DNA of 64,000 nucleotides, taken from positions 62,001-126,000 of the forward strand of contig MWCV01000003.1 in assembly GCA_002070215.1 (NCBI GenBank). The letters run 5' to 3'. A program made the translations under genes and the position numbers. Under the pieces are notes generated by a model. It did no database searches, was not told the origin of the DNA, and was given only the letters and a program-made list of their open reading frames with translations. The stretch comes from Chloroflexi bacterium ADurb.Bin180 (GTDB lineage: Bacteria > Chloroflexota > Anaerolineae > UBA2200). This document shows, in pieces, positions 1 through 64,000 of the stretch. The first letter of the stretch is position 1; every line of letters begins with the position of its first letter.

Positions 1-398
1 ACCTGGCCAAGCCCTTCGAGCCGGCCGAGTTTATGGCCAGGGTCAAGGCAGTCCTGCGACGCGCAGACAGCTCTACCGCGGATGAAGCGCAGACCAAGCT
101 TACCGTAGGGGAACTGTCGCTCGAGCCGTTGAGCAACCGGGTGCTGTTTGCCGACGGACGAAAGGTCGACCTTACACCGATCGAGTTCAGGCTGCTCTAC
201 TGCCTCATGCGCAATGCAGGGCGCATCCTCAGCCACGACCTGTTGATGAACGCTGTCTGGGGCTACGACTATGAGGGGTACAGCAACCAGATTGCCGTGT
301 ATATGCACCGTCTACGACTCAAGCTGGAGCAGGATCCCGAACGTCCCAGGTACTTGAGCACGGTGCGCGGCCTCGGCTACAAGTTCGAACGCATCTAG
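1..398 (+). CDS. OmpR/PhoB-type response regulator, C-terminal part (5' end outside window)
   Basis: The reading frame is open from base 3 to the stop at 396-398, so the start lies upstream of the window. The first residues, LAKPFEPAEFMARVKAVLRR, are the end of a receiver domain; the Lys of the KPF motif is the conserved receiver lysine. A winged-helix DNA-binding domain follows, with the TPIEFRLL recognition region and the closing VRGLGYKFE hairpin typical of the OmpR/PhoB family. The phospho-acceptor Asp is outside the window. It would bind DNA as a phosphorylated transcription regulator. A histidine kinase lies 9 kb downstream on the same strand and could be its partner, but that pairing is inference. 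Confidence 0.93.
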   Translation, partial: LAKPFEPAEFMARVKAVLRRADSSTADEAQTKLTVGELSLEPLSNRVLFADGRKVDLTPIEFRLLYCLMRNAGRILSHDLLMNAVWGYDYEGYSNQIAVYMHRLRLKLEQDPERPRYLSTVRGLGYKFERI

Positions 399-543
399 AG
401 CGATTCTAACGGCAGACGAGGAACGGCCTGACGCCGGCCTGCACGGGTGGCCGCCGGGCCGATATTCCGTTGTCTCTGCCGTACCGCGCTGGTATCGCTC
501 TGGCATCAAGGTACGTTGAGCTGGTGAAGGAGGGAATTGGATC
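399..543 (+). other. Structured intergenic region before the large Ig-repeat protein
   Basis: This gap contains a perfect 8-base inverted repeat, ACGGCAGA at 409-416 and TCTGCCGT at 475-482, enclosing a very GC-rich segment with several GGCC motifs that could fold internally. There is no T-run after it, so it is not a convincing terminator. A weak promoter-like pair, TTGTCT at 470-475 and TATCGC at 493-498 with a 17-base spacer, overlaps the right arm. A strong Shine-Dalgarno sequence, AAGGAGGG at 527-534, sits nine bases before the next ATG. The function of the repeat is unknown. Confidence 0.3.
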
Positions 544-3500
544 ATGAGGGCAATCGCCCTTGCTGGAACCGCAGCTCGTCGGACGCTCTGCGTCGCTCTG
601 ACCCTGGGCGCGCTGTTCGCTCTACTCGCCCTTTCGGTGCGCGCGCAAATCCCGGCAGAGATACATCTGGCGCTGGCCTCCCTCGAGTCCTGGGAGAGCT
701 TCCAGCCCAGCACCTGGGTCGCTCAGGCGCCAATCACCAGCTCGGTTCAGGTTCATAACGAGGCCGGATTCCACACGGGCGCTTTCTATCAGACTGCCGT
801 CAACGGCACCTGGAGCGGCTGGACGTCCCTGAACCTCCAGGTTGTGGAGATCAGCCCCAGCCGTCGGGGGCTCACGGTATCTGGCCTCAGCTTTGCTCAT
901 TCGGTCACCGAAGACCAGAACCAGATCCAGTTTCGGATCAAGTCATCGGCGGACCAGTGGCTGCTTAGCCCGGTCTATCCCATTCGCGTCGATGCTGTTC
1001 CACCTACTTCCACGGTTGGCATAGCCGGCTGGTACGCGTCTCCGGTTCAGATTATCGGGACTGCCTCGGACGTTGGCTCGGGCGTAGCGCGCGTGGACCT
1101 CCAGTTGCAGAGGGAGACAGACGGAGCCTATTTCAACGGCTCGGACTGGCAGGGCACAGAGTGCTGGTTCTCCGCCTCCGGCACCACCAATTGGACGTTC
1201 CTTTTCACCGCTACCGTGCAGTCGGAATACTCGGTATCCTCTCGCGCCGTCGACCTGGTCGGGCTGGTTCAGAGCGTGCCGGTTACGGCGTCGTTCTTTG
1301 TCGACGTAGAGTTGCCTCAGTCTACTGTCGCCACCTCAGGCGACTATCGCTCCGCAACGTGGCCGGGGGCGATTTCGGGAACGGCCACCGACGAAGGCTC
1401 GGGGCTGGCGGTGGTTCAGCTCAGGCTGCAACGGTCGCCAGACGGCTTCTTCTTTCAGGGGGCAGGGTGGGGTGCCAGCCCAGTCTGGATTACCACTACC
1501 GGCACCGACACGTGGTCTCTGCCCTTCGTGCCTTCAGCCGAAGCACACTACAGTGCTACGTCGCGCGCTACGGACAACGTCGGGAACATCGAGGATCAGC
1601 TTGAGATTGTCACCTTCTCCTACGACGATACGCCACCACTGTCGTCCCCGAGCACCGCAGGTTGCCACGATTCGTGGACCGGCGTCATCACCGGAACGGC
1701 CAGCGATGCCGTCTCGGGCGTGGCCGTGGTTCAGGTAACCATCCAGCGGGCGTCCGATAACCTGTTCTACAGCGGTTCGGGGTGGACTCCCGTACCCACG
1801 TGGCTTTCGGCCCTGGGAACGGAACTATGGAGTCTGTCTTTCGCCACCACCCGCGAAACCACCTACCAGGTTTCATCCCGTGCCACCGACCGCTCGGGCA
1901 ACGTTCAAACGGTGCCAGGAACCGCGGCTTTTACCTTTGACATCAGCCCGCCCCAGTCGACCATCTCCACTACCGGCAATCTCAATTCGTGGCCTGGTGC
2001 AATCACCGGTTCAGCAAAGGACAACTCATCCGGGGTCAGCCTGGTTCAGGTCTCTGTACAGAGACTATCTGACATGCAGTACTACAATGGCACCAGCTGG
2101 GTAGCGGCTCCCGTTGTAATCACGGCCAGCGGCACCATCCAGTGGACAGTGCCCTTCATGCCACTGCTCGAGACCACCTACCTGATTACATCGCGCGCCA
2201 CCGATGCCTGTGGCAATGTGCAAACTATACCCACCAGTGCCAGTTTTGTCTATGACTTTACTCCCCCTCAATCCAGCCCCACCACCAGTGGCTTCTTCAA
2301 CTCCTGGCCTGGAAGGGTGGAGGGAACAGCCAGCGACAACTACTCGGGCGTGGCGGCTGTTCAGATCAGCCTGCAGCGCCAATCAGACAACCGTTACTGG
2401 AACGGGACGACCTGGATCGTAGCGAATACGTGGCTCACCGCCACAGGAACAGGTTCCTGGTTCCTGCCTTTTACTCCCGGCGTCGAGACCTTCTACACTC
2501 TCACCTCGCGCGCCCTGGACGTTTGCGGCAACGTGCAGCCAGAGCCATCCAGGAGCACCTTTGTCTATGACGTTACGCCACCCCAGGCTGCAGCGACGCT
2601 TGCCAGCTGCTACTCCACCTGGGAGGGGGCCATTCGCGGTACTGCCAGCGACCTCGTCTCTGGCGTGGATACGGTGCAGTTGCAGCTCCAGCGAGCGTCG
2701 GACCGCCAGTACTACAATGGCTTGACCTGGTCAGCGCTGGCTACCTGGCTGGTGGTCAGCGGCACGCAAAGCTGGTCCCTGCCCTTCACCCCGACGGTCG
2801 AGTCGTTCTACACCGTGACGGTCACCTCGGTCGACCGCTGCGGCAACGCGCAGACGACTCCCAGCCAGACCACCTTCGCCTATGACAAGACACCTCCTCT
2901 GGCGGAAAGCCAGATCTCCGGCTACCTGCGCTCATTCGGCACGGCCATCACCGGTTTCGCCAGCGATGCCACGTCCGGCCTCGATGCCGTGCAGGTCCGG
3001 GTCCAGCGGGCATCAGATGGTTACTACTACACCGGCGACTCCTGGGCCCTTCCGTCTCGCTGGGTAACGGCCACCGGTACGGTCTCCTGGTCCCTTGCTT
3101 TCTCACCGACCGTGGAAACCACCTACACCGTCACTTCACGCGCTCAGGACCGCTGCGGCAACGTGCAGGCCGTCCCGCATGTGGCCACCTTTGTCTACGA
3201 TATTACTGCGCCCGCATCGCCCTATAGCCTGGTCGTTACCCCTGCTCAGTGGACGCCACACAACGCGTTCACCGTGACGTGGAGCAGTCTGCCGGACCTA
3301 TCCGGCATCGTTGCCGCCCATTTCAAGTGGGATGCCGCCCCGACCAGTGACCAGGACGAGTCGCCGGGATCTCCGGCCCAGGGTGCGGGGATCAGTGCCC
3401 TGAACTCGATTGCGGTGCCGGTCGAGGGCACACACCAGCTCTTCCTGTGGCTGGAGGACAGGGCCGGCAACGTCAGCTATCAGACGCGCAATGCCACCAG

Positions 3501-6462
3501 CGTGGCTGCATTTCGCTGGGACGCAACGCCGCCCAACACCAGCGTCTCCAATCTGGATGCTCTGCACGGCTGCAACGACTGGTTCGTATCTACAGTGCGC
3601 ATTAGCTTGCTGGCGGCCGATGTCAACCCCAATCCGTCGGTGGTCAATGCGACCTCAGGCATCAGCGCCACGTACTGGCGCCTCGACGAAGGGCCCTGGC
3701 AGGCGGTGGCCGCAGGCACCATCGAGGTGCCGGATCAGGGTACACACACAGTAGAGTACTATTCAGTAGATGTAGCCGGCAACTGCGAACCCACCCGCGT
3801 GGTGAGCCCAACCCTGCGCATCGACTCGGTACCGCCAACGACTTTTCCGCCCAGCTACACCGGTACGCTTGGCCCCAACGACTGGTATCGTTCTCCCGTA
3901 TCGATCAGCTTGACCGCCCTGGACACGACTTCGGGGATCTCGGTCACCCTGTATCAGGTCAACACCGACACGGTGCGCTCTGGCAACTCGCTGGTGATCG
4001 AGGCAGACGGGCAGCACACGCTGCGCTACCTGTCCGTCGACCTGGCCTGCAACCAGGAAGCCGTACACACGGCAACCCTCAAGATCGACAAGACCCACCC
4101 CTCCACCACTCACCAGCTCGAAGGCAAGGCCGGCGATGGCGGCTGGTTCACGTCTTCGCCCGTTACGGTGACCCTGACCGCAACCGACGCCGTGACCGGC
4201 GTCTCAGCCTACTCCGGAATCGAAAGCGTGCGCTATAGAGTAGACGGGGGCCCCTGGCAGATTCGTGGAGCGTCCACCAGCTTTGCGGTAACGGTGCCAC
4301 CCGGGCAGGCCAATTGCACCAGACTGGTCGAGTACTATGCCGTTGATAATGCGGGCAACACAGAGCCCGTGCACAGCCTGAGCATCGGGGTCGACAATCA
4401 AGCCCCGCTGGCTCTTCCTTTCCGACCATACGTCCTGCCGAGCGGATGGACCCGCACCAACTGCTTTGACATCCGCTGGTTCCAGAACCCCCAGGACTGC
4501 TCTGGCATTGCTGGAGCTTACTACAGCTTTGCCGTGCCAGTCTCGGCGACCGACGGTACGCTGGTACTGGGCGACAACCTGACCAGTATCCCCTGCATCC
4601 AGGTTCCTGATTCACTGGGAGATGGCCTGAGGACAGTCTATGTGTGGCTGCGTGACAAGGCCGGAAACAGTGATCATCTGACCAGCCATGCCGTGGTCGT
4701 TGCCCTGGATCGGGCTCCGCCGGAGCTAGTTCCACAGGTAGCCGGTACTCAGTGCGGCACGGCGGGCTGGTACAACTCGCCCATCACGGTTACTTTCGTT
4801 GCCACGGACGACCTCTCAGGAATGGCAGGAGGCGTCATCAGCTACCAGGTCAACGGAGGCGGCTGGATCACTGGCTCCAGGTACGTGGAGAACCGGGACG
4901 GCCGTTACGTCATCGAGGCTCGCGCGCAAGACGTCGCCGGCAACATCACAGAAATCGTCACGCGCTCGCTCAAGCTGGACCGCACCGCTCCCGACGCTCC
5001 TCCATCGGTTTGGGTCGAGCCCAGCGGTTGGTCCAAAACGGGCCAGTTCACGGTGCACTGGGTCAATCCTTCCGATCTCTCTGGTCTGGGCGGGGTCTAC
5101 CTCAAACTAGGCAGCCCGCCGGCCTTCCCCGCTGATGGCATCTATTATGACGGAGTTCAGTCGTCGTTGATGGTCAACGCCGCCCAGGAAGGGGCAATAC
5201 CCGCCTATATCTGGCTCGTCGACAAGGCGTGCAACAGCAACTATCAACAGTGGGCGATGGCTACGCTGCGCTACGACGTGACGCCACCCACGACCACCTA
5301 CGCTGCCCTTGGCTCGACCGGTCTGAGCGGCTGGTACGTTTCTCCCGTCACGGTCCTGTTGAATTGCTCTGACGCCCACTCGGGCTGTGCTGACGGCGGA
5401 ACGCGGTACCGGCTCGGTGATGGTGACTGGGTTACTGGTGCCTCGTTCTCTATTGCCAGCGAGGGCACGGTTAGCTTCACCTACCACTCGGTCGATGTTG
5501 CCGGTAACGCGGAGGTGATCCGCACTGCTACCATACGGGTGGACCTCTCGCCGCCTTCATCATACGCCTACTCTGACAGCTCGAGTCCCTCGCCATCGTT
5601 CACGGTACGCTGGGACGGGAGCGACGCTACATCGGGAATCGCCTACTTTGATGTACAATACCGGGCCGGAGCAAGCGGCGCGTGGCAGGATTGGGCCATT
5701 GGCGTAGATCCGCTGCAGCGTTCCAAGTTGTTCAACGGCCAGCGCGGCAAGACGTATTACTTCCGGACTCGCGCGGTCGACAAGGCAGGCAACGCCGAGC
5801 CGTATCCTGCCGTCGCCGACACATACGTGTCGGTGGATGCGATAGTCAACGGCGATTTCGAACGAGAGATCGGCACAGAGTGGGAGCGCTCGGGACAGTG
5901 TCTCCCGTACAGAACGGCGGCCCCGTCCTATTCGGGGGCCAACACCAACGTGATGGTGCTGGGCTGTCCCGACCCGAACGACGGCCGGCTCTTTGGCCCA
6001 TCGATGATCTGCCAGAGCATCAGCGTGCCCAGCGCCGATGATATGCCGGCGCCCATTCTGCTCTTCCGCTATCACATCTACACCTATGACGTAATCTGGG
6101 GTCCTGCAACGCAGCAGTTCTACGACTCCTTCCACGTGGGGCTGGGCGACGTGGGCCAGATCGCGCCAACCTATGTCTATACTGATGGTAACCCGGGGCC
6201 GAACTATGGTTCGCTGCTTGATATGGGCTGGCGCGAAGGCGCCATCGACCTGAGCCCCTATGCCGGCCGCGCCATAAAGGTCTGCCTGGCCAATGTTACC
6301 AGGGTCGACGGTATCTACAACACGTGGACTCTCGTAGATGACATTAGGATCAAGAATCAGGAATATCGAGTTGCGCTTCCGGTGATCCATAAGGTCAGGC
6401 CTTTCCAGGCCGCCTCCGCGGCAGCGCCTGCCGACAGGCCGCACCGCGAGCCAGAGCGTTAG
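544..6462 (+). CDS. Large secreted Ig-like repeat protein (1972 aa), probable surface protein/adhesin
   Basis: The ATG follows AAGGAGGG with nine-base spacing. Residues 1-35 form a signal peptide (basic start, hydrophobic core, then VRAQ). From about residue 154 to 890 there are seven copies of a roughly 105-residue beta-sandwich-like repeat with recurring GTASD..SG, LQR..D, SRA.D and YD.TPP motifs. After these come repeats resembling OmpL47-type domains (EYYSVD.AGN), alternating with 'SGW...F.V.W..P.D.SG' domains. The last part (about 1765-1940) starts VNGDFE and looks like a jelly-roll carbohydrate-binding or MAM-like domain, followed by a short tail containing ALPVI. No catalytic motif was recognised. 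A structural, adhesive or ligand-binding role outside the cell is the simplest reading. Confidence 0.9.
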   Translation: MRAIALAGTAARRTLCVALTLGALFALLALSVRAQIPAEIHLALASLESWESFQPSTWVAQAPITSSVQVHNEAGFHTGAFYQTAVNGTWSGWTSLNLQVVEISPSRRGLTVSGLSFAHSVTEDQNQIQFRIKSSADQWLLSPVYPIRVDAVPPTSTVGIAGWYASPVQIIGTASDVGSGVARVDLQLQRETDGAYFNGSDWQGTECWFSASGTTNWTFLFTATVQSEYSVSSRAVDLVGLVQSVPVTASFFVDVELPQSTVATSGDYRSATWPGAISGTATDEGSGLAVVQLRLQRSPDGFFFQGAGWGASPVWITTTGTDTWSLPFVPSAEAHYSATSRATDNVGNIEDQLEIVTFSYDDTPPLSSPSTAGCHDSWTGVITGTASDAVSGVAVVQVTIQRASDNLFYSGSGWTPVPTWLSALGTELWSLSFATTRETTYQVSSRATDRSGNVQTVPGTAAFTFDISPPQSTISTTGNLNSWPGAITGSAKDNSSGVSLVQVSVQRLSDMQYYNGTSWVAAPVVITASGTIQWTVPFMPLLETTYLITSRATDACGNVQTIPTSASFVYDFTPPQSSPTTSGFFNSWPGRVEGTASDNYSGVAAVQISLQRQSDNRYWNGTTWIVANTWLTATGTGSWFLPFTPGVETFYTLTSRALDVCGNVQPEPSRSTFVYDVTPPQAAATLASCYSTWEGAIRGTASDLVSGVDTVQLQLQRASDRQYYNGLTWSALATWLVVSGTQSWSLPFTPTVESFYTVTVTSVDRCGNAQTTPSQTTFAYDKTPPLAESQISGYLRSFGTAITGFASDATSGLDAVQVRVQRASDGYYYTGDSWALPSRWVTATGTVSWSLAFSPTVETTYTVTSRAQDRCGNVQAVPHVATFVYDITAPASPYSLVVTPAQWTPHNAFTVTWSSLPDLSGIVAAHFKWDAAPTSDQDESPGSPAQGAGISALNSIAVPVEGTHQLFLWLEDRAGNVSYQTRNATSVAAFRWDATPPNTSVSNLDALHGCNDWFVSTVRISLLAADVNPNPSVVNATSGISATYWRLDEGPWQAVAAGTIEVPDQGTHTVEYYSVDVAGNCEPTRVVSPTLRIDSVPPTTFPPSYTGTLGPNDWYRSPVSISLTALDTTSGISVTLYQVNTDTVRSGNSLVIEADGQHTLRYLSVDLACNQEAVHTATLKIDKTHPSTTHQLEGKAGDGGWFTSSPVTVTLTATDAVTGVSAYSGIESVRYRVDGGPWQIRGASTSFAVTVPPGQANCTRLVEYYAVDNAGNTEPVHSLSIGVDNQAPLALPFRPYVLPSGWTRTNCFDIRWFQNPQDCSGIAGAYYSFAVPVSATDGTLVLGDNLTSIPCIQVPDSLGDGLRTVYVWLRDKAGNSDHLTSHAVVVALDRAPPELVPQVAGTQCGTAGWYNSPITVTFVATDDLSGMAGGVISYQVNGGGWITGSRYVENRDGRYVIEARAQDVAGNITEIVTRSLKLDRTAPDAPPSVWVEPSGWSKTGQFTVHWVNPSDLSGLGGVYLKLGSPPAFPADGIYYDGVQSSLMVNAAQEGAIPAYIWLVDKACNSNYQQWAMATLRYDVTPPTTTYAALGSTGLSGWYVSPVTVLLNCSDAHSGCADGGTRYRLGDGDWVTGASFSIASEGTVSFTYHSVDVAGNAEVIRTATIRVDLSPPSSYAYSDSSSPSPSFTVRWDGSDATSGIAYFDVQYRAGASGAWQDWAIGVDPLQRSKLFNGQRGKTYYFRTRAVDKAGNAEPYPAVADTYVSVDAIVNGDFEREIGTEWERSGQCLPYRTAAPSYSGANTNVMVLGCPDPNDGRLFGPSMICQSISVPSADDMPAPILLFRYHIYTYDVIWGPATQQFYDSFHVGLGDVGQIAPTYVYTDGNPGPNYGSLLDMGWREGAIDLSPYAGRAIKVCLANVTRVDGIYNTWTLVDDIRIKNQEYRVALPVIHKVRPFQAASAAAPADRPHREPER
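1003..3210 (+). repeat. Seven in-frame ~315-bp coding repeats (Ig-like modules)
   Basis: Units begin near 1003, 1312, 1633, 1951, 2266, 2578 and 2893, each near a codon run for (T/L)PP or (L/P)PQS, giving a period of about 309-321 bases. At the protein level each unit carries the same landmarks in order: GTASD, SGVA.VQ, QR..D, G..W, GT..W, SRA.D and GN.Q. DNA identity between units is clearly lower than protein similarity, so these are old, diverged duplications rather than a recent slippage array. Confidence 0.85.
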
Positions 6463-6505
6463 CACGCCCTGACAGTCAGAGCACACTCGGGAGCAGGAGC
6501 AGCAA

Positions 6506-7948
6506 TTGCCGGACGATTTGGACACGGTTAAGCAAACAGACATCGACCTGCAGGATACCGCCGATGCCCTGTACTCTCGCGGGATGACGCACTACCGGCG
6601 ACGCGAGTGGCAGGAGGCGAGGGAGAGCTTTCTTCGGCTCAAGTCCATCTCGCCCGAACGTCGTGGGGTGGATGCCCTGCTGAACGAGGTTGATCTCTTT
6701 CTGCAGTTGGAAGCCATGCAACCAGAGCAGCCCGCCGAGGCTCCGACCACCAGTCCTGAGACCACACTCCCGGAAATGAGCGTGCCCGCAGCCCCTGAAC
6801 CCTCTGCCGCTCTGCCAGGCCCCACAGTGGCTCGGCGCCGCTCTCCGGCCGCGGTGATTCTGATCCTGGCAGCCCTGCTGATGGTTGCCTTCATCGTTCT
6901 CTACGCCACCGGGGTCCTGGACCAGATACTGGGCACGCAGCGGCAGGCGCGGGTAGAGGTCCTGGTGAACCAGGGCCGTGCCGCGCTGAACGTGGGTGAT
7001 TATGACCGCGCCGCGGCGCTCTTTGGCGAGGCTCTCGGACTGGCACCGACCAATGAAGAAATCAAGACCTGGTATATGAAGGCCCAACGCTATCAGCAAC
7101 TGGCCTCGCTCTATGAACAGGCTCAAGTAGACATCGCTGGACAACGCTGGGATGCTGCACTGGAAAAACTGGAACAAATGCTGGCCATCGATCCCAGCTA
7201 CCGTGATGCCACTGCAAAAGTCGACTTTGTCAAAGCCCAGCGGACGCTGGACGCCCGGTTTGCGCAGGCCAAAACCGTGTTCGACAGCGGCGACTGGGCA
7301 GAAACGGTCAAGCTGCTCGAACCACTCCGAGAGGAGGCTCCCGACTTTCGCCCTGACGAGGTCCAGCAGACGCTCTTCTTCGCTCATTTCCGTATCGGTG
7401 TGGACCTCCTGGCCTCTTCGGGCGACTCGCTTGAGTCAATAGGCCAGGCCATCCAGAGTCTGGACAGGGCACTGGCCATCTTCCCCACCGACCCTGCCGC
7501 ACTCGAGGAGCGCAGATTGGCCGACCTCTACCGTCAGGCCCGGCTTTCCTTCAATCAGAAGGACTGGCCGCAGGCCGTGCTCACCCTGAAGCAGATCCAG
7601 TCGGTCAGACAGGACTATATGGGCGGCAGAGCAGTAGTCATGCTGTGCACTGCCTATCTGAACCTCGGTGATGCCTACTATGCCAGCCGCAACCTGGCCG
7701 AAGCGTTGGAGCAGTACAGAAGCGTCCTGGCAATCACCGGCTGCGACCATGTCGAAGCGGCGATGAAGGAGCGCGAGGTCTACGCCATTCTCTACCCGCC
7801 TACTCCGACACCGACCAACACCCGCACCCCGACGCGCACGCCTCGCGCGACACTCACTCCAACAATGACTGCTACTCCGATGCCGACCGCGACATCCGCC
7901 GGTCCGCCTCCCCCGCCGCCGACTGTGCAGCCGTTCCCGACGCGCTAG
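6506..7948 (+). CDS. Membrane-anchored TPR protein with Thr/Pro-rich tail
   Basis: I place the start at TTG 6506, six bases after AGGAG (6495-6499); no ATG gives as complete an N-terminus. Residues about 18-70 form a TPR-like helical pair in the cytoplasm. Residues about 113-137 are a single transmembrane helix preceded by RRR. Residues about 145-420 are several further TPR-type helical repeats (GRAALNVGDYDRAAALF, LEKLEQMLAIDP), expected outside the membrane. The last 50 residues are Thr/Pro-rich with a short poly-Pro run. TPR proteins scaffold other proteins; the partner is unknown. The gene sits 43 bases after the Ig-repeat gene and 14 bases before the propeller-like gene, so the three probably work together. 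Confidence 0.85.
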   Translation: MPDDLDTVKQTDIDLQDTADALYSRGMTHYRRREWQEARESFLRLKSISPERRGVDALLNEVDLFLQLEAMQPEQPAEAPTTSPETTLPEMSVPAAPEPSAALPGPTVARRRSPAAVILILAALLMVAFIVLYATGVLDQILGTQRQARVEVLVNQGRAALNVGDYDRAAALFGEALGLAPTNEEIKTWYMKAQRYQQLASLYEQAQVDIAGQRWDAALEKLEQMLAIDPSYRDATAKVDFVKAQRTLDARFAQAKTVFDSGDWAETVKLLEPLREEAPDFRPDEVQQTLFFAHFRIGVDLLASSGDSLESIGQAIQSLDRALAIFPTDPAALEERRLADLYRQARLSFNQKDWPQAVLTLKQIQSVRQDYMGGRAVVMLCTAYLNLGDAYYASRNLAEALEQYRSVLAITGCDHVEAAMKEREVYAILYPPTPTPTNTRTPTRTPRATLTPTMTATPMPTATSAGPPPPPPTVQPFPTR

Positions 7949-7962
7949 TAGCGGGAGCAACA

Positions 7963-9444
7963 ATGGCAGCCCTTTCCCTGCCTGACCGAAGGTCGAACGG
8001 AGGACAGGCCGCCCCCAGGCCCATCACCGTGCTTCCTCGCTGGCGCAGGCGCATCGCTCAGTTGCTGGCTATCCTGGCTGTCTATACACTGCCGTTGCTG
8101 GCGCTGACACGACAGCCAACCCAAACGGACATCTGGCTCCAGACCGGGATCGCTCACCAATCGGTGCACCGGGTGGCGGTCGGTGCAGGAACACCTCCAA
8201 CCACTTATGCCCTGCTGACTCAGGGGGGTATCAAGCGCAGCTCCGACGAAGGCATCACCTGGCTCGCCGTCGATGGCGACCTGCCCTTTGAACGTTGGGG
8301 GCAGATTCGCATCGAGGCCCTCGCGCTTGATCCCTTGCATCCCGACCTGCTCTTGTCAGGAATGGCCGGACGCGACGCGCGCGACCCGGCCAGGAGCGCC
8401 GGGCTGTATCTGTCCGTTGATCAGGGGCACACATGGCAGGCTCCGGGCCGGGTTTTTGCCGGCCAACAGGTTCAAGCCATTGCCATCTGCACCCCTCCTC
8501 ATAGCCGCTACATCTGCGTCGCGACTGATGCGGGGATCTACTGCACCGAGCTGACCGACGACGGGGTGCGGCCCGCTGCCAACGTAGCGTGGCACCGCCT
8601 CGACTGGCGCGGATCAGATGCCAGGATAACGACCATGGCCATGTCACCAGCCAACGCGAGCTTGCTCTTTGTTGGTACCGACAGCCTGGGGCTATATATT
8701 ACTCGCGATGCTGGCAGCACCTGGTCAGCAGTGCCGCTCGACAACGCGGCGCTGCGCGTCAATGACTTGATGATTGCCACCGCCAACGCCGACTGGGTAT
8801 ACGTGGCCACGGACTGGGGTGTCTACAGGTCGACCGACGGAGGCGCCTGGTGGGAACTTGCACCCGGCCTCCCCGCCAACAGGCCCGTTCTGGCTCTGGC
8901 GGGCGATCCGCGCAGTGCACGAGTCCTGTACGCCGGCCTCGACGGCAGCGGAGTCTACCTCACCGTTGACGGAGGGTCGAGCTGGCGCGAGCTCAAGACC
9001 GGCATCGGAAACGCCCGGGTGTCTTCGCTGGTCGTCGACCCGACCGATCCCCGTATTGTGTGGGCAGCCACTGCCGAGGGTCTCTGGCGGTATGTGCACC
9101 AGGCCGATCCTCTCGAGGCACCAGCCCCTGGCGCCACTGAGGCTGCTTCGCCTGCTCCCATCGACACAGAGACGCCTGAGGCGAGCGCCACAGCCAGACC
9201 GACCCAGACCATCACCTCCACGCTGACGGCCACTGCCCTCCCGCCGACGCCGACGAGCACGCCTGCGCCTACCTTCACACCCACGCCGAGCCCGACAGTG
9301 CCTACGGCTACGCCCGCACCGACGCACACCACCATCGCTAGCCCTACGCCGATCCCGCTGCCGACGGAAACACCCACGCAGATCCCAACGGCGACGGACA
9401 CGCCCCGCCCGATTGTGCCCACAGCCACCCTGGTGCCACGGTAA
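7963..9444 (+). CDS. Membrane-anchored BNR/Ycf48-like beta-propeller protein with Thr/Pro-rich tail
   Basis: The 493-residue protein has a basic N-terminus and one transmembrane or signal-anchor helix at about residues 29-48. Residues about 55-380 contain repeated Asp-box/BNR-like motifs (S.D.G.TW, VDGGSSW, SVDQGHTW) with strand patterns and VDP.DP.IVWA units, as in Ycf48-like and sortilin-type propellers. Residues about 386-493 are a Thr/Pro-rich low-complexity linker. No sialidase catalytic set was seen, so a binding or sensing propeller is more likely than an enzyme. Its TAA stop overlaps the ATG of the histidine kinase gene (TAATG), which suggests coupled translation and a possible role as an extracytoplasmic input to the kinase. 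Confidence 0.85.
   Translation: MAALSLPDRRSNGGQAAPRPITVLPRWRRRIAQLLAILAVYTLPLLALTRQPTQTDIWLQTGIAHQSVHRVAVGAGTPPTTYALLTQGGIKRSSDEGITWLAVDGDLPFERWGQIRIEALALDPLHPDLLLSGMAGRDARDPARSAGLYLSVDQGHTWQAPGRVFAGQQVQAIAICTPPHSRYICVATDAGIYCTELTDDGVRPAANVAWHRLDWRGSDARITTMAMSPANASLLFVGTDSLGLYITRDAGSTWSAVPLDNAALRVNDLMIATANADWVYVATDWGVYRSTDGGAWWELAPGLPANRPVLALAGDPRSARVLYAGLDGSGVYLTVDGGSSWRELKTGIGNARVSSLVVDPTDPRIVWAATAEGLWRYVHQADPLEAPAPGATEAASPAPIDTETPEASATARPTQTITSTLTATALPPTPTSTPAPTFTPTPSPTVPTATPAPTHTTIASPTPIPLPTETPTQIPTATDTPRPIVPTATLVPR
9118..9435 (+). repeat. Thr/Pro-rich low-complexity coding segment
   Basis: About 105 codons encode almost only Thr, Pro, Ala, Ser and a few Glu, in PTPTSTPAPTFTPTP-like runs. 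Similar segments occur at the end of the neighbouring TPR gene (about 7798-7945) and three times in the large hydrolase gene (about 50008-50055, 52210-52440 and 54610-54735). Such segments are extended linkers and are common acceptors for O-glycosylation in other systems; glycosylation here is inference. Confidence 0.8.
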
Positions 9445-11762
9445 TGCAACAAAGGCAAGAAATGGCCAGCAGACATCCGGCCGAGCCAACCAGATACTTT
9501 GACCTGGTTCTGCGCAGCGAGCGCTTTGTGGGCCTACCCGCCAAGCTGGCGATGCTTCTCATCGGCCTTTATGTGCTGCGCTCTGCGGCGCAGATGTCAA
9601 CGCAGCAGCTCCTGGCCGTTGGAATCGTCCTTTACGCCATCTCGACCCTCTACTTCGCCTTCCTGCTGTTCGCGCGTCCCCGGGAGGTGGAACGTCTCGG
9701 GCGCGGTGTTTTCTTCACCTTCTATCTGCTGGACATCGCACTGGCCGCGTTGATCATCTACGTGTCCGGTCCAGCCTCCGATTCGCTCTTTCTTCTGGTG
9801 CTCCTGGCATTCAAGTCGGTTTTGTACTACCCGCTGTGGCACGACGTGTTCTTGTTCACACTGGCCCTCGGACCGCTGGCCCTCGCCATCCTTCGGCTGA
9901 ACCTCCAGTCATGGAACTTTGTGGCGGATCCCTTCGTGTTGCGGCGGTACCTCCTGCTGCTCTCCGCTGTGCTGGCTTCGCTCTACCTGAGCTGGCTGAA
10001 CGAGCACAGCCAGACCCTCCAGGTGCGCCTTCGCCGGAGCCTGGACGAGCGCACCGCGGATCTCGACAGCAAGACACGCGCCATGCAGCAGATGGCCACC
10101 AGCCTCGGCAATCGCGTGCTCGAGCTGCGAACGCTCCAGGAGGGCGTCAAGGCCATCAACTCGGCACTGGCACTGGAAGACGTCCTGCGACTCATTGTGG
10201 CCAACGCTTCCCAGGTGCTCGAAGGCGCCCGGTGCTCCGTCGCGCTGCTGGACGAGTCACCGGAGCGAGTTACCTCCACCGCTGCCAGCGACGGCAGAAC
10301 CGCGTCTCTGGCCGAGTTGGATCATGCGGCGGTGAGCTGGATGGCCGGGAGGGGAGAGCCCCTCATGATCGAGGACCTGCGGCACGACGAGCGCTTTGAC
10401 CTCCAGGGGCTGCCGCTTGCCTCGGCCATCGGCGTTCCGCTCCTCCTCGATGAGCAGGTGATTGGTGCGTTGATCGCCACCAGCATCGAGCCGCGGGCTT
10501 TTTCCGGCGAGGACGTGAATCAGCTCAACGCTTTCGCCGATCAGGCCGTGGTAGCGGTCAAGAACGCCAGACTGTACGAGCAGCTCGTTCAGGAGCAGCG
10601 GGAGACCGAGCGCGTGTACCAGCACGTCCAGGAACGGAGAAACGAGCTCGAAGCCATTCTGCGTGCCATTGGCGACGCGGTGATCGTGGCCGACGCCCAG
10701 TTGAACCTGCTATTGATGAATCCCGTGGCCACACGCATCTTTGGCGTCAAGCCGGACGTTACCAGCAGCATGCCGCTGTCGCAGGTTATCCAGCATCAGG
10801 ATCTCAACGAGTTGCTCGTCTCCGCCTTGAACGGCGAGCACGGAGAGGCGCTCGTGAAAGAGATCCTTCTGCCTTCGGCCGACGGCCAGTCATCTCCGAC
10901 CCTGCAGGCACTGGCTTCGCCAATCCAGGCGGCAGACGGACTGCCGCGTGGTGTCGTGGTCGTGCTCAGGGATGTCACCAGCCAGAAGGAACTGGAGCGT
11001 ATGAAGTCCAGTTTTCTCTCTGTGGTTTCGCACGAACTGCGCACCCCTCTGCACTCGATCAAGGGGTTCGTGGACATCATCCTGATGGGCAAGACCGGCG
11101 AAATCAATGAGACCCAGACTGACTTTTTGCGCACCGTTCGCCAGCAGACAACTCACCTGCAGAACCTCATCGACGACCTGTTGGAGTACTCCCGGCTCGA
11201 GTCGGGCCAGGTCAAGCTGCGGCTCTCTGAAGTGTCTCTGACCGAAGTCGCGAACGCGGTGATTGACAAGCTCAAGCCTCTGGCCGACCAGGGCCAGATC
11301 CGTCTGTTGAACAAGCTGCCTTCCCGCCTCGCTTCGGTGGAAGCGGATCGCCTGCGGCTGGAGCAGGTGCTGACGAACCTCATCGACAACGCGATCAAGT
11401 TCACCCCGCCCGGCGGAGCGATCACTGTGTTGGGCAAGGACCTGGGTGCCGACTTGCAGATTAGCGTGAGCGATACCGGCATCGGTATCCCGGCGTCCGC
11501 GCTGGAGCGAATCTTTGACCGTTTCTTCCAGGTAGACAGCAGCGCCTCGCGGTCATACCGCGGAACGGGGCTCGGGCTCACCATCTGCAAGCACATCGTG
11601 GAGCATCATCGCGGCAGAATCTGGGCCGAGAGCGAGCCAAACAAGGGTAGCACCTTCCACTTTGTGCTGCCCAAACGTCTCTCGGCCAAAGACGACGAGC
11701 TGCTGCTCGATTTCCTCGTTCTCCCCAAGTCCCGCAAGCGCAGGGGCAACAGCGCCCACTAG
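9444..11762 (+). CDS. Membrane sensor histidine kinase (TM-GAF-PAS-HisKA-HATPase)
   Basis: The 772-residue protein starts with about six transmembrane helices (residues about 30-185), then a coiled-coil linker. A GAF domain covers about 240-380 and a PAS domain about 398-515. The HisKA domain has the H-box SVVSHELRTPLHS with the phospho-acceptor His530. The ATPase domain shows the N-box (NLIDNAIKFTP), G1 (DTGIGIP), F-box (IFDRFFQ) and G2 (GTGLGLTICKHIVEHH), so it should be an active kinase. It is translationally coupled to the propeller-like gene and has no receiver domain. The response regulator at the left edge is a plausible partner. Confidence 0.95.
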   Translation: MQQRQEMASRHPAEPTRYFDLVLRSERFVGLPAKLAMLLIGLYVLRSAAQMSTQQLLAVGIVLYAISTLYFAFLLFARPREVERLGRGVFFTFYLLDIALAALIIYVSGPASDSLFLLVLLAFKSVLYYPLWHDVFLFTLALGPLALAILRLNLQSWNFVADPFVLRRYLLLLSAVLASLYLSWLNEHSQTLQVRLRRSLDERTADLDSKTRAMQQMATSLGNRVLELRTLQEGVKAINSALALEDVLRLIVANASQVLEGARCSVALLDESPERVTSTAASDGRTASLAELDHAAVSWMAGRGEPLMIEDLRHDERFDLQGLPLASAIGVPLLLDEQVIGALIATSIEPRAFSGEDVNQLNAFADQAVVAVKNARLYEQLVQEQRETERVYQHVQERRNELEAILRAIGDAVIVADAQLNLLLMNPVATRIFGVKPDVTSSMPLSQVIQHQDLNELLVSALNGEHGEALVKEILLPSADGQSSPTLQALASPIQAADGLPRGVVVVLRDVTSQKELERMKSSFLSVVSHELRTPLHSIKGFVDIILMGKTGEINETQTDFLRTVRQQTTHLQNLIDDLLEYSRLESGQVKLRLSEVSLTEVANAVIDKLKPLADQGQIRLLNKLPSRLASVEADRLRLEQVLTNLIDNAIKFTPPGGAITVLGKDLGADLQISVSDTGIGIPASALERIFDRFFQVDSSASRSYRGTGLGLTICKHIVEHHRGRIWAESEPNKGSTFHFVLPKRLSAKDDELLLDFLVLPKSRKRRGNSAH

Positions 11763-11856
11763 TACTGGCCGGGCCGGCGTCGCCACCGCAAATGGCCTTG
11801 CCAGCGCAGTTCCGTCTCCCTCTTGCCCGCCCCGTGCCAAGCAATCGAACATAGTT

Positions 11857-11876
11857 GAAGAGATATACATCTCTTC
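11857..11876. promoter_or_regulatory. Perfect 8-bp palindrome, candidate operator
   Basis: GAAGAGAT at 11857-11864 and ATCTCTTC at 11869-11876 form a perfect inverted repeat around ATAC. It ends four bases before the -35-like hexamer at 11880, a usual place for a repressor or activator site. The AT-rich palindrome stands out from the GC-rich surroundings. The helix-turn-helix protein encoded just downstream is an obvious candidate to bind it, but that is inference. Confidence 0.5.
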
Positions 11877-11879
11877 TGC

Positions 11880-11908
11880 TTGACGCGAGTGGCAGATGTG
11901 CGTATTGT
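11880..11908 (+). promoter_or_regulatory. Putative sigma-70-type promoter upstream of the glycan cluster
   Basis: TTGACG at 11880-11885 and TATTGT at 11903-11908 are separated by 17 bases. The -35 matches the consensus at five of six positions and the -10 at four of six. It lies just right of a palindrome and about 115 bases before the first gene of the glycan cluster, so the transcript would have a long leader containing the direct repeats at 11951-11980. Confidence 0.5.
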
Positions 11909-11950
11909 TAGCCGTCGCCGGAGGAGCGTTCATCTACCATTAATCTCATC

Positions 11951-11980
11951 CCGGTACAATGCAGGTGGTCCGGTACAGTG
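11951..11980 (+). repeat. Direct repeat CCGGTACA(A/G)TG in the leader of the HTH gene
   Basis: CCGGTACAATG at 11951-11961 recurs as CCGGTACAGTG at 11970-11980, with one mismatch and a 19-base period, close to two helical turns. This spacing places the copies on the same DNA face, as in tandem binding sites. The element lies between the candidate promoter and the ATG at 12024. An RNA-level role is also possible. Confidence 0.45.
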
Positions 11981-12023
11981 GTAGCTAACCCAAACGCCCG
12001 GACTTGGCCGGAGGTCAAACTCG

Positions 12024-12482
12024 ATGGCGCTCTATGTGCGCAAGACAACTGAAGCAGAGGACAGGCAGCTCAGAACATGGAGTGCCGGGAAGGACCCGAC
12101 ACTGAGACACCGAGCCAAGGTAGTGCTGCTCTCGAGCCAGGGCTACCGTGTTCCTGAAATCGGCCCGCTACTGGGCTCTCATCCGGCCAATCTCCGCAAG
12201 TGGATTCACCGCTTCAACCGGGACGGCTGCGACGGACTGCGTACCGTCCGCTCCGGCGGTCCCCGCGTTCGCATCTCTTCACAGCAACGTTCCGCAATTG
12301 TCAATCTCGCCCGGGCACGTCCCAGAGAGATGGGTCTTAACTTTACGAGCTGGACACTACACCGTCTGGCCCAGCAAGCCGTCAAGGCGGGGATCGTCGA
12401 CCGCATCAGCCACGAGTACGTGCGGCAGATCCTGCTACAGGCCGGATATGAAGGTCGAGGGGATAAGAGTCTGCACCAATGA
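12024..12482 (+). CDS. Stand-alone IS630-type helix-turn-helix protein (possible domesticated regulator)
   Basis: The 152-residue protein matches the N-terminal DNA-binding half of IS630/Tc1-mariner-like transposases. A first HTH spans about residues 25-65 (LRHRAKVVLLSSQGYRVPEI then NLRKWIHRFNRDG), then a LRTVRSGGPR linker, and a second winged HTH at about 85-145 (SWTLHRLAQQA, SHEYVRQILLQAGY). The reading frame ends where the DDE catalytic domain normally begins, so it cannot transpose. No terminal inverted repeats were seen around it. Its stop overlaps the next ATG (ATGA, 12479-12482), so it is translationally coupled to the radical SAM gene. It may be a transposase remnant or a recruited regulator; the intact frame and coupling favour the second. 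Confidence 0.75.
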   Translation: MALYVRKTTEAEDRQLRTWSAGKDPTLRHRAKVVLLSSQGYRVPEIGPLLGSHPANLRKWIHRFNRDGCDGLRTVRSGGPRVRISSQQRSAIVNLARARPREMGLNFTSWTLHRLAQQAVKAGIVDRISHEYVRQILLQAGYEGRGDKSLHQ

Positions 12483-13945
12483 AAATCGCACTGATTGCAC
12501 CCAAATGGAACAAGAAGGCCAATGACTATCCCCCTCTTGGCCTGGCCTATCTCGCGGCGGTAATGGAGCAGTCCGGCCACGAGACCAGGATTTTTGACCT
12601 GTCCTTGGACCCGGATTCGTCGCTCGAGGCAGATGCCGATTCCATTGTTGCCTTCGATCCACAGCTCGTCGGCATCACCGCTATGACCAGCCTGTACCAG
12701 AGTGCGCTCGAGACGGCCACTCTTCTCAAAGCCAGGCTGGGGCGGCCCATCGTAATTGGCGGCCCTCACGCCACGATGTTCCCCGAGCGTCTGCTCACCG
12801 AGTCGCCAGTGCTCGACTATGTCGTGCGCGGCGAGGGCGAGTTGACACTGCGTGAACTGGTGGAGGCACTCGAAGGCCAACGGGACCTCTCTTCGGTGGC
12901 CGGGCTAACCTATCGTGTCCGCAGCGAGGTAGTCTCAAACCTGGACCGAGAGCTTCTCGCCGATCTCGACAGCCTGCCTTTCCCGGCGCGCCAGCACTTT
13001 GACCTGAGCCGCTACGGTCTGCGCACTCCGCAAGGCCAGCCGATGGTCACTATCCTCTCGAGCCGGGGCTGCCCCTACAATTGCAGCTACTGCTTCAAAG
13101 GGATCGTGGGACGCACCTACCGCCATCGCAGCCCGCAGAACATCATCGCTGAGATCAAGCAGGTCATCGGCCAGACAGGAATTCGCAGCTTGTACTTCAT
13201 TGATGATCTCTTCACCGCCGACGTCAAACGGCTTTCGGAGCTGATGGAACTGATGATCGCTGAGAAACTGGACATCCGCTGGCAGTGTCTGGCCCGTGTT
13301 GACCGGGTAACCCCCGAGGTTCTCAGGACAATGTACGCCGCCGGCTGCCGGCGAATCCATCTGGGTATCGAGTCCGGAAACCCGGATGTTCTCAAACAGA
13401 TCAGCAAGGGCATCAAGCTCGACCAGGTGCGCCAGACAGTGCGCTGGGCCAAGGATGCCGGGATTCAAGTCAAGGGTTATTTCATGCTGGGGCTGCCAGG
13501 CGACACCGAGGCCACCATGCAGCAGACCATTGATCTGGCGGTCGAGCTCGACCTGGAAGAGGCCATGTTCAGCCTGACCACCCCCTTTCCCGGAACGCGC
13601 CTGTGGGACGAACTGGTCAAACGACATCCAGAGACAGAGTACAACCAGGACTTTACCCGGGCCTACTACTACTCCAACTCGGACGAAGAGGTCGTTCCTT
13701 TCTTGAACGTATCAGAAGTATCCAATGAAGTCCTGGGGGAGTGGATGCGCAAGGCGCACGATGCTCTGGCCGCCGCCAAGGCGCGAGACGCGTACCGCAA
13801 TGCCTTCGGTTCTCGCCTGGGGCCAGTGCTGTGGCGATTGGCCCGGGTGCCGCCCTTGCGTGCCCTTGGCCGGCGAATGGTGAGACTCGGGCTCTTTCAG
13901 CGCTTTGCCAGCATGCGCACCAGAGAGGTCAAGCTATGGTCATGA
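12479..13945 (+). CDS. B12-binding-domain radical SAM protein
   Basis: The 488-residue protein has an N-terminal cobalamin-binding-type Rossmann domain (residues about 1-150: IALIAPKWNKKANDYPPLGLAYLAAVMEQ is the usual opening, shown here only as a family pattern around residues 3-31). The radical SAM core follows with the 4Fe-4S cysteines C198, C202 and C205 in GCPYNCSYC. A motif for SAM and substrate binding follows (GIESGNPDVLKQISKG, GYFMLGLPGDTEATMQQT). The usual DxHxxG cobalamin ligand motif is not obvious. Such enzymes methylate or rearrange unactivated carbons in lipids, antibiotics or sugars; the substrate here is unknown. It overlaps the HTH gene by four bases and the next gene by ten. 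Confidence 0.88.
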   Translation: MKIALIAPKWNKKANDYPPLGLAYLAAVMEQSGHETRIFDLSLDPDSSLEADADSIVAFDPQLVGITAMTSLYQSALETATLLKARLGRPIVIGGPHATMFPERLLTESPVLDYVVRGEGELTLRELVEALEGQRDLSSVAGLTYRVRSEVVSNLDRELLADLDSLPFPARQHFDLSRYGLRTPQGQPMVTILSSRGCPYNCSYCFKGIVGRTYRHRSPQNIIAEIKQVIGQTGIRSLYFIDDLFTADVKRLSELMELMIAEKLDIRWQCLARVDRVTPEVLRTMYAAGCRRIHLGIESGNPDVLKQISKGIKLDQVRQTVRWAKDAGIQVKGYFMLGLPGDTEATMQQTIDLAVELDLEEAMFSLTTPFPGTRLWDELVKRHPETEYNQDFTRAYYYSNSDEEVVPFLNVSEVSNEVLGEWMRKAHDALAAAKARDAYRNAFGSRLGPVLWRLARVPPLRALGRRMVRLGLFQRFASMRTREVKLWS

Positions 13946-14937
13946 CCAGGGTGCGCCGTCTCGCAGAGCACTACTCGCGCCGGGCGGAGAACCTGGCCAA
14001 GTGGGTTTCCTACCGTACTGGCATGACGCGCCTGTACACCTACCCGGATCGCATGTACATCGAGTCCACCAACATCTGCAACCTGCAATGCGTGATGTGC
14101 CCTAACGGATTGGGGCAGTTGGAGCGCCAGAAGGGATACATGGATTGGGATCTCTTTACGCGCATCGTTGACGAGATGGCACCCCACGTCCAGACGACCA
14201 CGCTCCACATCTGGGGTGAGCCGCTCTTGCACCCGCGCATCTTTGACATGATCGCTTACTGCACCAGCCGTGGTCTGCACAGTGAGATATCGACCAACGC
14301 CACGCTGCTTACCGAAGAGGCCAGCCACAAGATCCTCGCTGCCGGTCTGGGAGCCATCTACCTCTGCCTTGATGGGGCAACGCGAGAGACCTACGAACAG
14401 GTTCGGCGCCGTGGCGACTTTGAGCAGGTGCGTGCCAACATCCTGCGTTTCGTCGAGCTGAAGAATCAGGTCGGCGGAGGGCCGCGGGTGAGTCTCCAGA
14501 TCATCAACATTCGTCCCACCGCCGCGGAAGTGGAACAGTTCAAGGCCATCTGGACGATTCCCGGCGTGGACCGCGTGCACATCAAGGCCTTTGACTCCTG
14601 GGGTGGGCAACTGCAGGAGATCAGTGATCTGCGCTCGGCCGACGACCGCGTGCAGCTCCCACCCAAGCGCTATCACTGCCCGAACCTGTGGTATCACGTG
14701 CACATCTACTGGGATGGCTCGCTGGTCTGCTGTGACCGCGACTTTAACGCCCTGAACCCGCTCGGCAACGTCAGGGACGGCGTGATGAAGGCCTGGAACG
14801 GCCCGCGGATGATCGAGCTCAGACGGAAACACCTCTCGGGGCGTCTGGATGACGTACCCTCCTGCAGCAAGTGCGTGGAGTGGAGCTGGTGGAAGCCCAC
14901 GCCATTCTCGTCCCACGGCAATGCGCCGCAGCATTGA
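13936..14937 (+). CDS. Radical SAM/SPASM domain protein
   Basis: I choose ATG 13936, seven bases after GAGAGG (13923-13928); ATG 13942 is an alternative. The frame is open further upstream, but that part overlaps the preceding gene out of frame and looks like a shadow. The 333-residue protein has the radical SAM cysteines C48, C52 and C55 (CNLQCVMC), a HIWGEPLLHP segment after strand 2, and a C-terminal SPASM-like cysteine set (HCPNLWYH, LVCCDRDF, CSKCVEWSWW) for auxiliary Fe-S clusters. SPASM enzymes modify peptides, sugars or lipids. Its place beside membrane glycosyltransferases suggests a role in the cluster product, but the substrate is unknown. Confidence 0.88.
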   Translation: MVMTRVRRLAEHYSRRAENLAKWVSYRTGMTRLYTYPDRMYIESTNICNLQCVMCPNGLGQLERQKGYMDWDLFTRIVDEMAPHVQTTTLHIWGEPLLHPRIFDMIAYCTSRGLHSEISTNATLLTEEASHKILAAGLGAIYLCLDGATRETYEQVRRRGDFEQVRANILRFVELKNQVGGGPRVSLQIINIRPTAAEVEQFKAIWTIPGVDRVHIKAFDSWGGQLQEISDLRSADDRVQLPPKRYHCPNLWYHVHIYWDGSLVCCDRDFNALNPLGNVRDGVMKAWNGPRMIELRRKHLSGRLDDVPSCSKCVEWSWWKPTPFSSHGNAPQH

Positions 14938-14947
14938 AGGATTCTAG

Positions 14948-16420
14948 ATGCGCAGGCGGCTTGAAAACCTGCTGCCAGTGATGGTTGTGTTGCTGGCGGC
15001 GCTGGTACGTTTCTGGGGACTGGCCAGAGAGAGCATCTGGCTCGACGAGGCTACCAGCATCATGATCGCCCGAATGGACGTGCGTACCCTGATCGTGTGG
15101 GTGGCGGCGGACATTCATCCGCCGCTGTACTACCTGCTGCTTCACGCCTGGGTCGCGCTGGGCCAGAGCGAGTTCGTGGTACGGTCGCTGTCGGTGTTGT
15201 TCGGTGTGGGGACGGTGGCGGTCACCTGGGCGCTGGCCCGTGAGCTTTTCGATTCTCGAGTGGCCCTGTTCTCCGCGCTGCTCCTGGCACTGTCTCCCCT
15301 CCACGTGTTCTACTCGCAGGAGGCAAGGATGTACGTCGCCGCCGCGATGTGGAGCACCCTGGGCAGCTACCTGCTCTTGCTGGCACTGCGCCGCGGCTCG
15401 CGCGCCTACTGGCTGGGCTACTTCCTGGCCAACACGCTCGCCCTCTACACGCACTACTTTGCCGCCTTTGCGCTGCTGTTTCAGGCGCTCTACGCTCTGT
15501 TGCACGTCTGGAAAGGGCAGGCACGGCCAACACCGGCGCTCCGCCGCTGGCTCTGGAGCACGGCCGGGATTGGCATCGCCTTTCTTCCCTGGCTGCCAAC
15601 GCTGGTCCGCCAGGTGCTGGGCGGCGGAGGGGGCTGGGTCGAGAGAGCCATTGGCCGGCCTTCCGCGATGTCCCTGGTCGACACCTGGCTTCAGTTCAGC
15701 GTTGGTCTGGAGGGTCATCTCTATCCGGCCGCTTTGCGCCGCATAGCCTATCTGCTCTTTGCCGCCCTCCTGTTGAGCGCAGTGATCGCCGCGCTTCACT
15801 CCCGCGGGGACGGCGCCCCGGCTCGCTACAGAGATGGTGTGCTGTTCTGCGTTGGTTCTGTTGTCCTTCCCCTCGGCCTGATCTGGCTTCTGTCGCAGTG
15901 GAAGCCAATGTACACCATACGCTACCTGCTGGCCTTCCTTCCTCCCTACTATATCTGCGCCGCCGCGGGCCTGCGCAACCTGCGGTGGAAGGGCTTGCAG
16001 CTTGTCACAGCATTCACTTTGCTGCTGATCCTGACTGCTGGCGTCTGGTACAACTACCAGGCGCCGCAAAAGCCGGACTGGCGCAGCGCGACAGCATACG
16101 TCGTTGCCCGAGTTCAGCCCGGCGATGTGGGCCTCTTCTCTCCGCGCTGGAACTACAAGCCGTTCGACTACTACGCTCCCGGGCGCCTGGAGCTCGATCT
16201 CGACTTGCCGGTGCCGACCACCGCAGAAGCGGCTCAAGCCGCGGTCAACGACATCAGCCAGCGGTTCAAGCGGGTCTGGTTCTTCTGGGAGGAGGATCAC
16301 TACGGCGACCCGCAGGGCATTGCCAAGAGACTTCTCGATCAGCGTCTCCGCGTCTTGGAGACAACTCAGTTTCCCGGCGTTGGCTCGGTGATCCTCTATC
16401 AAGTTCCGGGTGTGCAGTAG
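14948..16420 (+). CDS. GT39/ArnT-like membrane glycosyltransferase
   Basis: The 490-residue integral membrane protein has about ten hydrophobic helices. The first external loop carries the catalytic-type acidic pair D33-E34 (IWLDEATS) and then HPPLYYLLLHAW, both typical of the GT39/PMT_2 family that uses polyprenyl-phosphate sugars. The ending after the last helix (DWRSATAYVV) is a soluble external domain. It starts eleven bases after the radical SAM gene. It is closely similar in layout to the next gene, a tandem paralog. The sugar and acceptor are unknown. Confidence 0.88.
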   Translation: MRRRLENLLPVMVVLLAALVRFWGLARESIWLDEATSIMIARMDVRTLIVWVAADIHPPLYYLLLHAWVALGQSEFVVRSLSVLFGVGTVAVTWALARELFDSRVALFSALLLALSPLHVFYSQEARMYVAAAMWSTLGSYLLLLALRRGSRAYWLGYFLANTLALYTHYFAAFALLFQALYALLHVWKGQARPTPALRRWLWSTAGIGIAFLPWLPTLVRQVLGGGGGWVERAIGRPSAMSLVDTWLQFSVGLEGHLYPAALRRIAYLLFAALLLSAVIAALHSRGDGAPARYRDGVLFCVGSVVLPLGLIWLLSQWKPMYTIRYLLAFLPPYYICAAAGLRNLRWKGLQLVTAFTLLLILTAGVWYNYQAPQKPDWRSATAYVVARVQPGDVGLFSPRWNYKPFDYYAPGRLELDLDLPVPTTAEAAQAAVNDISQRFKRVWFFWEEDHYGDPQGIAKRLLDQRLRVLETTQFPGVGSVILYQVPGVQ

Positions 16421-16421
16421 C

Positions 16422-17933
16422 ATGGCCGCTAGCGCGCGCGTCGGCGAGATCCCTGTGAGCAGTGCCCGCAGAGTCCTGCTGGCTATCATCATTCTTGGGG
16501 CGGCACTGCGCCTGTTCCAACTGGGAGCCGAAAGCTTCTGGTTCGACGAGGCATACAGCGTCTGGGTGGCGCGCCACAGCCTGGTGTGGCAGTTCTCACT
16601 CAGCATGCAGCGCATCTTTCCGCTTCTGTACTATGTGCTGCTCCACTTCTGGCTGCGCCTCGGATCATCAGAGCTCGTCGTCCGAGCCCTGTCCGCCCTG
16701 GTCGGAATCGGCTCCATCGCTGCACTCTACGCTCTGGCTCGTGACCTGTTTGACCGACGCACGGCGCTGCTCAGTGCCTTCTTCCTGGCCGTGTCGCCGC
16801 TCCACCTCTGGTTCTCGCAGGAAGCCCGCATGTACATCCTCGCGGCCGGGCTAGGTATATGCTCCGCTCACTGTCTGCTGTTGGCGTTACGAACCTACGC
16901 TCAGCCAGGCTCTGAGCAACGCCGGCGCCCCTGGCTGTGGCTAGGCTACATTGTGAGCACGGCTTTGGCCGTGAACGCCCACTACTTTGCCCTTTTCCTG
17001 ATCCCCTTCCACAACCTCTCCGTGCTCTACGTGCTCCTTCGGAAGCGGCCGGACCGGTCGCTGCTCTGGCAATGGTTCCTGTGCCAGGCCGCGGTAGGTC
17101 TGCTCTCTCTGGCGGGACTGGCCGGCGTGTTCAGTGACGAGTCTCGTTACTGGTGGAGCCTGCTCGATGCGCTGCACGGCGCTCCCCGTCTGGGGGATCT
17201 GCTGCGCCTGCTCTTCCATTTTAGTCTCGGCACGACCGTCGAGAGCTCCCTTCTGCTCAAGGCAGCATTGCTTGCCTTCGGTGGCTGCGCTGCCTGGTCT
17301 GTGCTTCAGGTTCGGAATGGCCGCCTCCGTCTCCACATCGATGAGGGGTTGTTGTTCACCCTGCTCTACCTGCTGGTACCCCTGGGAACGGTCTTTGTCT
17401 ATTCCCAGGTCCGCTCTTCCTGGGTGCTGCGTTACCTTTTCCCCTTCCTGCCGCCCTACTGTATCCTGCTGGCGCGGGGGTTGCTGAACCTGCCAGCGCG
17501 CCTGCCCAGAATCGTACTGGCGCTGGTATTGCTCCTGCTCACCCTGTGGCCTCTGGTCAACACCTACCGCATACAGCAGAAAGAGGACTGGCGCAGCGCC
17601 GCCGCGCTCATCTCGCTCCAGGAGCAGCCAGGCGATGTACTGCTCACCGTTGACGAGGACATCTGGCTGCCCTTTGAACACTACTACACCGGATCCCTCT
17701 ACTATCAGGGCATCAGCCGAGACATCACCGATCCCGACTTGCTCAGAGCCAGGGTCGGGCAGGCCGCACTGGCCAACCATCGCGTGTGGCTACTGCTCAG
17801 CCACACCAACAACGTCTTGCTGAAGGATGTGCTGCGGCAGTTTCCCAACAGTCGGATGGTCCTGGAGCAGCACTTTTTGAACGTCGAGGTGGACTTGTTC
17901 AACCTGAGCACAACGAACGGGGGCGGAAGCTAG
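16422..17933 (+). CDS. GT39/ArnT-like membrane glycosyltransferase
   Basis: I choose ATG 16422, two bases after the previous stop; GTG 16410 is an in-frame alternative that would overlap it. The 503-residue protein has about ten transmembrane segments and the acidic pair D42-E43 in SFWFDEAYS, followed by IFPLLYYVLLHFW in the first periplasmic loop. Shared features with the preceding gene include FFLAVSPLHLWFSQEARMY near helix 3-4 and a DWRSAAALISLQEQPGDV external C-terminal domain, so the two are likely a tandem duplication. Activity as a polyprenyl-phosphate-sugar-dependent transferase is inferred from the family. Confidence 0.87.
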   Translation: MAASARVGEIPVSSARRVLLAIIILGAALRLFQLGAESFWFDEAYSVWVARHSLVWQFSLSMQRIFPLLYYVLLHFWLRLGSSELVVRALSALVGIGSIAALYALARDLFDRRTALLSAFFLAVSPLHLWFSQEARMYILAAGLGICSAHCLLLALRTYAQPGSEQRRRPWLWLGYIVSTALAVNAHYFALFLIPFHNLSVLYVLLRKRPDRSLLWQWFLCQAAVGLLSLAGLAGVFSDESRYWWSLLDALHGAPRLGDLLRLLFHFSLGTTVESSLLLKAALLAFGGCAAWSVLQVRNGRLRLHIDEGLLFTLLYLLVPLGTVFVYSQVRSSWVLRYLFPFLPPYCILLARGLLNLPARLPRIVLALVLLLLTLWPLVNTYRIQQKEDWRSAAALISLQEQPGDVLLTVDEDIWLPFEHYYTGSLYYQGISRDITDPDLLRARVGQAALANHRVWLLLSHTNNVLLKDVLRQFPNSRMVLEQHFLNVEVDLFNLSTTNGGGS

Positions 17934-17934
17934 A

Positions 17935-19563
17935 ATGCTGCGCTGGATTCAGAAGCATCACCTGGTCCTGATTCTTCTCCTGGGGTTGGCGTTTGCTCTT
18001 CCGCTGCTGAATGCGCATCTCGTGCCGGCGGGAGACAACTCGACCTACCTCGTGCTGGCCCAGTCCCTGGCCACAGGCCAGGGATACCGGATGATCAGTG
18101 ATCCCCGGGCGCCCCAGATGGGCCTCTACCCGCCTGGCTACTCGCTCCTGCTGGCCGGCGTGACGCTGGCAACCAGTACAACGGCCAACCTTCTTGAGGC
18201 TATCCTGCCCTCCAAGATCCTGTCGGTGTTCCTCTACCTGGCCACGGTCGCCCTCGTCTACCTGCTGCTGTTGCCGCGCAGCCGGCTGCTGGCAGCTCTC
18301 ACAGCACTGGCCGCGGCCGTCAATCCGGCCATCCTGCATTTCGCCACCGAAGTGGGCACCGAACTGCCCTACCTGCTGCTGTCACTGGCCTGCCTGTGGG
18401 CCTACGACCGCTATGTTCGCCGAGAGAGCTGGCGGCAGCTCGGCCTGACGGCCCTGCTGATTGTTCTGGCTTTCTACGTGCGCAGCATAGCCCTGGCCAT
18501 TGCCGTTGCTCTGGCCCTGCATCTCGTCCTTCGCCGGCGTTTCGGTCAGGCAACAGTGCTGCTGCTGGTTGTCGGTGTGCTGGTTCTGCCCTGGTTCGTG
18601 CGCGGAGCGTCCCTGCCCGATACGGGCACCTCCGTAGGCCTCGGTCGCGGCTACTTTGACCTCTACTTTACCAGTGATCCCTATGGTACCGCCCCCGCCA
18701 GCTTGTCGGATTGGACCACCCGCCTGTTGCAGAACGTGTCTAGCTATGTGCTTGATATCTGGCCGAACACCGTCTTTCCACACGCGTCGCGCCTGGTTTC
18801 GCTCCTTGGCACTGGCGGAACGATTCTGGTCAGTCTGATCACGGTCCTGATCGCTTACGGTTATGTGCTCGAGCTCAAACGGCGCTCAGCAACCGAGTGG
18901 TACGCCGGGCTGTTCTTCCTCTCCTGCGTTACCTACATGTGGGCCCAGAGCCGACTCATCGTGCCGATCATCCCCTTCGCCATCTACTACTTGTTCGTCG
19001 CCGCCCAGCATCTCCTTGAGCGGCTGGTGTTTCGGCCGGCCGCGGCCAGACCGGCATCCGACTCGACCAAAGCGACGCCTCGCGAGAGGACCACCGGCCT
19101 GGTTCTCGGTCTGGGCTGCGCAGTCTTGGTCGCCTCCGCACTGGTGGTCGAGGTGCGCCGGGTGCAGACGAACGTCTGGTACGGCTGGCATCAGCCTCTG
19201 CAGGTGTACTACTCGCCCGACCCGGAATGGGACCATTACCTTCAGGCGATGGAATGGATCAAAGCCAACGGGGAGGCCTCGAGCATCGTTATGTGCCGCA
19301 AGGCCGACCTGATGTACATCGTCACCGGCCTACAGGCACTGGAGTACCCCTACTCCTACGAGCCGGCTGACCTCAAGAGTGCCATCGCTGACAACAAAGT
19401 AGACTACCTCATTGAGGATGCCTTCTCCTGGACTGGCACGACGACGCTCTATCTGCAGCCTGCGCTGTCCGCCTGGCAGCAGGCCGAACCGCAGGCACTG
19501 TCCATGATGTTCGAAACCGAGGCGCCCGTAACGCGTGTGTGGCGCAGCGAGAAACCCAATTAG
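17935..19563 (+). CDS. GT39-like membrane glycosyltransferase with GDN instead of DE motif
   Basis: The 542-residue protein begins one base after the previous stop. It has about ten to eleven hydrophobic helices and a GT39-like topology with YPPGYSLLLAG in the first external loop. The position where the family normally has Asp-Glu reads G33-D34-N35, so the aspartate is kept and the glutamate is lost. This may mark a different donor, a different subfamily or a non-catalytic protein. A helix-rich middle and a soluble external end (YSPDPEWDHYLQAMEW) are present. An excellent Shine-Dalgarno sequence for the next gene directly follows its stop. Confidence 0.82.
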   Translation: MLRWIQKHHLVLILLLGLAFALPLLNAHLVPAGDNSTYLVLAQSLATGQGYRMISDPRAPQMGLYPPGYSLLLAGVTLATSTTANLLEAILPSKILSVFLYLATVALVYLLLLPRSRLLAALTALAAAVNPAILHFATEVGTELPYLLLSLACLWAYDRYVRRESWRQLGLTALLIVLAFYVRSIALAIAVALALHLVLRRRFGQATVLLLVVGVLVLPWFVRGASLPDTGTSVGLGRGYFDLYFTSDPYGTAPASLSDWTTRLLQNVSSYVLDIWPNTVFPHASRLVSLLGTGGTILVSLITVLIAYGYVLELKRRSATEWYAGLFFLSCVTYMWAQSRLIVPIIPFAIYYLFVAAQHLLERLVFRPAAARPASDSTKATPRERTTGLVLGLGCAVLVASALVVEVRRVQTNVWYGWHQPLQVYYSPDPEWDHYLQAMEWIKANGEASSIVMCRKADLMYIVTGLQALEYPYSYEPADLKSAIADNKVDYLIEDAFSWTGTTTLYLQPALSAWQQAEPQALSMMFETEAPVTRVWRSEKPN

Positions 19564-19577
19564 GAGGAAGTTCGAAA

Positions 19578-19931
19578 ATGAATCCCAAGATCTTGCTGTT
19601 CGTCGCCATTTTCCTGGCGGCGGTAGGCCAGTTGCTGATGAAGACCGGCCTGAATCAGCTCGGGGGCCTGACCCAGATCAATCTGTCCGTGTTCTTCAAG
19701 ATGATCTTTCAGCCCTTTGTTTTCTCGGGCATCATGAGCTACGGCTTTGGCTTCATCGCCTACCTCTTTGCGCTGACCAAGCTCGACCAGAGCTATGCCT
19801 ACCCGATGTTCGCCCTGGGCTATGTGATCGTGCCGGTGTTCAACTGGGTTGTCTTCCACGAGCCCTTTTCCGTGCTGCGGCTCGTGGGCATTTTCCTGGT
19901 GCTGGGCGGAGTGACCCTCATCAGCCGCTAG
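19578..19931 (+). CDS. Small EamA/SMR-type four-helix membrane protein (ArnE/ArnF-like)
   Basis: The start is ATG 19578, seven bases after AGGAGGAAG (19562-19570); an upstream in-frame ATG lies inside the previous gene and is rejected. The 117-residue protein has four transmembrane helices with AVGQLLMKTGL in helix 1 and a final LVGIFLVLGGVTLISR helix, as in the EamA/SMR superfamily. The closest functional models are ArnE and ArnF, which flip undecaprenyl-phosphate-aminoarabinose. Surrounded by ArnT-like transferases, it is likely to help move polyprenyl-phosphate sugars across the membrane. As in SMR proteins, it would need to dimerise. Substrate is inference. Confidence 0.85.
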   Translation: MNPKILLFVAIFLAAVGQLLMKTGLNQLGGLTQINLSVFFKMIFQPFVFSGIMSYGFGFIAYLFALTKLDQSYAYPMFALGYVIVPVFNWVVFHEPFSVLRLVGIFLVLGGVTLISR

Positions 19932-19942
19932 GGGCGTAAACC

Positions 19943-21901
19943 ATGCCCGTCAGCATTGGTATGGACAATCGAATGACTCGTAGGGCGCGCTCTTCCGGGA
20001 TGCGTGCTCACCTGTTCGCGCTGGCGGGCTTGGCTCTGCTGAGCGTCGTTCTGACCTACCCGCTGATCATTCATCTTGGCAGCAGAATACCGGGGCCTCC
20101 TGCTCCCGGTGACAACCTGGAGTACGTCTACAAGGTGTGGTGGTTCAAGCACGCGCTGTTTGAGCTCAGTCCCGCCACGCCCTTTTTCAACCCGAACGCC
20201 TTCTATCCCTTTGGCTATCCCGTGACCCTGTCGGAGACCACGCTCTCCAATACGATACCAGCGCTGCCACTGACCCTCGTCTTCGGTGAAGTGGTCGCCT
20301 ACAACCTCACCCTGCTGGCGTCGTTCATTCTCTCTGCCCTGGGGATGTACCTGCTGGTGTTCGGCTGGACGCACTCGCGCTCAGCCGCGTTTGTGAGCGG
20401 CATGATCTTTGCCTTTTGCCCGTACCGCCTTTCCCATATGGGCGCGGGGCATCTCCCGCTAATGGGTACGCAATGGCTGCCCTTCTTGCTGCTCTTCCTT
20501 GACCGAATGGTCACCCACGGGCGGCGAAGGGATGCGGTCCTGGCTGCCCTGTTCTATGTCCTGGGCGCTCTATCGGCCTGGTACTATGCCTACATCTATG
20601 CGCTGGCTGGGCTGGTCTTTGTGCTGCTCAGAGCCCGCCTCTGGCGGAAACTGCTTTTCACTCGCCGGTTCGTCATTGCTTCAGTCACCTTCGGTGTCAT
20701 CTGCCTGGTGCTCCTCGGCCCGCTGGTCTGGCCGGTCACCCGGTTGTGGAGCCAGGGTAGCCGCCCGGGGTCGCTCAAGTATGTGGACAGCTTTTCCGCC
20801 AGTCCTCTGGATCTGGTCTATCCCAACGTACTGCAACCGCTCTGGGGGACCGCCCTCTTGCGTTGGTACAGCCAGAACCCAAACGAGAACAACCTCTACC
20901 TGGGGTTGGTTCCACTGCTGCTCACGGCGGTGGCCCTGGTGTCGGTCCGGCGACGTCGTGCCACTTCTTCGTCGACCGGTCGGCAGAAGGACGACGGTCG
21001 GCGCCGCCTGGTTTCTGCGATAGCCTGGATGACGGTGGTCTTTCTGGTACTGGCTCTGGGGACAACCCTCCACGGCAAGTGGGGGCCGCTGTACATTCGC
21101 GTTCCGGCATCTGTCGAGCGGGTATTCACCGCGGGGATGACGCTGCTCACCAAACATCTGGCGCTCTACCCCATTTCTTCCTACAGCCTGCGCGTTGAGG
21201 ACCACATCTTTGTGCCATTGCCAACTCTGCTGTTGTACCTGTTCTTGCCGTTCTTCAATGCCATGCGAGTTTGGACCAGAATGGCCATCGTGTCGATTGC
21301 CGGGGTGGCCATACTGGCCGGGTTTGGCTGGGCGTGGCTCTCCGGCCGGATTGCCACGGCTCGACCAGACAGCCGCCTCGCGACTCGCGTTGGTCTGGCC
21401 CTCGCAGCGGGGCTGATCGTGCTCGAATTCGCCGCCTTTCCGTTCGCTCTGGGCATGACCACTGTCTCCGCCAGACCAGTGGATCAGTGGCTCGCCACCC
21501 AGCCAGGAGACTGGTCAGTGATGGAGCTGCCACTGAGCAAGGGGCTCTCGGGCCGTGCCCTCTACGCACTGCGCACCCACGGCAAAAGGACCAGCACCGG
21601 CTATGGCACCTTCTTTCCGCAGGCGTTCAACGAGGCGCGGCCAGTGCTCGAGTCCTTTCCCAGCCGCGAGTCGCTCGAGCTGCTGCAAGGCTGGAACGTA
21701 CGTTACGTGTTGCTTGGTTCCCGAACCTACGGTCAGGCCTGGCCCGCTCTGGAGCGCGCCTGCAACGATTCTCCCGGGCTGCGCTATGCGCTGGCCGTGG
21801 AAGACGAGCCAGTGTATTCGGGCGATCGGGTGTTGCGCTGGCTTCCCGGGACCGAGCCAGCGTTCCTGGTAGACCTGATCTATGTGTACGAGGTGCTGTA
21901 G
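19943..21901 (+). CDS. Large multi-helix GT-C-like membrane protein
   Basis: The 652-residue protein has about twelve transmembrane helices. The first external loop carries G56-D57-N58 (PGDNLEY) and NPNAFYPFGYP, a pattern seen in GT-C-like proteins and YfhO-type membrane proteins that decorate cell-wall polymers. Like the gene at 17935 it lacks the Asp-Glu pair. Its end (DWSVMELPLSKGLSGRALY) is a soluble external domain similar to those of the other transferases. ATG 19943 is used; an ATG at 19961 is possible. I cannot name the substrate. Confidence 0.8.
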   Translation: MPVSIGMDNRMTRRARSSGMRAHLFALAGLALLSVVLTYPLIIHLGSRIPGPPAPGDNLEYVYKVWWFKHALFELSPATPFFNPNAFYPFGYPVTLSETTLSNTIPALPLTLVFGEVVAYNLTLLASFILSALGMYLLVFGWTHSRSAAFVSGMIFAFCPYRLSHMGAGHLPLMGTQWLPFLLLFLDRMVTHGRRRDAVLAALFYVLGALSAWYYAYIYALAGLVFVLLRARLWRKLLFTRRFVIASVTFGVICLVLLGPLVWPVTRLWSQGSRPGSLKYVDSFSASPLDLVYPNVLQPLWGTALLRWYSQNPNENNLYLGLVPLLLTAVALVSVRRRRATSSSTGRQKDDGRRRLVSAIAWMTVVFLVLALGTTLHGKWGPLYIRVPASVERVFTAGMTLLTKHLALYPISSYSLRVEDHIFVPLPTLLLYLFLPFFNAMRVWTRMAIVSIAGVAILAGFGWAWLSGRIATARPDSRLATRVGLALAAGLIVLEFAAFPFALGMTTVSARPVDQWLATQPGDWSVMELPLSKGLSGRALYALRTHGKRTSTGYGTFFPQAFNEARPVLESFPSRESLELLQGWNVRYVLLGSRTYGQAWPALERACNDSPGLRYALAVEDEPVYSGDRVLRWLPGTEPAFLVDLIYVYEVL

Positions 21902-21902
21902 C

Positions 21903-23534
21903 ATGAACGGCCTGCTCCGTCTTGTCAGACAGCACAAACACCTGCTGATCGGGCTGGCACTGGGCCTGCTTGCTCTCCTGACCATCGTCGCCACACTGGG
22001 CGACATTGGCCTGACCTGGGACGAGCCGCTCTACATCAAGGCCGCGCGTGGCTACATGTCCTGGCTCGGCTTGCTGCGACGCGACCCGACCAATGCGCTG
22101 AGCGACTCTGTTATCGTCCGCTGGTGGGTTCAGGATCCGACCCTGGAACTGCACCCTCCCCTGGGCAAGCTGCTTTCGGGACTGACCTGGGCCGCCTTTC
22201 GCACCGTGGTGGGCGACATCTCCGCCCACCGCCTGGCCAACGCAGGACTTTTCTCCCTGCTGGTGGCGATGGTGTACTGGCTGGTGAGTTCGGCCTACGG
22301 AACACCCAGTGGAGTGTTCGCCTCGCTGGCCCTGCTGCTGATGCCACGGATGTTCTTGCACGGGCACCTCTCCAACATCGACACGACCGTGGCCATCACC
22401 TGGTTCGCCGCCGTGTACCTCTTCTGGCTCCTTGCCGCAAAAGAGGCCGACCGAACCCGGATCTCGGTGAGCACCAACCTCCTGACCGTCTTGACCGGAA
22501 TGGCCTTTGGTCTCGCGCTGGCCACCAAGATGAACGCCGTTGTTCTGCCCGTCGTTTGGCTGGCCTGGCTGCTGGCCTTTGACCGCAGCTTTCGCTCGCT
22601 GCTCAGGCTGGCGCCGATCGGCGTGGTAGGCGTAGCCACATTCGTCGCCCTGTGGCCCTGGTTGTACCACGACACGCTGAACCGTCTGCTGTACTACTTC
22701 TTCATGGCCTCGCGTTTCAAAGACCGCCCGCAGTACTATCTCGGGCAGACGCTGCCTCACGTGCCGTGGCACTATCCTCTGGTGATGACGCTGGCTGTGG
22801 TGCCGCTCATCGTCACTGTGCTGGGTATGCTGGGCCTGGTGAAGGTCCTGCACTCCAGGCCGGCCGACCGCGTCGGCTGGCTGCTCATTCTGAACGCGGC
22901 TCTGCCCTTGCTGGTCGCGGCTTCGGGCATTCAGGCGGCGTACAGCGGCGAGAGGCATTTCATCCCGGCCTATCCCTACCTGGCCTGCCTGGCTGGCATT
23001 GGCTTTGGCACTCTGGCCAGGACCCTGACCCGGTCCTGGGAGCGCACGCGCGGAGCGCCGCTCAGCCAATGGGCGCGCCGCTGGCTGTGGCTGGCGCTCT
23101 TGCTCCTATTGCTGCCAACGGCAGTGACCATCGCGCGGCTGCACCCTTACGAGCTCTCTTACTACAGCGAGGCCGTCGGCGGGCTCCCCGGCGCCACGCA
23201 ACTGGGACTGGAAACTACGTTCTGGTGCGAGACCTACCGCGATGCCCTGCCTTACCTGAACCACAACGCCGCCCGGGGCGCCTCCGTATGGGTCGAGAAT
23301 CCCTACGTACTGCGGCTGTACCAAAGATCAGGCCTGCTCCGCGAGGATCTGCAGATCACCGGCGGGGATACGGTGAGCCCCTTCCAGGCCGACCTGGCGA
23401 TCGTAGAGATGAGGCAGACCGGCTTCGCCTACACCCCGGAGGTGCAGGACCTGCTGAGAGACCGAACGCCAGTCTACACCCTCTCGCGATTTGGCGTCCC
23501 ACTGATGCACATCCTGCTGATTGAAGGATACTAG
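21903..23534 (+). CDS. GT39-type membrane glycosyltransferase
   Basis: I choose ATG 21903, one base after the previous stop; the frame is open upstream but only inside that gene. The 543-residue protein has about ten helices and the acidic pair D40-E41 in LTWDEPLY. The first loop continues to ELHPPLGKLLSGLTWAAF, a PMT-like 'HPPLGK' motif closer to classical protein O-mannosyltransferases than most other members of this cluster. RMFLHGHLSNIDTTVA and KMNAVVLP further support a GT-C fold. It would act outside the membrane with a polyprenyl-phosphate sugar. Protein acceptors are possible but not shown. Confidence 0.87.
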   Translation: MNGLLRLVRQHKHLLIGLALGLLALLTIVATLGDIGLTWDEPLYIKAARGYMSWLGLLRRDPTNALSDSVIVRWWVQDPTLELHPPLGKLLSGLTWAAFRTVVGDISAHRLANAGLFSLLVAMVYWLVSSAYGTPSGVFASLALLLMPRMFLHGHLSNIDTTVAITWFAAVYLFWLLAAKEADRTRISVSTNLLTVLTGMAFGLALATKMNAVVLPVVWLAWLLAFDRSFRSLLRLAPIGVVGVATFVALWPWLYHDTLNRLLYYFFMASRFKDRPQYYLGQTLPHVPWHYPLVMTLAVVPLIVTVLGMLGLVKVLHSRPADRVGWLLILNAALPLLVAASGIQAAYSGERHFIPAYPYLACLAGIGFGTLARTLTRSWERTRGAPLSQWARRWLWLALLLLLLPTAVTIARLHPYELSYYSEAVGGLPGATQLGLETTFWCETYRDALPYLNHNAARGASVWVENPYVLRLYQRSGLLREDLQITGGDTVSPFQADLAIVEMRQTGFAYTPEVQDLLRDRTPVYTLSRFGVPLMHILLIEGY

Positions 23535-23536
23535 CC

Positions 23537-25006
23537 ATGGCACAAGGCCGCGTGCACCTGTCCCTCTCGCCCAAAACGCTCGAGCGAGTCATTCTGATCG
23601 CGCTTGTCTTGGCCACCGCAGTGGTGATGTACTGGCGCCTCGGCGAGGGCAGCCTCAGCGACTATGACGAGGCGGACTATGCGCAGAGCGCCCGCGAGAT
23701 GCTGTGGTGGAATGACCTGAATACGCCGCGCTGGAATGGCATGGAGTTCTTTGACAAGCCGCCACTCAACATGTGGCTGACCGCGCTAGCCTACAAGGTC
23801 GTTGGCGTCAACGAGTTCGGCGCCCGGGTGGTCTCGGCTACGGCGGGCGTGCTGGTGATCCTCCTGGTGTACGCCATCGGCCGCAGTCTGTTCCACGGCC
23901 GCGCTATCGCCCTCGGGGCGGCCATTCTGCTGCTGACCATCAACAACAACCTCTACAGCCACGGCTACAACCTGGTGAGCCTGGCGCGAGTCGGCCAGCT
24001 CGATATGATGCTGATCCTGTGGATGTGCCTCGCTGTGTGGCTGGTCTGGCGAGCGGAACGCCAGCCTCGCGCCTTGATCTGGATGGGCGTACCCCTCGGG
24101 CTTGGCCTGATGACCAAGAGCGTCGCTGGCCTGATAGCCTACGGCATCGTCGGCCTCTATCTCCTGCTGAGAGGCAGGCCGGCCTGGTGGCGCAGGGAGA
24201 CGCTGCTGGGCCTGCTGACCAGCGTACTCCTGGCAGCGCCGTGGCATATCGGGCAGTTGCTCATCTGGGGCCAGCACTTTTGGAACTCGTACATGGTCTC
24301 GCTCACCGTGGGCTATGTCACCGGCGATCAGGGGCATACCCGGGACATGCTCTTCTACCTGCGTACTATCCGGCAGGGATTTCCGGCACTCTACCCGGTC
24401 GTAGCGCTGGCCGTCGTCTATGGCCTCTACCGGGCGTTGCGCCACAAGGACAAGGCCTCGTTGCTGCTTCTGTGTTGGACGGTGGTACCCTTTGCCCTGT
24501 ACAATGTGGGACGCAGCAAAATCGGCTGGTACATGATCCCCATCTACCCTGCTCTGGCACTGCTGACCATGCAGCTCCTGAGGCGTGTGGTGAAGGGCAA
24601 GGGCGCCCTGCTAGTAGCGCTGATCGCCACACTGGCCTTCAACCCCTGGCTTCCTGCGGCTAAGGACTTTAACCCGGGTGTCAAGGCGGTGGCGACCTAC
24701 AGTCGCTACGTCCTTCAGCCAGGAGACATCCTGGTGAACTATTTCCCTGGGTCCTACTGGATCAGGCCGTCGGCCCTTTTCTACGCGGACCGTCCGCTCC
24801 TGCTGATCACGTCGGAGGATCAGTTGCGGGCCTACCTGGGCGCAATGGCCGGCTGCCGGAGTGAGCCAGGAGGAACGGCGTATATTCTGACCGACACACA
24901 TTTCTGGGAGCCAGTGAAGGGACTCGGCAAGACCATTTATCAATCTGGCGGTTACTCGCTCATCGCCGTCGAAAGCGACACCGCCTGCAGGAGACCAGAT
25001 CAATGA
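23537..25006 (+). CDS. ArnT-like membrane glycosyltransferase
   Basis: This is the most ArnT-like member of the set. The 489-residue protein has the pair D44-E45 in LSDYDEADYAQSAREM, then MEFFDKPPLNMWLTALAYKVVG with the 'KPPL' motif of the ArnT group shown here only as a landmark at about residues 74-81. Helices follow, with the GLGLMTKSVAGLIAYG region. A short external domain closes the protein. It overlaps the following GT2 gene by four bases (ATGA), so donor synthase and transferase are translationally coupled, a strong hint that they use the same sugar. The acceptor (lipid, glycan or protein) is unknown. Confidence 0.9.
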   Translation: MAQGRVHLSLSPKTLERVILIALVLATAVVMYWRLGEGSLSDYDEADYAQSAREMLWWNDLNTPRWNGMEFFDKPPLNMWLTALAYKVVGVNEFGARVVSATAGVLVILLVYAIGRSLFHGRAIALGAAILLLTINNNLYSHGYNLVSLARVGQLDMMLILWMCLAVWLVWRAERQPRALIWMGVPLGLGLMTKSVAGLIAYGIVGLYLLLRGRPAWWRRETLLGLLTSVLLAAPWHIGQLLIWGQHFWNSYMVSLTVGYVTGDQGHTRDMLFYLRTIRQGFPALYPVVALAVVYGLYRALRHKDKASLLLLCWTVVPFALYNVGRSKIGWYMIPIYPALALLTMQLLRRVVKGKGALLVALIATLAFNPWLPAAKDFNPGVKAVATYSRYVLQPGDILVNYFPGSYWIRPSALFYADRPLLLITSEDQLRAYLGAMAGCRSEPGGTAYILTDTHFWEPVKGLGKTIYQSGGYSLIAVESDTACRRPDQ

Positions 25007-25731
25007 CCAACGGCGTCTTTTTGTCCATCACCGCACCCTGTTACAACGAGCACGAGAACATCGAAAAGATGGTCTCTTACTGGCAAAGTGTCCTGCTCAA
25101 AGACGGCATCTCTGGCGAGATCGTTATCGGCGAAGACGGCAGCACCGATGGCAGCAAAGACATCCTGAGACGGCTGCGGGCCGAACAGCCCAACCTGATT
25201 GTGGTAGACCACCCGGAGAACCGCGGCTATGGCTATGCCCTGGGAAGCGCCATTGCTCACAGCCAGGGCGAGTACGTTCTCACCATCGACTCGGACGGGC
25301 AATTCGACGCGGCAGAGTACACCCTGCTGTACTCAGAGCTGAAGAAGGGTTTCGACGTGGTCACGGGCTACCGACACCGCAAACAGGATCGTCTGCTCCG
25401 CGTGATCGCCGACCGCTGCCTCAACCTGCTCATCCGCCTTCTCTTTGGGCTCGGGTTGCGCGACACGAACTGCGCCCTGAAGCTGTTCAAAGGCGATGTG
25501 GCTCGCCGACTGACCGTCGAGGCCAGAGGCTATCCTACACCCACCGAACTGCTGGTGCGGGCGCAGACTCTCGGCTATCGCATCGGTGAGACAGGCATAA
25601 CGCACTATGAGCGTGCGGGCGGCAAGACCAAGCTAAAGGCGCTGCGCACGAGCTGGCAGATGCTGCTCTTTCTGTTCTACCTAAAGTACAAGCAGGCACT
25701 GTACCGGGCCAAGATCATCAACAGTTTCTAG
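25003..25731 (+). CDS. GT2 family glycosyltransferase (polyprenyl-phosphate-sugar synthase type)
   Basis: The 242-residue protein has the GT-A fold of the DPM1/DPG-synthase group: TAPCYNEHENIEK at the N-terminus, EDGSTDGS in place of the common DDGSTD, NRGYGYALGSAI, and the metal-binding TIDSDGQFD. The mid-domain signature LRDTNCALKLFKGDV is also present. There are no clear transmembrane helices, so it probably works at the membrane surface, loading a nucleotide sugar onto polyprenyl phosphate. The ATGA overlap with the ArnT-like gene suggests a donor-transferase pair. Confidence 0.88.
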   Translation: MTNGVFLSITAPCYNEHENIEKMVSYWQSVLLKDGISGEIVIGEDGSTDGSKDILRRLRAEQPNLIVVDHPENRGYGYALGSAIAHSQGEYVLTIDSDGQFDAAEYTLLYSELKKGFDVVTGYRHRKQDRLLRVIADRCLNLLIRLLFGLGLRDTNCALKLFKGDVARRLTVEARGYPTPTELLVRAQTLGYRIGETGITHYERAGGKTKLKALRTSWQMLLFLFYLKYKQALYRAKIINSF

Positions 25732-25775
25732 AGTGCGTACGATCGGCGCACCACGGTGCCCGACAAGGAGGAAGC

Positions 25776-26744
25776 TTGACGCAAAAGCTAACCGGGGTCA
25801 TTTTGGCTGCGGGCAAGGGGAGCCGCATTCAACCGCTCAATCTCTACCTGCCCAAGCCGCTTTTGCCCGTCTGCAACAAACCGATCATCCAGTACCAGCT
25901 CGAAGACATGCAGCGCATCGGCGTGCGCGACGTCATCATCGTGGTAGGGCACCTCAAAGAGGAGATCATCTCTTACTTTGGCGATGGTTCGGCGCTCGGC
26001 CTCAAGATCCGCTACGTCGAGCAGCAGCAGACTCTGGGCATTGCCCACGCCGTCGCGCAACTGGAGAGCCAGGTCAACACTCCATTCATCCTCTTTCTGG
26101 GAGACATCTTTCTCGTGCCGAAGGACCTGCAGATCATGGAGCGCATGTTCTGGGAGCGCCGGGCGGGAGCGGTGTTGGCCGTGAAGAAGGAGCCGAATCC
26201 CGAGTACATCCGGCGCAACTTTGCGGTCATCCTCCATGCCAGCGGCACCGTGACGCGGGTCATTGAGAAACCGCGCTACCTGGCCAACAACCTCAAGGGC
26301 TGCGGTGTCTACATCTTTGACCTGTCTATCTTTGATGCCATTCGTCGCACCCCGCGCACGGCGCAACGCGACGAATACGAGATCACCAACTCGATCCAGA
26401 TACTGATCGACGACGGATTCCCCGTGTACCCGGCCGATGTCATCGAGTGGGACATGAACATCACCTTTGCCTGCGACCTTCTCGAGTGCAACCGCAGCCA
26501 GCTCGGCCGCCTGGGCAAGACCCAACTGGTGGGAGAGCACGCGGTTCTGCACCCCGGCGTAAAACTGCACGGGTCGGTGCTGGGAGACCGAGTGGTCGTG
26601 GATCAGCCGGTAGAGATCAAGGATTCGCTGGTCCTGCCAGGCACGCACATCAGCGGCACGCAACCCATCGAGGGGATGGTGCTGACGCCAGAGCTATCCA
26701 TTGACTGCAAGAGCGCGCAGAAGGAGCCGGACCATGCGCTATAG
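25776..26744 (+). CDS. Sugar-phosphate nucleotidyltransferase (RmlA-like) with beta-helix tail
   Basis: I place the start at TTG 25776 after AAGGAGGAA (25765-25773). The protein (322 residues) opens with GVILAAGKGSRIQPL, the nucleotide-binding loop of NDP-sugar pyrophosphorylases, followed by PKPLLPVCNKPIIQYQLE and GDIF around the catalytic metal site. The last 70 residues look like a short left-handed beta-helix (HPGVKLHGSVLGDRVVVDQP). It joins a nucleoside triphosphate and a sugar 1-phosphate to make an NDP-sugar donor. RmlA-type dTDP-glucose synthesis is a possibility, but no rmlB, rmlC or rmlD set is present. It overlaps the epimerase gene by eleven bases. Confidence 0.88.
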   Translation: MTQKLTGVILAAGKGSRIQPLNLYLPKPLLPVCNKPIIQYQLEDMQRIGVRDVIIVVGHLKEEIISYFGDGSALGLKIRYVEQQQTLGIAHAVAQLESQVNTPFILFLGDIFLVPKDLQIMERMFWERRAGAVLAVKKEPNPEYIRRNFAVILHASGTVTRVIEKPRYLANNLKGCGVYIFDLSIFDAIRRTPRTAQRDEYEITNSIQILIDDGFPVYPADVIEWDMNITFACDLLECNRSQLGRLGKTQLVGEHAVLHPGVKLHGSVLGDRVVVDQPVEIKDSLVLPGTHISGTQPIEGMVLTPELSIDCKSAQKEPDHAL

Positions 26745-27690
26745 CCGAGTCCTGGTCACGGGAGGCGCCGGTTTCATCGGTTCGCACCTGGTAGAACGAC
26801 TCGTGCGCGATGGCATCGAGACCATCGTGCTGGACGACCTGTCGGTGGGCAAGCGGGAAAACCTCCCTCCCGGGGTTACCTTGATTCAGGGAGATGTCCG
26901 CGACCGCCAAGTGGTGGACGAAGCCGTATCGGGAGTGCAGGGTGTCTTTCACCTCGCGGCCCGCGTGAGCATTCGGGCCTCCATCGCCGGCTTTTACGAC
27001 GACGCTGAGACGAACCTGATGGGCACCCTCAACGTGCTCAAAGCTTGTGCTTCGCGCAACGTGAACAAGCTGGTCTATGCGTCTTCTATGGCCGTCTACG
27101 CCGACGCGCCACGGCCCACACCCGTCCCGGAGAGCTATGACACCGCACCGCTATCGCCCTACGGCGTGGCCAAGCTCGCCTCCGAAAAGTACATCCGCCT
27201 TGTCTCGGCCCAGGCCGGCTTCAAAGCCGTGTCGCTACGCTACTTTAACACCTACGGACCCCGGCAGACCTTTACGCCCTATGTGGGAGTGATCACCATC
27301 TTTGCCCAGCGCCTGCTGCGCGGCGAGGCGCCAATCATCTTTGGCGATGGCCAGCAATGCCGCGACTTGGTCTACGTGGGCGATGTGGCCGACGCTACCT
27401 ACCAGGCCATGATGACCGAAGTCACCGGAGAGGTGATCAACGTCGGCTCTGGCGAGGGGACCACCGTCAACCGCATTGCGGCGCTGCTCTGCGCGAGATT
27501 GAACCCTGGCATCCAGCCGGTCCATGCCGAAGAGCACGCCGGCGAAGTGCGCAACTCTATTGCTGACATTCGCAAGGCCCAACGCCTGCTGGGTTATGAG
27601 CCCAAGACCTGGCTCGAGGACCGGCTGGACGAGATCATCGCCTGGAATCGCGAACACCTGGCACAGGGGCGGCCAGGAGGTCAAGCCTAG
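26734..27690 (+). CDS. NAD-dependent nucleotide-sugar epimerase/dehydratase
   Basis: ATG 26734 is preceded by AAGGAG (26721-26726) at seven bases. The 318-residue SDR protein has the NAD-binding TGGAGFIGSHLVERL loop, the catalytic Ser-Tyr-Lys pattern (YASSMAVYAD then SPYGVAKLASEKY) and the FNTYGPRQ substrate loop of UDP-glucose/galactose 4-epimerases. It acts on NDP-sugars in the cytoplasm. The overlap with the nucleotidyltransferase gene suggests it works on that enzyme's product. Exact sugar unknown. Confidence 0.9.
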   Translation: MRYSRVLVTGGAGFIGSHLVERLVRDGIETIVLDDLSVGKRENLPPGVTLIQGDVRDRQVVDEAVSGVQGVFHLAARVSIRASIAGFYDDAETNLMGTLNVLKACASRNVNKLVYASSMAVYADAPRPTPVPESYDTAPLSPYGVAKLASEKYIRLVSAQAGFKAVSLRYFNTYGPRQTFTPYVGVITIFAQRLLRGEAPIIFGDGQQCRDLVYVGDVADATYQAMMTEVTGEVINVGSGEGTTVNRIAALLCARLNPGIQPVHAEEHAGEVRNSIADIRKAQRLLGYEPKTWLEDRLDEIIAWNREHLAQGRPGGQA

Positions 27691-27691
27691 G

Positions 27692-28504
27692 ATGAGCGTC
27701 GAGTCTACCGCCGCAAAGCTGGACGCCGGCGCCAGTCCCACGCTTCTCATCATCCCGGCCCACAACGAGGCCAGGAACATCGGCCAGGTCCTGGCAGACG
27801 TCGCAGCGACGGGCCTCTCTCTCGCTGTTCTCGTGGTCGACGACTGCTCCAGCGACAACACGGCGCAGATTGCCGCCAGCCAGGGCGCTCGAGTGCTGCG
27901 CCTGCCCAACAACCTGGGCTACGGCGGGGCGGTGCAGGCCGGCTTCCGCTACGCGGTCAGGCAGGGTTATGACACAGTGGTGATGATGGACGCTGACGGC
28001 CAGCACGATGCGTCCTGTATCGCAGACTTGCTTCGTCCCGTGCAGAAAGGAGAAGCCGACCTCGTCCTCGGCTCTCGTTTCCTCGGACGAATGGAGTACC
28101 ATACGACCCTGGCGAAACGTCTCGGCATGGCCATCTTCTCCAGGCTCGTCAGCTCGTTCACCGGCAGCACCATCACCGACCCGACCTCTGGCTTTCAGGC
28201 CATGAATCGAGATGTCGTGGCCTTTTTCGCCACAGACAACTACCCGGTGGACTTTCCCGACGCAGACACGATTCTGTTACTGCACTATGCCGGCTTCAAG
28301 GTCAGCGAGGTGCCGGTGCTCATGCGCGAGCGCTTGAGTGGTGTTTCGATGCATTCGAGCTGGAAACCCATCTACTACGTTTTCAAGATGTTCCTTTCCA
28401 TACTCATCGTGTTGCTCCGACAATCGACGCACAGCAACGCCGCCCGGCAGAGCGCAAGAAAAGCCTCCGGTGTCGGCTCTGGCGGGGGCCCTCGTGGTGC
28501 CTAA
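27692..28504 (+). CDS. GT2 family glycosyltransferase
   Basis: ATG 27692 lies eleven bases after AGGAGG (27675-27680); the longer upstream frame lies inside the epimerase gene and is rejected. The 270-residue protein has IIPAHNEARNIGQVL, VVDDCSSDNT, NLGYGGAVQAGFRYA and the metal site MMDADGQHD, all standard for GT2 polyprenyl-phosphate-sugar synthases. A hydrophobic stretch near the C-terminus (YYVFKMFLSILIVLL) may dip into the membrane. A DUF2304 gene lies two genes downstream; GT2 and DUF2304 proteins often sit together. Confidence 0.87.
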   Translation: MSVESTAAKLDAGASPTLLIIPAHNEARNIGQVLADVAATGLSLAVLVVDDCSSDNTAQIAASQGARVLRLPNNLGYGGAVQAGFRYAVRQGYDTVVMMDADGQHDASCIADLLRPVQKGEADLVLGSRFLGRMEYHTTLAKRLGMAIFSRLVSSFTGSTITDPTSGFQAMNRDVVAFFATDNYPVDFPDADTILLLHYAGFKVSEVPVLMRERLSGVSMHSSWKPIYYVFKMFLSILIVLLRQSTHSNAARQSARKASGVGSGGGPRGA

Positions 28505-29396
28505 CGCACTGACCATCGACCTGGAGGACTGGTACCACCCGGAGCTGGTTCGCCCGCAACTCGGGCCCACTGATCCAGAGCCGCAGGCTGGCCAGTCGGT
28601 GCCGCAACTCCTCGAGCTGCTGCGCTCCCGTGGGGTCAAGGCGACTTTCTTTGTCGTGGGCGAGGTGGCGCAGAGGGATCCCGAGCTGGTCCGTCGAATC
28701 GCGGCGGAGGGTCACGAGGTTGCCTGCCATGGCATGAGCCACAGGCCGCTGTGGAAGATGACGCCGGACGAGTTTCGGCAGGAGCTGGCCGAGTTCGGCC
28801 GTCTACTGGCCGGCATCCTGCCGGGCCAGTGCATACGGGGCTATCGCGCGCCGACGTTCTCACTCGACAATAGCACACGCTGGGCCTTGACCGTTCTCGC
28901 CGAGATGGGGTATCATTACGATTCGAGTGTTTTCCCGCTCAGAACACCGCTGTATGGCGTCGCTGGCGGCCCACTGGAGCCGTACTACCCTTCTCCCGAC
29001 AACGTGGCCGTCAGCGCAGCGACCCCGGTGGTCACTGACCACGGCGCGTCTTTGAGATCAGGCGGCGGCCGGTCATCGAGCACGGTTCTCGAGTTTCCCA
29101 TGTCGGTGTGGAGCTGGGCCGGATTGCGCGTGCCGGTCAGCGGGGGAGTATACTTGCGCGCCTTGCCTTTTGCGATGATTACCTGGTGCCTGCGCCAGAT
29201 CAACAAACAGAGGCCCTTTGTGGTCTACCTGCACCCGTGGGAGGCGTATCGGCAGACGCCGCGGCTGCCCTTGCCGTTGCTTTCTCGGCTGGCAACCTAC
29301 TACAACTCGGGTGCGGTGCTGCCGCGGCTAGCCGCGCTGCTGGACGAGTTCTCTTTTGCACCAATGGGAACCGTCGTGTCGGAACTGGAGGCCTAG
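28494..29396 (+). CDS. Polysaccharide deacetylase, XrtA/DUF3473-type
   Basis: The start is uncertain: GTG 28494, overlapping the GT2 stop by eleven bases, gives a good N-terminus; GTG 28470 and 28497 are alternatives. The roughly 300-residue protein has a NodB fold: DLEDW with D9 and D12, the metal-binding HGMSH (H79, H83), and RGYRAPTFSLD. The late LHPWE motif is typical of the DUF3473 extension found in deacetylases of exosortase/PEP-CTERM loci. It should remove acetyl groups from N-acetyl sugars of the glycan. It has no visible signal peptide with the chosen start, so it may act in the cytoplasm. Confidence 0.83.
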   Translation: MVPNALTIDLEDWYHPELVRPQLGPTDPEPQAGQSVPQLLELLRSRGVKATFFVVGEVAQRDPELVRRIAAEGHEVACHGMSHRPLWKMTPDEFRQELAEFGRLLAGILPGQCIRGYRAPTFSLDNSTRWALTVLAEMGYHYDSSVFPLRTPLYGVAGGPLEPYYPSPDNVAVSAATPVVTDHGASLRSGGGRSSSTVLEFPMSVWSWAGLRVPVSGGVYLRALPFAMITWCLRQINKQRPFVVYLHPWEAYRQTPRLPLPLLSRLATYYNSGAVLPRLAALLDEFSFAPMGTVVSELEA

Positions 29397-29401
29397 TCGC
29401 C

Positions 29402-29875
29402 GTGGATCTGGCATATGAGGAGGTCGCCGCTGTGGCGGCGCAAGACGTGATGGAGGGGCGAGCCCGGGTCTTTGCGGTTGCCCTGGGTCTGCTCGTGCTG
29501 CTCGTCGTGATCAATCTGGTGAGGACCAGGCGGCTCACCGAGGAGTTTGCGCTGCTGTGGTTTGTGACGGCCGTGGTGCTGGTGCTCACGCCGCTGTTCA
29601 TCGACTATGTGGACATGGCTGCGCGCGCCATCGGCATTGCCTATCCGCCAGCGATGATCTTTTTGCTGGCCATTATCTCGCTATTGCTGATCTTGTTTCA
29701 GTTCTCGATGCGTATGTCACGCTTTAGCGACCAGATCAAGGTACTGACGCAAGAAGTAGCGCTCTTGAATGCACGGCTGGAGGACCTGAACCGGCAAGAT
29801 GTGTCGGCAACTACGTCTGGTCACGATGCCGTAGACTCACCAAAGGAAATGGATGACCACTCCGAAGACAGGTAG
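29402..29875 (+). CDS. DUF2304 membrane protein
   Basis: GTG 29402 is chosen because GGAGG (29387-29391) precedes it by ten bases; the frame upstream lies inside the deacetylase gene. The 157-residue protein has three hydrophobic helices (about residues 24-39, 49-68 and 81-100), then a cytoplasmic coiled-coil-like tail with SDQIKVLTQEVALLNARLE. This is the typical layout of DUF2304. The family has no proven function; it is regularly found beside GT2 transferases, so an anchoring or modulating role for a GT2 partner is a reasonable guess. It overlaps the next gene by 23 bases. Confidence 0.85.
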   Translation: MDLAYEEVAAVAAQDVMEGRARVFAVALGLLVLLVVINLVRTRRLTEEFALLWFVTAVVLVLTPLFIDYVDMAARAIGIAYPPAMIFLLAIISLLLILFQFSMRMSRFSDQIKVLTQEVALLNARLEDLNRQDVSATTSGHDAVDSPKEMDDHSEDR

Positions 29876-30569
29876 CTGGATCGACTACTGGAAGTCCGAG
29901 ACGCTGTTCGGCGAGTTCCAGTGGCAAGAGAACATGGATATCTTTGTGCGCACGAGCCAGCCCATTATGGAGTACGGCCCCTCGGACGTGGTCCTGGACA
30001 TCGGCTGCGGACCGGGCTACCTGGAAGCCGCTCTCAAGGACACGGTCCGGGCGATGCACGGAGTCGATACCTCGCCGCGCTACCTGCAGCGCTGCCGCGA
30101 GCGGTTCCCCAATCAGCCCAACCTGTTCTTCTACCAGCTCGATGAGCAGAACTACACCGACCTGTCCGCTGTGGCGGACCAACGGTTCTCCAAGATCGTT
30201 TGTCTCAGCGTGGTTCAATACTATCAGAGCATCGATGAGGTAGAGACTCTTATCCGGAACGTACGCCAGCTCGCGCTGCCGGGGGCACGCCTCCTGATCG
30301 CTGATATCACCGTTCACGGCGGCTGGCTGAAGGATACCTGGGGCGTGCTCAAGGCCGCCTACGAAGAAAAGTGCTTCTGGAAGACACTGTTTTTCCTGAT
30401 CAGAGCGAGGACGTCCGACTATTACCGCGTCAGGGCGACGCAGGGCTTGCTGGCGTTCACCGTGCCCCAGTTGTCGGACCTGATCGCGCGGCTGGGCCTG
30501 GATGCCGAGATCCTCAGCACCAGACTGACTACCAACTCGAACAGAAAGCACCTGCTGGTGAGGTTCTAG
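29853..30569 (+). CDS. Class I SAM-dependent methyltransferase
   Basis: The ATG follows AAAGGAAA by a few bases and overlaps the end of the DUF2304 gene. The 238-residue protein has the SAM-binding motif VVLDIGCGPGYLEAAL, the acidic end of strand 2 (GVDTSPRYL) and a post-motif loop (IVCLSVVQYYQS). No extra domain is visible. It probably methylates a small molecule or sugar intermediate, given its glycan neighbours. The substrate cannot be read from the sequence. Confidence 0.87.
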   Translation: MTTPKTGSWIDYWKSETLFGEFQWQENMDIFVRTSQPIMEYGPSDVVLDIGCGPGYLEAALKDTVRAMHGVDTSPRYLQRCRERFPNQPNLFFYQLDEQNYTDLSAVADQRFSKIVCLSVVQYYQSIDEVETLIRNVRQLALPGARLLIADITVHGGWLKDTWGVLKAAYEEKCFWKTLFFLIRARTSDYYRVRATQGLLAFTVPQLSDLIARLGLDAEILSTRLTTNSNRKHLLVRF

Positions 30570-30570
30570 A

Positions 30571-32220
30571 GTGATCCGCAAACGGGATTGGCACAAGCTG
30601 GCTCCTCTGGCCGCGATATCGCTCTGGGCAGCCACGGTACGTTTGTTCGCCGTGCTTCAGCCGGCGCGCATCGTGTGGGGCGATGAGCCCTCCTATCTCT
30701 GGCTGGGCCGCAACTGGCTGACCGGACTCGGGTATAGTTTCACCGGCTACCCGGATGTCCACCATTCACCGGGCTACCCGCTGCTATCCGGCCTGGTGTA
30801 CCTCGTGACGCACAATCTCGAGCTGGCCAGCGACATCTGTTACGTGCTCTTTGGCACGCTCCTCATTGTTCCCATCTACCTGCTGGCAAAAGAGCTCTAC
30901 GGGCGCAGTGTGGGCTACATCGCGGCGTTGTTCGTTGCCACCTATCCGGCCATCTCCACCGCTCCCGCTCTCTGGGGCACCTTCACTGAACCGCCCTACT
31001 ACTTCTTTGTCTATGCGGGGCTGCTGCTCGTGCTCCTGGCTATGCGCCGTGGCAAGTCCCTGGCGTTCCTTCTCGCGGGAGCCAGTATGGGCTTTGCCTA
31101 CCTCATTCGCCCGGAGGCGATTGCCTACTTGGCAGTTGGCGCCGGCATTCTGCTGCTGGTATGGCTGTTCGAGAAAAAGCTCTTCACGCGGCAGGTATGG
31201 GTCGGCCTGGGGCTCTACGGGCTGGGGTTCCTGGTCTTTTTCCTGCCCTATGCCTACTTTGTCTTCCGCCAGACTGGTGCGTGGATGGTCAGCGAAAAAG
31301 CCGGCGTGACCTTTGTGACCTGCATCGGGCTCTCCGAGGGAGACACAGCGGCTTTCGACCGCGCCACCTGGGGACTCGACTCCACGGGGCTGGAAGTCTT
31401 TTTCTTCTCCCGCGAGAGTTACCACGTGAACATGCTCGACGTGATTCGGGCCTACCCAAGCGAGTTCGTGCAGTTGGTCATGCGCAACACCCGTCGCTTC
31501 CTGGGCACCCTTCTCTCGACGCCTATGCTTTCCATCTACCTGCTGCCTTTGATGGGCGTGGCCTTCTTCCGCTCTGCCTGGAGCAAGGCGCGCGCCAAAG
31601 GCGAACTACTGCTGATTGCCTCTCTGACGCCGGTCCTGGTGTTTGTCCTCTTCTTCATCCAGGATCGCTACATTGCCACGTTGCTGCCCACTCTGGTGAT
31701 ATGGCTGGCGTTGGGAGCCTATGAACTTGGCCAGTGGTGCAGCGAGACTGCCCGTAACCTGCTGGGCGACACGGCAACGGCCGTGGCGAACAGGCTGCAG
31801 CGTGTTCTTAAGGTGGCTCCGACCTTTCTGTTGCTCGTGTTCATGCTCGCCTTGCAGCCCAAAGTTATCAACCTCTACGCGAATACTGGCTCCTTCAGGC
31901 CAGAGCACAAGACGCTGGGGCTGTGGCTGCACGACAACGTCGCTCCTGGCTCGGTGGTGATGTCGCGCTATCCGGCCATTGCCTTCTACGCCGATGCCAG
32001 GTGGGAGCCTACCGCCAACGCCTCGCTGGATGAGCTGCTGATCTACGCCAGAGCCAACCACGTAGACTACTTTGTCATTGATGAGCTCGAGACTCGACAA
32101 CTCAGACCCCAGTTCGCGCCGCTGCTGCGCGGGGAGGGCGTACCCACGGAACTGCAATTGTTCCACACGGCAGGCGGGCCCCGAGGGCAGCTTGTTGTGT
32201 TCAAACTGATTGAGCCATAG
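30571..32220 (+). CDS. GT39-type membrane glycosyltransferase
   Basis: GTG 30571 starts one base after the preceding stop. The 549-residue protein has about ten helices, the acidic pair D38-E39 in IVWGDEPSYLWL, and GYPDVHHSPGYPLLSG in the first loop. Its N-terminal third closely resembles the gene at 43445, for example NLELASDICYVLFG against MKLNSDICFVVFG, so the two are paralogs. The end is a soluble external domain (MSRYPAIAFYADARWEPT). Donor and acceptor unknown. Confidence 0.87.
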   Translation: MIRKRDWHKLAPLAAISLWAATVRLFAVLQPARIVWGDEPSYLWLGRNWLTGLGYSFTGYPDVHHSPGYPLLSGLVYLVTHNLELASDICYVLFGTLLIVPIYLLAKELYGRSVGYIAALFVATYPAISTAPALWGTFTEPPYYFFVYAGLLLVLLAMRRGKSLAFLLAGASMGFAYLIRPEAIAYLAVGAGILLLVWLFEKKLFTRQVWVGLGLYGLGFLVFFLPYAYFVFRQTGAWMVSEKAGVTFVTCIGLSEGDTAAFDRATWGLDSTGLEVFFFSRESYHVNMLDVIRAYPSEFVQLVMRNTRRFLGTLLSTPMLSIYLLPLMGVAFFRSAWSKARAKGELLLIASLTPVLVFVLFFIQDRYIATLLPTLVIWLALGAYELGQWCSETARNLLGDTATAVANRLQRVLKVAPTFLLLVFMLALQPKVINLYANTGSFRPEHKTLGLWLHDNVAPGSVVMSRYPAIAFYADARWEPTANASLDELLIYARANHVDYFVIDELETRQLRPQFAPLLRGEGVPTELQLFHTAGGPRGQLVVFKLIEP

Positions 32221-32227
32221 GAGCCAG

Positions 32228-33502
32228 ATGGATCTCAGCGTCGTCATCCCTGCCTGGAATGAGGCAGGCAACCTGGCCAAACTGTTGCCGCAGCTTCACT
32301 CGGCACTGCAGCAGCTTGGCTGCCAGTACGAGATCATCGTCGTGGACAACCATTCGCCAGACGAGACGGCGCAGATCTGCGCGTCTTCCGGCGCGACGCT
32401 CCTGCAGCAAACGGCCCCGGGGTATGGAGGTGCCCTATGGGTGGGATTCGCCGCGGCCAGGGGCGAGTTCATCCTCACGATGGATGCTGACCTTTCGCAC
32501 ACACCGGACCTCGTACCCGACCTCTGGGGCGCACGTAACGACGCCGAGCTGGTCATCGCCTCACGCTACGTGGGTGGCGGGTCAGCATCGATGCCCGGGT
32601 ACCGGCACATCCTCAGCATTATCCTCAATGTGGTCTACACGCGCCTTCTATCGCTGCCGGTAAAGGACATCTCCAGCGGCTTTCGCCTCTACCAGGCTTC
32701 TGTCCTGCGCGGGCTCAAGCTAGAGAGCACCGACTTTGATGCCCTTGAAGAGATCCTGATCCAGGTCTATGCGCACGGTTATCAGATCAAGGAGATTCCT
32801 TTCCGCTACGTTCCGCGTGACCAGGGCAAGTCCAAGGTCAAGTTGCTCCGCTTTGCCCTGGCCTACCTCAGAACCCTGTGCAGGATGTGGAAGCTGCGCA
32901 ACTCGGTGGCTTCGGCTGATTATGATGCCCGCGCCTACGACAGTTGGATTCCCCTGCAGCGCTACTGGCAGCGCCGGCGCTACGACATCATCACCAACCT
33001 GATCAATCCAGACCAGTCCTGCCTGGACATCGGCTGCGGCTCGAGCCGGATCCTTTCGGCCATCGGGCGTCACACCGTGGGTCTGGACATCCAGCAGCAA
33101 AAGCTGCTCTACTGCCGCTGCTACGACAAACCACTGGTTCACGCGTCCATCTTCGCCGTGCCTTTCGCCAGCGAGTCATTTCAGCAGGTGCTGTGCTCGC
33201 AGGTCATTGAGCACCTGCCGGCCGGGGACAAGCCCTTCACGGAGATGGCACGTCTGCTCCCTCCAGGCGGGCGGCTGGTGCTCGGCACACCCGATTACGG
33301 CCGCATCTCGTGGGTGGTGATCGAGCGGTTCTACAAGCTGTTCGCACCCAATGCCTATGCCGATGAGCACATTACTCACTACACGCGACCCGGTCTCATC
33401 CAGTTGATGGGCCAGCTCGGCTTTCGCCACCTGGGCACTCACTATGTACTGGCGTCCGAAATGATCCTCCTGTTCGAAAAGACAGGCCAGGAGCAGCCGT
33501 AG
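32228..33502 (+). CDS. GT2 glycosyltransferase fused to a SAM methyltransferase
   Basis: ATG 32228 follows AGGAG (32219-32223). Residues about 1-220 form a DPM1-like GT2 domain (SVVIPAWNEAGNLAKL, VVDNHSPDETA, PGYGGALWVGF, TMDADLSHTPD, VKDISSGFRLYQ). Residues about 235-424 form a class I methyltransferase (CLDIGCGSSRILSAIG, VGLDIQQQKL, VLCSQVIEHLPAG). Both halves keep their key motifs, so both may be active. The frame is continuous, without a stop or shift between them. A two-step enzyme that makes a polyprenyl-linked sugar and then methylates it, or a methyltransferase that caps a chain, is possible. The next gene starts at the base after its stop. Confidence 0.87.
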   Translation: MDLSVVIPAWNEAGNLAKLLPQLHSALQQLGCQYEIIVVDNHSPDETAQICASSGATLLQQTAPGYGGALWVGFAAARGEFILTMDADLSHTPDLVPDLWGARNDAELVIASRYVGGGSASMPGYRHILSIILNVVYTRLLSLPVKDISSGFRLYQASVLRGLKLESTDFDALEEILIQVYAHGYQIKEIPFRYVPRDQGKSKVKLLRFALAYLRTLCRMWKLRNSVASADYDARAYDSWIPLQRYWQRRRYDIITNLINPDQSCLDIGCGSSRILSAIGRHTVGLDIQQQKLLYCRCYDKPLVHASIFAVPFASESFQQVLCSQVIEHLPAGDKPFTEMARLLPPGGRLVLGTPDYGRISWVVIERFYKLFAPNAYADEHITHYTRPGLIQLMGQLGFRHLGTHYVLASEMILLFEKTGQEQP

Positions 33503-35104
33503 ATGGCAGCGCTGCGAGCCAGACTGGACAAACTCGGCGTGAGCAGACAAGAGCTGCTATTGCTGGCGCTCATTCTGGCCATCGGTGCCGGCTTTCGCCT
33601 GTACCACCTGGATACGTTTGGCCTGTGGCGCGATGAGACGCAGACCGTATTCCTGGCCAGACATTCTTTCCCCAGCGGGATTCTGCAGGCCCTGACGTAC
33701 GCCGATGTCAGCCCGCCGCTGTATTACTTCCTATTGCATTTCTGGGAGCGCCTCTGGCCCGGCGACTGGAGTCTGCGGTTTCTGTCGGTCATCTTCGGCT
33801 TGGCTTTCCTTCCAGCTGTCTGGTGGGTCGGTCGCAGGCTGTACGACCGCAATATCGCCCTTCTGGCGTCGTTTGTGGCAGCGCTGTCTCCACACCACAT
33901 CATCGTCGCCCGCACCGTGCGGATGTACGCCATTCTCTCTCTGGCGGCACTGGCCGGCCTCTATTTCACCTACCGGTTTGTGACTCAGCCGGTCGACGAA
34001 CGTCCGGCTGGTCTGCGGAGTGGCCTGTGGTGGGGCGTGGTGTTCTCCTTCTCGCTCCTGATGTACACGCACAACGCGGGGCCGTTCTTTGTCCTGGCGG
34101 CCAACCTGTTCGTACTGGTGGAGCTGCTCTGGCACAGGGAGATGCGTCGGCTGTTCTGGCCGTGGGTGAGCACGCAGCTTTGCGTCGCGCTCCTCTACCT
34201 TCCCGAGCTGCCACTCTTGTTGCAGCAACTCCATCTGCAGGGCGCGGTGATGGGCCCCTGGCACACGCGCTACACGCGCCTGCAGAATGTGGTCAACCTC
34301 TTCAATGAGCTCACGGGTCTGGCCTGGCCAGCGAACTGGCCGCTGGTGTGGATGGCGGTAGTTGCCCTGGGTACGTTCACCTTTGAGCTGCGCCGTGACC
34401 TGGCGGCTCTTTACTTCCGTTTCTCGACCCTGCTGAATCTCACGCTCTTTGCCTTTTTCGGGCCCATTGTGCTGGCAGCGGTTCTCACCCCCCGTGGCAT
34501 CGAAAGCATCCCGACCTATGTCACGCTCGTGTCGCTGCCCGGCCTGTGCTTTCTCGTCGCGCGAGCCGTCAACGCCGTCCGACCGCGCTGGCTGGGTGCG
34601 GTGCTGCTGATCGGCCTGTCGGTACTGTGGGTCAGGACCGTCTCCTGGACCTACAACCTGCGCCATTCGAATTTCCGCGAAATCGCTGCCTATACTACAC
34701 AGCACATCGGGCCGGATGATGTCATCGTCATTGCCCCCGACTATGTGGCCACTACGTTCAACTATTACTTTCACGGCGAGCAGAAGCAGGCCGCATTTCC
34801 GGCGGCCCTGGAGCGCGTGGAGGATATCACCTGGCTGGGCTGGTCGCAGAGATGGCTCGATGCTGCCAGCTATGTCCAGCCAACGGCCGACTATGTCGCG
34901 GCTCAGCTCGAGCCTGGAGCGCATCTCTGGTACATTGCCACTCTGGGCGGCTACCCCAACGACCCATCGTTTTCGCAGATTCGTGTGCTCAAGTCACGAT
35001 TTGACACCCTCTACGGCGAACCGGAGGTAGTCAAGTCGTTTCCGAGGGCCATTGAGACCGCCGAGATCTACATCTATACCCGCCCGGCGAGCAAGGTCAG
35101 GTAA
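33503..35104 (+). CDS. GT39-type membrane glycosyltransferase
   Basis: The ATG directly follows the previous stop. The 533-residue protein has about ten helices and the acidic pair D44-E45 in FGLWRDETQTVFLAR, followed by VSPPLYYFLLHFWERLW. The ALSPHHIIVARTVRMY segment lies on the next loop. This arrangement is close to that of the pair at 14948 and 16422. A soluble external domain follows the last helix. Family membership implies a polyprenyl-phosphate-sugar donor. Confidence 0.87.
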   Translation: MAALRARLDKLGVSRQELLLLALILAIGAGFRLYHLDTFGLWRDETQTVFLARHSFPSGILQALTYADVSPPLYYFLLHFWERLWPGDWSLRFLSVIFGLAFLPAVWWVGRRLYDRNIALLASFVAALSPHHIIVARTVRMYAILSLAALAGLYFTYRFVTQPVDERPAGLRSGLWWGVVFSFSLLMYTHNAGPFFVLAANLFVLVELLWHREMRRLFWPWVSTQLCVALLYLPELPLLLQQLHLQGAVMGPWHTRYTRLQNVVNLFNELTGLAWPANWPLVWMAVVALGTFTFELRRDLAALYFRFSTLLNLTLFAFFGPIVLAAVLTPRGIESIPTYVTLVSLPGLCFLVARAVNAVRPRWLGAVLLIGLSVLWVRTVSWTYNLRHSNFREIAAYTTQHIGPDDVIVIAPDYVATTFNYYFHGEQKQAAFPAALERVEDITWLGWSQRWLDAASYVQPTADYVAAQLEPGAHLWYIATLGGYPNDPSFSQIRVLKSRFDTLYGEPEVVKSFPRAIETAEIYIYTRPASKVR

Positions 35105-35163
35105 ATGATGCTGCGATGCGGTTCATCGCCGGAGTGCCGGCCAGGGTTCGGGGCGGCTCGGCT

Positions 35164-36186
35164 ATGTTGATATCCGTGGTCATTCCGGCTCGTAATGCGG
35201 CTGCTACGCTTGGTGAGTGTCTCGACGCGGTCAGGAAGTCGAGCTATCCACAGGTCGAGGTAGTTGTTGTTGACGATTGCTCAGACGACACGACAGCCTC
35301 CATTGCCCAGGACCGCGGCTGTCAGGTCGTGTGCTCTGCTTCGAACCTGGGTGCAGCCAACGCCAGGAACCTGGGCGCCAACGCAGCCAGCGGCGAGATC
35401 ATTCTCTTCACCGATGCGGACATCCTGCTTCCGCCGAATGCGCTGAGTCGCGTCGCAGCGGTGCTGGCCGATACTACCACTGCCGGAGTTGTCGGCCTGT
35501 TAGGGCCGCAAATCCGCTTTACGAACTTGGCCAGCCAGTTCAAGAACCTATGGATGTACTATACCTACAGCCGCCTGGCAGCGAGCACTGCCGCCCGAGA
35601 GGGCGTCGGGTTGTTCTTTACCAGCATTGCCGCGATCCGCAAGCCCGTCTTTGAGCAGATGGGCGGATTCGATACGAATTATCAGGGAACAAGCGTCACG
35701 GAGGATATCGAGTTCGGTCAGCGGCTCTTGACCGCGGGCCACAGGATACTGTTGGACGGGGGCCTGCAGGTAGAGCACTTGAAACACTATACTCTGCGGC
35801 AGGTGTTGAAAACGGACCTGGAGCGAGCCGCGGGCCTCACCAGAACCTATCTACGCAAAAAGCTGGAGCCACAGAGTCGCCAGGCCGGCGAAAAGTACTA
35901 TGCCTCTGTGCCGCTCACCTTTGGTCTCAGCGTCCCGCTGGCCTGGCTATTGCCGCTACTGCTTCTGCTGGCCTTGTGCACTGCCAGCGGAGTATGGCTT
36001 GCTATTGCGGCAATGGCTTACCTGGCGCTGCTGGCGCTCAACCTGCCGTTCCTTTTCGTTCTGGTGCAGCAGAGAGGACTGGCCTTCGGCCTCCAGTCAT
36101 GCCTGTTCTTGCCGGCAGACCTCTGGGTGTCTGGCCTCGGCGCGGCGTGGGGCATTGTCGATTACTTGCGCGGCAAGCGCTACTAG
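35164..36186 (+). CDS. GT2 family glycosyltransferase with C-terminal membrane helices
   Basis: I prefer ATG 35164, where the GT2 fold begins (MLISVVIPARNAAATL) after a GGGGCGG stretch; ATG 35116 would add 16 unstructured residues. The 340-residue protein has VVVDDCSDDTT, SNLGAANARNLG and LFTDADI for nucleotide and metal binding. A GGFD..Y..TSVTEDIEF region, with the ED pair of processive or acceptor-binding GT2s, follows. About residues 250-320 hold two or three transmembrane helices. Unlike the polyprenyl-phosphate-sugar synthases nearby, its layout suits chain elongation. Confidence 0.86.
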   Translation: MLISVVIPARNAAATLGECLDAVRKSSYPQVEVVVVDDCSDDTTASIAQDRGCQVVCSASNLGAANARNLGANAASGEIILFTDADILLPPNALSRVAAVLADTTTAGVVGLLGPQIRFTNLASQFKNLWMYYTYSRLAASTAAREGVGLFFTSIAAIRKPVFEQMGGFDTNYQGTSVTEDIEFGQRLLTAGHRILLDGGLQVEHLKHYTLRQVLKTDLERAAGLTRTYLRKKLEPQSRQAGEKYYASVPLTFGLSVPLAWLLPLLLLLALCTASGVWLAIAAMAYLALLALNLPFLFVLVQQRGLAFGLQSCLFLPADLWVSGLGAAWGIVDYLRGKRY

Positions 36187-36219
36187 CCTTGCCGTCCATC
36201 GCGAAATGAGGGAGTTGTC

Positions 36220-37383
36220 GTGGACTACAAACGCTATCTGAAATACGGCTCGCGCATCCTCTGGAAGCGAGGGGCCTCGCCCATCTACTTTGTTTTCTTT
36301 GTCACCGATTTCTGCAACGCTCGCTGCAAGCATTGTCTATTGGCCGAGCACCAGCCCACCACCAAGAGCCGCGAGCTGACCATTGACGAAATCGAGCGTG
36401 TGTCGGCCAGCATGGACGACATGCTGTTCTTCACCCCCACGGGCGGGGAACCCTTCCTCCGGCAGGATCTGTCGGAGATCGTGCGCATTTTCGCCACGAA
36501 CAACCACGCGGCCAATGTGGGCATCCCTACCAACGGCAGCCTCACCGACCGGGTCATAGAGACCACCGAACGGATGCTGAAGGAAAACCCCGGCCTGGAC
36601 CTGCACATCGACGTCTCCATCGACGGCCTTCGCGAGCGGCATGACGACATCCGGCAGTTCCCCGGCCTGTTCGACCGCGCCACGCGGACCTACCAGGAGC
36701 TGCGCCAACTGGAAAAGCACTATCCGAACTTTAGCACCTGCGTTGAGATCACCGTATCGGCCTACAACCAGGACCAGTTGCTCGAACTCTATGATCACCT
36801 GACGCACAAGGTGGGTGTCAACACCGTTTTCACCCTGCTGACACGCGGTGCACCACGCGACCCTGGCGCCAAGGGTTTTGACATCGCCAAGTACGAAGAG
36901 CTCCACGCTGTTTTGGAGCGAGACAACAAAGCGCGCATGCTCTCGGGCTATTACAAGATGCCATTCTCCGACCTGCTAAATGCCAAACGCATCGTGCGAC
37001 CGCGCATTATCGCCAAGACCGTTCGCGAGCGCCGCTACCAGATCCCCTGCTACGCCGGCTCACTGGGCGGGGCGATGTTCAGTGAAGGGCAGGTGCTCCC
37101 CTGCGAGTTGCAGGTTGACAAGATGATCGGCAACGTGCGCGACGTGGACTATGACTTTAAGAAGCTGTGGTACAGCCAGCGTGCTGACGAGCTGCGCCGG
37201 TGGATCAGGGACACCAAGTGCTTCTGCACCTACGAATGTTTCCTGACGATCAACATCCTGTTCAATCCGCTGGTGCTGCCTCGCGTTTTCAAGGAGTACG
37301 CCGTGCTGAAAGTGGCCGAGGCGCGGCACGCTCTTTCGGGCGGCGCGCCGGTCAGCGTCGCGAAATCGCCAGACGACAAGTAG
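36220..37383 (+). CDS. Radical SAM/SPASM domain protein
   Basis: GTG 36220 lies five bases after GAGGGAG (36208-36214). The 387-residue protein has the Fe-S cysteines C32, C36 and C39 (CNARCKHC), the GGEPFLR strand-2 motif and DVSIDGLRERHD typical of SPASM/twitch enzymes. The C-terminal region has further cysteines (PCYAGSLGG, VLPCELQV, TKCFCTYEC) for auxiliary clusters. Homologs occur in polysaccharide clusters. The reaction is unknown; a redox modification of a sugar or lipid precursor fits the setting. Confidence 0.88.
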   Translation: MDYKRYLKYGSRILWKRGASPIYFVFFVTDFCNARCKHCLLAEHQPTTKSRELTIDEIERVSASMDDMLFFTPTGGEPFLRQDLSEIVRIFATNNHAANVGIPTNGSLTDRVIETTERMLKENPGLDLHIDVSIDGLRERHDDIRQFPGLFDRATRTYQELRQLEKHYPNFSTCVEITVSAYNQDQLLELYDHLTHKVGVNTVFTLLTRGAPRDPGAKGFDIAKYEELHAVLERDNKARMLSGYYKMPFSDLLNAKRIVRPRIIAKTVRERRYQIPCYAGSLGGAMFSEGQVLPCELQVDKMIGNVRDVDYDFKKLWYSQRADELRRWIRDTKCFCTYECFLTINILFNPLVLPRVFKEYAVLKVAEARHALSGGAPVSVAKSPDDK

Positions 37384-37407
37384 TCTATCTCCAGCAAAGA
37401 GGACCGA

Positions 37408-38112
37408 ATGTACAGAGGCCATTCCGTATCCGTGGTGGTGCCCTGCTATAACGAGGAGGAGGGCATCCAGGCGACCATGGTCGACATGCCAGGACTGGTC
37501 GACGAAGTGATCGTGGTCGACAACAACTGCACCGACCGAACCGCCGCAGTAGCGCAAACGCTGGGGGCCAAGGTAGTTCCCGAGCCCAAGGCGGGTTATG
37601 GAGCGGCGCTCAAAGCGGGTTTTCGGTCCGCGACCAGGGATATCATCGTGGCGATGGACGGCGACGCAACCTATCCGCGCAACTTTATCCCGGTCGTCCT
37701 TGACGTGATGATCGACGAGAACCTGGACTTTGTTACCTGTGACCGCACCGGCCACAAGGCGGAACAGTCTGATTCCTTTCTGCGGGTGTTGGGCAACCTG
37801 GTGCTCAATGTGGTCGTCCTGATACTCTACGGCTTTTGGTTGAACGATTCGCAGTCCGGCATGTGGGTCTTTCGCCGCTCGATTCTCGACCAGCTCAACC
37901 TGACCAGCGACACGATGGCCCTGTCGCAAGAACTCAAGATCGAGGCCTTTACGCGCAAGAACCTCCGCTCCCGCGAGCTGCCCATCTACTACAAGGCCCG
38001 CGTGGGCGAGAGCAAGCTCAATCTCTGGCACGATGGTTTCTCCAACCTGCTCTTTCTGTTCCGCAAGCGGCTGGACATGCTGAAAGGGCCCCGGCCCCGT
38101 ACAGGTGGGTGA
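37408..38112 (+). CDS. GT2 family glycosyltransferase (polyprenyl-phosphate-sugar synthase type)
   Basis: ATG 37408 follows AAGAGGA (37397-37403). The 234-residue protein has VVVPCYNEEEGIQ, VVDNNCTDRTA, KAGYGAALKAGF and the metal site AMDGDATYP. NDSQSGMWVFRR is the mid-domain signature of the DPM1 group. One hydrophobic stretch at about residues 128-146 (LGNLVLNVVVLILYGFWL) may touch the membrane. It makes a polyprenyl-phosphate sugar by family inference. It lies three bases upstream of an epimerase that could supply its nucleotide sugar. Confidence 0.88.
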   Translation: MYRGHSVSVVVPCYNEEEGIQATMVDMPGLVDEVIVVDNNCTDRTAAVAQTLGAKVVPEPKAGYGAALKAGFRSATRDIIVAMDGDATYPRNFIPVVLDVMIDENLDFVTCDRTGHKAEQSDSFLRVLGNLVLNVVVLILYGFWLNDSQSGMWVFRRSILDQLNLTSDTMALSQELKIEAFTRKNLRSRELPIYYKARVGESKLNLWHDGFSNLLFLFRKRLDMLKGPRPRTGG

Positions 38113-38115
38113 CGA

Positions 38116-39135
38116 ATGGTAAGCTACGACAGTTCGTTCCAGGGAAAGAATGTTCTAATCACCGGCGGCCTCGGTTTTATCGGCAGCAACCTCGCCATCC
38201 GTCTGGTCGACCTGGGCGCCAACGTGCTTCTCGTTGACTCGCTGATCCCCGACTATGGGGGCAACCTGTTCAACGTCGAGCCGGTGAAGGAGCGCCTGCA
38301 CATCAACATCGCTGACGTACGCGACGCAAACGGGATGAACTGGCTGGTGCGCGACCAGGATTTCCTGTTCAACCTGGCCGGACAGATCAGCCACGTGGAC
38401 AGCATGCTCGATCCTTACACGGACCTGGAGATCAACTGCCGCGCCCAGCTCTCGATCCTCGAAGCCTGCCGCCACAACAATCCGGCGATCAAGGTGGTCT
38501 ATGCCAGCACCAGGCAGGTTTATGGCAAGGCCGAGTACCTGCCGGTGAACGAGAAGCATCTGTTGCGTCCCGTGGACGTGAATGGCATCAACAAGATGGC
38601 CGGAGAGTGGTATCACATCCTCTACAACAACGTCTATGGCATTCGCACGGTATCGCTGAGACTGACCAACACCTACGGTCCCAGACTGCTGATGAAGCAC
38701 AACCGTCAGGGCTTTGTGGCCTGGTTCATCCGTCAAGCGATGGACAACCAGGAGATCCAGCTTTTCGGTGATGGCAAACAACTGCGCGACCTCAACTATG
38801 TCGATGATGTCGTAGAGGCGATGCTGCTGGCCGCAGTCGATGAGGGCAGCAACGGCCGTCTGTTCAACCTTGGGAACAGCCCGCCCGTGACCCTGCAGGA
38901 ATTCGTCGTCGCGCTCTTAGCGGCCTGCCAATCCCACGGATGCGGCAAAGGCGGCTACCGCCTGGTGCCCTTCCCGGCCGACAAAAAGCGCATTGACATC
39001 GGCGACTATTATGCTGACTATGGCAAGATTCGCTCGGTTCTGGGCTGGGAACCACGTGTGTCGCTGGCGGAGGGACTGCGCCGCACGATTGAGTACTATG
39101 CTCAGAACCGCGAGCACTACTGGTACCAAGACTAG
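38116..39135 (+). CDS. NAD-dependent nucleotide-sugar epimerase/dehydratase
   Basis: The 339-residue SDR protein has the NAD-binding loop TGGLGFIGSNLAIRL, a VDSLIPDYGGN loop after strand 2, and the catalytic pattern YASTRQVYG then the NGINKMAGEWYH segment, in which Tyr of the usual YxxxK is not in standard position (N-G-I-N-K). That makes the active site slightly unusual. The TNTYGPR loop fits NDP-sugar binding. It is flanked closely by two GT2 genes. The product sugar cannot be named. Confidence 0.86.
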   Translation: MVSYDSSFQGKNVLITGGLGFIGSNLAIRLVDLGANVLLVDSLIPDYGGNLFNVEPVKERLHINIADVRDANGMNWLVRDQDFLFNLAGQISHVDSMLDPYTDLEINCRAQLSILEACRHNNPAIKVVYASTRQVYGKAEYLPVNEKHLLRPVDVNGINKMAGEWYHILYNNVYGIRTVSLRLTNTYGPRLLMKHNRQGFVAWFIRQAMDNQEIQLFGDGKQLRDLNYVDDVVEAMLLAAVDEGSNGRLFNLGNSPPVTLQEFVVALLAACQSHGCGKGGYRLVPFPADKKRIDIGDYYADYGKIRSVLGWEPRVSLAEGLRRTIEYYAQNREHYWYQD

Positions 39136-39160
39136 GCATTGGCCTGTTGGAGGACTGTGG

Positions 39161-40051
39161 ATGCAGCAGAAAGTCATCGTAGTGATGCCGGCGTACAACG
39201 CCGCCAAGACGCTGGAGCGAACCTACAACGACCTCCCAAAAGAAATCGTGGACAAGATCATCCTGGTGGACGACGTGAGCCAGGACGAAACGGTCGAGGT
39301 CGCGCGCCAGCTCGGTCTGGACGTTGTGATTCACATCCAGAACAAGGGCTATGGCGGGAACCAGAAGACCTGCTACCTCAAGGCTCTCGAGGACGGCGCC
39401 GACATCGTGGTGATGCTGCACCCCGACTATCAGTACGACTCGACCCTGGTGCCAGAGCTCATCCGCCCGATCCTCGAAGGCCGGTGCGACATGATGCTGG
39501 GCTCGCGCTTTCTCAGCGGCGGCACACTGGCCGGCGGCATGCCCATCTACAAGTACCTGTCGAACCGCTTCCTGACTATTGTCGAGAACCTCGTGCTGGG
39601 GCAGAAGCTGTCCGAGTGCCACACCGGCTTTCGTGCCTACAGCCGACGCTTCCTGGAGACCATTCCCTTCCTCTTGAATTCCGACAACTTTGTCTTTGAT
39701 ACCGAGGTGATCGCTCAGGCAGTGGCCTTTGGGTTTTGCATTGGCGAGATCGGCGTGCCCACGCGCTATTTCAGAGAGGCCTCATCGGTCAACTTTGCCA
39801 ACAGCGTCGTCTATGGTCTGAGCACTCTGGCGGTCATGGCTCGCTTCCTGCTGACACGGTGGAACCTGCGGCCTTATCCCCAGTTCACCAAGACCCTGCC
39901 CGAAATCATCAGTCGCTACCACCTTCCTCAGATCCTGCGGCCGAACCGCCCCGCCCAGACGGGGCCGAACCGCCCCGCGCAGACGGGGCCGCAACAGCCC
40001 GAAGACTCGAGCGCCGGGAATGAACAAGCCAGCCCGATCAACTCGCACTGA
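39161..40051 (+). CDS. GT2 family glycosyltransferase with repetitive C-terminal tail
   Basis: ATG 39161 is six bases after GGAGGA (39149-39154); the longer frame upstream lies within the epimerase gene. The 296-residue protein has VVMPAYNAAKTLERT, VDDVSQDET, NKGYGGNQKTCY and MLHPDYQYD, where the usual DxD aspartate region reads HPDYQYD. This HPDYQ form is common in a GT2 branch near glycan loci. The last 40 residues are low-complexity and contain a duplicated RPNRPAQTGP-like unit. The 3' end overlaps the next gene by 32 bases. Confidence 0.86.
   Translation: MQQKVIVVMPAYNAAKTLERTYNDLPKEIVDKIILVDDVSQDETVEVARQLGLDVVIHIQNKGYGGNQKTCYLKALEDGADIVVMLHPDYQYDSTLVPELIRPILEGRCDMMLGSRFLSGGTLAGGMPIYKYLSNRFLTIVENLVLGQKLSECHTGFRAYSRRFLETIPFLLNSDNFVFDTEVIAQAVAFGFCIGEIGVPTRYFREASSVNFANSVVYGLSTLAVMARFLLTRWNLRPYPQFTKTLPEIISRYHLPQILRPNRPAQTGPNRPAQTGPQQPEDSSAGNEQASPINSH
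39941..39988 (+). repeat. Two tandem 24-bp units in the GT2 tail
   Basis: The 24-base unit at 39941-39964 recurs at 39965-39988 with a single C/G difference. Each unit contains CCCCG and CGGGG six bases apart, so each can form a small hairpin. Translated, it repeats the eight-residue PNRPAQTG pattern. It sits some 30 bases before the next start codon at 40020. A recent slippage duplication is the simplest origin; a translational effect is possible but unproven. Confidence 0.8.
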
Positions 40052-41768
40052 GGTCGACAACCGACTCACACTACTGTCTCGAGCCACCCAGTCGCTGGAG
40101 CGCTGGTTCCCGCTGATGCTGGGACTCGTCGCCGTGCTGCTGCTGTGTCTCCGTCTGGATGATGTCTACCTCTGGCAGGACGAAGCCGAGACGGCCCTGA
40201 TTGCCCGCCATATGCTGGCCTACGGGCTGCCGCTTTCCACCGATGGGCGAACCTGGATCCAGCAGGAAGAGGTGCCATTTCACGAGTTCTCCTCTGATTA
40301 TGTCTGGATCTACCACCCATGGATGCAGTATGCCGCCACCGCGCTTTCGTTCGCCGTCCTGGGTGAAAGTACTTCTTCGGCCAGGCTGCCTTTCGCGTTG
40401 GCAGGCGTGGCCTGCATCCTGCTGCTGTATCGGCTGGCCAGGCGAAGCCAGCCAGATCCCGGGGTAGCTCGACTGGCTGCCATCCTGCTCGCTCTGTTTG
40501 TCCCCACTATCCTGCTCGCACGCCAGTGCCGCTACTATGCCATTTCCGCCGCCCTAACGCTGCTGGTCCTCGACAGCTACCTGTCACTCGGCTCTGCCAG
40601 ACAATGGAGCGTGCCCTGCTTTGTGCTTTCTTCAGTACTCCTCTTTCATACCGAGTACGCGGCCTTTTTCCCGGTAATGGCCGCGGTAGCTGCCCACGCA
40701 CTGCTCTTCCAGCGGCATTCAGGACTGTGGAAGAACTTGCTCCCTGCTCTGGCACTCATCGTGTTGCTCATTCTCCCCTGGGCCTTGCTGATCCCCGTCT
40801 GGCATCCCGTGGTGGGCTCTGGTACCACTGCTCAGCCTGGTTCCAGCGCCGGGCTCGCTCGTGTGGCCCTGCGTACTATCGGCCTGATCGGCGAGCAAAG
40901 CCTGCAAATCACCGCCTGGATACTGCCTCTCTTGCTGCTTCCGGCGGTTGCTGCCGGAATCCGCGCCAACCACCGCCGGGATAACCCCAGTAGCCCGGGT
41001 ACAGGCCTGTGGTCACTCGTGGTGCTGCTGATTGTCATTCACATTCTGGCTCTGTCTCTGGTCGGATGGTCGTTTTTCCGCTACCTGGCCCACCTGATTC
41101 CGTTGCTGCTTCTGCTCGCCGCAGTGGGTCTGGCCTGGCTGCTTCACCGCTGCAAGTTGTTGGGCTATGCAGCTCTGCTGGTTCTCCTCACCACGAACCT
41201 GCTGCACATCTTGCCTTACCGTGCCGTCGCAACGGCCATTCCCCCTGCTAGCCCATTCTGGACGACGGTGCAGAGCTCACTGGCTACCCGTTGGATTGGC
41301 GGCATCCGCACGCTCAAGCTGCGCTCAGAGCCGCTAATGTACGCGCAGGAATTGACTCACCCCTATTCTGGACCGACAGAGGGACTGGTAGCTTACCTGG
41401 CCGCTAACGCCAAACCCGGGCAGACGGTCCTCACCAACTATGAAGACCTCCCGCTCCAGTTCTACACACGCCTGACCGTATATGGCGGCATGTCCGGCCG
41501 GGGTCTGGGACAGGTCGAGCCAGACTGGGTTATCGACCGCCAGTTCGGACACTACCGAGATCAGATAGCGGCGTTGGTAGCCAGCGGACCCTACGAACGC
41601 ATTACCATCCCCTATCCGGACATACGCTGGGAGAACCGCGAAGAGCCGGCCAAGCACCAGTACCTGACCGCCACGACGGCGAACCCGGTCGCGCTCTACC
41701 GTCGCACCGACCGGGGCACACGGGGCCGACTCGACGCGGTCCAAGGACCGTCGGGGCAAGACAGATGA
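40020..41768 (+). CDS. GT39-type membrane glycosyltransferase (tandem paralog 1)
   Basis: The 582-residue protein has about eleven helices and the acidic pair D54-E55 in VYLWQDEAETALIAR. A YGLPLSTDGR motif follows, then SDYVWIYHPWMQY in the first external loop. The next gene has the same elements in the same order (WQDEAETALL, YGLPLAFDGR, WVYHPWLPF) and a matching C-terminal domain (TIPYPDIRWENR against TIPYADILWGNR), so these are clear tandem duplicates. The start overlaps the GT2 gene. Activity is inferred from the family. Confidence 0.87.
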   Translation: MNKPARSTRTEVDNRLTLLSRATQSLERWFPLMLGLVAVLLLCLRLDDVYLWQDEAETALIARHMLAYGLPLSTDGRTWIQQEEVPFHEFSSDYVWIYHPWMQYAATALSFAVLGESTSSARLPFALAGVACILLLYRLARRSQPDPGVARLAAILLALFVPTILLARQCRYYAISAALTLLVLDSYLSLGSARQWSVPCFVLSSVLLFHTEYAAFFPVMAAVAAHALLFQRHSGLWKNLLPALALIVLLILPWALLIPVWHPVVGSGTTAQPGSSAGLARVALRTIGLIGEQSLQITAWILPLLLLPAVAAGIRANHRRDNPSSPGTGLWSLVVLLIVIHILALSLVGWSFFRYLAHLIPLLLLLAAVGLAWLLHRCKLLGYAALLVLLTTNLLHILPYRAVATAIPPASPFWTTVQSSLATRWIGGIRTLKLRSEPLMYAQELTHPYSGPTEGLVAYLAANAKPGQTVLTNYEDLPLQFYTRLTVYGGMSGRGLGQVEPDWVIDRQFGHYRDQIAALVASGPYERITIPYPDIRWENREEPAKHQYLTATTANPVALYRRTDRGTRGRLDAVQGPSGQDR

Positions 41769-43372
41769 GCAATCGCTTGAGACTCGCCGCCTGGGCTGCC
41801 TGGTTTCAAGCGCACTTTGTCTGGGTGTTGCTCGTCGCCGGGCTGGTGTTGCTGCTTACCAACCTCGGCAACATCTACCTCTGGCAGGATGAGGCCGAGA
41901 CCGCGCTTTTGTCACAGAGGCTGGGGCAATACGGCCTGCCTCTGGCCTTTGATGGGCGCAACTTGATCCGCCAGGCACCGCTGGACGTGCAGTACACACC
42001 AGACTGGATCTGGGTCTACCACCCCTGGCTGCCTTTCTTATTCACCGCGCTGTCCTTTGCCTTGCTCGGGCCCACGACCTTTGCCGCCCGCCTGCCCTTT
42101 GCCCTGGCCGGCCTGGCTACTGTTCTGCTGCTATACGACAGCGTGCGCCGCCACCTGAAAGACCAACGCCTGGCCATGCTGAGCTCGTCACTGCTCTTGC
42201 TCTGCGTTCCGTTTCTGCTGCACGCGCGGCAGTGCAAGTACTTTGCCTTTGCGGCGCTGTTCACCGTAGCCGTGCTGGACGCCTACACGCTCCTCACGCA
42301 GAGCGACCACCCCCTGGCCGCGCCCTACCTCGTTCTGGCTGGCTTTGGGCTGTTTCAGAGCAACTTTGGCGCTTTTCTGCCCACCTTTGTCGGTTTGGGC
42401 ATCCACTTTGTGCTGCAGGGGATCTCACGGAAGCGCCTGGCCAGGCTGGCTTTCCCCCTGGTGATGCTGGCCGCGCTGGTCATACCCTGGGCTGTCTACC
42501 TGCAGACGTGGGCTCGCGGCCGCTTTGTCTTTGATATCTACCGCTTTGTCGGGCATCTGGTGCACTATGTAGTGTACATCACGGGCTGGGTCTTTCCCTG
42601 GCCGCTCGTCGTGGCCTTCTTGCTGCTCTTCTGGTCGACCTGGAGGTGCTCCAAGCCGGAGGTCAACGTACTTGGGCTCTACATCGCGGTCATCCTGGTC
42701 ACGCTGCTTTTCCTCTCGGCGACGTTCATCTGGATGTACTTTAGCTACATCGTGCAGCTCGTGCCGCTGCTGGCGGTACTGCTGGCCTACACGGTGCTTC
42801 GGCTCTCCAAGCGGTCGGTTGTGAGAGTGGCGGTCGTGGCTCTGCTCTTGCTGACCAATGTGCTACAACTCGTTCCGTACGTCCTGCCCATCGCGCGCAG
42901 CTTCAAATGGGCTTCTTTGGCTCCGCGGCCCTACCTAGCCGAGACCGACGCATTGCTCGAGGCGGCCGGTCGGCCGCGCTCGGATCTGCTGAACTATGCC
43001 TATGAGCTGACTCATGACTATGATGGACCGGATGAGGGCATTGTGCTTCTGCTTCAACGGCAGGCCAGACCGGGAGACCTGGTTGTGGCGAATTACGGAG
43101 AGCTGCCCATCTTGTTCTATACCGGCCTGGACGTGGCCGGTGGTCTGGCCGCATTCCGCATCGGCGAGCTGGACAGGCCCGAGTGGGTCATCAAGCGCCG
43201 GGATGGGCCCTATCCGCAGGAGATGGACAGGCTGCTGGCTTCGGCCAATTATCGGGCCATCACCATCCCCTACGCCGACATTCTCTGGGGCAACCGCCCC
43301 GTTCCCGAGTACCACAAGTACGCCACAGTGCCAGGGCCGCCTTTTGTGGTGGTGAATCATCTCGTCCAATGA
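41765..43372 (+). CDS. GT39-type membrane glycosyltransferase (tandem paralog 2)
   Basis: The ATG overlaps the previous stop (ATGA). The 535-residue protein has about eleven helices, the acidic pair D42-E43 in IYLWQDEAETALLSQ, and the first-loop landmarks shared with the preceding gene. The external C-terminal domain has HDYDGPDEGIVLLLQ and ITIPYADILWGN. It is shorter than its neighbour mostly at the N-terminus and in loops. Keeping two such similar enzymes side by side suggests either two related sugars or two related acceptors. Confidence 0.87.
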   Translation: MSNRLRLAAWAAWFQAHFVWVLLVAGLVLLLTNLGNIYLWQDEAETALLSQRLGQYGLPLAFDGRNLIRQAPLDVQYTPDWIWVYHPWLPFLFTALSFALLGPTTFAARLPFALAGLATVLLLYDSVRRHLKDQRLAMLSSSLLLLCVPFLLHARQCKYFAFAALFTVAVLDAYTLLTQSDHPLAAPYLVLAGFGLFQSNFGAFLPTFVGLGIHFVLQGISRKRLARLAFPLVMLAALVIPWAVYLQTWARGRFVFDIYRFVGHLVHYVVYITGWVFPWPLVVAFLLLFWSTWRCSKPEVNVLGLYIAVILVTLLFLSATFIWMYFSYIVQLVPLLAVLLAYTVLRLSKRSVVRVAVVALLLLTNVLQLVPYVLPIARSFKWASLAPRPYLAETDALLEAAGRPRSDLLNYAYELTHDYDGPDEGIVLLLQRQARPGDLVVANYGELPILFYTGLDVAGGLAAFRIGELDRPEWVIKRRDGPYPQEMDRLLASANYRAITIPYADILWGNRPVPEYHKYATVPGPPFVVVNHLVQ

Positions 43373-43444
43373 CCGTTGCAGCCTGGGCGTTGTCTGATAA
43401 CACGGTGCCCTGCTCGCCAGTGGCGCATACGGACAGGAGCAAGT

Positions 43445-45100
43445 ATGGCAGAAGCCAATCGAGTTAACGCACGACCGTGGTTCAGGAATCGTGAGCTGTG
43501 GTTCCTGGTAGGCGTGCTGGTCGTGTCTCTGACTCTGCGGGCCCGGCTGGTCAGCATTGACCGCATCGTCCGCTGGGATGAGCCGGACTATCTCACCCTG
43601 GGACGCCACCTGATCACCGGCCAGGGTTACAGTGTCAGCGGACGAGTCGACGTTCACTACCCGCCGCTCTTCCCGCTGATCACAGGGCTGCTCTACCCCC
43701 TGACCCACGACATGAAACTCAACAGCGACATCTGCTTTGTGGTGTTCGGGGCCCTGTTCCTTCTGCCCCTCTACTGGCTGACAAAGCGGCTCTTTGGCGC
43801 GCGCGTGGCGGCGATGACCACTCTTCTGGTGTGCATCTATCCGCCGCTCACTTCTTCGGTGTTGTTCTGGGGCACGATGATCGAGCCGCTGTACCTCTGT
43901 CTGCTGTTTACCGCTTTCTGTGCGGTATGGCTGGCCTGGGAAAAGCAGACTTCCGCCAGCTACGCCCTGGTGGGCGGGCTTTTCGGCCTGACCTATCTGG
44001 TGAAGCCAGAAGCGCTGGTGTACCTGGGCTGGTTTCTGGCTCTGCTGGCCCTGGGCCAGGTCTGGCGCCGCAAGCTGTTGTGCTCACGCACGCTGCTCGG
44101 ATTGGTTAGCGCCATTGCTGTCTTTGCACTGGTCATCTCCCCCTATATCCTCTTCCTGTACAAAGAAACCGGCCGCATCCTGATCACGGGCAAGCTGGGC
44201 GTGACCTACGTGGCCGGAGAAGGTGCGGTGGTGCACGATCCGGGGCTCTACGACCGCGCTCTGGCCAGACTCGACTCGGCGGGAGAGGAGATCATCTGGT
44301 TCTCTCCGGATCGTTTCAAGTACGACCTGTGGCAGATCATCCGCGCGAACCCCAGGGCCTTTCTGGTGCGAACCTGGCGCAACGTGAACGCACTGGAAGC
44401 GTTGCTCTTTGTGCGCCGGGTTTTTCCCTTCTATCTGCTGATTCTGGTCGCCCTGGGCGTCCTTGGTCAGCCGTGGGACAAGGAGCGCCTGGTGAAGGAA
44501 CTGTTCCTGCTGGCGACCATTCCGCCGGTGTTGGTCTTTATGCCGTTTCATATCGAGCTGCGTTACTTTGCCGCCCTGCTGCCGGTGCTGATCATCTGGG
44601 TGGCCAAGGGCATTGACGCTCTGGCGTGGTGGGCCACACAGACCTGGCAAAAGCTGCGGCCGTCCAGCCGCTCTGCTGCTAGCGTTGGCAGAACCTCCGC
44701 GATCGTGCTGTGCGGGCTGCTGCTGGTCTACTTTGCCGTTCTCCAGCCATCCGTCGTGGCCGATGGCCTGGCCGAACAAAACCCGAGCCGGCGCGAGGCC
44801 GGGTTGTGGCTCAAGGAGCATAGCTCGCCAGACGCCATGATCATGTCCCGTGACACAGAGGTGGCCTTTTACGCCGACCGGCGCTGGGCAGCGACGCCGA
44901 ATGAGGAATACGCACGTTTCATCGAGTACGTGCGCCACCGTGGCGCGAACTATGTGATCGTGGACGAGAGGGAAATCACGGTGATTCGCCCGCAACTCAA
45001 GCTCCTCCTGAACGAAGAGTCCCCACCCCAGGAGCTGCGGCATGTGTACACGGCTCTGGATCCGCGCGGCAGAACCATCGTCTATGAGGTTCTCCCTTGA
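43445..45100 (+). CDS. GT39-type membrane glycosyltransferase
   Basis: ATG 43445 follows AGGAG (43435-43439); the frame is open for 23 more codons but that part lacks a ribosome site. The 551-residue protein has about ten helices, the acidic pair D45-E46 in IVRWDEPDYLTLG, and GRVDVHYPPLFPLITG in the first loop. It is a paralog of the gene at 30571. Its external C-terminal domain has MSRDTEVAFYADRRWAA, again like that gene. The TGA stop overlaps the TTG start of the next gene. Confidence 0.87.
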   Translation: MAEANRVNARPWFRNRELWFLVGVLVVSLTLRARLVSIDRIVRWDEPDYLTLGRHLITGQGYSVSGRVDVHYPPLFPLITGLLYPLTHDMKLNSDICFVVFGALFLLPLYWLTKRLFGARVAAMTTLLVCIYPPLTSSVLFWGTMIEPLYLCLLFTAFCAVWLAWEKQTSASYALVGGLFGLTYLVKPEALVYLGWFLALLALGQVWRRKLLCSRTLLGLVSAIAVFALVISPYILFLYKETGRILITGKLGVTYVAGEGAVVHDPGLYDRALARLDSAGEEIIWFSPDRFKYDLWQIIRANPRAFLVRTWRNVNALEALLFVRRVFPFYLLILVALGVLGQPWDKERLVKELFLLATIPPVLVFMPFHIELRYFAALLPVLIIWVAKGIDALAWWATQTWQKLRPSSRSAASVGRTSAIVLCGLLLVYFAVLQPSVVADGLAEQNPSRREAGLWLKEHSSPDAMIMSRDTEVAFYADRRWAATPNEEYARFIEYVRHRGANYVIVDEREITVIRPQLKLLLNEESPPQELRHVYTALDPRGRTIVYEVLP

Positions 45101-46419
45101 GCGATTCCTCCGGAAGCCTTGCGCCGGCGCGGGTAACGCTGATCAACCCGCCGAGCGCCCCGGGCACGCTGGCCAATCGCGAAGGCGCCGCGGGGATGGG
45201 CGTGGTCTATCCTGCCGGGGAGCGCTTTCTGTACCCGCCCCACACCCTCGCCACCGTTGCCGCTGCCCTTCGTCAGGCCGGTTACTCCGTGCAGCTTCTG
45301 GATCTGGTGGTCAGCCCGCATGACGAAGCGGCGCTGCAGGCGGACGTGATCTGCGTCCTGGTCTCGTGGGCCACTCTTCAGAACGACCTGGACTATATCG
45401 CCGCCCTTCGTGCTCAAACATCGGCCAGAATCCTGGCTCTGGGCAGTTCGCTGCGCTTTATCGCGGCCCAGGTCGCTGAGGGTTGCCCTGCGGATGCCGT
45501 TCTAGTGGGAGAGGCAGAGGGTTGCTGCGTCGAGGCGGTCGAGTACGTTCGGACTAACCCTTCCGATAGCCCGCGCATCCTGACCAACCACATCCTCCGG
45601 GCGGCAAACTGCGATGGGGACGGCTGGACCGCGGACCTGGCTGCGCTTCCCTTCCCCGCCTGGGACCTCGTGCCCACCAGCCGCTACCCGCTCCTGAGCG
45701 TATTTGCCAGCAAGGGCTGTCCGGATGGCTGCCTCTACTGTCCCTATTCTGCCGCCCAGGGGCACCGCAGCAGAGTCAGGTCAATCGATAGCGTGGTGGA
45801 CGAAGTCGCCTGGCTCGCCCACACCTTTGCGCCAGAGCGAGTCGTCTTCCGCGATCCGGTATTCGCCTACCAGCGCGAGCGGGTAGTGGGCTTCTGCGAA
45901 CGGCTCATACACTCCCGGATCTCTCTGCGCTGGGAATGCGAGTCGCGGCCGGAACATTTCGATGCTGAACTACTCCAGTTGATGCAGCGGGCCGGCTGCA
46001 CCTGGGTCAAGATCGGCCTCGAAACCACCGACCCCACCGTGCTTGCCGGTCTGCAGCGTATCGGGTCGCTCGGGCAAGCGGGGGACTATCTCCGCCATGC
46101 GGCGCAGGTCGTCGAATCGTGTCAGCGCCTCGGGCTGGGCTGCCGGCTTTTTGTCCTGAGCGGTTTGCCCGGCCAGGATAGCGCCGCCGCCAGGCACACT
46201 GCTGACTGGGTGTCTGCGGTGCGCCCCACCGCGCTGAATGTCAAGGCACTCGAACTGTACCCGGGCACCCTCGAAGCATCGGCCCCCGCCGACACAGAGC
46301 AACAGATGGCAATCCTGCTGGCCGCCCGGGCGGAGATCATGGCTGCGCAGCGACCGCGAGGACTAATCAGCAGGGCCAGGTCCTGGCTTCGGCAGCTCCG
46401 GCGGCGAATGGCTCGCTAG
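45097..46419 (+). CDS. B12-binding-domain radical SAM protein
   Basis: The start is TTG 45097, overlapping the previous TGA by three bases, with GAGG about nine bases upstream. The 440-residue protein opens with a cobalamin-binding-like domain (VTLINPPSAPGTL, then YPPHTLATVAAALRQAGYSVQLL) and has the radical SAM cysteines C208, C212 and C215 in GCPDGCLYC. Later motifs include VKIGLETTDPTVLAGL and LFVLSGLPGQD. The B12 domain is short and no DxHxxG motif is clear. The next gene is an HpnA-like reductase, so a lipid or isoprenoid-linked substrate is conceivable. Confidence 0.86.
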   Translation: MSDSSGSLAPARVTLINPPSAPGTLANREGAAGMGVVYPAGERFLYPPHTLATVAAALRQAGYSVQLLDLVVSPHDEAALQADVICVLVSWATLQNDLDYIAALRAQTSARILALGSSLRFIAAQVAEGCPADAVLVGEAEGCCVEAVEYVRTNPSDSPRILTNHILRAANCDGDGWTADLAALPFPAWDLVPTSRYPLLSVFASKGCPDGCLYCPYSAAQGHRSRVRSIDSVVDEVAWLAHTFAPERVVFRDPVFAYQRERVVGFCERLIHSRISLRWECESRPEHFDAELLQLMQRAGCTWVKIGLETTDPTVLAGLQRIGSLGQAGDYLRHAAQVVESCQRLGLGCRLFVLSGLPGQDSAAARHTADWVSAVRPTALNVKALELYPGTLEASAPADTEQQMAILLAARAEIMAAQRPRGLISRARSWLRQLRRRMAR

Positions 46420-46430
46420 AGAGACAGACC

Positions 46431-47387
46431 ATGGAGAGGGCATTCGTCACCGGTGCAACGGGTTTTGTCGGGTCCGCGATCGTGCGCCGCCTGCTCCAAC
46501 GCGGCATTTCTGTTCGGGCCCTGGTGCGCCCGGGAAACGACCGCCGCAACCTGGCCGGAATGGACATCGAGCTGGTCGAGGTGGACCTGCTCGACGAGCG
46601 AGCCATGCACGACGTGCTCAAGGGATGCGATTGGCTGTTCCACGTCGCCGCGATGTACAGCACGCACGACGAAGACAGCGAAAAGATGTACTCGGTTAAC
46701 GTCGGCGGCACCAAGAGTGTCCTGTCCGCTGCTCTCCAGGTCGGGGTCAAGCGAGTGGTTCACACCAGTACCATAGGCACGATTGGCCAACCCGGCGATG
46801 GCACGCTGGCTACAGAAGAGACTCGTTACAACCTGTGGGACTCGGCCAGTCACTACGCCAGGTCCAAGTACCTGGCGGAGGTCGCAGCGCTGGACATGGG
46901 CGAGCAGGGCCTGCCGGTGGTAGTAGTCAATCCCTGTGCCCCTGTCGGCCCAGGGGACCTGAAGCCGAGCAGCAGCGGGCGGCGCATTCTGGACTATATG
47001 AGAGGAAAGATGCCATCCTTCTGCGCGGGGGGTATCAACTTTGTGCCAGTGGACGACGTGGCAATGGGGCACATCCTGGCCGCAGAGAGGGGCCGCGTCG
47101 GAGAACGCTACATCCTGGGCCATCGCGACGGTAACCTCACTCTGGATGGGTTCCTGGAGCTGATGCAAAAGGCATCCGGCGTTGCCCGGCCGCGTCAGCA
47201 GCCGCGCTCCATCTTTTCCCGCTTTGGGCGGCGTTCCGAACCGGTCTGTCACGCGCCTGCGGCTCTGACCTGTGATCCGTCAAAAGCCATCCGCGAACTG
47301 GGCCTGCCCCAGACTTCTCTGGCGGCCGCCTTCACCGCGGCACTGGCCTGGTTCCGAGAGCAAGGCTATATCGTTGGAGGAGGATGA
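46431..47387 (+). CDS. HpnA-like NAD-dependent epimerase/reductase
   Basis: The 318-residue SDR protein opens AFVTGATGFVGSAIVRRLL with the nucleotide-binding GxxGxxG, then VRPGNDRRNL and CDWLFHVAAMYS. HTSTIGTIGQPGDG and HYARSKYLAE supply the catalytic Ser/Thr, Tyr and Lys. These are the hallmarks of the HpnA family, found in hopanoid gene clusters and of uncertain biochemical role. No squalene-hopene cyclase or other hpn gene is in the window, so the hopanoid link is only suggestive. It is eleven bases from the radical SAM gene and five from the acyltransferase gene. Confidence 0.86.
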   Translation: MERAFVTGATGFVGSAIVRRLLQRGISVRALVRPGNDRRNLAGMDIELVEVDLLDERAMHDVLKGCDWLFHVAAMYSTHDEDSEKMYSVNVGGTKSVLSAALQVGVKRVVHTSTIGTIGQPGDGTLATEETRYNLWDSASHYARSKYLAEVAALDMGEQGLPVVVVNPCAPVGPGDLKPSSSGRRILDYMRGKMPSFCAGGINFVPVDDVAMGHILAAERGRVGERYILGHRDGNLTLDGFLELMQKASGVARPRQQPRSIFSRFGRRSEPVCHAPAALTCDPSKAIRELGLPQTSLAAAFTAALAWFREQGYIVGGG

Positions 47388-47391
47388 CCTG

Positions 47392-48084
47392 ATGGCTCGC
47401 CTTGAGCGGTGGGTGCGGCACGCGCGCTTGCTGATGCTGCGGCTCCTGATGAATCTCTCCACGGTTCCGCTCCTTGGCCGTGCTGCCCTGTACCTGTCGG
47501 GGGCCCTCGTTGGGCCATACAAGGATCGACGCATCCTGGCGCAGCTCACTGCGCACTCCTATGTGTCCCCGGCGGCACAGATCCATTGCCGAAACCTGCA
47601 CCTGGGCAAGAGCTGCTTCATCGATGAGCGGGTCACCATCTACGCTCACCCAGACGGCGGAGAGGTACGGCTGGGAGACCGGGTCCATCTCTATCGCGAC
47701 ACGATCATCGAGATCGGCGCCGGCGGCAGCGTAATCATCGGTGACGACACGCACATCCAGGCCGGCTGCAACCTCAAGGGATTCTTGGGCAGTCTGATCA
47801 TCGGCCGCAACGTGCAGTTGGCTCCCCGTTGCGGGTTCAGCCCCTACGAGCACAACACTGATGACCCGGACACACCAATTCAGAAGCAAGGCATTCGCAG
47901 CAAAGGCCCCATCGTCCTCGACGATGACGTCTGGCTGGGGCTCAATGTATCCGTCCTCGAAGGAGTGCACATCGGCCGAGGGGCAGTGATCGGGGCTGGA
48001 GCAGTGGTCACCAGCGACATCCCCGAGCTGGCCATCGCCGTCGGGGTGCCGGCACAGGTGATTCGCCTTCGCTGCAAGCAGTGA
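47392..48084 (+). CDS. Left-handed beta-helix acyltransferase
   Basis: ATG 47392 lies six bases after GGAGGAGGA (47377-47385), which decides the start over the longer upstream frame. The 230-residue protein has a basic amphipathic N-terminus and then many hexapeptide turns ([LIV]G..) from about residue 60: SYVSPAAQIHCRNLHLGKSC, GDRVHLYRDTIIEIGAG, IGRGAVIGAGAVVTSDIPE in sequence along the coil. This is the hexapeptide acetyltransferase fold, with the closing 'GVPAQVI' element. It would acetylate a sugar or lipid-linked glycan. It is the last gene of the long cluster before a probable break. Confidence 0.88.
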   Translation: MARLERWVRHARLLMLRLLMNLSTVPLLGRAALYLSGALVGPYKDRRILAQLTAHSYVSPAAQIHCRNLHLGKSCFIDERVTIYAHPDGGEVRLGDRVHLYRDTIIEIGAGGSVIIGDDTHIQAGCNLKGFLGSLIIGRNVQLAPRCGFSPYEHNTDDPDTPIQKQGIRSKGPIVLDDDVWLGLNVSVLEGVHIGRGAVIGAGAVVTSDIPELAIAVGVPAQVIRLRCKQ

Positions 48085-48114
48085 ACGGGCATTCATCTGG
48101 CAATGGAACCCGTT
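48084..48114 (+). terminator. Weak hairpin after the acyltransferase gene
   Basis: AACGGG at 48084-48089 pairs with CCCGTT at 48109-48114, with an inner ATT/AAT pairing in the 19-base loop. The following bases are pyrimidine-rich (AATCCCCTTTTC) rather than a clean T-run. It sits exactly at the stop codon and before the first gap of about 110 bases in the cluster, so it could end the long transcript, but the hairpin is modest. Confidence 0.3.
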
Positions 48115-48193
48115 AATCCCCTTTTCATCTTCGTTGTCTAGAATAGTCTGCCAATCTGGCGGAATATCGAACCCTTCTATGCAAGGAAACATC

Positions 48194-49084
48194 ATGGAAC
48201 AGGTACGCTGCAACCTTTGCGGCGCTGACGACACCAGACTCATAGCAGTGATCGACCAGCTCAGAATCGTGCGCTGCAAGCGCTGCGGCCTGACGTACGT
48301 CAATCCACGGCTCGCCCAGAGCGAGCTGCAAGAGATCTATACTGAATCGTACTATGACCACGACGGCATCGTCAACGGCCTGGAGTTCTTTGGCTACGAG
48401 GACTATGTCGCTGACGAAGAGAATATCAAGCTCACTTTCGCCGACCGGCTCAGAACCATTGAAAAGCTCACCGCTCCGGGTCGGCTGCTGGATATCGGCT
48501 GCGCCACGGGTTTCTTCCTTGCGTTGGCCAGAGACAATGGTTGGCAGGTGGTGGGCACCGAGGTTTCCACCTTTAGCGCTGGCTACGCCCGCGAAAGGTT
48601 GGGGCTCGATGTGCGGCTGGGCACGCTCAAGTCCCTGGGTTTCGAGGCCGGTTCGTTTGACACAGTGACCATGTGGGATGTGCTGGAGCACGTGACCGAC
48701 CCGATGGCTGAACTTGGCGAAATAGCCCGAATCCTGCGTACGGGCGGTGTTCTCTCCATCATTACCCCAGACGCCGGCAGCCTGGTAGCGCGCATCCTCG
48801 GTGACCGCTGGGAGGAGTACCGCCGCGTGCGCGAGCACGTCTACTTTTTCTCTCGGCGCACCCTGTCCAGAATGCTGCATGAGGTCGGGTTTGAGATCCT
48901 CAAGGTCGAAAGCGCGGGCAAGTTCTTCTATCTCGGGCCCGCACTGGAGCGTCTCAAGTACTACACCTGGGACGGCGCAATCACTCTGGCGGCGTCCAAA
49001 CTGGTCTACCGGCTGGGGCTGGGAAGACTGCGGGTTCGAGTCAACCCTTTCACCAAAATGACCGTTTATGCACGCAAGCGTTGA
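48194..49084 (+). CDS. Zinc-ribbon class I SAM methyltransferase
   Basis: ATG 48194 follows AAGGAAA (48183-48189); an in-frame upstream start lacks a site. The 296-residue protein has an N-terminal zinc-ribbon of two CxxC knuckles (CNLCGADD and CKRCGLTYVNP), then a methyltransferase core: RLLDIGCATGFFLAL, GTEVSTFSAGYA, VTMWDVLEHVTDP. This zinc-ribbon plus methyltransferase layout is common among enzymes of O-antigen and rare-sugar loci. The gap before it may carry its own promoter, though no good pair was found. Substrate unknown. Confidence 0.88.
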   Translation: MEQVRCNLCGADDTRLIAVIDQLRIVRCKRCGLTYVNPRLAQSELQEIYTESYYDHDGIVNGLEFFGYEDYVADEENIKLTFADRLRTIEKLTAPGRLLDIGCATGFFLALARDNGWQVVGTEVSTFSAGYARERLGLDVRLGTLKSLGFEAGSFDTVTMWDVLEHVTDPMAELGEIARILRTGGVLSIITPDAGSLVARILGDRWEEYRRVREHVYFFSRRTLSRMLHEVGFEILKVESAGKFFYLGPALERLKYYTWDGAITLAASKLVYRLGLGRLRVRVNPFTKMTVYARKR

Positions 49085-49167
49085 GTTGTCGTCAGTATTA
49101 GCACTACAGTCAGTCAAATGTACGAGGGCTCGGCAATTCCGGGCGGACGTGCCAGGCCGAAATCTGC

Positions 49168-49196
49168 TTGACCGCGGCATGGCTGCATGCTAGAAT
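49168..49196 (+). promoter_or_regulatory. Strong sigma-70-type promoter before the large hydrolase gene
   Basis: TTGACC at 49168-49173 and TAGAAT at 49191-49196 are separated by exactly 17 bases, matching the consensus at five of six positions each. Transcription would begin near 49203, giving a leader of about 55 bases that contains CAGGAG (49244-49249) just before the ATG at 49257. This is the best promoter-like pair I saw in the window, and it implies the big secreted protein is expressed on its own. Confidence 0.65.
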
Positions 49197-49256
49197 CGAG
49201 TTTGCGTCTCATTCGCCCCGCCCATCCTAGACGAGCGGAGCCCCAGGAGTCACGCT

Positions 49257-52200
49257 ATGCTTAGAAAGTTCACACCGCTGCTCATCGTTCTGGTTCTGGC
49301 TACGTCGTTGTGGCTGGTGATTACAGCCGGATTCGCTGCCCAATCCGCGCCGCCGGCCCTGATTCCTCCCGCGACGCCTCAATCAGGGTCTGGCCGGGCG
49401 TCGGGTCAGGCGGCTCTCTACACGGTTGCCTTCCAGGCCGGCGTCTCTCCCTCTGGCTACAACGGTGCCGCTGACGCGATCCTGGATTACTTTGCCACGA
49501 CTACCAACATGGGGAGCCACCCCGAACTCTGGACCAAAAGTGACGGCTGGCAACGCTCGGTGCTCCGCTTCGACCTCTCACAGCACATCCCGGCCGGAGC
49601 GCACGTTGTATCCGCCACTCTGACCCTCCGCGTGCTTGGCCAGTCGGCCGCCATCGCCACCAGATTGGCCGCCTATCCCATCGTTCAGCCGTGGACAGAG
49701 AGCCAGGTAACCTGGAATCAGGCGCAGCAAGGGGTGAATTGGTGGGGCGGCGGCGGTTGCGAAGGAACCTCTCGCTCCGGCACCGAGACCGGACATGCCG
49801 ATTTCGGATTCAGCGTGGGCGACGTGGTAGTCGATGTAACGTCCGCTGCTCAGGGCTGGGTTGCCGACCCGGCCACGAACAAGGGACTGTTGCTCAAGGG
49901 CGAGTTCATCGCTGGCGGCGTCAAATACCGCTACGCCAGCTCCGATTATCCCTCCTGGGCGTTACGTCCCCGGTTGGTAGTCACCTATGAAGGCGAGCCG
50001 CCGCTCGCGACCCCTACGCCTACCAGCACGCCAACCAAGACTCCCACGCCTTCGGTCTATACCGTCATCACGTCGACGTTTGGCGACTGGAAGTGGTGGA
50101 ATCTGGATCACTGCATGAAGGTGAACGACGTCCAGCACGTGTCAGCCGAAGAGTTGATGCTCCTCATCTACCGCGGATCTCCCTGGTCGGCCAAACTGTA
50201 CGTCAAGGTCTGCAACACCGACCACCCGCACCCGATATACCTGAATGGCGTCGTGATCGGCACGGCGCCGACCTTTTCCACCGGCACCTGCGAGTGCAAT
50301 TTTCCGCCTCTGCTCGGGTACCAGATGAGTTTTGACGTGCCGCTGAGCCTGCTTGCCGGCCCACCCAGCTACGCCAACTTTATCAGCACCACCAACATGC
50401 TCTACACGGGGGACTTTTTCAAGATCTACAACCCCCATCTGGTGCTGACCGGCGACATTACCGGCACGAGCCGCACGGAATTCCCCATTGGCACGGACGC
50501 CGACGGCAGTCCACTCATCGGAGGGGTGCAGCTACCGATCGGCTACACGCCCGGGGTGGCGGTGCCAGTGCTGCTGGTAGTTCCCGGAACGAAAGAGGAC
50601 CACGTTGACGGACTGAACCGCTACGCGGCCGACGCCAATGCGATGGGCTGGTTGGTCGCCTCGCTCGACCTGCGGCAGGTCTATGCTGCGTCCTGGCAAC
50701 ACGAGTGGTGGATGCAAAGTGCGTCGCTGGCGGTGCAGGCCGACGTCATGTCGTTGCTGCGCTACCTGCAGAGCAACTATAGTCTGGATAGCTCCCGGGT
50801 CTATATCTCGGGCTTTTCGACCGGTGGAGGCATTGCCGCCACGGTGGCCGCCAAGTACCCTGACGTGTTCGCCGGCGTGCTTGACTATGCCGGGCCAACC
50901 GACTACTCGGACTGGTATGCCGAGCGACCTGATATCATCACCAAACTGCAGAAAGAGTTCGGGGATACGCCGGCGGGCAACTTTGAGTATCCCCGCCGCT
51001 CCAGTCGCGTGCTGGCTCGCAATCTGCGCTACGTCCCAATGCGTCTGGTTCACGGCACTGCTGATACCAAGGTGCCTTACGCCCAAACCTCCCGGCTCTA
51101 CAACGTGGCTATGCCACCTTACTATGACCCCGTAGCGACATTCAAGCAGCTTCTGACCCACACCGGGGGACACGAGGATCACGTCGCAGGCATTTCTGAG
51201 ACCGACCTGGCCTTTCTTGCGACACATACGCTGGTTGAGAATCCCACCGACCTGAACATCATCACCGATGAAGGCAAAGACTATTACTGGCTGGGCATCC
51301 AAAAGTCAGGCGTTGCCCCGCGCAACTGGCGTGGCTTTGTGGAAGTGGGCGCCAGATTCGATCCCATCACCAGCACCATCTGGCTGACCGCACGGGACGG
51401 CAGCTTTGCTGAGGGACGACCTCTGACCATCACCCTAGACCTGGCACGAATGGGCCTAGACACAGGGATCAGCTACGATATCGAGGAATCAGACCCGCAG
51501 ACTGGCGAATTCCTGTTCACGCCGGCGGTGTTCCCGGTTGCCGGCAAGTTGACCCTGGTTGTGCCCCGCAACTCGCTGGGAACCGTCGGGCGGCAATACG
51601 TCATCTACCCGGAGAGCGGCCGCACCCTTTACCGGCTCTCCCTCCGGGCGGGCGAGGACGGCTACGCTGGCGCCAATGACACGTTCATTACAGCTTATGC
51701 CGGCGAAGGCACAGAGACACCCCATGCGTCCTCGCCAACCCTGTTGTTCGCCTACGACCTGCGGCGCAAGGCGTTGCTCCGCTTTGACGTGGGCTCTGTG
51801 CCGCCGGGAATGGTGCTCAAGAGCGCCAGACTGACCGTCAACCTGCTCGAGAGCCGAACGCCCCTGCAACTGGGGGCGTTCGACGCGCTCAAGAGCTGGA
51901 TCGACACCGAGGCCACCTGGCAAAAGGCCTCGCTCGCGCAGAACTGGAGCGCGCTGGGCGGCGACGGCATCGGCACGGACCGCAACGCGGTTGCCGATAG
52001 CACGCTCAGCAACGTCGGCGCAGCCGGTCCCTACACATTCAACCTCAAACCTCTGGTGGAACGCTGGGTGGCCAGCCCTGGCACTAACCGCGGCATCTTC
52101 CTGATCGGCACGGGCACCTATACCACCAGCAGCTACCCGCTCGCATCGGCCGAACACGCCGATCCGAACAAGCGGCCCGTGCTCGAGCTTCTGTACATGG

Positions 52201-55181
52201 CGCCACTGGCCCCTCCCAGCGTCACTCCGACCGCTACGAGAACCCGTACGCCTACCGCTACGCCTTCGTCTACTGCGACCCAGACGGCGACACCTACCCA
52301 GACGGCCACGCCAACCGCGACGGCAACAGGCGGTATTCCAGTCAGCTCGCCGACGGCGACGGCCACCACCAGCACGCCAACCAGTTCGCCGACGTCGACA
52401 GCGACTCTCTCGCCGACGTTCACACCGACCAGCACCCCGCTCTATCCCTTCACGGTGATCACCTCGACCGTGGCTGATTGCATGCAGGTCGTGGCAGATG
52501 GGCGCACCGTTCAGTCGGCAGGCTCGCGTATGCTGCTGATGTGGGACGGCACACCGACGTCGGCGCGGCTGCTACTCACCTCCTGCGGCGTAGCGCCAGC
52601 AAGCCGCCACTCGGTCTATGTCAACGGCCAGCTCGCAGCCCGCATCGAATCCGATGTCTACAGCACCTGCATTTGCGGCTCCAACGGCAAGGCCGGAACC
52701 TACCCTATCGTCGACCCTGGCATTTTGCGCAGTGGCTGGAATACCATCACCGTCACCAATGACTCGGGCCTTCAGGACAGTTGGATGGCTCACAGTGCCA
52801 GGCTGGTTATCGAGGGGCCAATCCAGGGCTATGCCATCCGCGAAATCACCTACACCACGAACTGGGACAGGACCAGCAGGCATGCCCTGCTGCAAGTTCC
52901 GATCAACCTTGACCCGGCCCACCCCGTTCCGGTGCTCATCTCGGTAGGCGGAGTTGGCGAGACCAAATGGGATGCCATCTTCCGCTTTGCCGAACGTGCC
53001 AACGAACGAGGGTGGCTCCTGCTTGCCCCGGACATCCGCTGGGGCGTCGAAACGGGCGTACCGAGCACCGACTGGGACATTGAGAAAGGACGTACTGCTT
53101 CGCTGGCGGTACAGCACGATATCATCAGCGCCCTCGACTATGTGCTGGCTCAGCCTCAGTTCGGCGGAGACAGCCAGCGCGTCTACTTGAGCGGCTTCTC
53201 CGTCGGCGGGGGAATCGTGGCCACCCTCGCTGAAAAGTATCCGCATCGGATCGCCGCCGTCGTTGACTGGGCCGGACCCACCGACCTCAATGAATGGTCG
53301 CTGCAGAGGGAGGCGCTGGGCGACCGCGGAGTGAACGCGGCGTTGATCAGAGACATCGGCTGCCCCTACGGTGGCCCCGGCATGTGCCCGATTGAATGGA
53401 TCAGGCGCTCGGCGCGCTCTATGGTTCAGAACCTGATGCACGTGCCGCTGGCCATCGTTCACGGCCGCGCCGACACGCGCGTGCCTTTCGCCCAGTCGGC
53501 CGACTATGTCGAGTATATGGAGACCCTGTATCACCCGGCGGAGCACAACAAGCTGTTCGTCTGGCATGATGGCGGGCACGTGGATGAGCTGCCCGGATTC
53601 GAAGGCCTTGACTGGATGGCTCAGTTCACGCTGAATAGCCGCCCCACCAGCATCCGCATCCGCGCTGACGAGAACAAGGACTATTACTGGATTCGGTTGC
53701 AGCAGAAGGACTGGAACGGGAACTGGGCCGAAGGCTTTAGCACCGTCGACGCCAGTTATGACCTCACTTCGGGTGTGATCTCGGCCACGGTCCAGGATGG
53801 CCGTGCCTTCCGCGATGGCAACCTGCCAGTGAATGTCTCGTTCGACTTGAGGGCAATGGGTCTTGATCCGCTCGCCACGTACACGGTCGAGGATTACAAC
53901 CTGTCGATGGGTGATTTCCAGGTATACAGCGTGGCTCCAGTCGATGGCCTAGTCACGGTCTCGCTGCCCAGGGACCGCGTTAACAAAACAAATCGCCAGT
54001 TCCTGATCTACCCCTACCCCGCTCAACTACAGACGCTGACCTACCAGCAGGGCGCAAGTCCCAGCAGCGCCTACTCGGGAGGTATGGATACCTACCTATA
54101 CCTCTATCAACCAGACTCGAACTTTGGCGGGCTGAGCCCATTCAAAGTGAACAACGGCGCTACTCTGGTGAGTCTGCTCAAGTTCGACCTCATCGATCTG
54201 CCCGCAGGCGCAGTCATCAAGGCAGCGCAGCTAGAGCTCTACCTCGCTTCTGGCCAGACCGCGCCGCTGGATGTTAGTTTGTATGCCCTGCGGCGGCACT
54301 GGCTCGCTTCCGAGGCCACCTGGAACAGGGCAACGCTGAGCGAACCCTGGTCGGTGCCCGGCGCCGCTGGTGAAGGCGCCGACTATGGACCAGAGCGCAT
54401 CACCACTGGATCGGTTCAGTCCACAGGTGCCTATCTGTTCAACGTCCGTTCGCAGGTGCAGGCCTGGGCTTCCGGAGCTGCTGCCAACGAGGGCTTTGTG
54501 CTAAGCGGGCCACGCTTTGGCGGTAGCGGCAGTCTGCACTACAGCTTTGCGTCAGCGGAAACCGGCGACACGGCCCGCAGACCCAAGCTGAGCATCGTGT
54601 ACGGGCTGGCCACGCCTACGCCGAGCGTGACCAGGACTGCTACTCCAACTTCTACGCCTACCCGGACGGCGACACCGACCCCCACGACGTCGGCAGTGCC
54701 TTCTGCCACCCCCACGATCACGGCAACGCCTCCGGCCTGCCGTCTGTTGGGCAGCGTTACGCTGCAGCGTCCCGGGCAGCCCGCGCCGCACGCGAGCTGG
54801 TCGGTCTTGCTGACGGTGACAGTCGGCGGACGACGCTACGTGGTGACGACGGATACGCAGGGCATGTTCGAGATCTCCGGACTGACCCCGGGAGTCTATG
54901 ACATCCGGGTCAAGAACTCGCACACCCTGGCCAATCTGAAAACAGGCGTCACCCTGCTGCCGGGAGTGAACAACGTCGACCTGGGCACCTTGCGGGAGGG
55001 CGACTGCAATGACGACAACTGCGTCGCCATCACCGACTTTTCCATACTGGCCAATAGCTTTGCGCCGCTCTATGACCCCCGGGCCGATCTCAACGCGGAC
55101 GGGCACGTGAGCATTCTCGACTTTTCGATGCTGCGTGAGAACTTTGGCCTCTGCGGTGATCTGCCGGTAACGGGACCCTGA
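49257..55181 (+). CDS. Large secreted multidomain protein with duplicated alpha/beta-hydrolase (esterase-like) module
   Basis: The 1974-residue protein has a signal peptide (residues about 1-28). Domains in order are: DNRLRE-like 1 (about 55-248), a Thr/Pro linker, a small beta domain (from 267), hydrolase 1 (about 405-650), a beta domain (to 790), DNRLRE-like 2 (about 795-983), a longer Thr/Pro linker (985-1062), a second beta domain, hydrolase 2 (about 1200-1450), a beta domain, DNRLRE-like 3 (about 1600-1783), a Thr/Pro linker, a carboxypeptidase-regulatory-like domain and a dockerin-like end (DDNCVAITDFS, DLNADGHVSILDFS). Hydrolase 1 has S521 in GFSTGG, D603 and H639; hydrolase 2 has S1315 in GFSVGG, D1406 and H1441. 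Both could be active esterases or peptidases outside the cell, perhaps on glycans. Confidence 0.9.
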   Translation: MLRKFTPLLIVLVLATSLWLVITAGFAAQSAPPALIPPATPQSGSGRASGQAALYTVAFQAGVSPSGYNGAADAILDYFATTTNMGSHPELWTKSDGWQRSVLRFDLSQHIPAGAHVVSATLTLRVLGQSAAIATRLAAYPIVQPWTESQVTWNQAQQGVNWWGGGGCEGTSRSGTETGHADFGFSVGDVVVDVTSAAQGWVADPATNKGLLLKGEFIAGGVKYRYASSDYPSWALRPRLVVTYEGEPPLATPTPTSTPTKTPTPSVYTVITSTFGDWKWWNLDHCMKVNDVQHVSAEELMLLIYRGSPWSAKLYVKVCNTDHPHPIYLNGVVIGTAPTFSTGTCECNFPPLLGYQMSFDVPLSLLAGPPSYANFISTTNMLYTGDFFKIYNPHLVLTGDITGTSRTEFPIGTDADGSPLIGGVQLPIGYTPGVAVPVLLVVPGTKEDHVDGLNRYAADANAMGWLVASLDLRQVYAASWQHEWWMQSASLAVQADVMSLLRYLQSNYSLDSSRVYISGFSTGGGIAATVAAKYPDVFAGVLDYAGPTDYSDWYAERPDIITKLQKEFGDTPAGNFEYPRRSSRVLARNLRYVPMRLVHGTADTKVPYAQTSRLYNVAMPPYYDPVATFKQLLTHTGGHEDHVAGISETDLAFLATHTLVENPTDLNIITDEGKDYYWLGIQKSGVAPRNWRGFVEVGARFDPITSTIWLTARDGSFAEGRPLTITLDLARMGLDTGISYDIEESDPQTGEFLFTPAVFPVAGKLTLVVPRNSLGTVGRQYVIYPESGRTLYRLSLRAGEDGYAGANDTFITAYAGEGTETPHASSPTLLFAYDLRRKALLRFDVGSVPPGMVLKSARLTVNLLESRTPLQLGAFDALKSWIDTEATWQKASLAQNWSALGGDGIGTDRNAVADSTLSNVGAAGPYTFNLKPLVERWVASPGTNRGIFLIGTGTYTTSSYPLASAEHADPNKRPVLELLYMAPLAPPSVTPTATRTRTPTATPSSTATQTATPTQTATPTATATGGIPVSSPTATATTSTPTSSPTSTATLSPTFTPTSTPLYPFTVITSTVADCMQVVADGRTVQSAGSRMLLMWDGTPTSARLLLTSCGVAPASRHSVYVNGQLAARIESDVYSTCICGSNGKAGTYPIVDPGILRSGWNTITVTNDSGLQDSWMAHSARLVIEGPIQGYAIREITYTTNWDRTSRHALLQVPINLDPAHPVPVLISVGGVGETKWDAIFRFAERANERGWLLLAPDIRWGVETGVPSTDWDIEKGRTASLAVQHDIISALDYVLAQPQFGGDSQRVYLSGFSVGGGIVATLAEKYPHRIAAVVDWAGPTDLNEWSLQREALGDRGVNAALIRDIGCPYGGPGMCPIEWIRRSARSMVQNLMHVPLAIVHGRADTRVPFAQSADYVEYMETLYHPAEHNKLFVWHDGGHVDELPGFEGLDWMAQFTLNSRPTSIRIRADENKDYYWIRLQQKDWNGNWAEGFSTVDASYDLTSGVISATVQDGRAFRDGNLPVNVSFDLRAMGLDPLATYTVEDYNLSMGDFQVYSVAPVDGLVTVSLPRDRVNKTNRQFLIYPYPAQLQTLTYQQGASPSSAYSGGMDTYLYLYQPDSNFGGLSPFKVNNGATLVSLLKFDLIDLPAGAVIKAAQLELYLASGQTAPLDVSLYALRRHWLASEATWNRATLSEPWSVPGAAGEGADYGPERITTGSVQSTGAYLFNVRSQVQAWASGAAANEGFVLSGPRFGGSGSLHYSFASAETGDTARRPKLSIVYGLATPTPSVTRTATPTSTPTRTATPTPTTSAVPSATPTITATPPACRLLGSVTLQRPGQPAPHASWSVLLTVTVGGRRYVVTTDTQGMFEISGLTPGVYDIRVKNSHTLANLKTGVTLLPGVNNVDLGTLREGDCNDDNCVAITDFSILANSFAPLYDPRADLNADGHVSILDFSMLRENFGLCGDLPVTGP
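50057..53995 (+). repeat. Internal gene duplication of beta/hydrolase/beta module (~800 codons apart)
   Basis: The segment from YTVITSTFGD (about residue 267) to QYVIYPESG (about 788) recurs from FTVITSTVAD (about 1064) to QFLIYPYP (about 1588). Matching landmarks include YISGFSTGGG/YLSGFSVGGG, YAGPTDYSDW/WAGPTDLNEW, LVHGTADTKVPYAQ/IVHGRADTRVPFAQ, TGGHEDH/DGGHVDE, and ENKDYYW in the trailing domain. The equivalent Ser, Asp and His lie 794-803 residues apart. Divergence is high, so the duplication is old. Confidence 0.85.
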
Positions 55182-55208
55182 GATGACTCTGAACGGGTGC
55201 AGTCAAGG

Positions 55209-56705
55209 ATGAAGGTTACTCTGGTCTATCCCGACGTGGGGGGCGTGGAGCACTATGGTGCCCGCAAGTTCTACCACGGTCTGGGCTACCTGTCGAGCGT
55301 GCTCAAGAAGGCAGGGCACAGCACCTCGTTGTTGTACCTGCAGAGCGAGCCCTCGCGGGAGGAGCTGCTTCAGCAAGTGCGCGCGCGCGGTGCCGATATC
55401 GTGGCTTTCACCGCCACCACCCACCAGTTCCCTTACGTGGCGGACTGCGCCCAATGGATCAAGCAGGATCTGCCCACGGTCCACACGATTGTGGGCGGCA
55501 CTCACGCCACGCTGGCGCCGGACGAGGTCTGTTCGACTCGGGGTATCGACGCGGTATGCGTGGGTGAGGGCGAGTACGCGCTCCTGGAATATGTGGATGC
55601 CGTGGAATCCGGGCGTGACCCAACCGGCATTCGCAACTTCTGGTTCCCCAACGCACAGTGCTCTGCGGACAGCACAGGATTGGTCCGCAATCCCCTGCGG
55701 CCTTTGATCGAGAACCTCGACGAGCTGCCGCACCCTGACCGCGACCTGTTCGACTATGAGCAGATCCTGGCCAGGAACGACGGCTGGGTCGACCTGATGG
55801 CCGGACGGGGATGCCCCTACGGCTGCTCCTACTGCTGCAATCCCGGCCTGAGGGAACGGCTCAAGGGTCTGGGCAAGTACGTGCGCTTTCGCAGCGTCGC
55901 CAATGTTCTGGACGAAGTCCGGCAGCTTGCTCGGCGGTACGCCGTCAAGACACTCAACTTTCAGGACGACGTCTTTACCCTCGACCGCGCGTGGACGATT
56001 GCCTTCTGTCAGGCCTACGCGGCCGAGTTCAAGTTCCCCTTCTGGATCAACACCCGCGTCGAGCGCATCGATGACGAGGAGATGGTCGTCGCGCTCGCTA
56101 GAGCCGGCTGCCGGGGGGTACGCATCGGAGTAGAGTCGGGCAACGAAGAGCTCCGCGCCAATATCCTGAAGAGGCGCATGTCGAACGACGAAATCCGCCG
56201 TGCATTTCGCCTGGCAGACAAGCATGGCCTGGATGTCTATACCTGCAACATGCTGGGCATTCCCGGCGAGACCGCGGCAATGATCGAGGAGACCATCGCC
56301 CTGAATCGTGAGCTCAAGCCGGCGGACCTCCAGTTCTCGGTCTTTTACCCTTACCCGATGACCGAGTTGCACGATGTGTGTGTCCGTGACCACCTCATCG
56401 CGGAGGGTCAGAACCTGTCCAGCTACTATGAAAGAAAGAGCATTCTGCGGCTGCCCACCCTCACCCAGCGAGAGCTCGAGCGGGAATACGACCGCTTTCA
56501 GGAGCTCAAGCTGGAATTGCGCATGAGGAGGGAAAACCCCGCTCGCTACCGCCTGTTCCTGGTACTGCGGTGGCTGCTTGGCGGTAATTCAGCCAGGGCT
56601 CGCTCGGTTCTGCGCAAGCTGGGTCAGTTGCGCCGCGCTCTGTTCCGCGCGCCCAACGAACAACGTACCGCCGTCGAACCACGCGCCGACCAGGTGAAGC
56701 CATGA
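55209..56705 (+). CDS. B12-binding-domain radical SAM protein
   Basis: I choose ATG 55209 because MKVTLVYPDVGG is the usual family start; GTG 55197 is an in-frame alternative and neither has a strong ribosome site. The 498-residue protein has a cobalamin-binding-like domain (VGGTHATLAPDEV, VGEGEYALLE) and the radical SAM cysteines C202, C206 and C209 in GCPYGCSYC. GVRIGVESGNEELRANILKRR and CNMLGIPGETAAMIEETI follow. The layout resembles methyltransferases and cyclases that act on lipids and rings. It overlaps the next methyltransferase gene by four bases. Confidence 0.88.
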   Translation: MKVTLVYPDVGGVEHYGARKFYHGLGYLSSVLKKAGHSTSLLYLQSEPSREELLQQVRARGADIVAFTATTHQFPYVADCAQWIKQDLPTVHTIVGGTHATLAPDEVCSTRGIDAVCVGEGEYALLEYVDAVESGRDPTGIRNFWFPNAQCSADSTGLVRNPLRPLIENLDELPHPDRDLFDYEQILARNDGWVDLMAGRGCPYGCSYCCNPGLRERLKGLGKYVRFRSVANVLDEVRQLARRYAVKTLNFQDDVFTLDRAWTIAFCQAYAAEFKFPFWINTRVERIDDEEMVVALARAGCRGVRIGVESGNEELRANILKRRMSNDEIRRAFRLADKHGLDVYTCNMLGIPGETAAMIEETIALNRELKPADLQFSVFYPYPMTELHDVCVRDHLIAEGQNLSSYYERKSILRLPTLTQRELEREYDRFQELKLELRMRRENPARYRLFLVLRWLLGGNSARARSVLRKLGQLRRALFRAPNEQRTAVEPRADQVKP

Positions 56706-57427
56706 ACCTGACCCAGTTCTACGATGACTACTGGCGCCAGACCGACGACACTTTTGACCTCGAGCGCCTCGACCTGATCGCCAGGCGCATCCAGCAGGGC
56801 GAACGAGTCCTGGAAATCGATTGCGGCCCCGGTGTACTGGCCAGCCTCATGCGCGAACGCGGTGCGGATGTTTTGGCCACGGACCTTTCTCTCGTAGCGG
56901 TCGAACGGGCTCGCGCCAAGGGAATCACGGCGCAGCAGGTCGATCTGGATACCGAGCCCCTGCCTTATCCTAATGGCACTTTCGACACCGTGGTGTCGAA
57001 CTCGATGATGGAGCACCGCTTCTTCCCCGAGCGGACGCTGGATGAGGCAGTGCGGGTTCTGCGCAGCGGGGGGCGGTTCATCGCCTGCCTGCCGAATATG
57101 GCGCACTGGATCTGCCGCTGGTGGCTGCTCACGGGCCGCTTTCCTTACGTGAAGAACTCGCCCACCGATCTGTTGCACCTGCGGTTCTTTACCGTGGCCG
57201 AGGCCCGAGCTTTGTGCCGCACCAGGGGCCTGCGCGTGATCGAGCTGGACGGCAGCGCCAGCCTCTGGGCGAAAGAGTTCTACCCGCCGCTCATACGTTC
57301 GCGACGGCTGCGACGCACCTATACCTGGCTCGCTCATCAGTGGCCTTCGCTTTTCGCCAGGGACTTTGTGATCGTTTGCCAGAAGCCGCTTTCATCCACG
57401 GCCAACACAGAGGAGAAGCAGGCGTGA
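56702..57427 (+). CDS. Class I SAM-dependent methyltransferase
   Basis: The ATG overlaps the radical SAM stop (ATGA). The 241-residue protein has VLEIDCGPGVLASLM, where the usual G of LDxGCG reads D (EIDCGPG), then VLATDLSLVAVERA and FDTVVSNSMMEHRFFPE. The rest is compatible with a UbiE/small-molecule methyltransferase. Coupling to the radical SAM gene suggests they act on one substrate. GTGA overlap couples it to the flippase gene. Confidence 0.86.
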   Translation: MNLTQFYDDYWRQTDDTFDLERLDLIARRIQQGERVLEIDCGPGVLASLMRERGADVLATDLSLVAVERARAKGITAQQVDLDTEPLPYPNGTFDTVVSNSMMEHRFFPERTLDEAVRVLRSGGRFIACLPNMAHWICRWWLLTGRFPYVKNSPTDLLHLRFFTVAEARALCRTRGLRVIELDGSASLWAKEFYPPLIRSRRLRRTYTWLAHQWPSLFARDFVIVCQKPLSSTANTEEKQA

Positions 57428-58899
57428 CGCTGCGCAAACGGGCTACGGCCGGGGTATTCTGGGTAGGCATATCAACGGCGGTCAACACGGTGTTCCGCAT
57501 GCTGATCCGCTACGTGCTGGTCAGGATGCTGCTGCCGGCCGAGTTTGGCTTGGTGGCGATGGCTTCGATGGCCATCGATTTCTTGCAGATGTTCCGTGAA
57601 CTCGGCTTTGCCTCCGCCCTGATCTACCGCAAAGGTGATGTGCGCAAGGCGGCAGACACCATGTTCATCTCGGTCATGGTCATTGCCGTGGTGTTGTTCG
57701 GCCTGGCCAATCTAACAGCGCCATTGGTGGCGGTGTTTTTCCGCGCACCAGAGTTGACCACCGTGCTACGCGTGCTGTCGCTGAACATCCTCATCTCCGC
57801 ATTCGGGCAGGTGCAGTTCTCGCTGCTGGCCAAGGAGCTCGCCTTCCGCGCCAAGTTGCTGCCGGATCTGGTTCCGACAATTGTCTACGGCGTAACCGCC
57901 GTGGCTCTGGCACTGCTGCGTTTCGGCGTATGGAGTCTGGTCATCGCATCCCTGGTAGACGCCATCCTCACCTCGCTCCTGTCATGGATCGTAGTGCCGT
58001 GGTGGAAACCGCACCTGCGTTTTGACAAACAGGAAGCGAAAGAGCTCTTTGACTACGGTAAGCACATTATGGGCAGCAGCCTGTTGGTCTACGCCATCAC
58101 CAACCTCGACAACTTTTTTGTCGGTCGTGTTCTGGGTGAAGAGGCACTCGGTCTGTACAAGGGCGCTTTCGACCAGGCCAATCTGCCCGCAACGCAGATC
58201 TCCAGAATCATCGGCCAGGTCCTCTTCCCGGCCTACTCCAAGCTGCAGGATGACCTGGAGGCGATGAAGCGTGCCTTCTTCCGAACCCTGCACTATGTCG
58301 CCCTTATCGTCACCCCGGTAACGTTTGGCATGATCGCCTTCGCCTCGCCTTTTGTCATCACCCTGTATGGCCTGAACTGGGCTCCGGCAGTCGTACCGCT
58401 GCAGATCCTCAGCGTCTATGGTCTGCTGCGCGCCCTGGCGGTGAACATGGGGAGCGTTTTCCGGGCCGGCGGAAAACCGCACTGGCTGACCTACATTGCC
58501 GTGTTCCGGCTGGCCTTGATGGGTATTTTCCTCTATCCGGCAACACGCTATTTCGGCCTGGTTGGCGTAAGCACCCTCTCGACCCTGATCTCGATCGGCG
58601 ACTTTGCCATCTCGGCAGCACTGACCAACCAGGTGATTCACGGCCGGCTGGCCGACTATGCACATGCCTTGTGGGAGCCGCTGGTGTTTTCGGCAGTTGG
58701 CGCCCTGGCCGCCTGGTGGCTTTTCAGTCGCCTGGCTGGACCTCACGACTTTATCGCCCTGGTCATTGCCGCCACCGTGCTGGTCCTCGTCTACAGTACC
58801 CTCGCACTGGCTCTGGACTCTGAACTGCGCCGCCTGATTGCCGGCCTGCTCGTCGATGCGGACGAAATACGCCGGAGACTGAACGGGAGCAGTAGCTAG
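57424..58899 (+). CDS. Wzx-type oligosaccharide flippase (MOP superfamily)
   Basis: GTG 57424 overlaps the previous TGA and follows GAGGAGAA; the longer upstream frame lies within the methyltransferase gene. The 491-residue protein has about 12-14 helices and the opening KRATAGVFWVGISTAVNT, typical of polysaccharide-synthesis flippases. LPAEFGLVAMASMAIDF and LGFASALIYRKG follow, then GSSLLVYAITNLDNFFVGRVLG. It moves lipid-linked oligosaccharide units to the outer face for polymerisation. With the Wzz-like gene and the partial polymerase-like gene downstream it completes a Wzx/Wzy-type export set. Confidence 0.9.
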   Translation: MTLRKRATAGVFWVGISTAVNTVFRMLIRYVLVRMLLPAEFGLVAMASMAIDFLQMFRELGFASALIYRKGDVRKAADTMFISVMVIAVVLFGLANLTAPLVAVFFRAPELTTVLRVLSLNILISAFGQVQFSLLAKELAFRAKLLPDLVPTIVYGVTAVALALLRFGVWSLVIASLVDAILTSLLSWIVVPWWKPHLRFDKQEAKELFDYGKHIMGSSLLVYAITNLDNFFVGRVLGEEALGLYKGAFDQANLPATQISRIIGQVLFPAYSKLQDDLEAMKRAFFRTLHYVALIVTPVTFGMIAFASPFVITLYGLNWAPAVVPLQILSVYGLLRALAVNMGSVFRAGGKPHWLTYIAVFRLALMGIFLYPATRYFGLVGVSTLSTLISIGDFAISAALTNQVIHGRLADYAHALWEPLVFSAVGALAAWWLFSRLAGPHDFIALVIAATVLVLVYSTLALALDSELRRLIAGLLVDADEIRRRLNGSSS

Positions 58900-58900
58900 A

Positions 58901-60016
58901 ATGAACGCGGCCGACGCGCCCACAACATTGGCCCAGGGCGAGCCTGTCAGCAGGGGCGGCTATGAGGTGGTGCAAGTGTCGCGCGTGCGGCTGAACCCCT
59001 ATGTCCGGCTGCTGCAGGCTGCACTCATCGAAGCTAGCGTTGCCTGTTCCACCATCGAGCGCCTGACACCGCGCACGCTCCCGGAGCGAACAGGCCGAAC
59101 TATGCTCCTGCACCTGCACTGGCTCGAGCTGCAGTACTCCGCACCCACCTGGGCACGCTCTCTGCGCCGACTGGTAGGACTCACGGTTGCACTAACTCAA
59201 GCGAGGCAGCGAGGCGCGAGGCTGGTCTATACCGTTCACAACCTGAACCCCCACGAGGAACAACACCGGGCTCTCTCGACCATTGCCAGCCGTATGGTGA
59301 CAGGCCAGGCCGATGCCTTGCACGTTCACGACGAGACGGCAGCGGCGAAGGTAGCACAACTGACTGGCAGCAACGCCAGGATCCACGTCATACCGCACGG
59401 CAGCTACATTGGTGCCTATCCCAACTTGTGCACGAGCGACGAGGCGCGCTCGCGGCTGAACCTGCCACCCGACGCCTACGTTTTCCTGTACCTGGGCCAG
59501 ATACGCTCCTATAAGGGTATTGAGGATCTGATCACGGCGTTCCACAGCCTCCCGGCGGGCAATCAGGCACTGCTGCTGGCCGGCAACGTACACGACGCCG
59601 ATTACGGTCGGCAAGTGGCCGCCGCGGTGTCCGGGTCGGACAGGATTCGCACGCACCTGGGCTATGTCGACGATGCGGACGTGCAATACTACCTGAACGC
59701 CAGTGACATCTGTGTGCTGCCCTACCGGGATGTGACCACATCCGGGGCAGCCATTCTCGCTTTCTCTTTTGGCCGGCCCATTATTGCTCCTGCCATCGGG
59801 ACATTCCTTGAATTGGCCCGGGGCGGCCGCGGGATCACCTACGACCCCTCAACAGCCGACGGTCTGAAATGCGCACTGGCTGGCGCACAGTCGGGCCAAA
59901 TGCCTGTTTCCGGCGAGCAGGCCCTGCACTGGGCGGAGGACCATCGCTGGAGTCATCTGGTGCCGAGTTTTGTCCGCATGTACCAGTCTGCACTGGGACA
60001 GGGACGGGAAGCATGA
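58901..60016 (+). CDS. GT4 family glycosyltransferase
   Basis: The 371-residue protein starts one base after the flippase stop. It has a GT-B layout: an N-terminal acceptor domain (LHLHWLELQYSAP, RLVYTVHNLNPHE), then IHVIPHGSYIG and the C-terminal donor domain with FLYLGQIRSYKGIEDLI, and LPYRDVTTSGAAILAFSFGRPIIAP with a nucleotide-sugar binding pattern. Soluble or membrane-associated, it adds a sugar to the lipid-linked chain in the cytoplasm. The last bases overlap the next ATG. Confidence 0.88.
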   Translation: MNAADAPTTLAQGEPVSRGGYEVVQVSRVRLNPYVRLLQAALIEASVACSTIERLTPRTLPERTGRTMLLHLHWLELQYSAPTWARSLRRLVGLTVALTQARQRGARLVYTVHNLNPHEEQHRALSTIASRMVTGQADALHVHDETAAAKVAQLTGSNARIHVIPHGSYIGAYPNLCTSDEARSRLNLPPDAYVFLYLGQIRSYKGIEDLITAFHSLPAGNQALLLAGNVHDADYGRQVAAAVSGSDRIRTHLGYVDDADVQYYLNASDICVLPYRDVTTSGAAILAFSFGRPIIAPAIGTFLELARGGRGITYDPSTADGLKCALAGAQSGQMPVSGEQALHWAEDHRWSHLVPSFVRMYQSALGQGREA

Positions 60017-61254
60017 TCGAAGGTCACGACATCCTGTGCTTCGCCCCAGGACCATGGGATGATATCTGGCGCAACCGCCACCAGCTTATGAGCCGGCTGG
60101 CGCGGGCTAACCAGGTGCTGTACGTCGAACCCTGGCCAGAGCTGCGCCCGACGCTGCGCCGCCTGCGTCACGGCCAAGTGGGGCTTGGCGACCTGAAGCC
60201 GCCTCGCCTGCGACGAATCAGCGCTGGGCTCTCAGTGTTCAGACCGGCCACCTGGGCGCCCCGTGCGACCCGTGTGCCGGTGCGAGCCGTGACCGATGCC
60301 GTCTTTATGGCCTCGCTGCGCCGAGCCATCCATGCACTTGATCTCCAGAGGCCCATTCTGTGGCTCTTTCTCCCGGAGATGGACATTTTCGTCGGCCGTT
60401 TTGGCGAAAAGCTGGTTATCTACCACATTGTGGACGAGTACTCCGGGTACACTGGCATCAGCGCCGGCTGGCGGCCAACGCTGCAACGGGCAGAAGAGCG
60501 CCTGGCGAGCCGGGCGGACCTGGTTGTGGTGACGTCCCCGGAACTCCTGCAACGCAAGAAGGGTCTGAACCCCAACACTGTGTTGGTCCCCAATGCGGTC
60601 GATTACGAGGCTTTTGCCGGCGCGTGTGGCTCGGGGCAACCTGCTCCGAGAGAACTGGCGGACTGTCCGCGGCCCGTCGCCGGCTACGTTGGTGCCATCA
60701 ACGACAAGCTGGACCTGCCCCTGCTGGCACGTACCGCCGCAGAGGCCAGTCGCTGGACTCTGGTGCTGGTCGGTCCGGTCATCGTTGAGAGCCCGGATGG
60801 CCAGCAGGCGCTTGACCAGCTGCGCTCCTTGCCCAACGTCAAGTTCGTAGATGCCCGGCCGGTCGAGGACGTGCCACGGTACGTCGCCGCGTGCGATGTG
60901 TGCCTTCTGCCATACCGCATCATCGAGTGGACGAAGCACATCGACTCGCTCAAACTGTACGAATATCTGGCCTGTGCTAAACCGGTAGTGGCGACGGACG
61001 TGCCGGCGGCGCGGCGCGCCGGCGATGTCGTGGAGATAGCGCCGCCAGCGGAGACTCTCACCGCGACAATGGAGCACGCACTGAGCAGCGACAACCCGGA
61101 CGTGCGGGCGAGGCGGCGCATCATCGCCAGTCAGAACACGTGGGGTATTCGGGTGGAGCAACTGTCCGCGGCAATCGAGAGCACGTTGAGAACCAGGTTG
61201 GAGCCGGCCCGAGAGCACTCGCCTGGTGCGGCGAATCCGGCGGCGGTGAAGTAG
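60013..61254 (+). CDS. GT4-like glycosyltransferase
   Basis: ATG 60013 overlaps the previous stop by four bases; the longer upstream frame is a shadow. The 413-residue protein has a GT-B fold with the donor region VAGYVGAINDKLDLPLLA, NVKFVDARPVEDVPRYVAACDV and HIDSLKLYEYLACAKPVVATD. The N-terminal FAPGPWDDIWRNRHQLMSRL resembles TuaH-type transferases of teichuronic acid and exopolysaccharide loci. It probably extends the chain. The sugar is unknown. Confidence 0.87.
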   Translation: MIEGHDILCFAPGPWDDIWRNRHQLMSRLARANQVLYVEPWPELRPTLRRLRHGQVGLGDLKPPRLRRISAGLSVFRPATWAPRATRVPVRAVTDAVFMASLRRAIHALDLQRPILWLFLPEMDIFVGRFGEKLVIYHIVDEYSGYTGISAGWRPTLQRAEERLASRADLVVVTSPELLQRKKGLNPNTVLVPNAVDYEAFAGACGSGQPAPRELADCPRPVAGYVGAINDKLDLPLLARTAAEASRWTLVLVGPVIVESPDGQQALDQLRSLPNVKFVDARPVEDVPRYVAACDVCLLPYRIIEWTKHIDSLKLYEYLACAKPVVATDVPAARRAGDVVEIAPPAETLTATMEHALSSDNPDVRARRRIIASQNTWGIRVEQLSAAIESTLRTRLEPAREHSPGAANPAAVK

Positions 61255-61268
61255 GAAGGAGAGACACA

Positions 61269-62420
61269 ATGGCTGCAGAAGTACTAACCTACCTGAGGAT
61301 AATCAAAAAGCGTTGGTGGTTGATCGTGCTGCTGTTCGTTGTCACCACGGCGGTGATCCTGCTGAGTTCGCTCCGTGAGAAGCCGGTCTACCAGGCCTAC
61401 GTTCGGCTCCAGGTGATCGCCCCAGAATCACAGGAGGTGTCGCTGTTCAGTACAGCCAAAGCCTCCAGCATCGCCGAAGAGATCGTCGCGGTCCAGGTTC
61501 AGTTCGACGCCGCGCTGCACAGCTACTATGTCGCCTGGCAGACCATCAACGACCTGAACCTTGGTGTTTCTGCGGCCAAGCTGCTCGAGGGGCTGTCGGT
61601 CAGCGCCGAGGAAGAGTTCCTGCACGTGACCTTCACGGCGGACAACCCCCTCGACGTTGAGGCTATCGCCACCAGGCACGTTGAGAACGCCTTCAAATAC
61701 TATGCCCAGATTCGCGCCAAGTCGGCCAGTGTGGCCCTCTCGTTCATTCAGCAGCAGCTCAGCGACGAAGAGAAGACACTTGCTTCAGCCCAGAGCGAGC
61801 TCCTCACTTTCAAGATCAATCACAACCTGGACTCGCTCTCCCGCGAGATCCTGGCGCTCCAGGATCAGTTGCGCGACCTGCGCCTGGTGAGAGCACGCCT
61901 TACCGCCGACCGCGAGCGGGAGCAGGCCATTGCCAGCAAGTACCGCGAGCAGGCAGCCAAGGCCGACCCCAAGAAGCCAACGCTTGACTATGAGACCCTG
62001 GCTCTGGAGAAAGATGCAGTGGTCGCCGGCATCCTCGCCCAGGAGGCCCAGTATGACCACATGATCGACGAACAGAGAGCGCGCCTGGAGGAGCTGCTCA
62101 AGCTGTCCACCGAGTACGATACACTCGTACGGAACGTGACCCGCTCGCAATCGAACTATGGCTTTCTGGCGGACAAAGAGAACGAGGCCCGCCTGAAGGA
62201 AAAGCAGGCCACCAACGTGAGCTTTATTCAGATTGTCGAGCCAGCGCGCATGCCAGACCGACCAGCCGCCTCACGCACTCCCAAGATGCTCGCCATTGGA
62301 GTGGTGCTGAGCCTGATCGCTGGCGTGATCCTTACCTTTGTGTTCGAGTTCGTGTCACTGCTGTTTGTTTCAGCGCGGTCGGCATCCTCAAGCCTGCCAG
62401 GCAAGGAAGGGCATGCCTGA
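61269..62420 (+). CDS. Wzz/chain-length determinant-type protein, no kinase domain
   Basis: ATG 61269 follows AGGAAGGAGA (from 61254); the longer upstream frame lies inside the previous gene. The 383-residue protein has two helices near the ends (about residues 16-40 and 335-365), a large external part with a coiled coil at about 150-290, and the C-proximal ARMPDRPAASRTP motif before helix 2 that is typical of Wzz. No Walker A or tyrosine-kinase domain is present, so kinase control, if any, is encoded elsewhere. It would set polymer length with the polymerase. Confidence 0.9.
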   Translation: MAAEVLTYLRIIKKRWWLIVLLFVVTTAVILLSSLREKPVYQAYVRLQVIAPESQEVSLFSTAKASSIAEEIVAVQVQFDAALHSYYVAWQTINDLNLGVSAAKLLEGLSVSAEEEFLHVTFTADNPLDVEAIATRHVENAFKYYAQIRAKSASVALSFIQQQLSDEEKTLASAQSELLTFKINHNLDSLSREILALQDQLRDLRLVRARLTADREREQAIASKYREQAAKADPKKPTLDYETLALEKDAVVAGILAQEAQYDHMIDEQRARLEELLKLSTEYDTLVRNVTRSQSNYGFLADKENEARLKEKQATNVSFIQIVEPARMPDRPAASRTPKMLAIGVVLSLIAGVILTFVFEFVSLLFVSARSASSSLPGKEGHA

Positions 62421-63663
62421 TACGGACAAGACCACGATTCTGTACCTGGATACCGCCCCGGCTGTTGGCGGCTCGGTCATCAGCCTGCTGGAGCTGTTGA
62501 AGGGTCTGGACAAAGAGAGATACCAGCCACTCGTAGTATGCTTTGCCGAGCACCCCTATGTGCAGCGCTACGAACAGGCTGGTGCCCACGTCGTGGCCTG
62601 GAACGAATACGGGAGCCCGGATTACAGGCCATCCTGGGCCGGAGCGGTGCGCCAGACTGCGCCTGTGCAGCGATGGAAGGAAGGCCAGATCGGAGGAAGG
62701 CTGTATCACAGCCTCGGCTTTGGACTATGGCTGGCCCGGCGGGGTCTGCCCAGGGCGACCCGGTTGCTGAGCATCGCCAGAAAGAACAGGGCGGCTCTGG
62801 TCCACACGAACATCCGCGTCGGCCACGACCGGGAAGGGATCATCGCCGCCCGGCTGGGCCGGCTGCCCTGCGTGTGTCACGTACGCCATCAGGAAACGCT
62901 GGGCTGGTTCGACCGTCGGGTGGCCGACACGGTGGACCAGTTCATCTACATCTCGCAAGCGGTGCGGGAAAGCCATCTATCCTCTGGCATCGGACAGGAT
63001 AGAGGAAGGGTCGTGTACAACGGGCTGAACATCGCTGACTGGAACCGGGAGCTGAATCCAGCTCGAGGGCGAGAGCTGCTTGGCGTGGATCCCCGGGTTC
63101 CACTGGTGGGGATCGTGGGCCGCCTGGACTCGTGGAAAGGCCAACCCGTCTTTCTGCGTGCGATGGCCAGGCTGGGGGCCACGATGCCAGAAGTGCGCGG
63201 CGTTGTGGTAGGGGACGCGCCGCCTGAGCTGCCCGCCTATCGGCAGGAGCTTGAGCAACTGGCAGAACAGCTCGGCCTGGCCAGGACCGTCTCGTTTGTG
63301 CCTTTCCAGACCGAGCTGGCAGCCGTCATGTCCGCTCTGGATGTGGCTGTGCTGGCATCGACGTCGCCAGAGCCTTTCGGTCGGGTATTGATCGAAGCAA
63401 TGGCGGCTGGAAAACCAGTGGTTGCCAGCGACTCGGGAGCCTCGCGCGAAATCGTCGACGATGGTCAGCAGGGAATCCTGTTCCCTCCTGGTGACGACTT
63501 GGCGCTGGCCAACGCGCTCAACCGGCTCCTCAGCGACCGCAGTCTGGCCGCGGAGATGGGGGGCAGAGGCCAGAGGCGGGCCGCCGAACGCTTTGACTCT
63601 GCTCAGTATGTAGCGGGGGTAGAGGCGGTGTACCGTGATGTGCTCGCGAAGCACCAGCCGTGA
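62413..63663 (+). CDS. GT4 family glycosyltransferase
   Basis: I choose ATG 62413, overlapping the Wzz-like stop by eight bases, after AAGGAAGG. The 416-residue GT-B protein has LYLDTAPAVGGSVISLLELLKGL at the N-terminus, with a family-typical glycine-rich loop, then VHTNIRVGHDREGII. The donor domain follows: VGIVGRLDSWKGQPVFLRA, VVGDAPPELPAY, ASTSPEPFGRVLIEAMAAGKPVVA, SGASREIVDDGQQGIL, the EX7E-type motif being EPFGRVLIE. It transfers a sugar from NDP-sugar in the cytoplasm. Confidence 0.9.
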   Translation: MPDTDKTTILYLDTAPAVGGSVISLLELLKGLDKERYQPLVVCFAEHPYVQRYEQAGAHVVAWNEYGSPDYRPSWAGAVRQTAPVQRWKEGQIGGRLYHSLGFGLWLARRGLPRATRLLSIARKNRAALVHTNIRVGHDREGIIAARLGRLPCVCHVRHQETLGWFDRRVADTVDQFIYISQAVRESHLSSGIGQDRGRVVYNGLNIADWNRELNPARGRELLGVDPRVPLVGIVGRLDSWKGQPVFLRAMARLGATMPEVRGVVVGDAPPELPAYRQELEQLAEQLGLARTVSFVPFQTELAAVMSALDVAVLASTSPEPFGRVLIEAMAAGKPVVASDSGASREIVDDGQQGILFPPGDDLALANALNRLLSDRSLAAEMGGRGQRRAAERFDSAQYVAGVEAVYRDVLAKHQP

Positions 63664-63681
63664 CAAGTTCAAGGGGTAGTG

Positions 63682-64000
63682 GTGGCTGACACACAGGTTG
63701 CAAACCGCAAAACAGACTCACGGTTGTTGTGGCTCGGCGTCGTACTGACCGTAGCGGTTGGTGTAGTGATCGCAGCGGGGCTCGGCTCGGCGCTGATGTC
63801 CTCATCCTGGCAGTCGGCGATAAGAGTTGTCGGCCTGGGGGCCGTGGTGGTGGTCATCTTGCTCAAACCCATCTACGGTCTGCTATTGTGGCTGATACTG
63901 GAACCCTTTACCAGGTTCTGGTACCTCAGCATCCACGTACCGGCCGGCGTCCCCGACCTGAGCCTGAGCCGGCTCTCTGTGGCGATTCTGGCTGTAGTGT
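63682..64000 (+). CDS. Probable O-antigen polymerase/ligase-type membrane protein, 5' part
   Basis: From GTG 63682, preceded by AAGGGG at five bases, the frame is open to the right edge (106 codons; runs off the window). It has a hydrophobic helix at about residues 15-37 and a second at about 48-62, then a third around IYGLLLWLILEPF. The IHVPAGVPDLSLSRL segment is a pattern seen in the N-terminal part of O-antigen ligase/Wzy-type membrane proteins. Its place after Wzx, GT4 and Wzz-like genes supports a polymerase or ligase role. A GTG at 63679 gives a near-identical start. Confidence 0.7.
   Translation, partial: MADTQVANRKTDSRLLWLGVVLTVAVGVVIAAGLGSALMSSSWQSAIRVVGLGAVVVVILLKPIYGLLLWLILEPFTRFWYLSIHVPAGVPDLSLSRLSVAILAVV

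Follow-up and report, generated by a model that had tools for sequence, protein, structure and literature searches.

The gene at positions 12024-12482 of the window, by which we mean the whole 64,000-nucleotide stretch of DNA analysed here, is well supported as a domesticated IS630 transposase half. We favour, with moderate confidence, the reading that this paired-HTH protein acts as a local regulator of the glycan operon that follows it, under the control of a two-component system. The features of domestication were all found, namely orthologs of conserved length, purifying selection, no mobile copies in the gene's own genome and a conserved genomic context.

An IS630 DNA-binding half that ends before the catalytic domain

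The reading frame is open over 152 codons starting at an ATG, is preceded by GGAGG (12010-12014) ending nine bases before it, and closes with a TGA stop that overlaps the ATG of the next gene (12479) as ATGA. The product matches HTH_32 (1.2e-14), HTH_23, HTH_29 and HTH_28, together with a weak Terminase_5 match, and no DDE domain was identified in the frame (Pfam). Residues 30-142 align to positions 2-110 of the 299 of the NCBIfam IS630 transposase model NF033545 (E 2e-16; 60 bits, the whole-family cut-off being 100). In an alignment with eight longer IS630-like proteins (232-373 aa, of which L117 has just 232 aa and L122 is cut by a contig end), the C-terminus falls opposite residues 153-167, shortly before the stretch carrying what by eye is their first catalytic Asp. 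The original prediction of an intact IS630 DNA-binding half that stops where the DDE domain would begin, and that overlaps the next gene by ATGA, is thus borne out. It had also reported neither terminal repeats nor a catalytic remnant, and this stands: no IS-like inverted repeats flank the gene in the stretch scanned (11763-12700), where the longest inverted pair (19 nt, 74%) has one arm within the gene, and the gene directly downstream is a radical-SAM gene.

The AF2 model of the protein (pLDDT 84, pTM 0.49) comprises two HTH units joined by a low-confidence linker. Foldseek returned no match to this model at E<=0.001, the best rows being TnsB and the Pax-6 paired domain. Pax5 and Pax6 lead a second structure comparison in which Prd ranks fourth (Z 6.7, 6.6 and 6.2, respectively), and the DNA-binding domains of TnsB, Mos1, SETMAR and Tc3 span both HTH units (Z 5.2-5.9). 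Structural neighbours over both domains superpose at an rmsd of 9-13 Å, which may perhaps be due to mobility between the two HTH units, and single-HTH sigma region-4 domains score about equally. We regard the likeness of the modelled protein to paired domains as fair, not as proof. A PDB sequence search with the protein gave nothing useful, the best match being a designed helical barrel (E 0.0016).

Conservation and selection

The window's genome (3.13 Mb in 170 contigs, 95% complete) holds no second copy of the protein, the sole match at E<=0.001 being the protein itself, and has no DDE_3 match; full-length IS630 copies, named in the original prediction as the sign of a recent truncation, were thus not found there. 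Matches at E<=0.001 occur in 34 of 60 genomes (own included). Within the class, the family profile matches at E<=1e-10 in 123 of 396 genomes, and tight orthologs (E<1e-60) are present in 23 of the 396. A collection scan returned 20 loci, 19 of which are tight orthologs and one of which (L064) is only 31% identical, all of them assigned by record titles to Chloroflexota, Anaerolineae, Anaerolineales, Anaerolinea or Ardenticatena-group MAGs. The homologs of similar length that had been proposed as a check do exist: among the 25 distinct tight-ortholog proteins that were extracted, length varies over 145-165 aa, and 15 more distant short relatives (138-187 aa) have no room for a DDE domain. A tree of 48 distinct sequences, made up of these 25 and 15 and the eight longer IS630-like proteins (232-373 aa), splits the 40 short proteins from the longer ones with support of 94.3/81 and unites the 25 tight orthologs in a clade supported at 99.9/99. 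Purifying selection, the other check proposed, is also evident, with dN/dS (Nei-Gojobori) of 0.04-0.18 in the 13 ortholog pairs that are closest by pN among those whose dS is finite. Half of the 300 pairs (150) have dS<3 and yield a median dN/dS of 0.18, with no value above 0.39; the other 150 are saturated or exceed dS 3. Across 20 orthologs, many positions within the predicted HTH units show no variation.

The single genome copy, the absence of DDE_3, the conserved length, the clade and the low dN/dS together identify the gene, by sequence criteria, as coding for a functional protein and not as a recent or decaying fragment. The similarity to the IS630 N-terminal half would also be explained if a recent IS630 insertion had decayed to this remnant, or if the gene were the orfA of a frameshifted IS630, but such an origin is contradicted by the lack of DDE_3 and of a second copy, by the radical-SAM gene directly downstream, by the conservation of length across families, by the low dN/dS and by the absence of flanking IS-like repeats. 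We reject this explanation and consider its probability close to negligible. Genome G034 carries two copies of the HTH gene (L026 and L027), 95% identical and on different contigs, each with an operator, reflecting either a duplication or an assembly effect. The second-tier matches (families f16, f18, f21, f24, f32 and f39) form a wider set of short IS630-HTH proteins in the class.

Genomic neighbourhood

The HTH gene stands between a conserved upstream gene set and the radical-SAM/glycosyltransferase operon (Table 1). The B12-binding radical-SAM gene is the next conserved gene in 14 of the 25 distinct tight-ortholog loci, distributed over families f1, f2, f9, f23 and f37, so that homologs are indeed found at the start of other glycan clusters, as had been proposed for checking. 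This neighbour was not shown in nine loci (L026, L027, L031, L050, L061, L062, L063, L133 and L109, the last counted with only 1.5 kb of flank), and the contigs of the other two, L054 and L058, end too soon to tell. Among those nine, a PMT-type gene lies near L050 and a GT2-type gene near L026 and L062, and an epimerase-type gene adjoins L031. The same sensor kinase is located upstream in 10 of the 25 loci, nine of which also have the Ig-like, TPR and BNR proteins.

Table 1. Features of the window discussed in the text, in order of position
Feature	Position	Strand	Remarks
OmpR-family response regulator gene, 3' end	1..398	+	62% to the G085 regulator whose own promoter carries the operator
Ig-like surface protein	544..6462	+	Conserved neighbourhood
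TPR protein	6506..7948	+	Conserved neighbourhood
BNR/Vps10-type protein	7963..9444	+	Conserved neighbourhood
GAF-PAS-HisKA sensor kinase	9444..11762	+	Conserved just upstream; NCBIfam best PnpS, WalK and PhoR, all below cut-off
HTH-linked element GTTGAAGAGATATACATCTCTTC	11854..11876	+	Candidate autoregulatory site of the HTH protein; BTTGAARA counts
Further upstream half-site, weak form ATGAnnnnnTTGTMA	11895..11911	+	Fails the loose regex used for the counts
OmpR-type direct-repeat operator and -10 box, TTCATC-N5-TTAATC-N9-TACAAT	11929..11960	+	
Stand-alone IS630-type paired-HTH protein, 152 aa	12024..12482	+	Pfam, NCBIfam, AF2 model; first HTH at residues 25-72, second HTH at residues 86-139
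B12-binding radical SAM protein	12479..13945	+	Next gene of the operon after the HTH gene
Radical SAM/SPASM protein	13936..14937	+	Conserved third gene
PMT_2-type glycosyltransferases, PTPS-related membrane protein, GT2 glycosyltransferase of the operon	14948..25731	+	Pfam; PMT_2-type gene at 17935 below Pfam's cut-off
Second operator-promoter copy	48113..48144	+	Before the methyltransferase gene (48194) that starts a second cluster

The original prediction had further described the gene as a coupled first gene of the cluster. The ATGA overlap exists in the window, in G001 (L002) and in G003 (L005), whereas the gap between the HTH and radical-SAM genes elsewhere ranges from ~40 bp to ~1.7 kb (L029); among the 10 tight relatives L002-L011 only L002 and L005 have the overlap, which is absent from G002, G005 and G006. 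We reject conserved ATGA coupling as a general feature. The same distribution bears on a selected role that involves no DNA binding, such as that of a leader gene setting downstream expression by translational coupling. The three overlaps are compatible with such a role, but the intergenic gaps in other genomes and the many invariant residues of the predicted HTH units are not what it would lead one to expect, and we consider it very improbable.

The operator-promoter and its wider distribution

The consensus of the operator that precedes the HTH gene is TTCATC-N5-TTCATC-N9-TAnnAT (18 defined positions), that is, tandem half-sites with an 11-bp period before a -10 box. An 11-bp direct repeat ahead of the -10 box is the site arrangement of the OmpR/PhoB family. 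The operator was found at 14/18 or better upstream of 22 of the 25 orthologs, each of the 22 exceeding all of its 200 shuffles (which, as for BTTGAARA and the regulator promoters, keep base composition only), and was not found upstream of L011, L061 and L063. Across 11 genomes the pattern gave 24 matches in nine, against two for the reversed control, both in G005. A stricter form allowing at most one mismatch was present, among the matches listed, in 111 of the 396 class genomes versus three (G221, G280 and G308) for the reversed control. A further half-site resembling ATGAAnnAATTGTMA, counted with a loose regex, precedes the operator in 15 of 20 HTH promoters, five of 10 radical-SAM promoters and 18 of 35 other promoters, the last set including repeats and one HTH promoter.

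The genes following the operator elsewhere code for bacterial sugar transferases (L065, L146 and L149; Pfam), a DUF11 surface protein (in L138 according to Pfam, elsewhere by eye), the methyltransferase cluster of the window (48194; Pfam) and glmS (L084, by eye), and three are OmpR-family response regulator genes (L136, L142 and L144; Pfam). The operator-promoter is part of a wider, putative envelope regulon. Several individual occurrences were also noted. In L146 (G135:C3) a sugar transferase gene and an HTH gene stand in tandem, each with its own operator copy; L073 (G001) has a site and gene like the second operator and methyltransferase of the window; and in L074 the gene after the operator codes for a protein with an AAA_22/TniB-like ATPase domain, L083 being similar by eye. 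The window also encodes, at 49257-55181, a protein of 1974 aa that combines prolyl-oligopeptidase/esterase-type domains with CBM96 and a dockerin match.

The operator is probably read by the two-component system of the same neighbourhood, consisting of the regulator at 1-398 and the kinase at 9444. Among the genes of the window's genome, none is closer to the G085 regulator whose promoter carries the operator than this regulator gene, which lies 11.6 kb before the HTH gene. No operator was present within 450 bp upstream of the window's own response-regulator gene, nor for five close relatives examined, so that G085 is the only genome in which an operator before a regulator of this type is known. 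In L136 and L142 (G092 and G329) the regulators, with the operator in their own promoters, seem by eye to belong to a different OmpR subfamily, suggesting that more than one regulator may read it.

We considered whether the HTH protein itself might bind the TTCATC direct repeats and run the whole envelope regulon. Such a role would accord with the operator upstream of 22 of the 25 orthologs and with the occurrence of the motif (at most one mismatch) in 19 of the 23 tight-ortholog genomes, among the matches listed. However, the repeats occur without the gene: the operator is present in G007, G045, G076, G092, G326 and G366, in none of which the HTH protein has a match at E<=1e-10, and the 111 class genomes with the motif, among the matches listed, include HTH-free ones. 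The operator moreover precedes OmpR-family regulator genes, and its 11-bp arrangement is of the OmpR/PhoB type. We therefore disfavour this role for the HTH protein as improbable.

Lineages without the HTH gene

The radical-SAM gene was detected at E<=1e-170 in 43 of the 396 genomes, the tight HTH gene being present in 11 of these and absent from the other 32. In 20 radical-SAM loci taken from these 32 genomes, many of which hold a distant HTH relative elsewhere, the 600 bp before the radical-SAM gene contain the operator at 14/18 or better in 11, above 100 shuffles each (again keeping base composition only), and no operator was found over that distance in the other nine. In G004, a member of the same family as the window's genome, and in the three f3 genomes examined, G007, G045 and G076, the kinase gene is followed by the operator and this by the radical-SAM gene, with no HTH gene in between. 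In these four genomes the distance from the first base of the operator to the radical-SAM gene is 181-215 bp, leaving a gap of ~150-185 bp that is too short for an HTH gene. Since the same locus start occurs without the HTH gene, the operon does not need it. Sequence comparison places the operator with the operon, and the HTH gene appears as an optional layer that was either inserted between promoter and operon or lost, loss within family f1 being the simpler reading.

The HTH protein is predicted to bind DNA and regulate the cluster. It is at most an added regulatory layer and not the sole regulator of the cluster, because the operator exists without the HTH gene and G004 and the three f3 genomes carry the operon start without it. 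The original prediction of a recruited transposase HTH acting as cluster regulator survives in part: the checks on length, selection, operon linkage across several families and full-length IS630 copies, none of which was found in the genome, came out in its favour, but a sole-regulator role does not fit an operator and operon start that occur without the gene.

A candidate binding element linked to the HTH gene

The original prediction had pointed to a palindrome and to a direct repeat. Both are present upstream of the gene, the palindrome as GAAGAGAT at 11857-11864 and ATCTCTTC at 11869-11876 and the direct repeat as CCGGTACA(A/G)TG at 11951 and 11970, the former copy overlapping the -10 box. 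Inspection by eye of the aligned upstream regions of relatives did not show the direct repeat, which is for that reason rejected as an operator. A sequence that lies upstream of the operator in HTH loci, GTTGAARA(A/G)AT, forms part of the palindrome in the window, where GTTGAARA is at 11854. Its core BTTGAARA occurs in 15 of 23 HTH promoters (leaving out L027 and L058, near-copies of L007), versus one of 20 radical-SAM promoters without the HTH gene and two of 31 other distinct operator promoters (the 35 above minus one HTH promoter, L076, and repeated sites); this motif was chosen after viewing the sequences and related sequences inflate the count, so that the figure is descriptive. Shuffled HTH promoters contain it in 0.95 of 23 on average and in at most four. 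It was not found in eight of the 23 (L006, L051, L061, L099, L101, L106, L108 and L109). In an open k-mer comparison GTTGAA was present in 14 of 23 versus eight of 55, ranking behind TATATGA, ATTGTAA and similar words. Both orientations of the element are represented, the reverse one in L007, L050 and L062, and the element is kept in L011 and L063, which are without the operator and the radical-SAM neighbour.

The long form of the element (at most two mismatches) was found in four of seven genomes, namely G000, G001, G002 and G005, each of which has one copy upstream of the HTH gene. One further match in G000 brings that genome to two places, and the reversed control gave none. G003 and G006 gave no such match although they have the HTH gene, and G004 lacks both gene and long form. 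This distribution points to a predicted local, autogenous control rather than to a broad regulon. It also bears on the possibility that the protein is a conserved DNA-binding protein with another role, either nucleoid-type or in defence against IS630 by occupying its ends, whose place in the operon only secures co-expression. The nine of 25 loci in which no radical-SAM neighbour was seen, the lineages that run the operon without the HTH gene, and the presence of more distant short family members elsewhere in the class would all suit such a role. Against it stand the repeated linkage to the same operon in f1, f2, f9, f23 and f37 and the existence of an HTH-linked upstream element whose long form occurs at only one other place in the genome, and we consider it unlikely, though less so than the other alternatives.

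For the favoured reading of the protein as a local regulator of the glycan operon, the following mechanism may be proposed. Once the DDE nuclease was lost, the bipartite HTH of paired, Pax/Tc3-like type would have been retained to bind DNA. In the promoter of the gene, an operator of the OmpR-family response-regulator type takes the place of the -35 region. As first gene on the transcript, the HTH gene would be co-expressed with the radical-SAM/glycosyltransferase operon. The likeliest target of the protein is the GTTGAARA element, which lies ~53-75 bp upstream of the operator, and binding there would tune the protein's own promoter, giving feedback control of surface glycan synthesis. The position of the element beside the upstream half-site would allow either competition with the response regulator or help to it.

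Relation to known systems

In a group of environmental Anaerolineae, where it is often the first gene of a surface sugar operon, the HTH gene probably encodes a regulator. Many orthologs are available, G004 and its family provide a natural comparison for loss of the gene, and the candidate site is short, which makes the question of a regulatory role testable, and the analysis exposes a small two-component-type envelope regulon in a poorly studied class. With IS630 family transposases (ITm superfamily) the protein shares the bipartite HTH N-terminal half; it differs from them in having no DDE domain, no flanking repeats found, a single copy in the genome and recurrent synteny. We found no report of an IS630 HTH half as a bacterial regulator in the open-licence papers covered.

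Pax proteins are kin to Tc1-type transposases. The paired HTH of the modelled protein resembles that of animal Pax paired-domain factors and the SETMAR DNA-binding domain, Pax5, Pax6 and Prd being among its best PDB neighbours. Unlike these, it is bacterial, has no homeodomain or SET fusion and is known from sequence and a model, and the similarity is modest (Z 6.2-6.7), with sigma region-4 about equal. A more specific proposal, which we put forward tentatively and at slightly less than an even chance, is that the family is the bacterial equivalent of Pax. On this proposal, an IS630 paired-HTH half would have been exapted no later than the radiation of several Anaerolineae families, bringing its own binding element along, and would serve as an autogenous regulator between a two-component promoter and the radical-SAM glycan operon, open to gain or loss by lineages without disturbance of the promoter.

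TldR proteins originate from TnpB and have lost the nuclease. They are described as RNA-guided regulators of cell-surface genes (PMC13418256); the HTH protein would likewise be a transposon-derived putative regulator of cell-surface genes but, unlike the RNA-guided TldR, is a plain HTH protein whose function is predicted. Transposase-derived transcription factors are known in animals (PMC10027918). Among bacterial transcription factors recruited from mobile elements, one review names Ner/SfsB and antitoxin-derived Xre and RHH regulators (PMC8987985), and the term IS630 has no occurrence in that review. As in those cases, a mobile-element DNA-binding domain would here have entered host regulation, with the difference that the Xre and RHH domains named there come from phages and antitoxins, whereas the source here is an IS630 transposase half.
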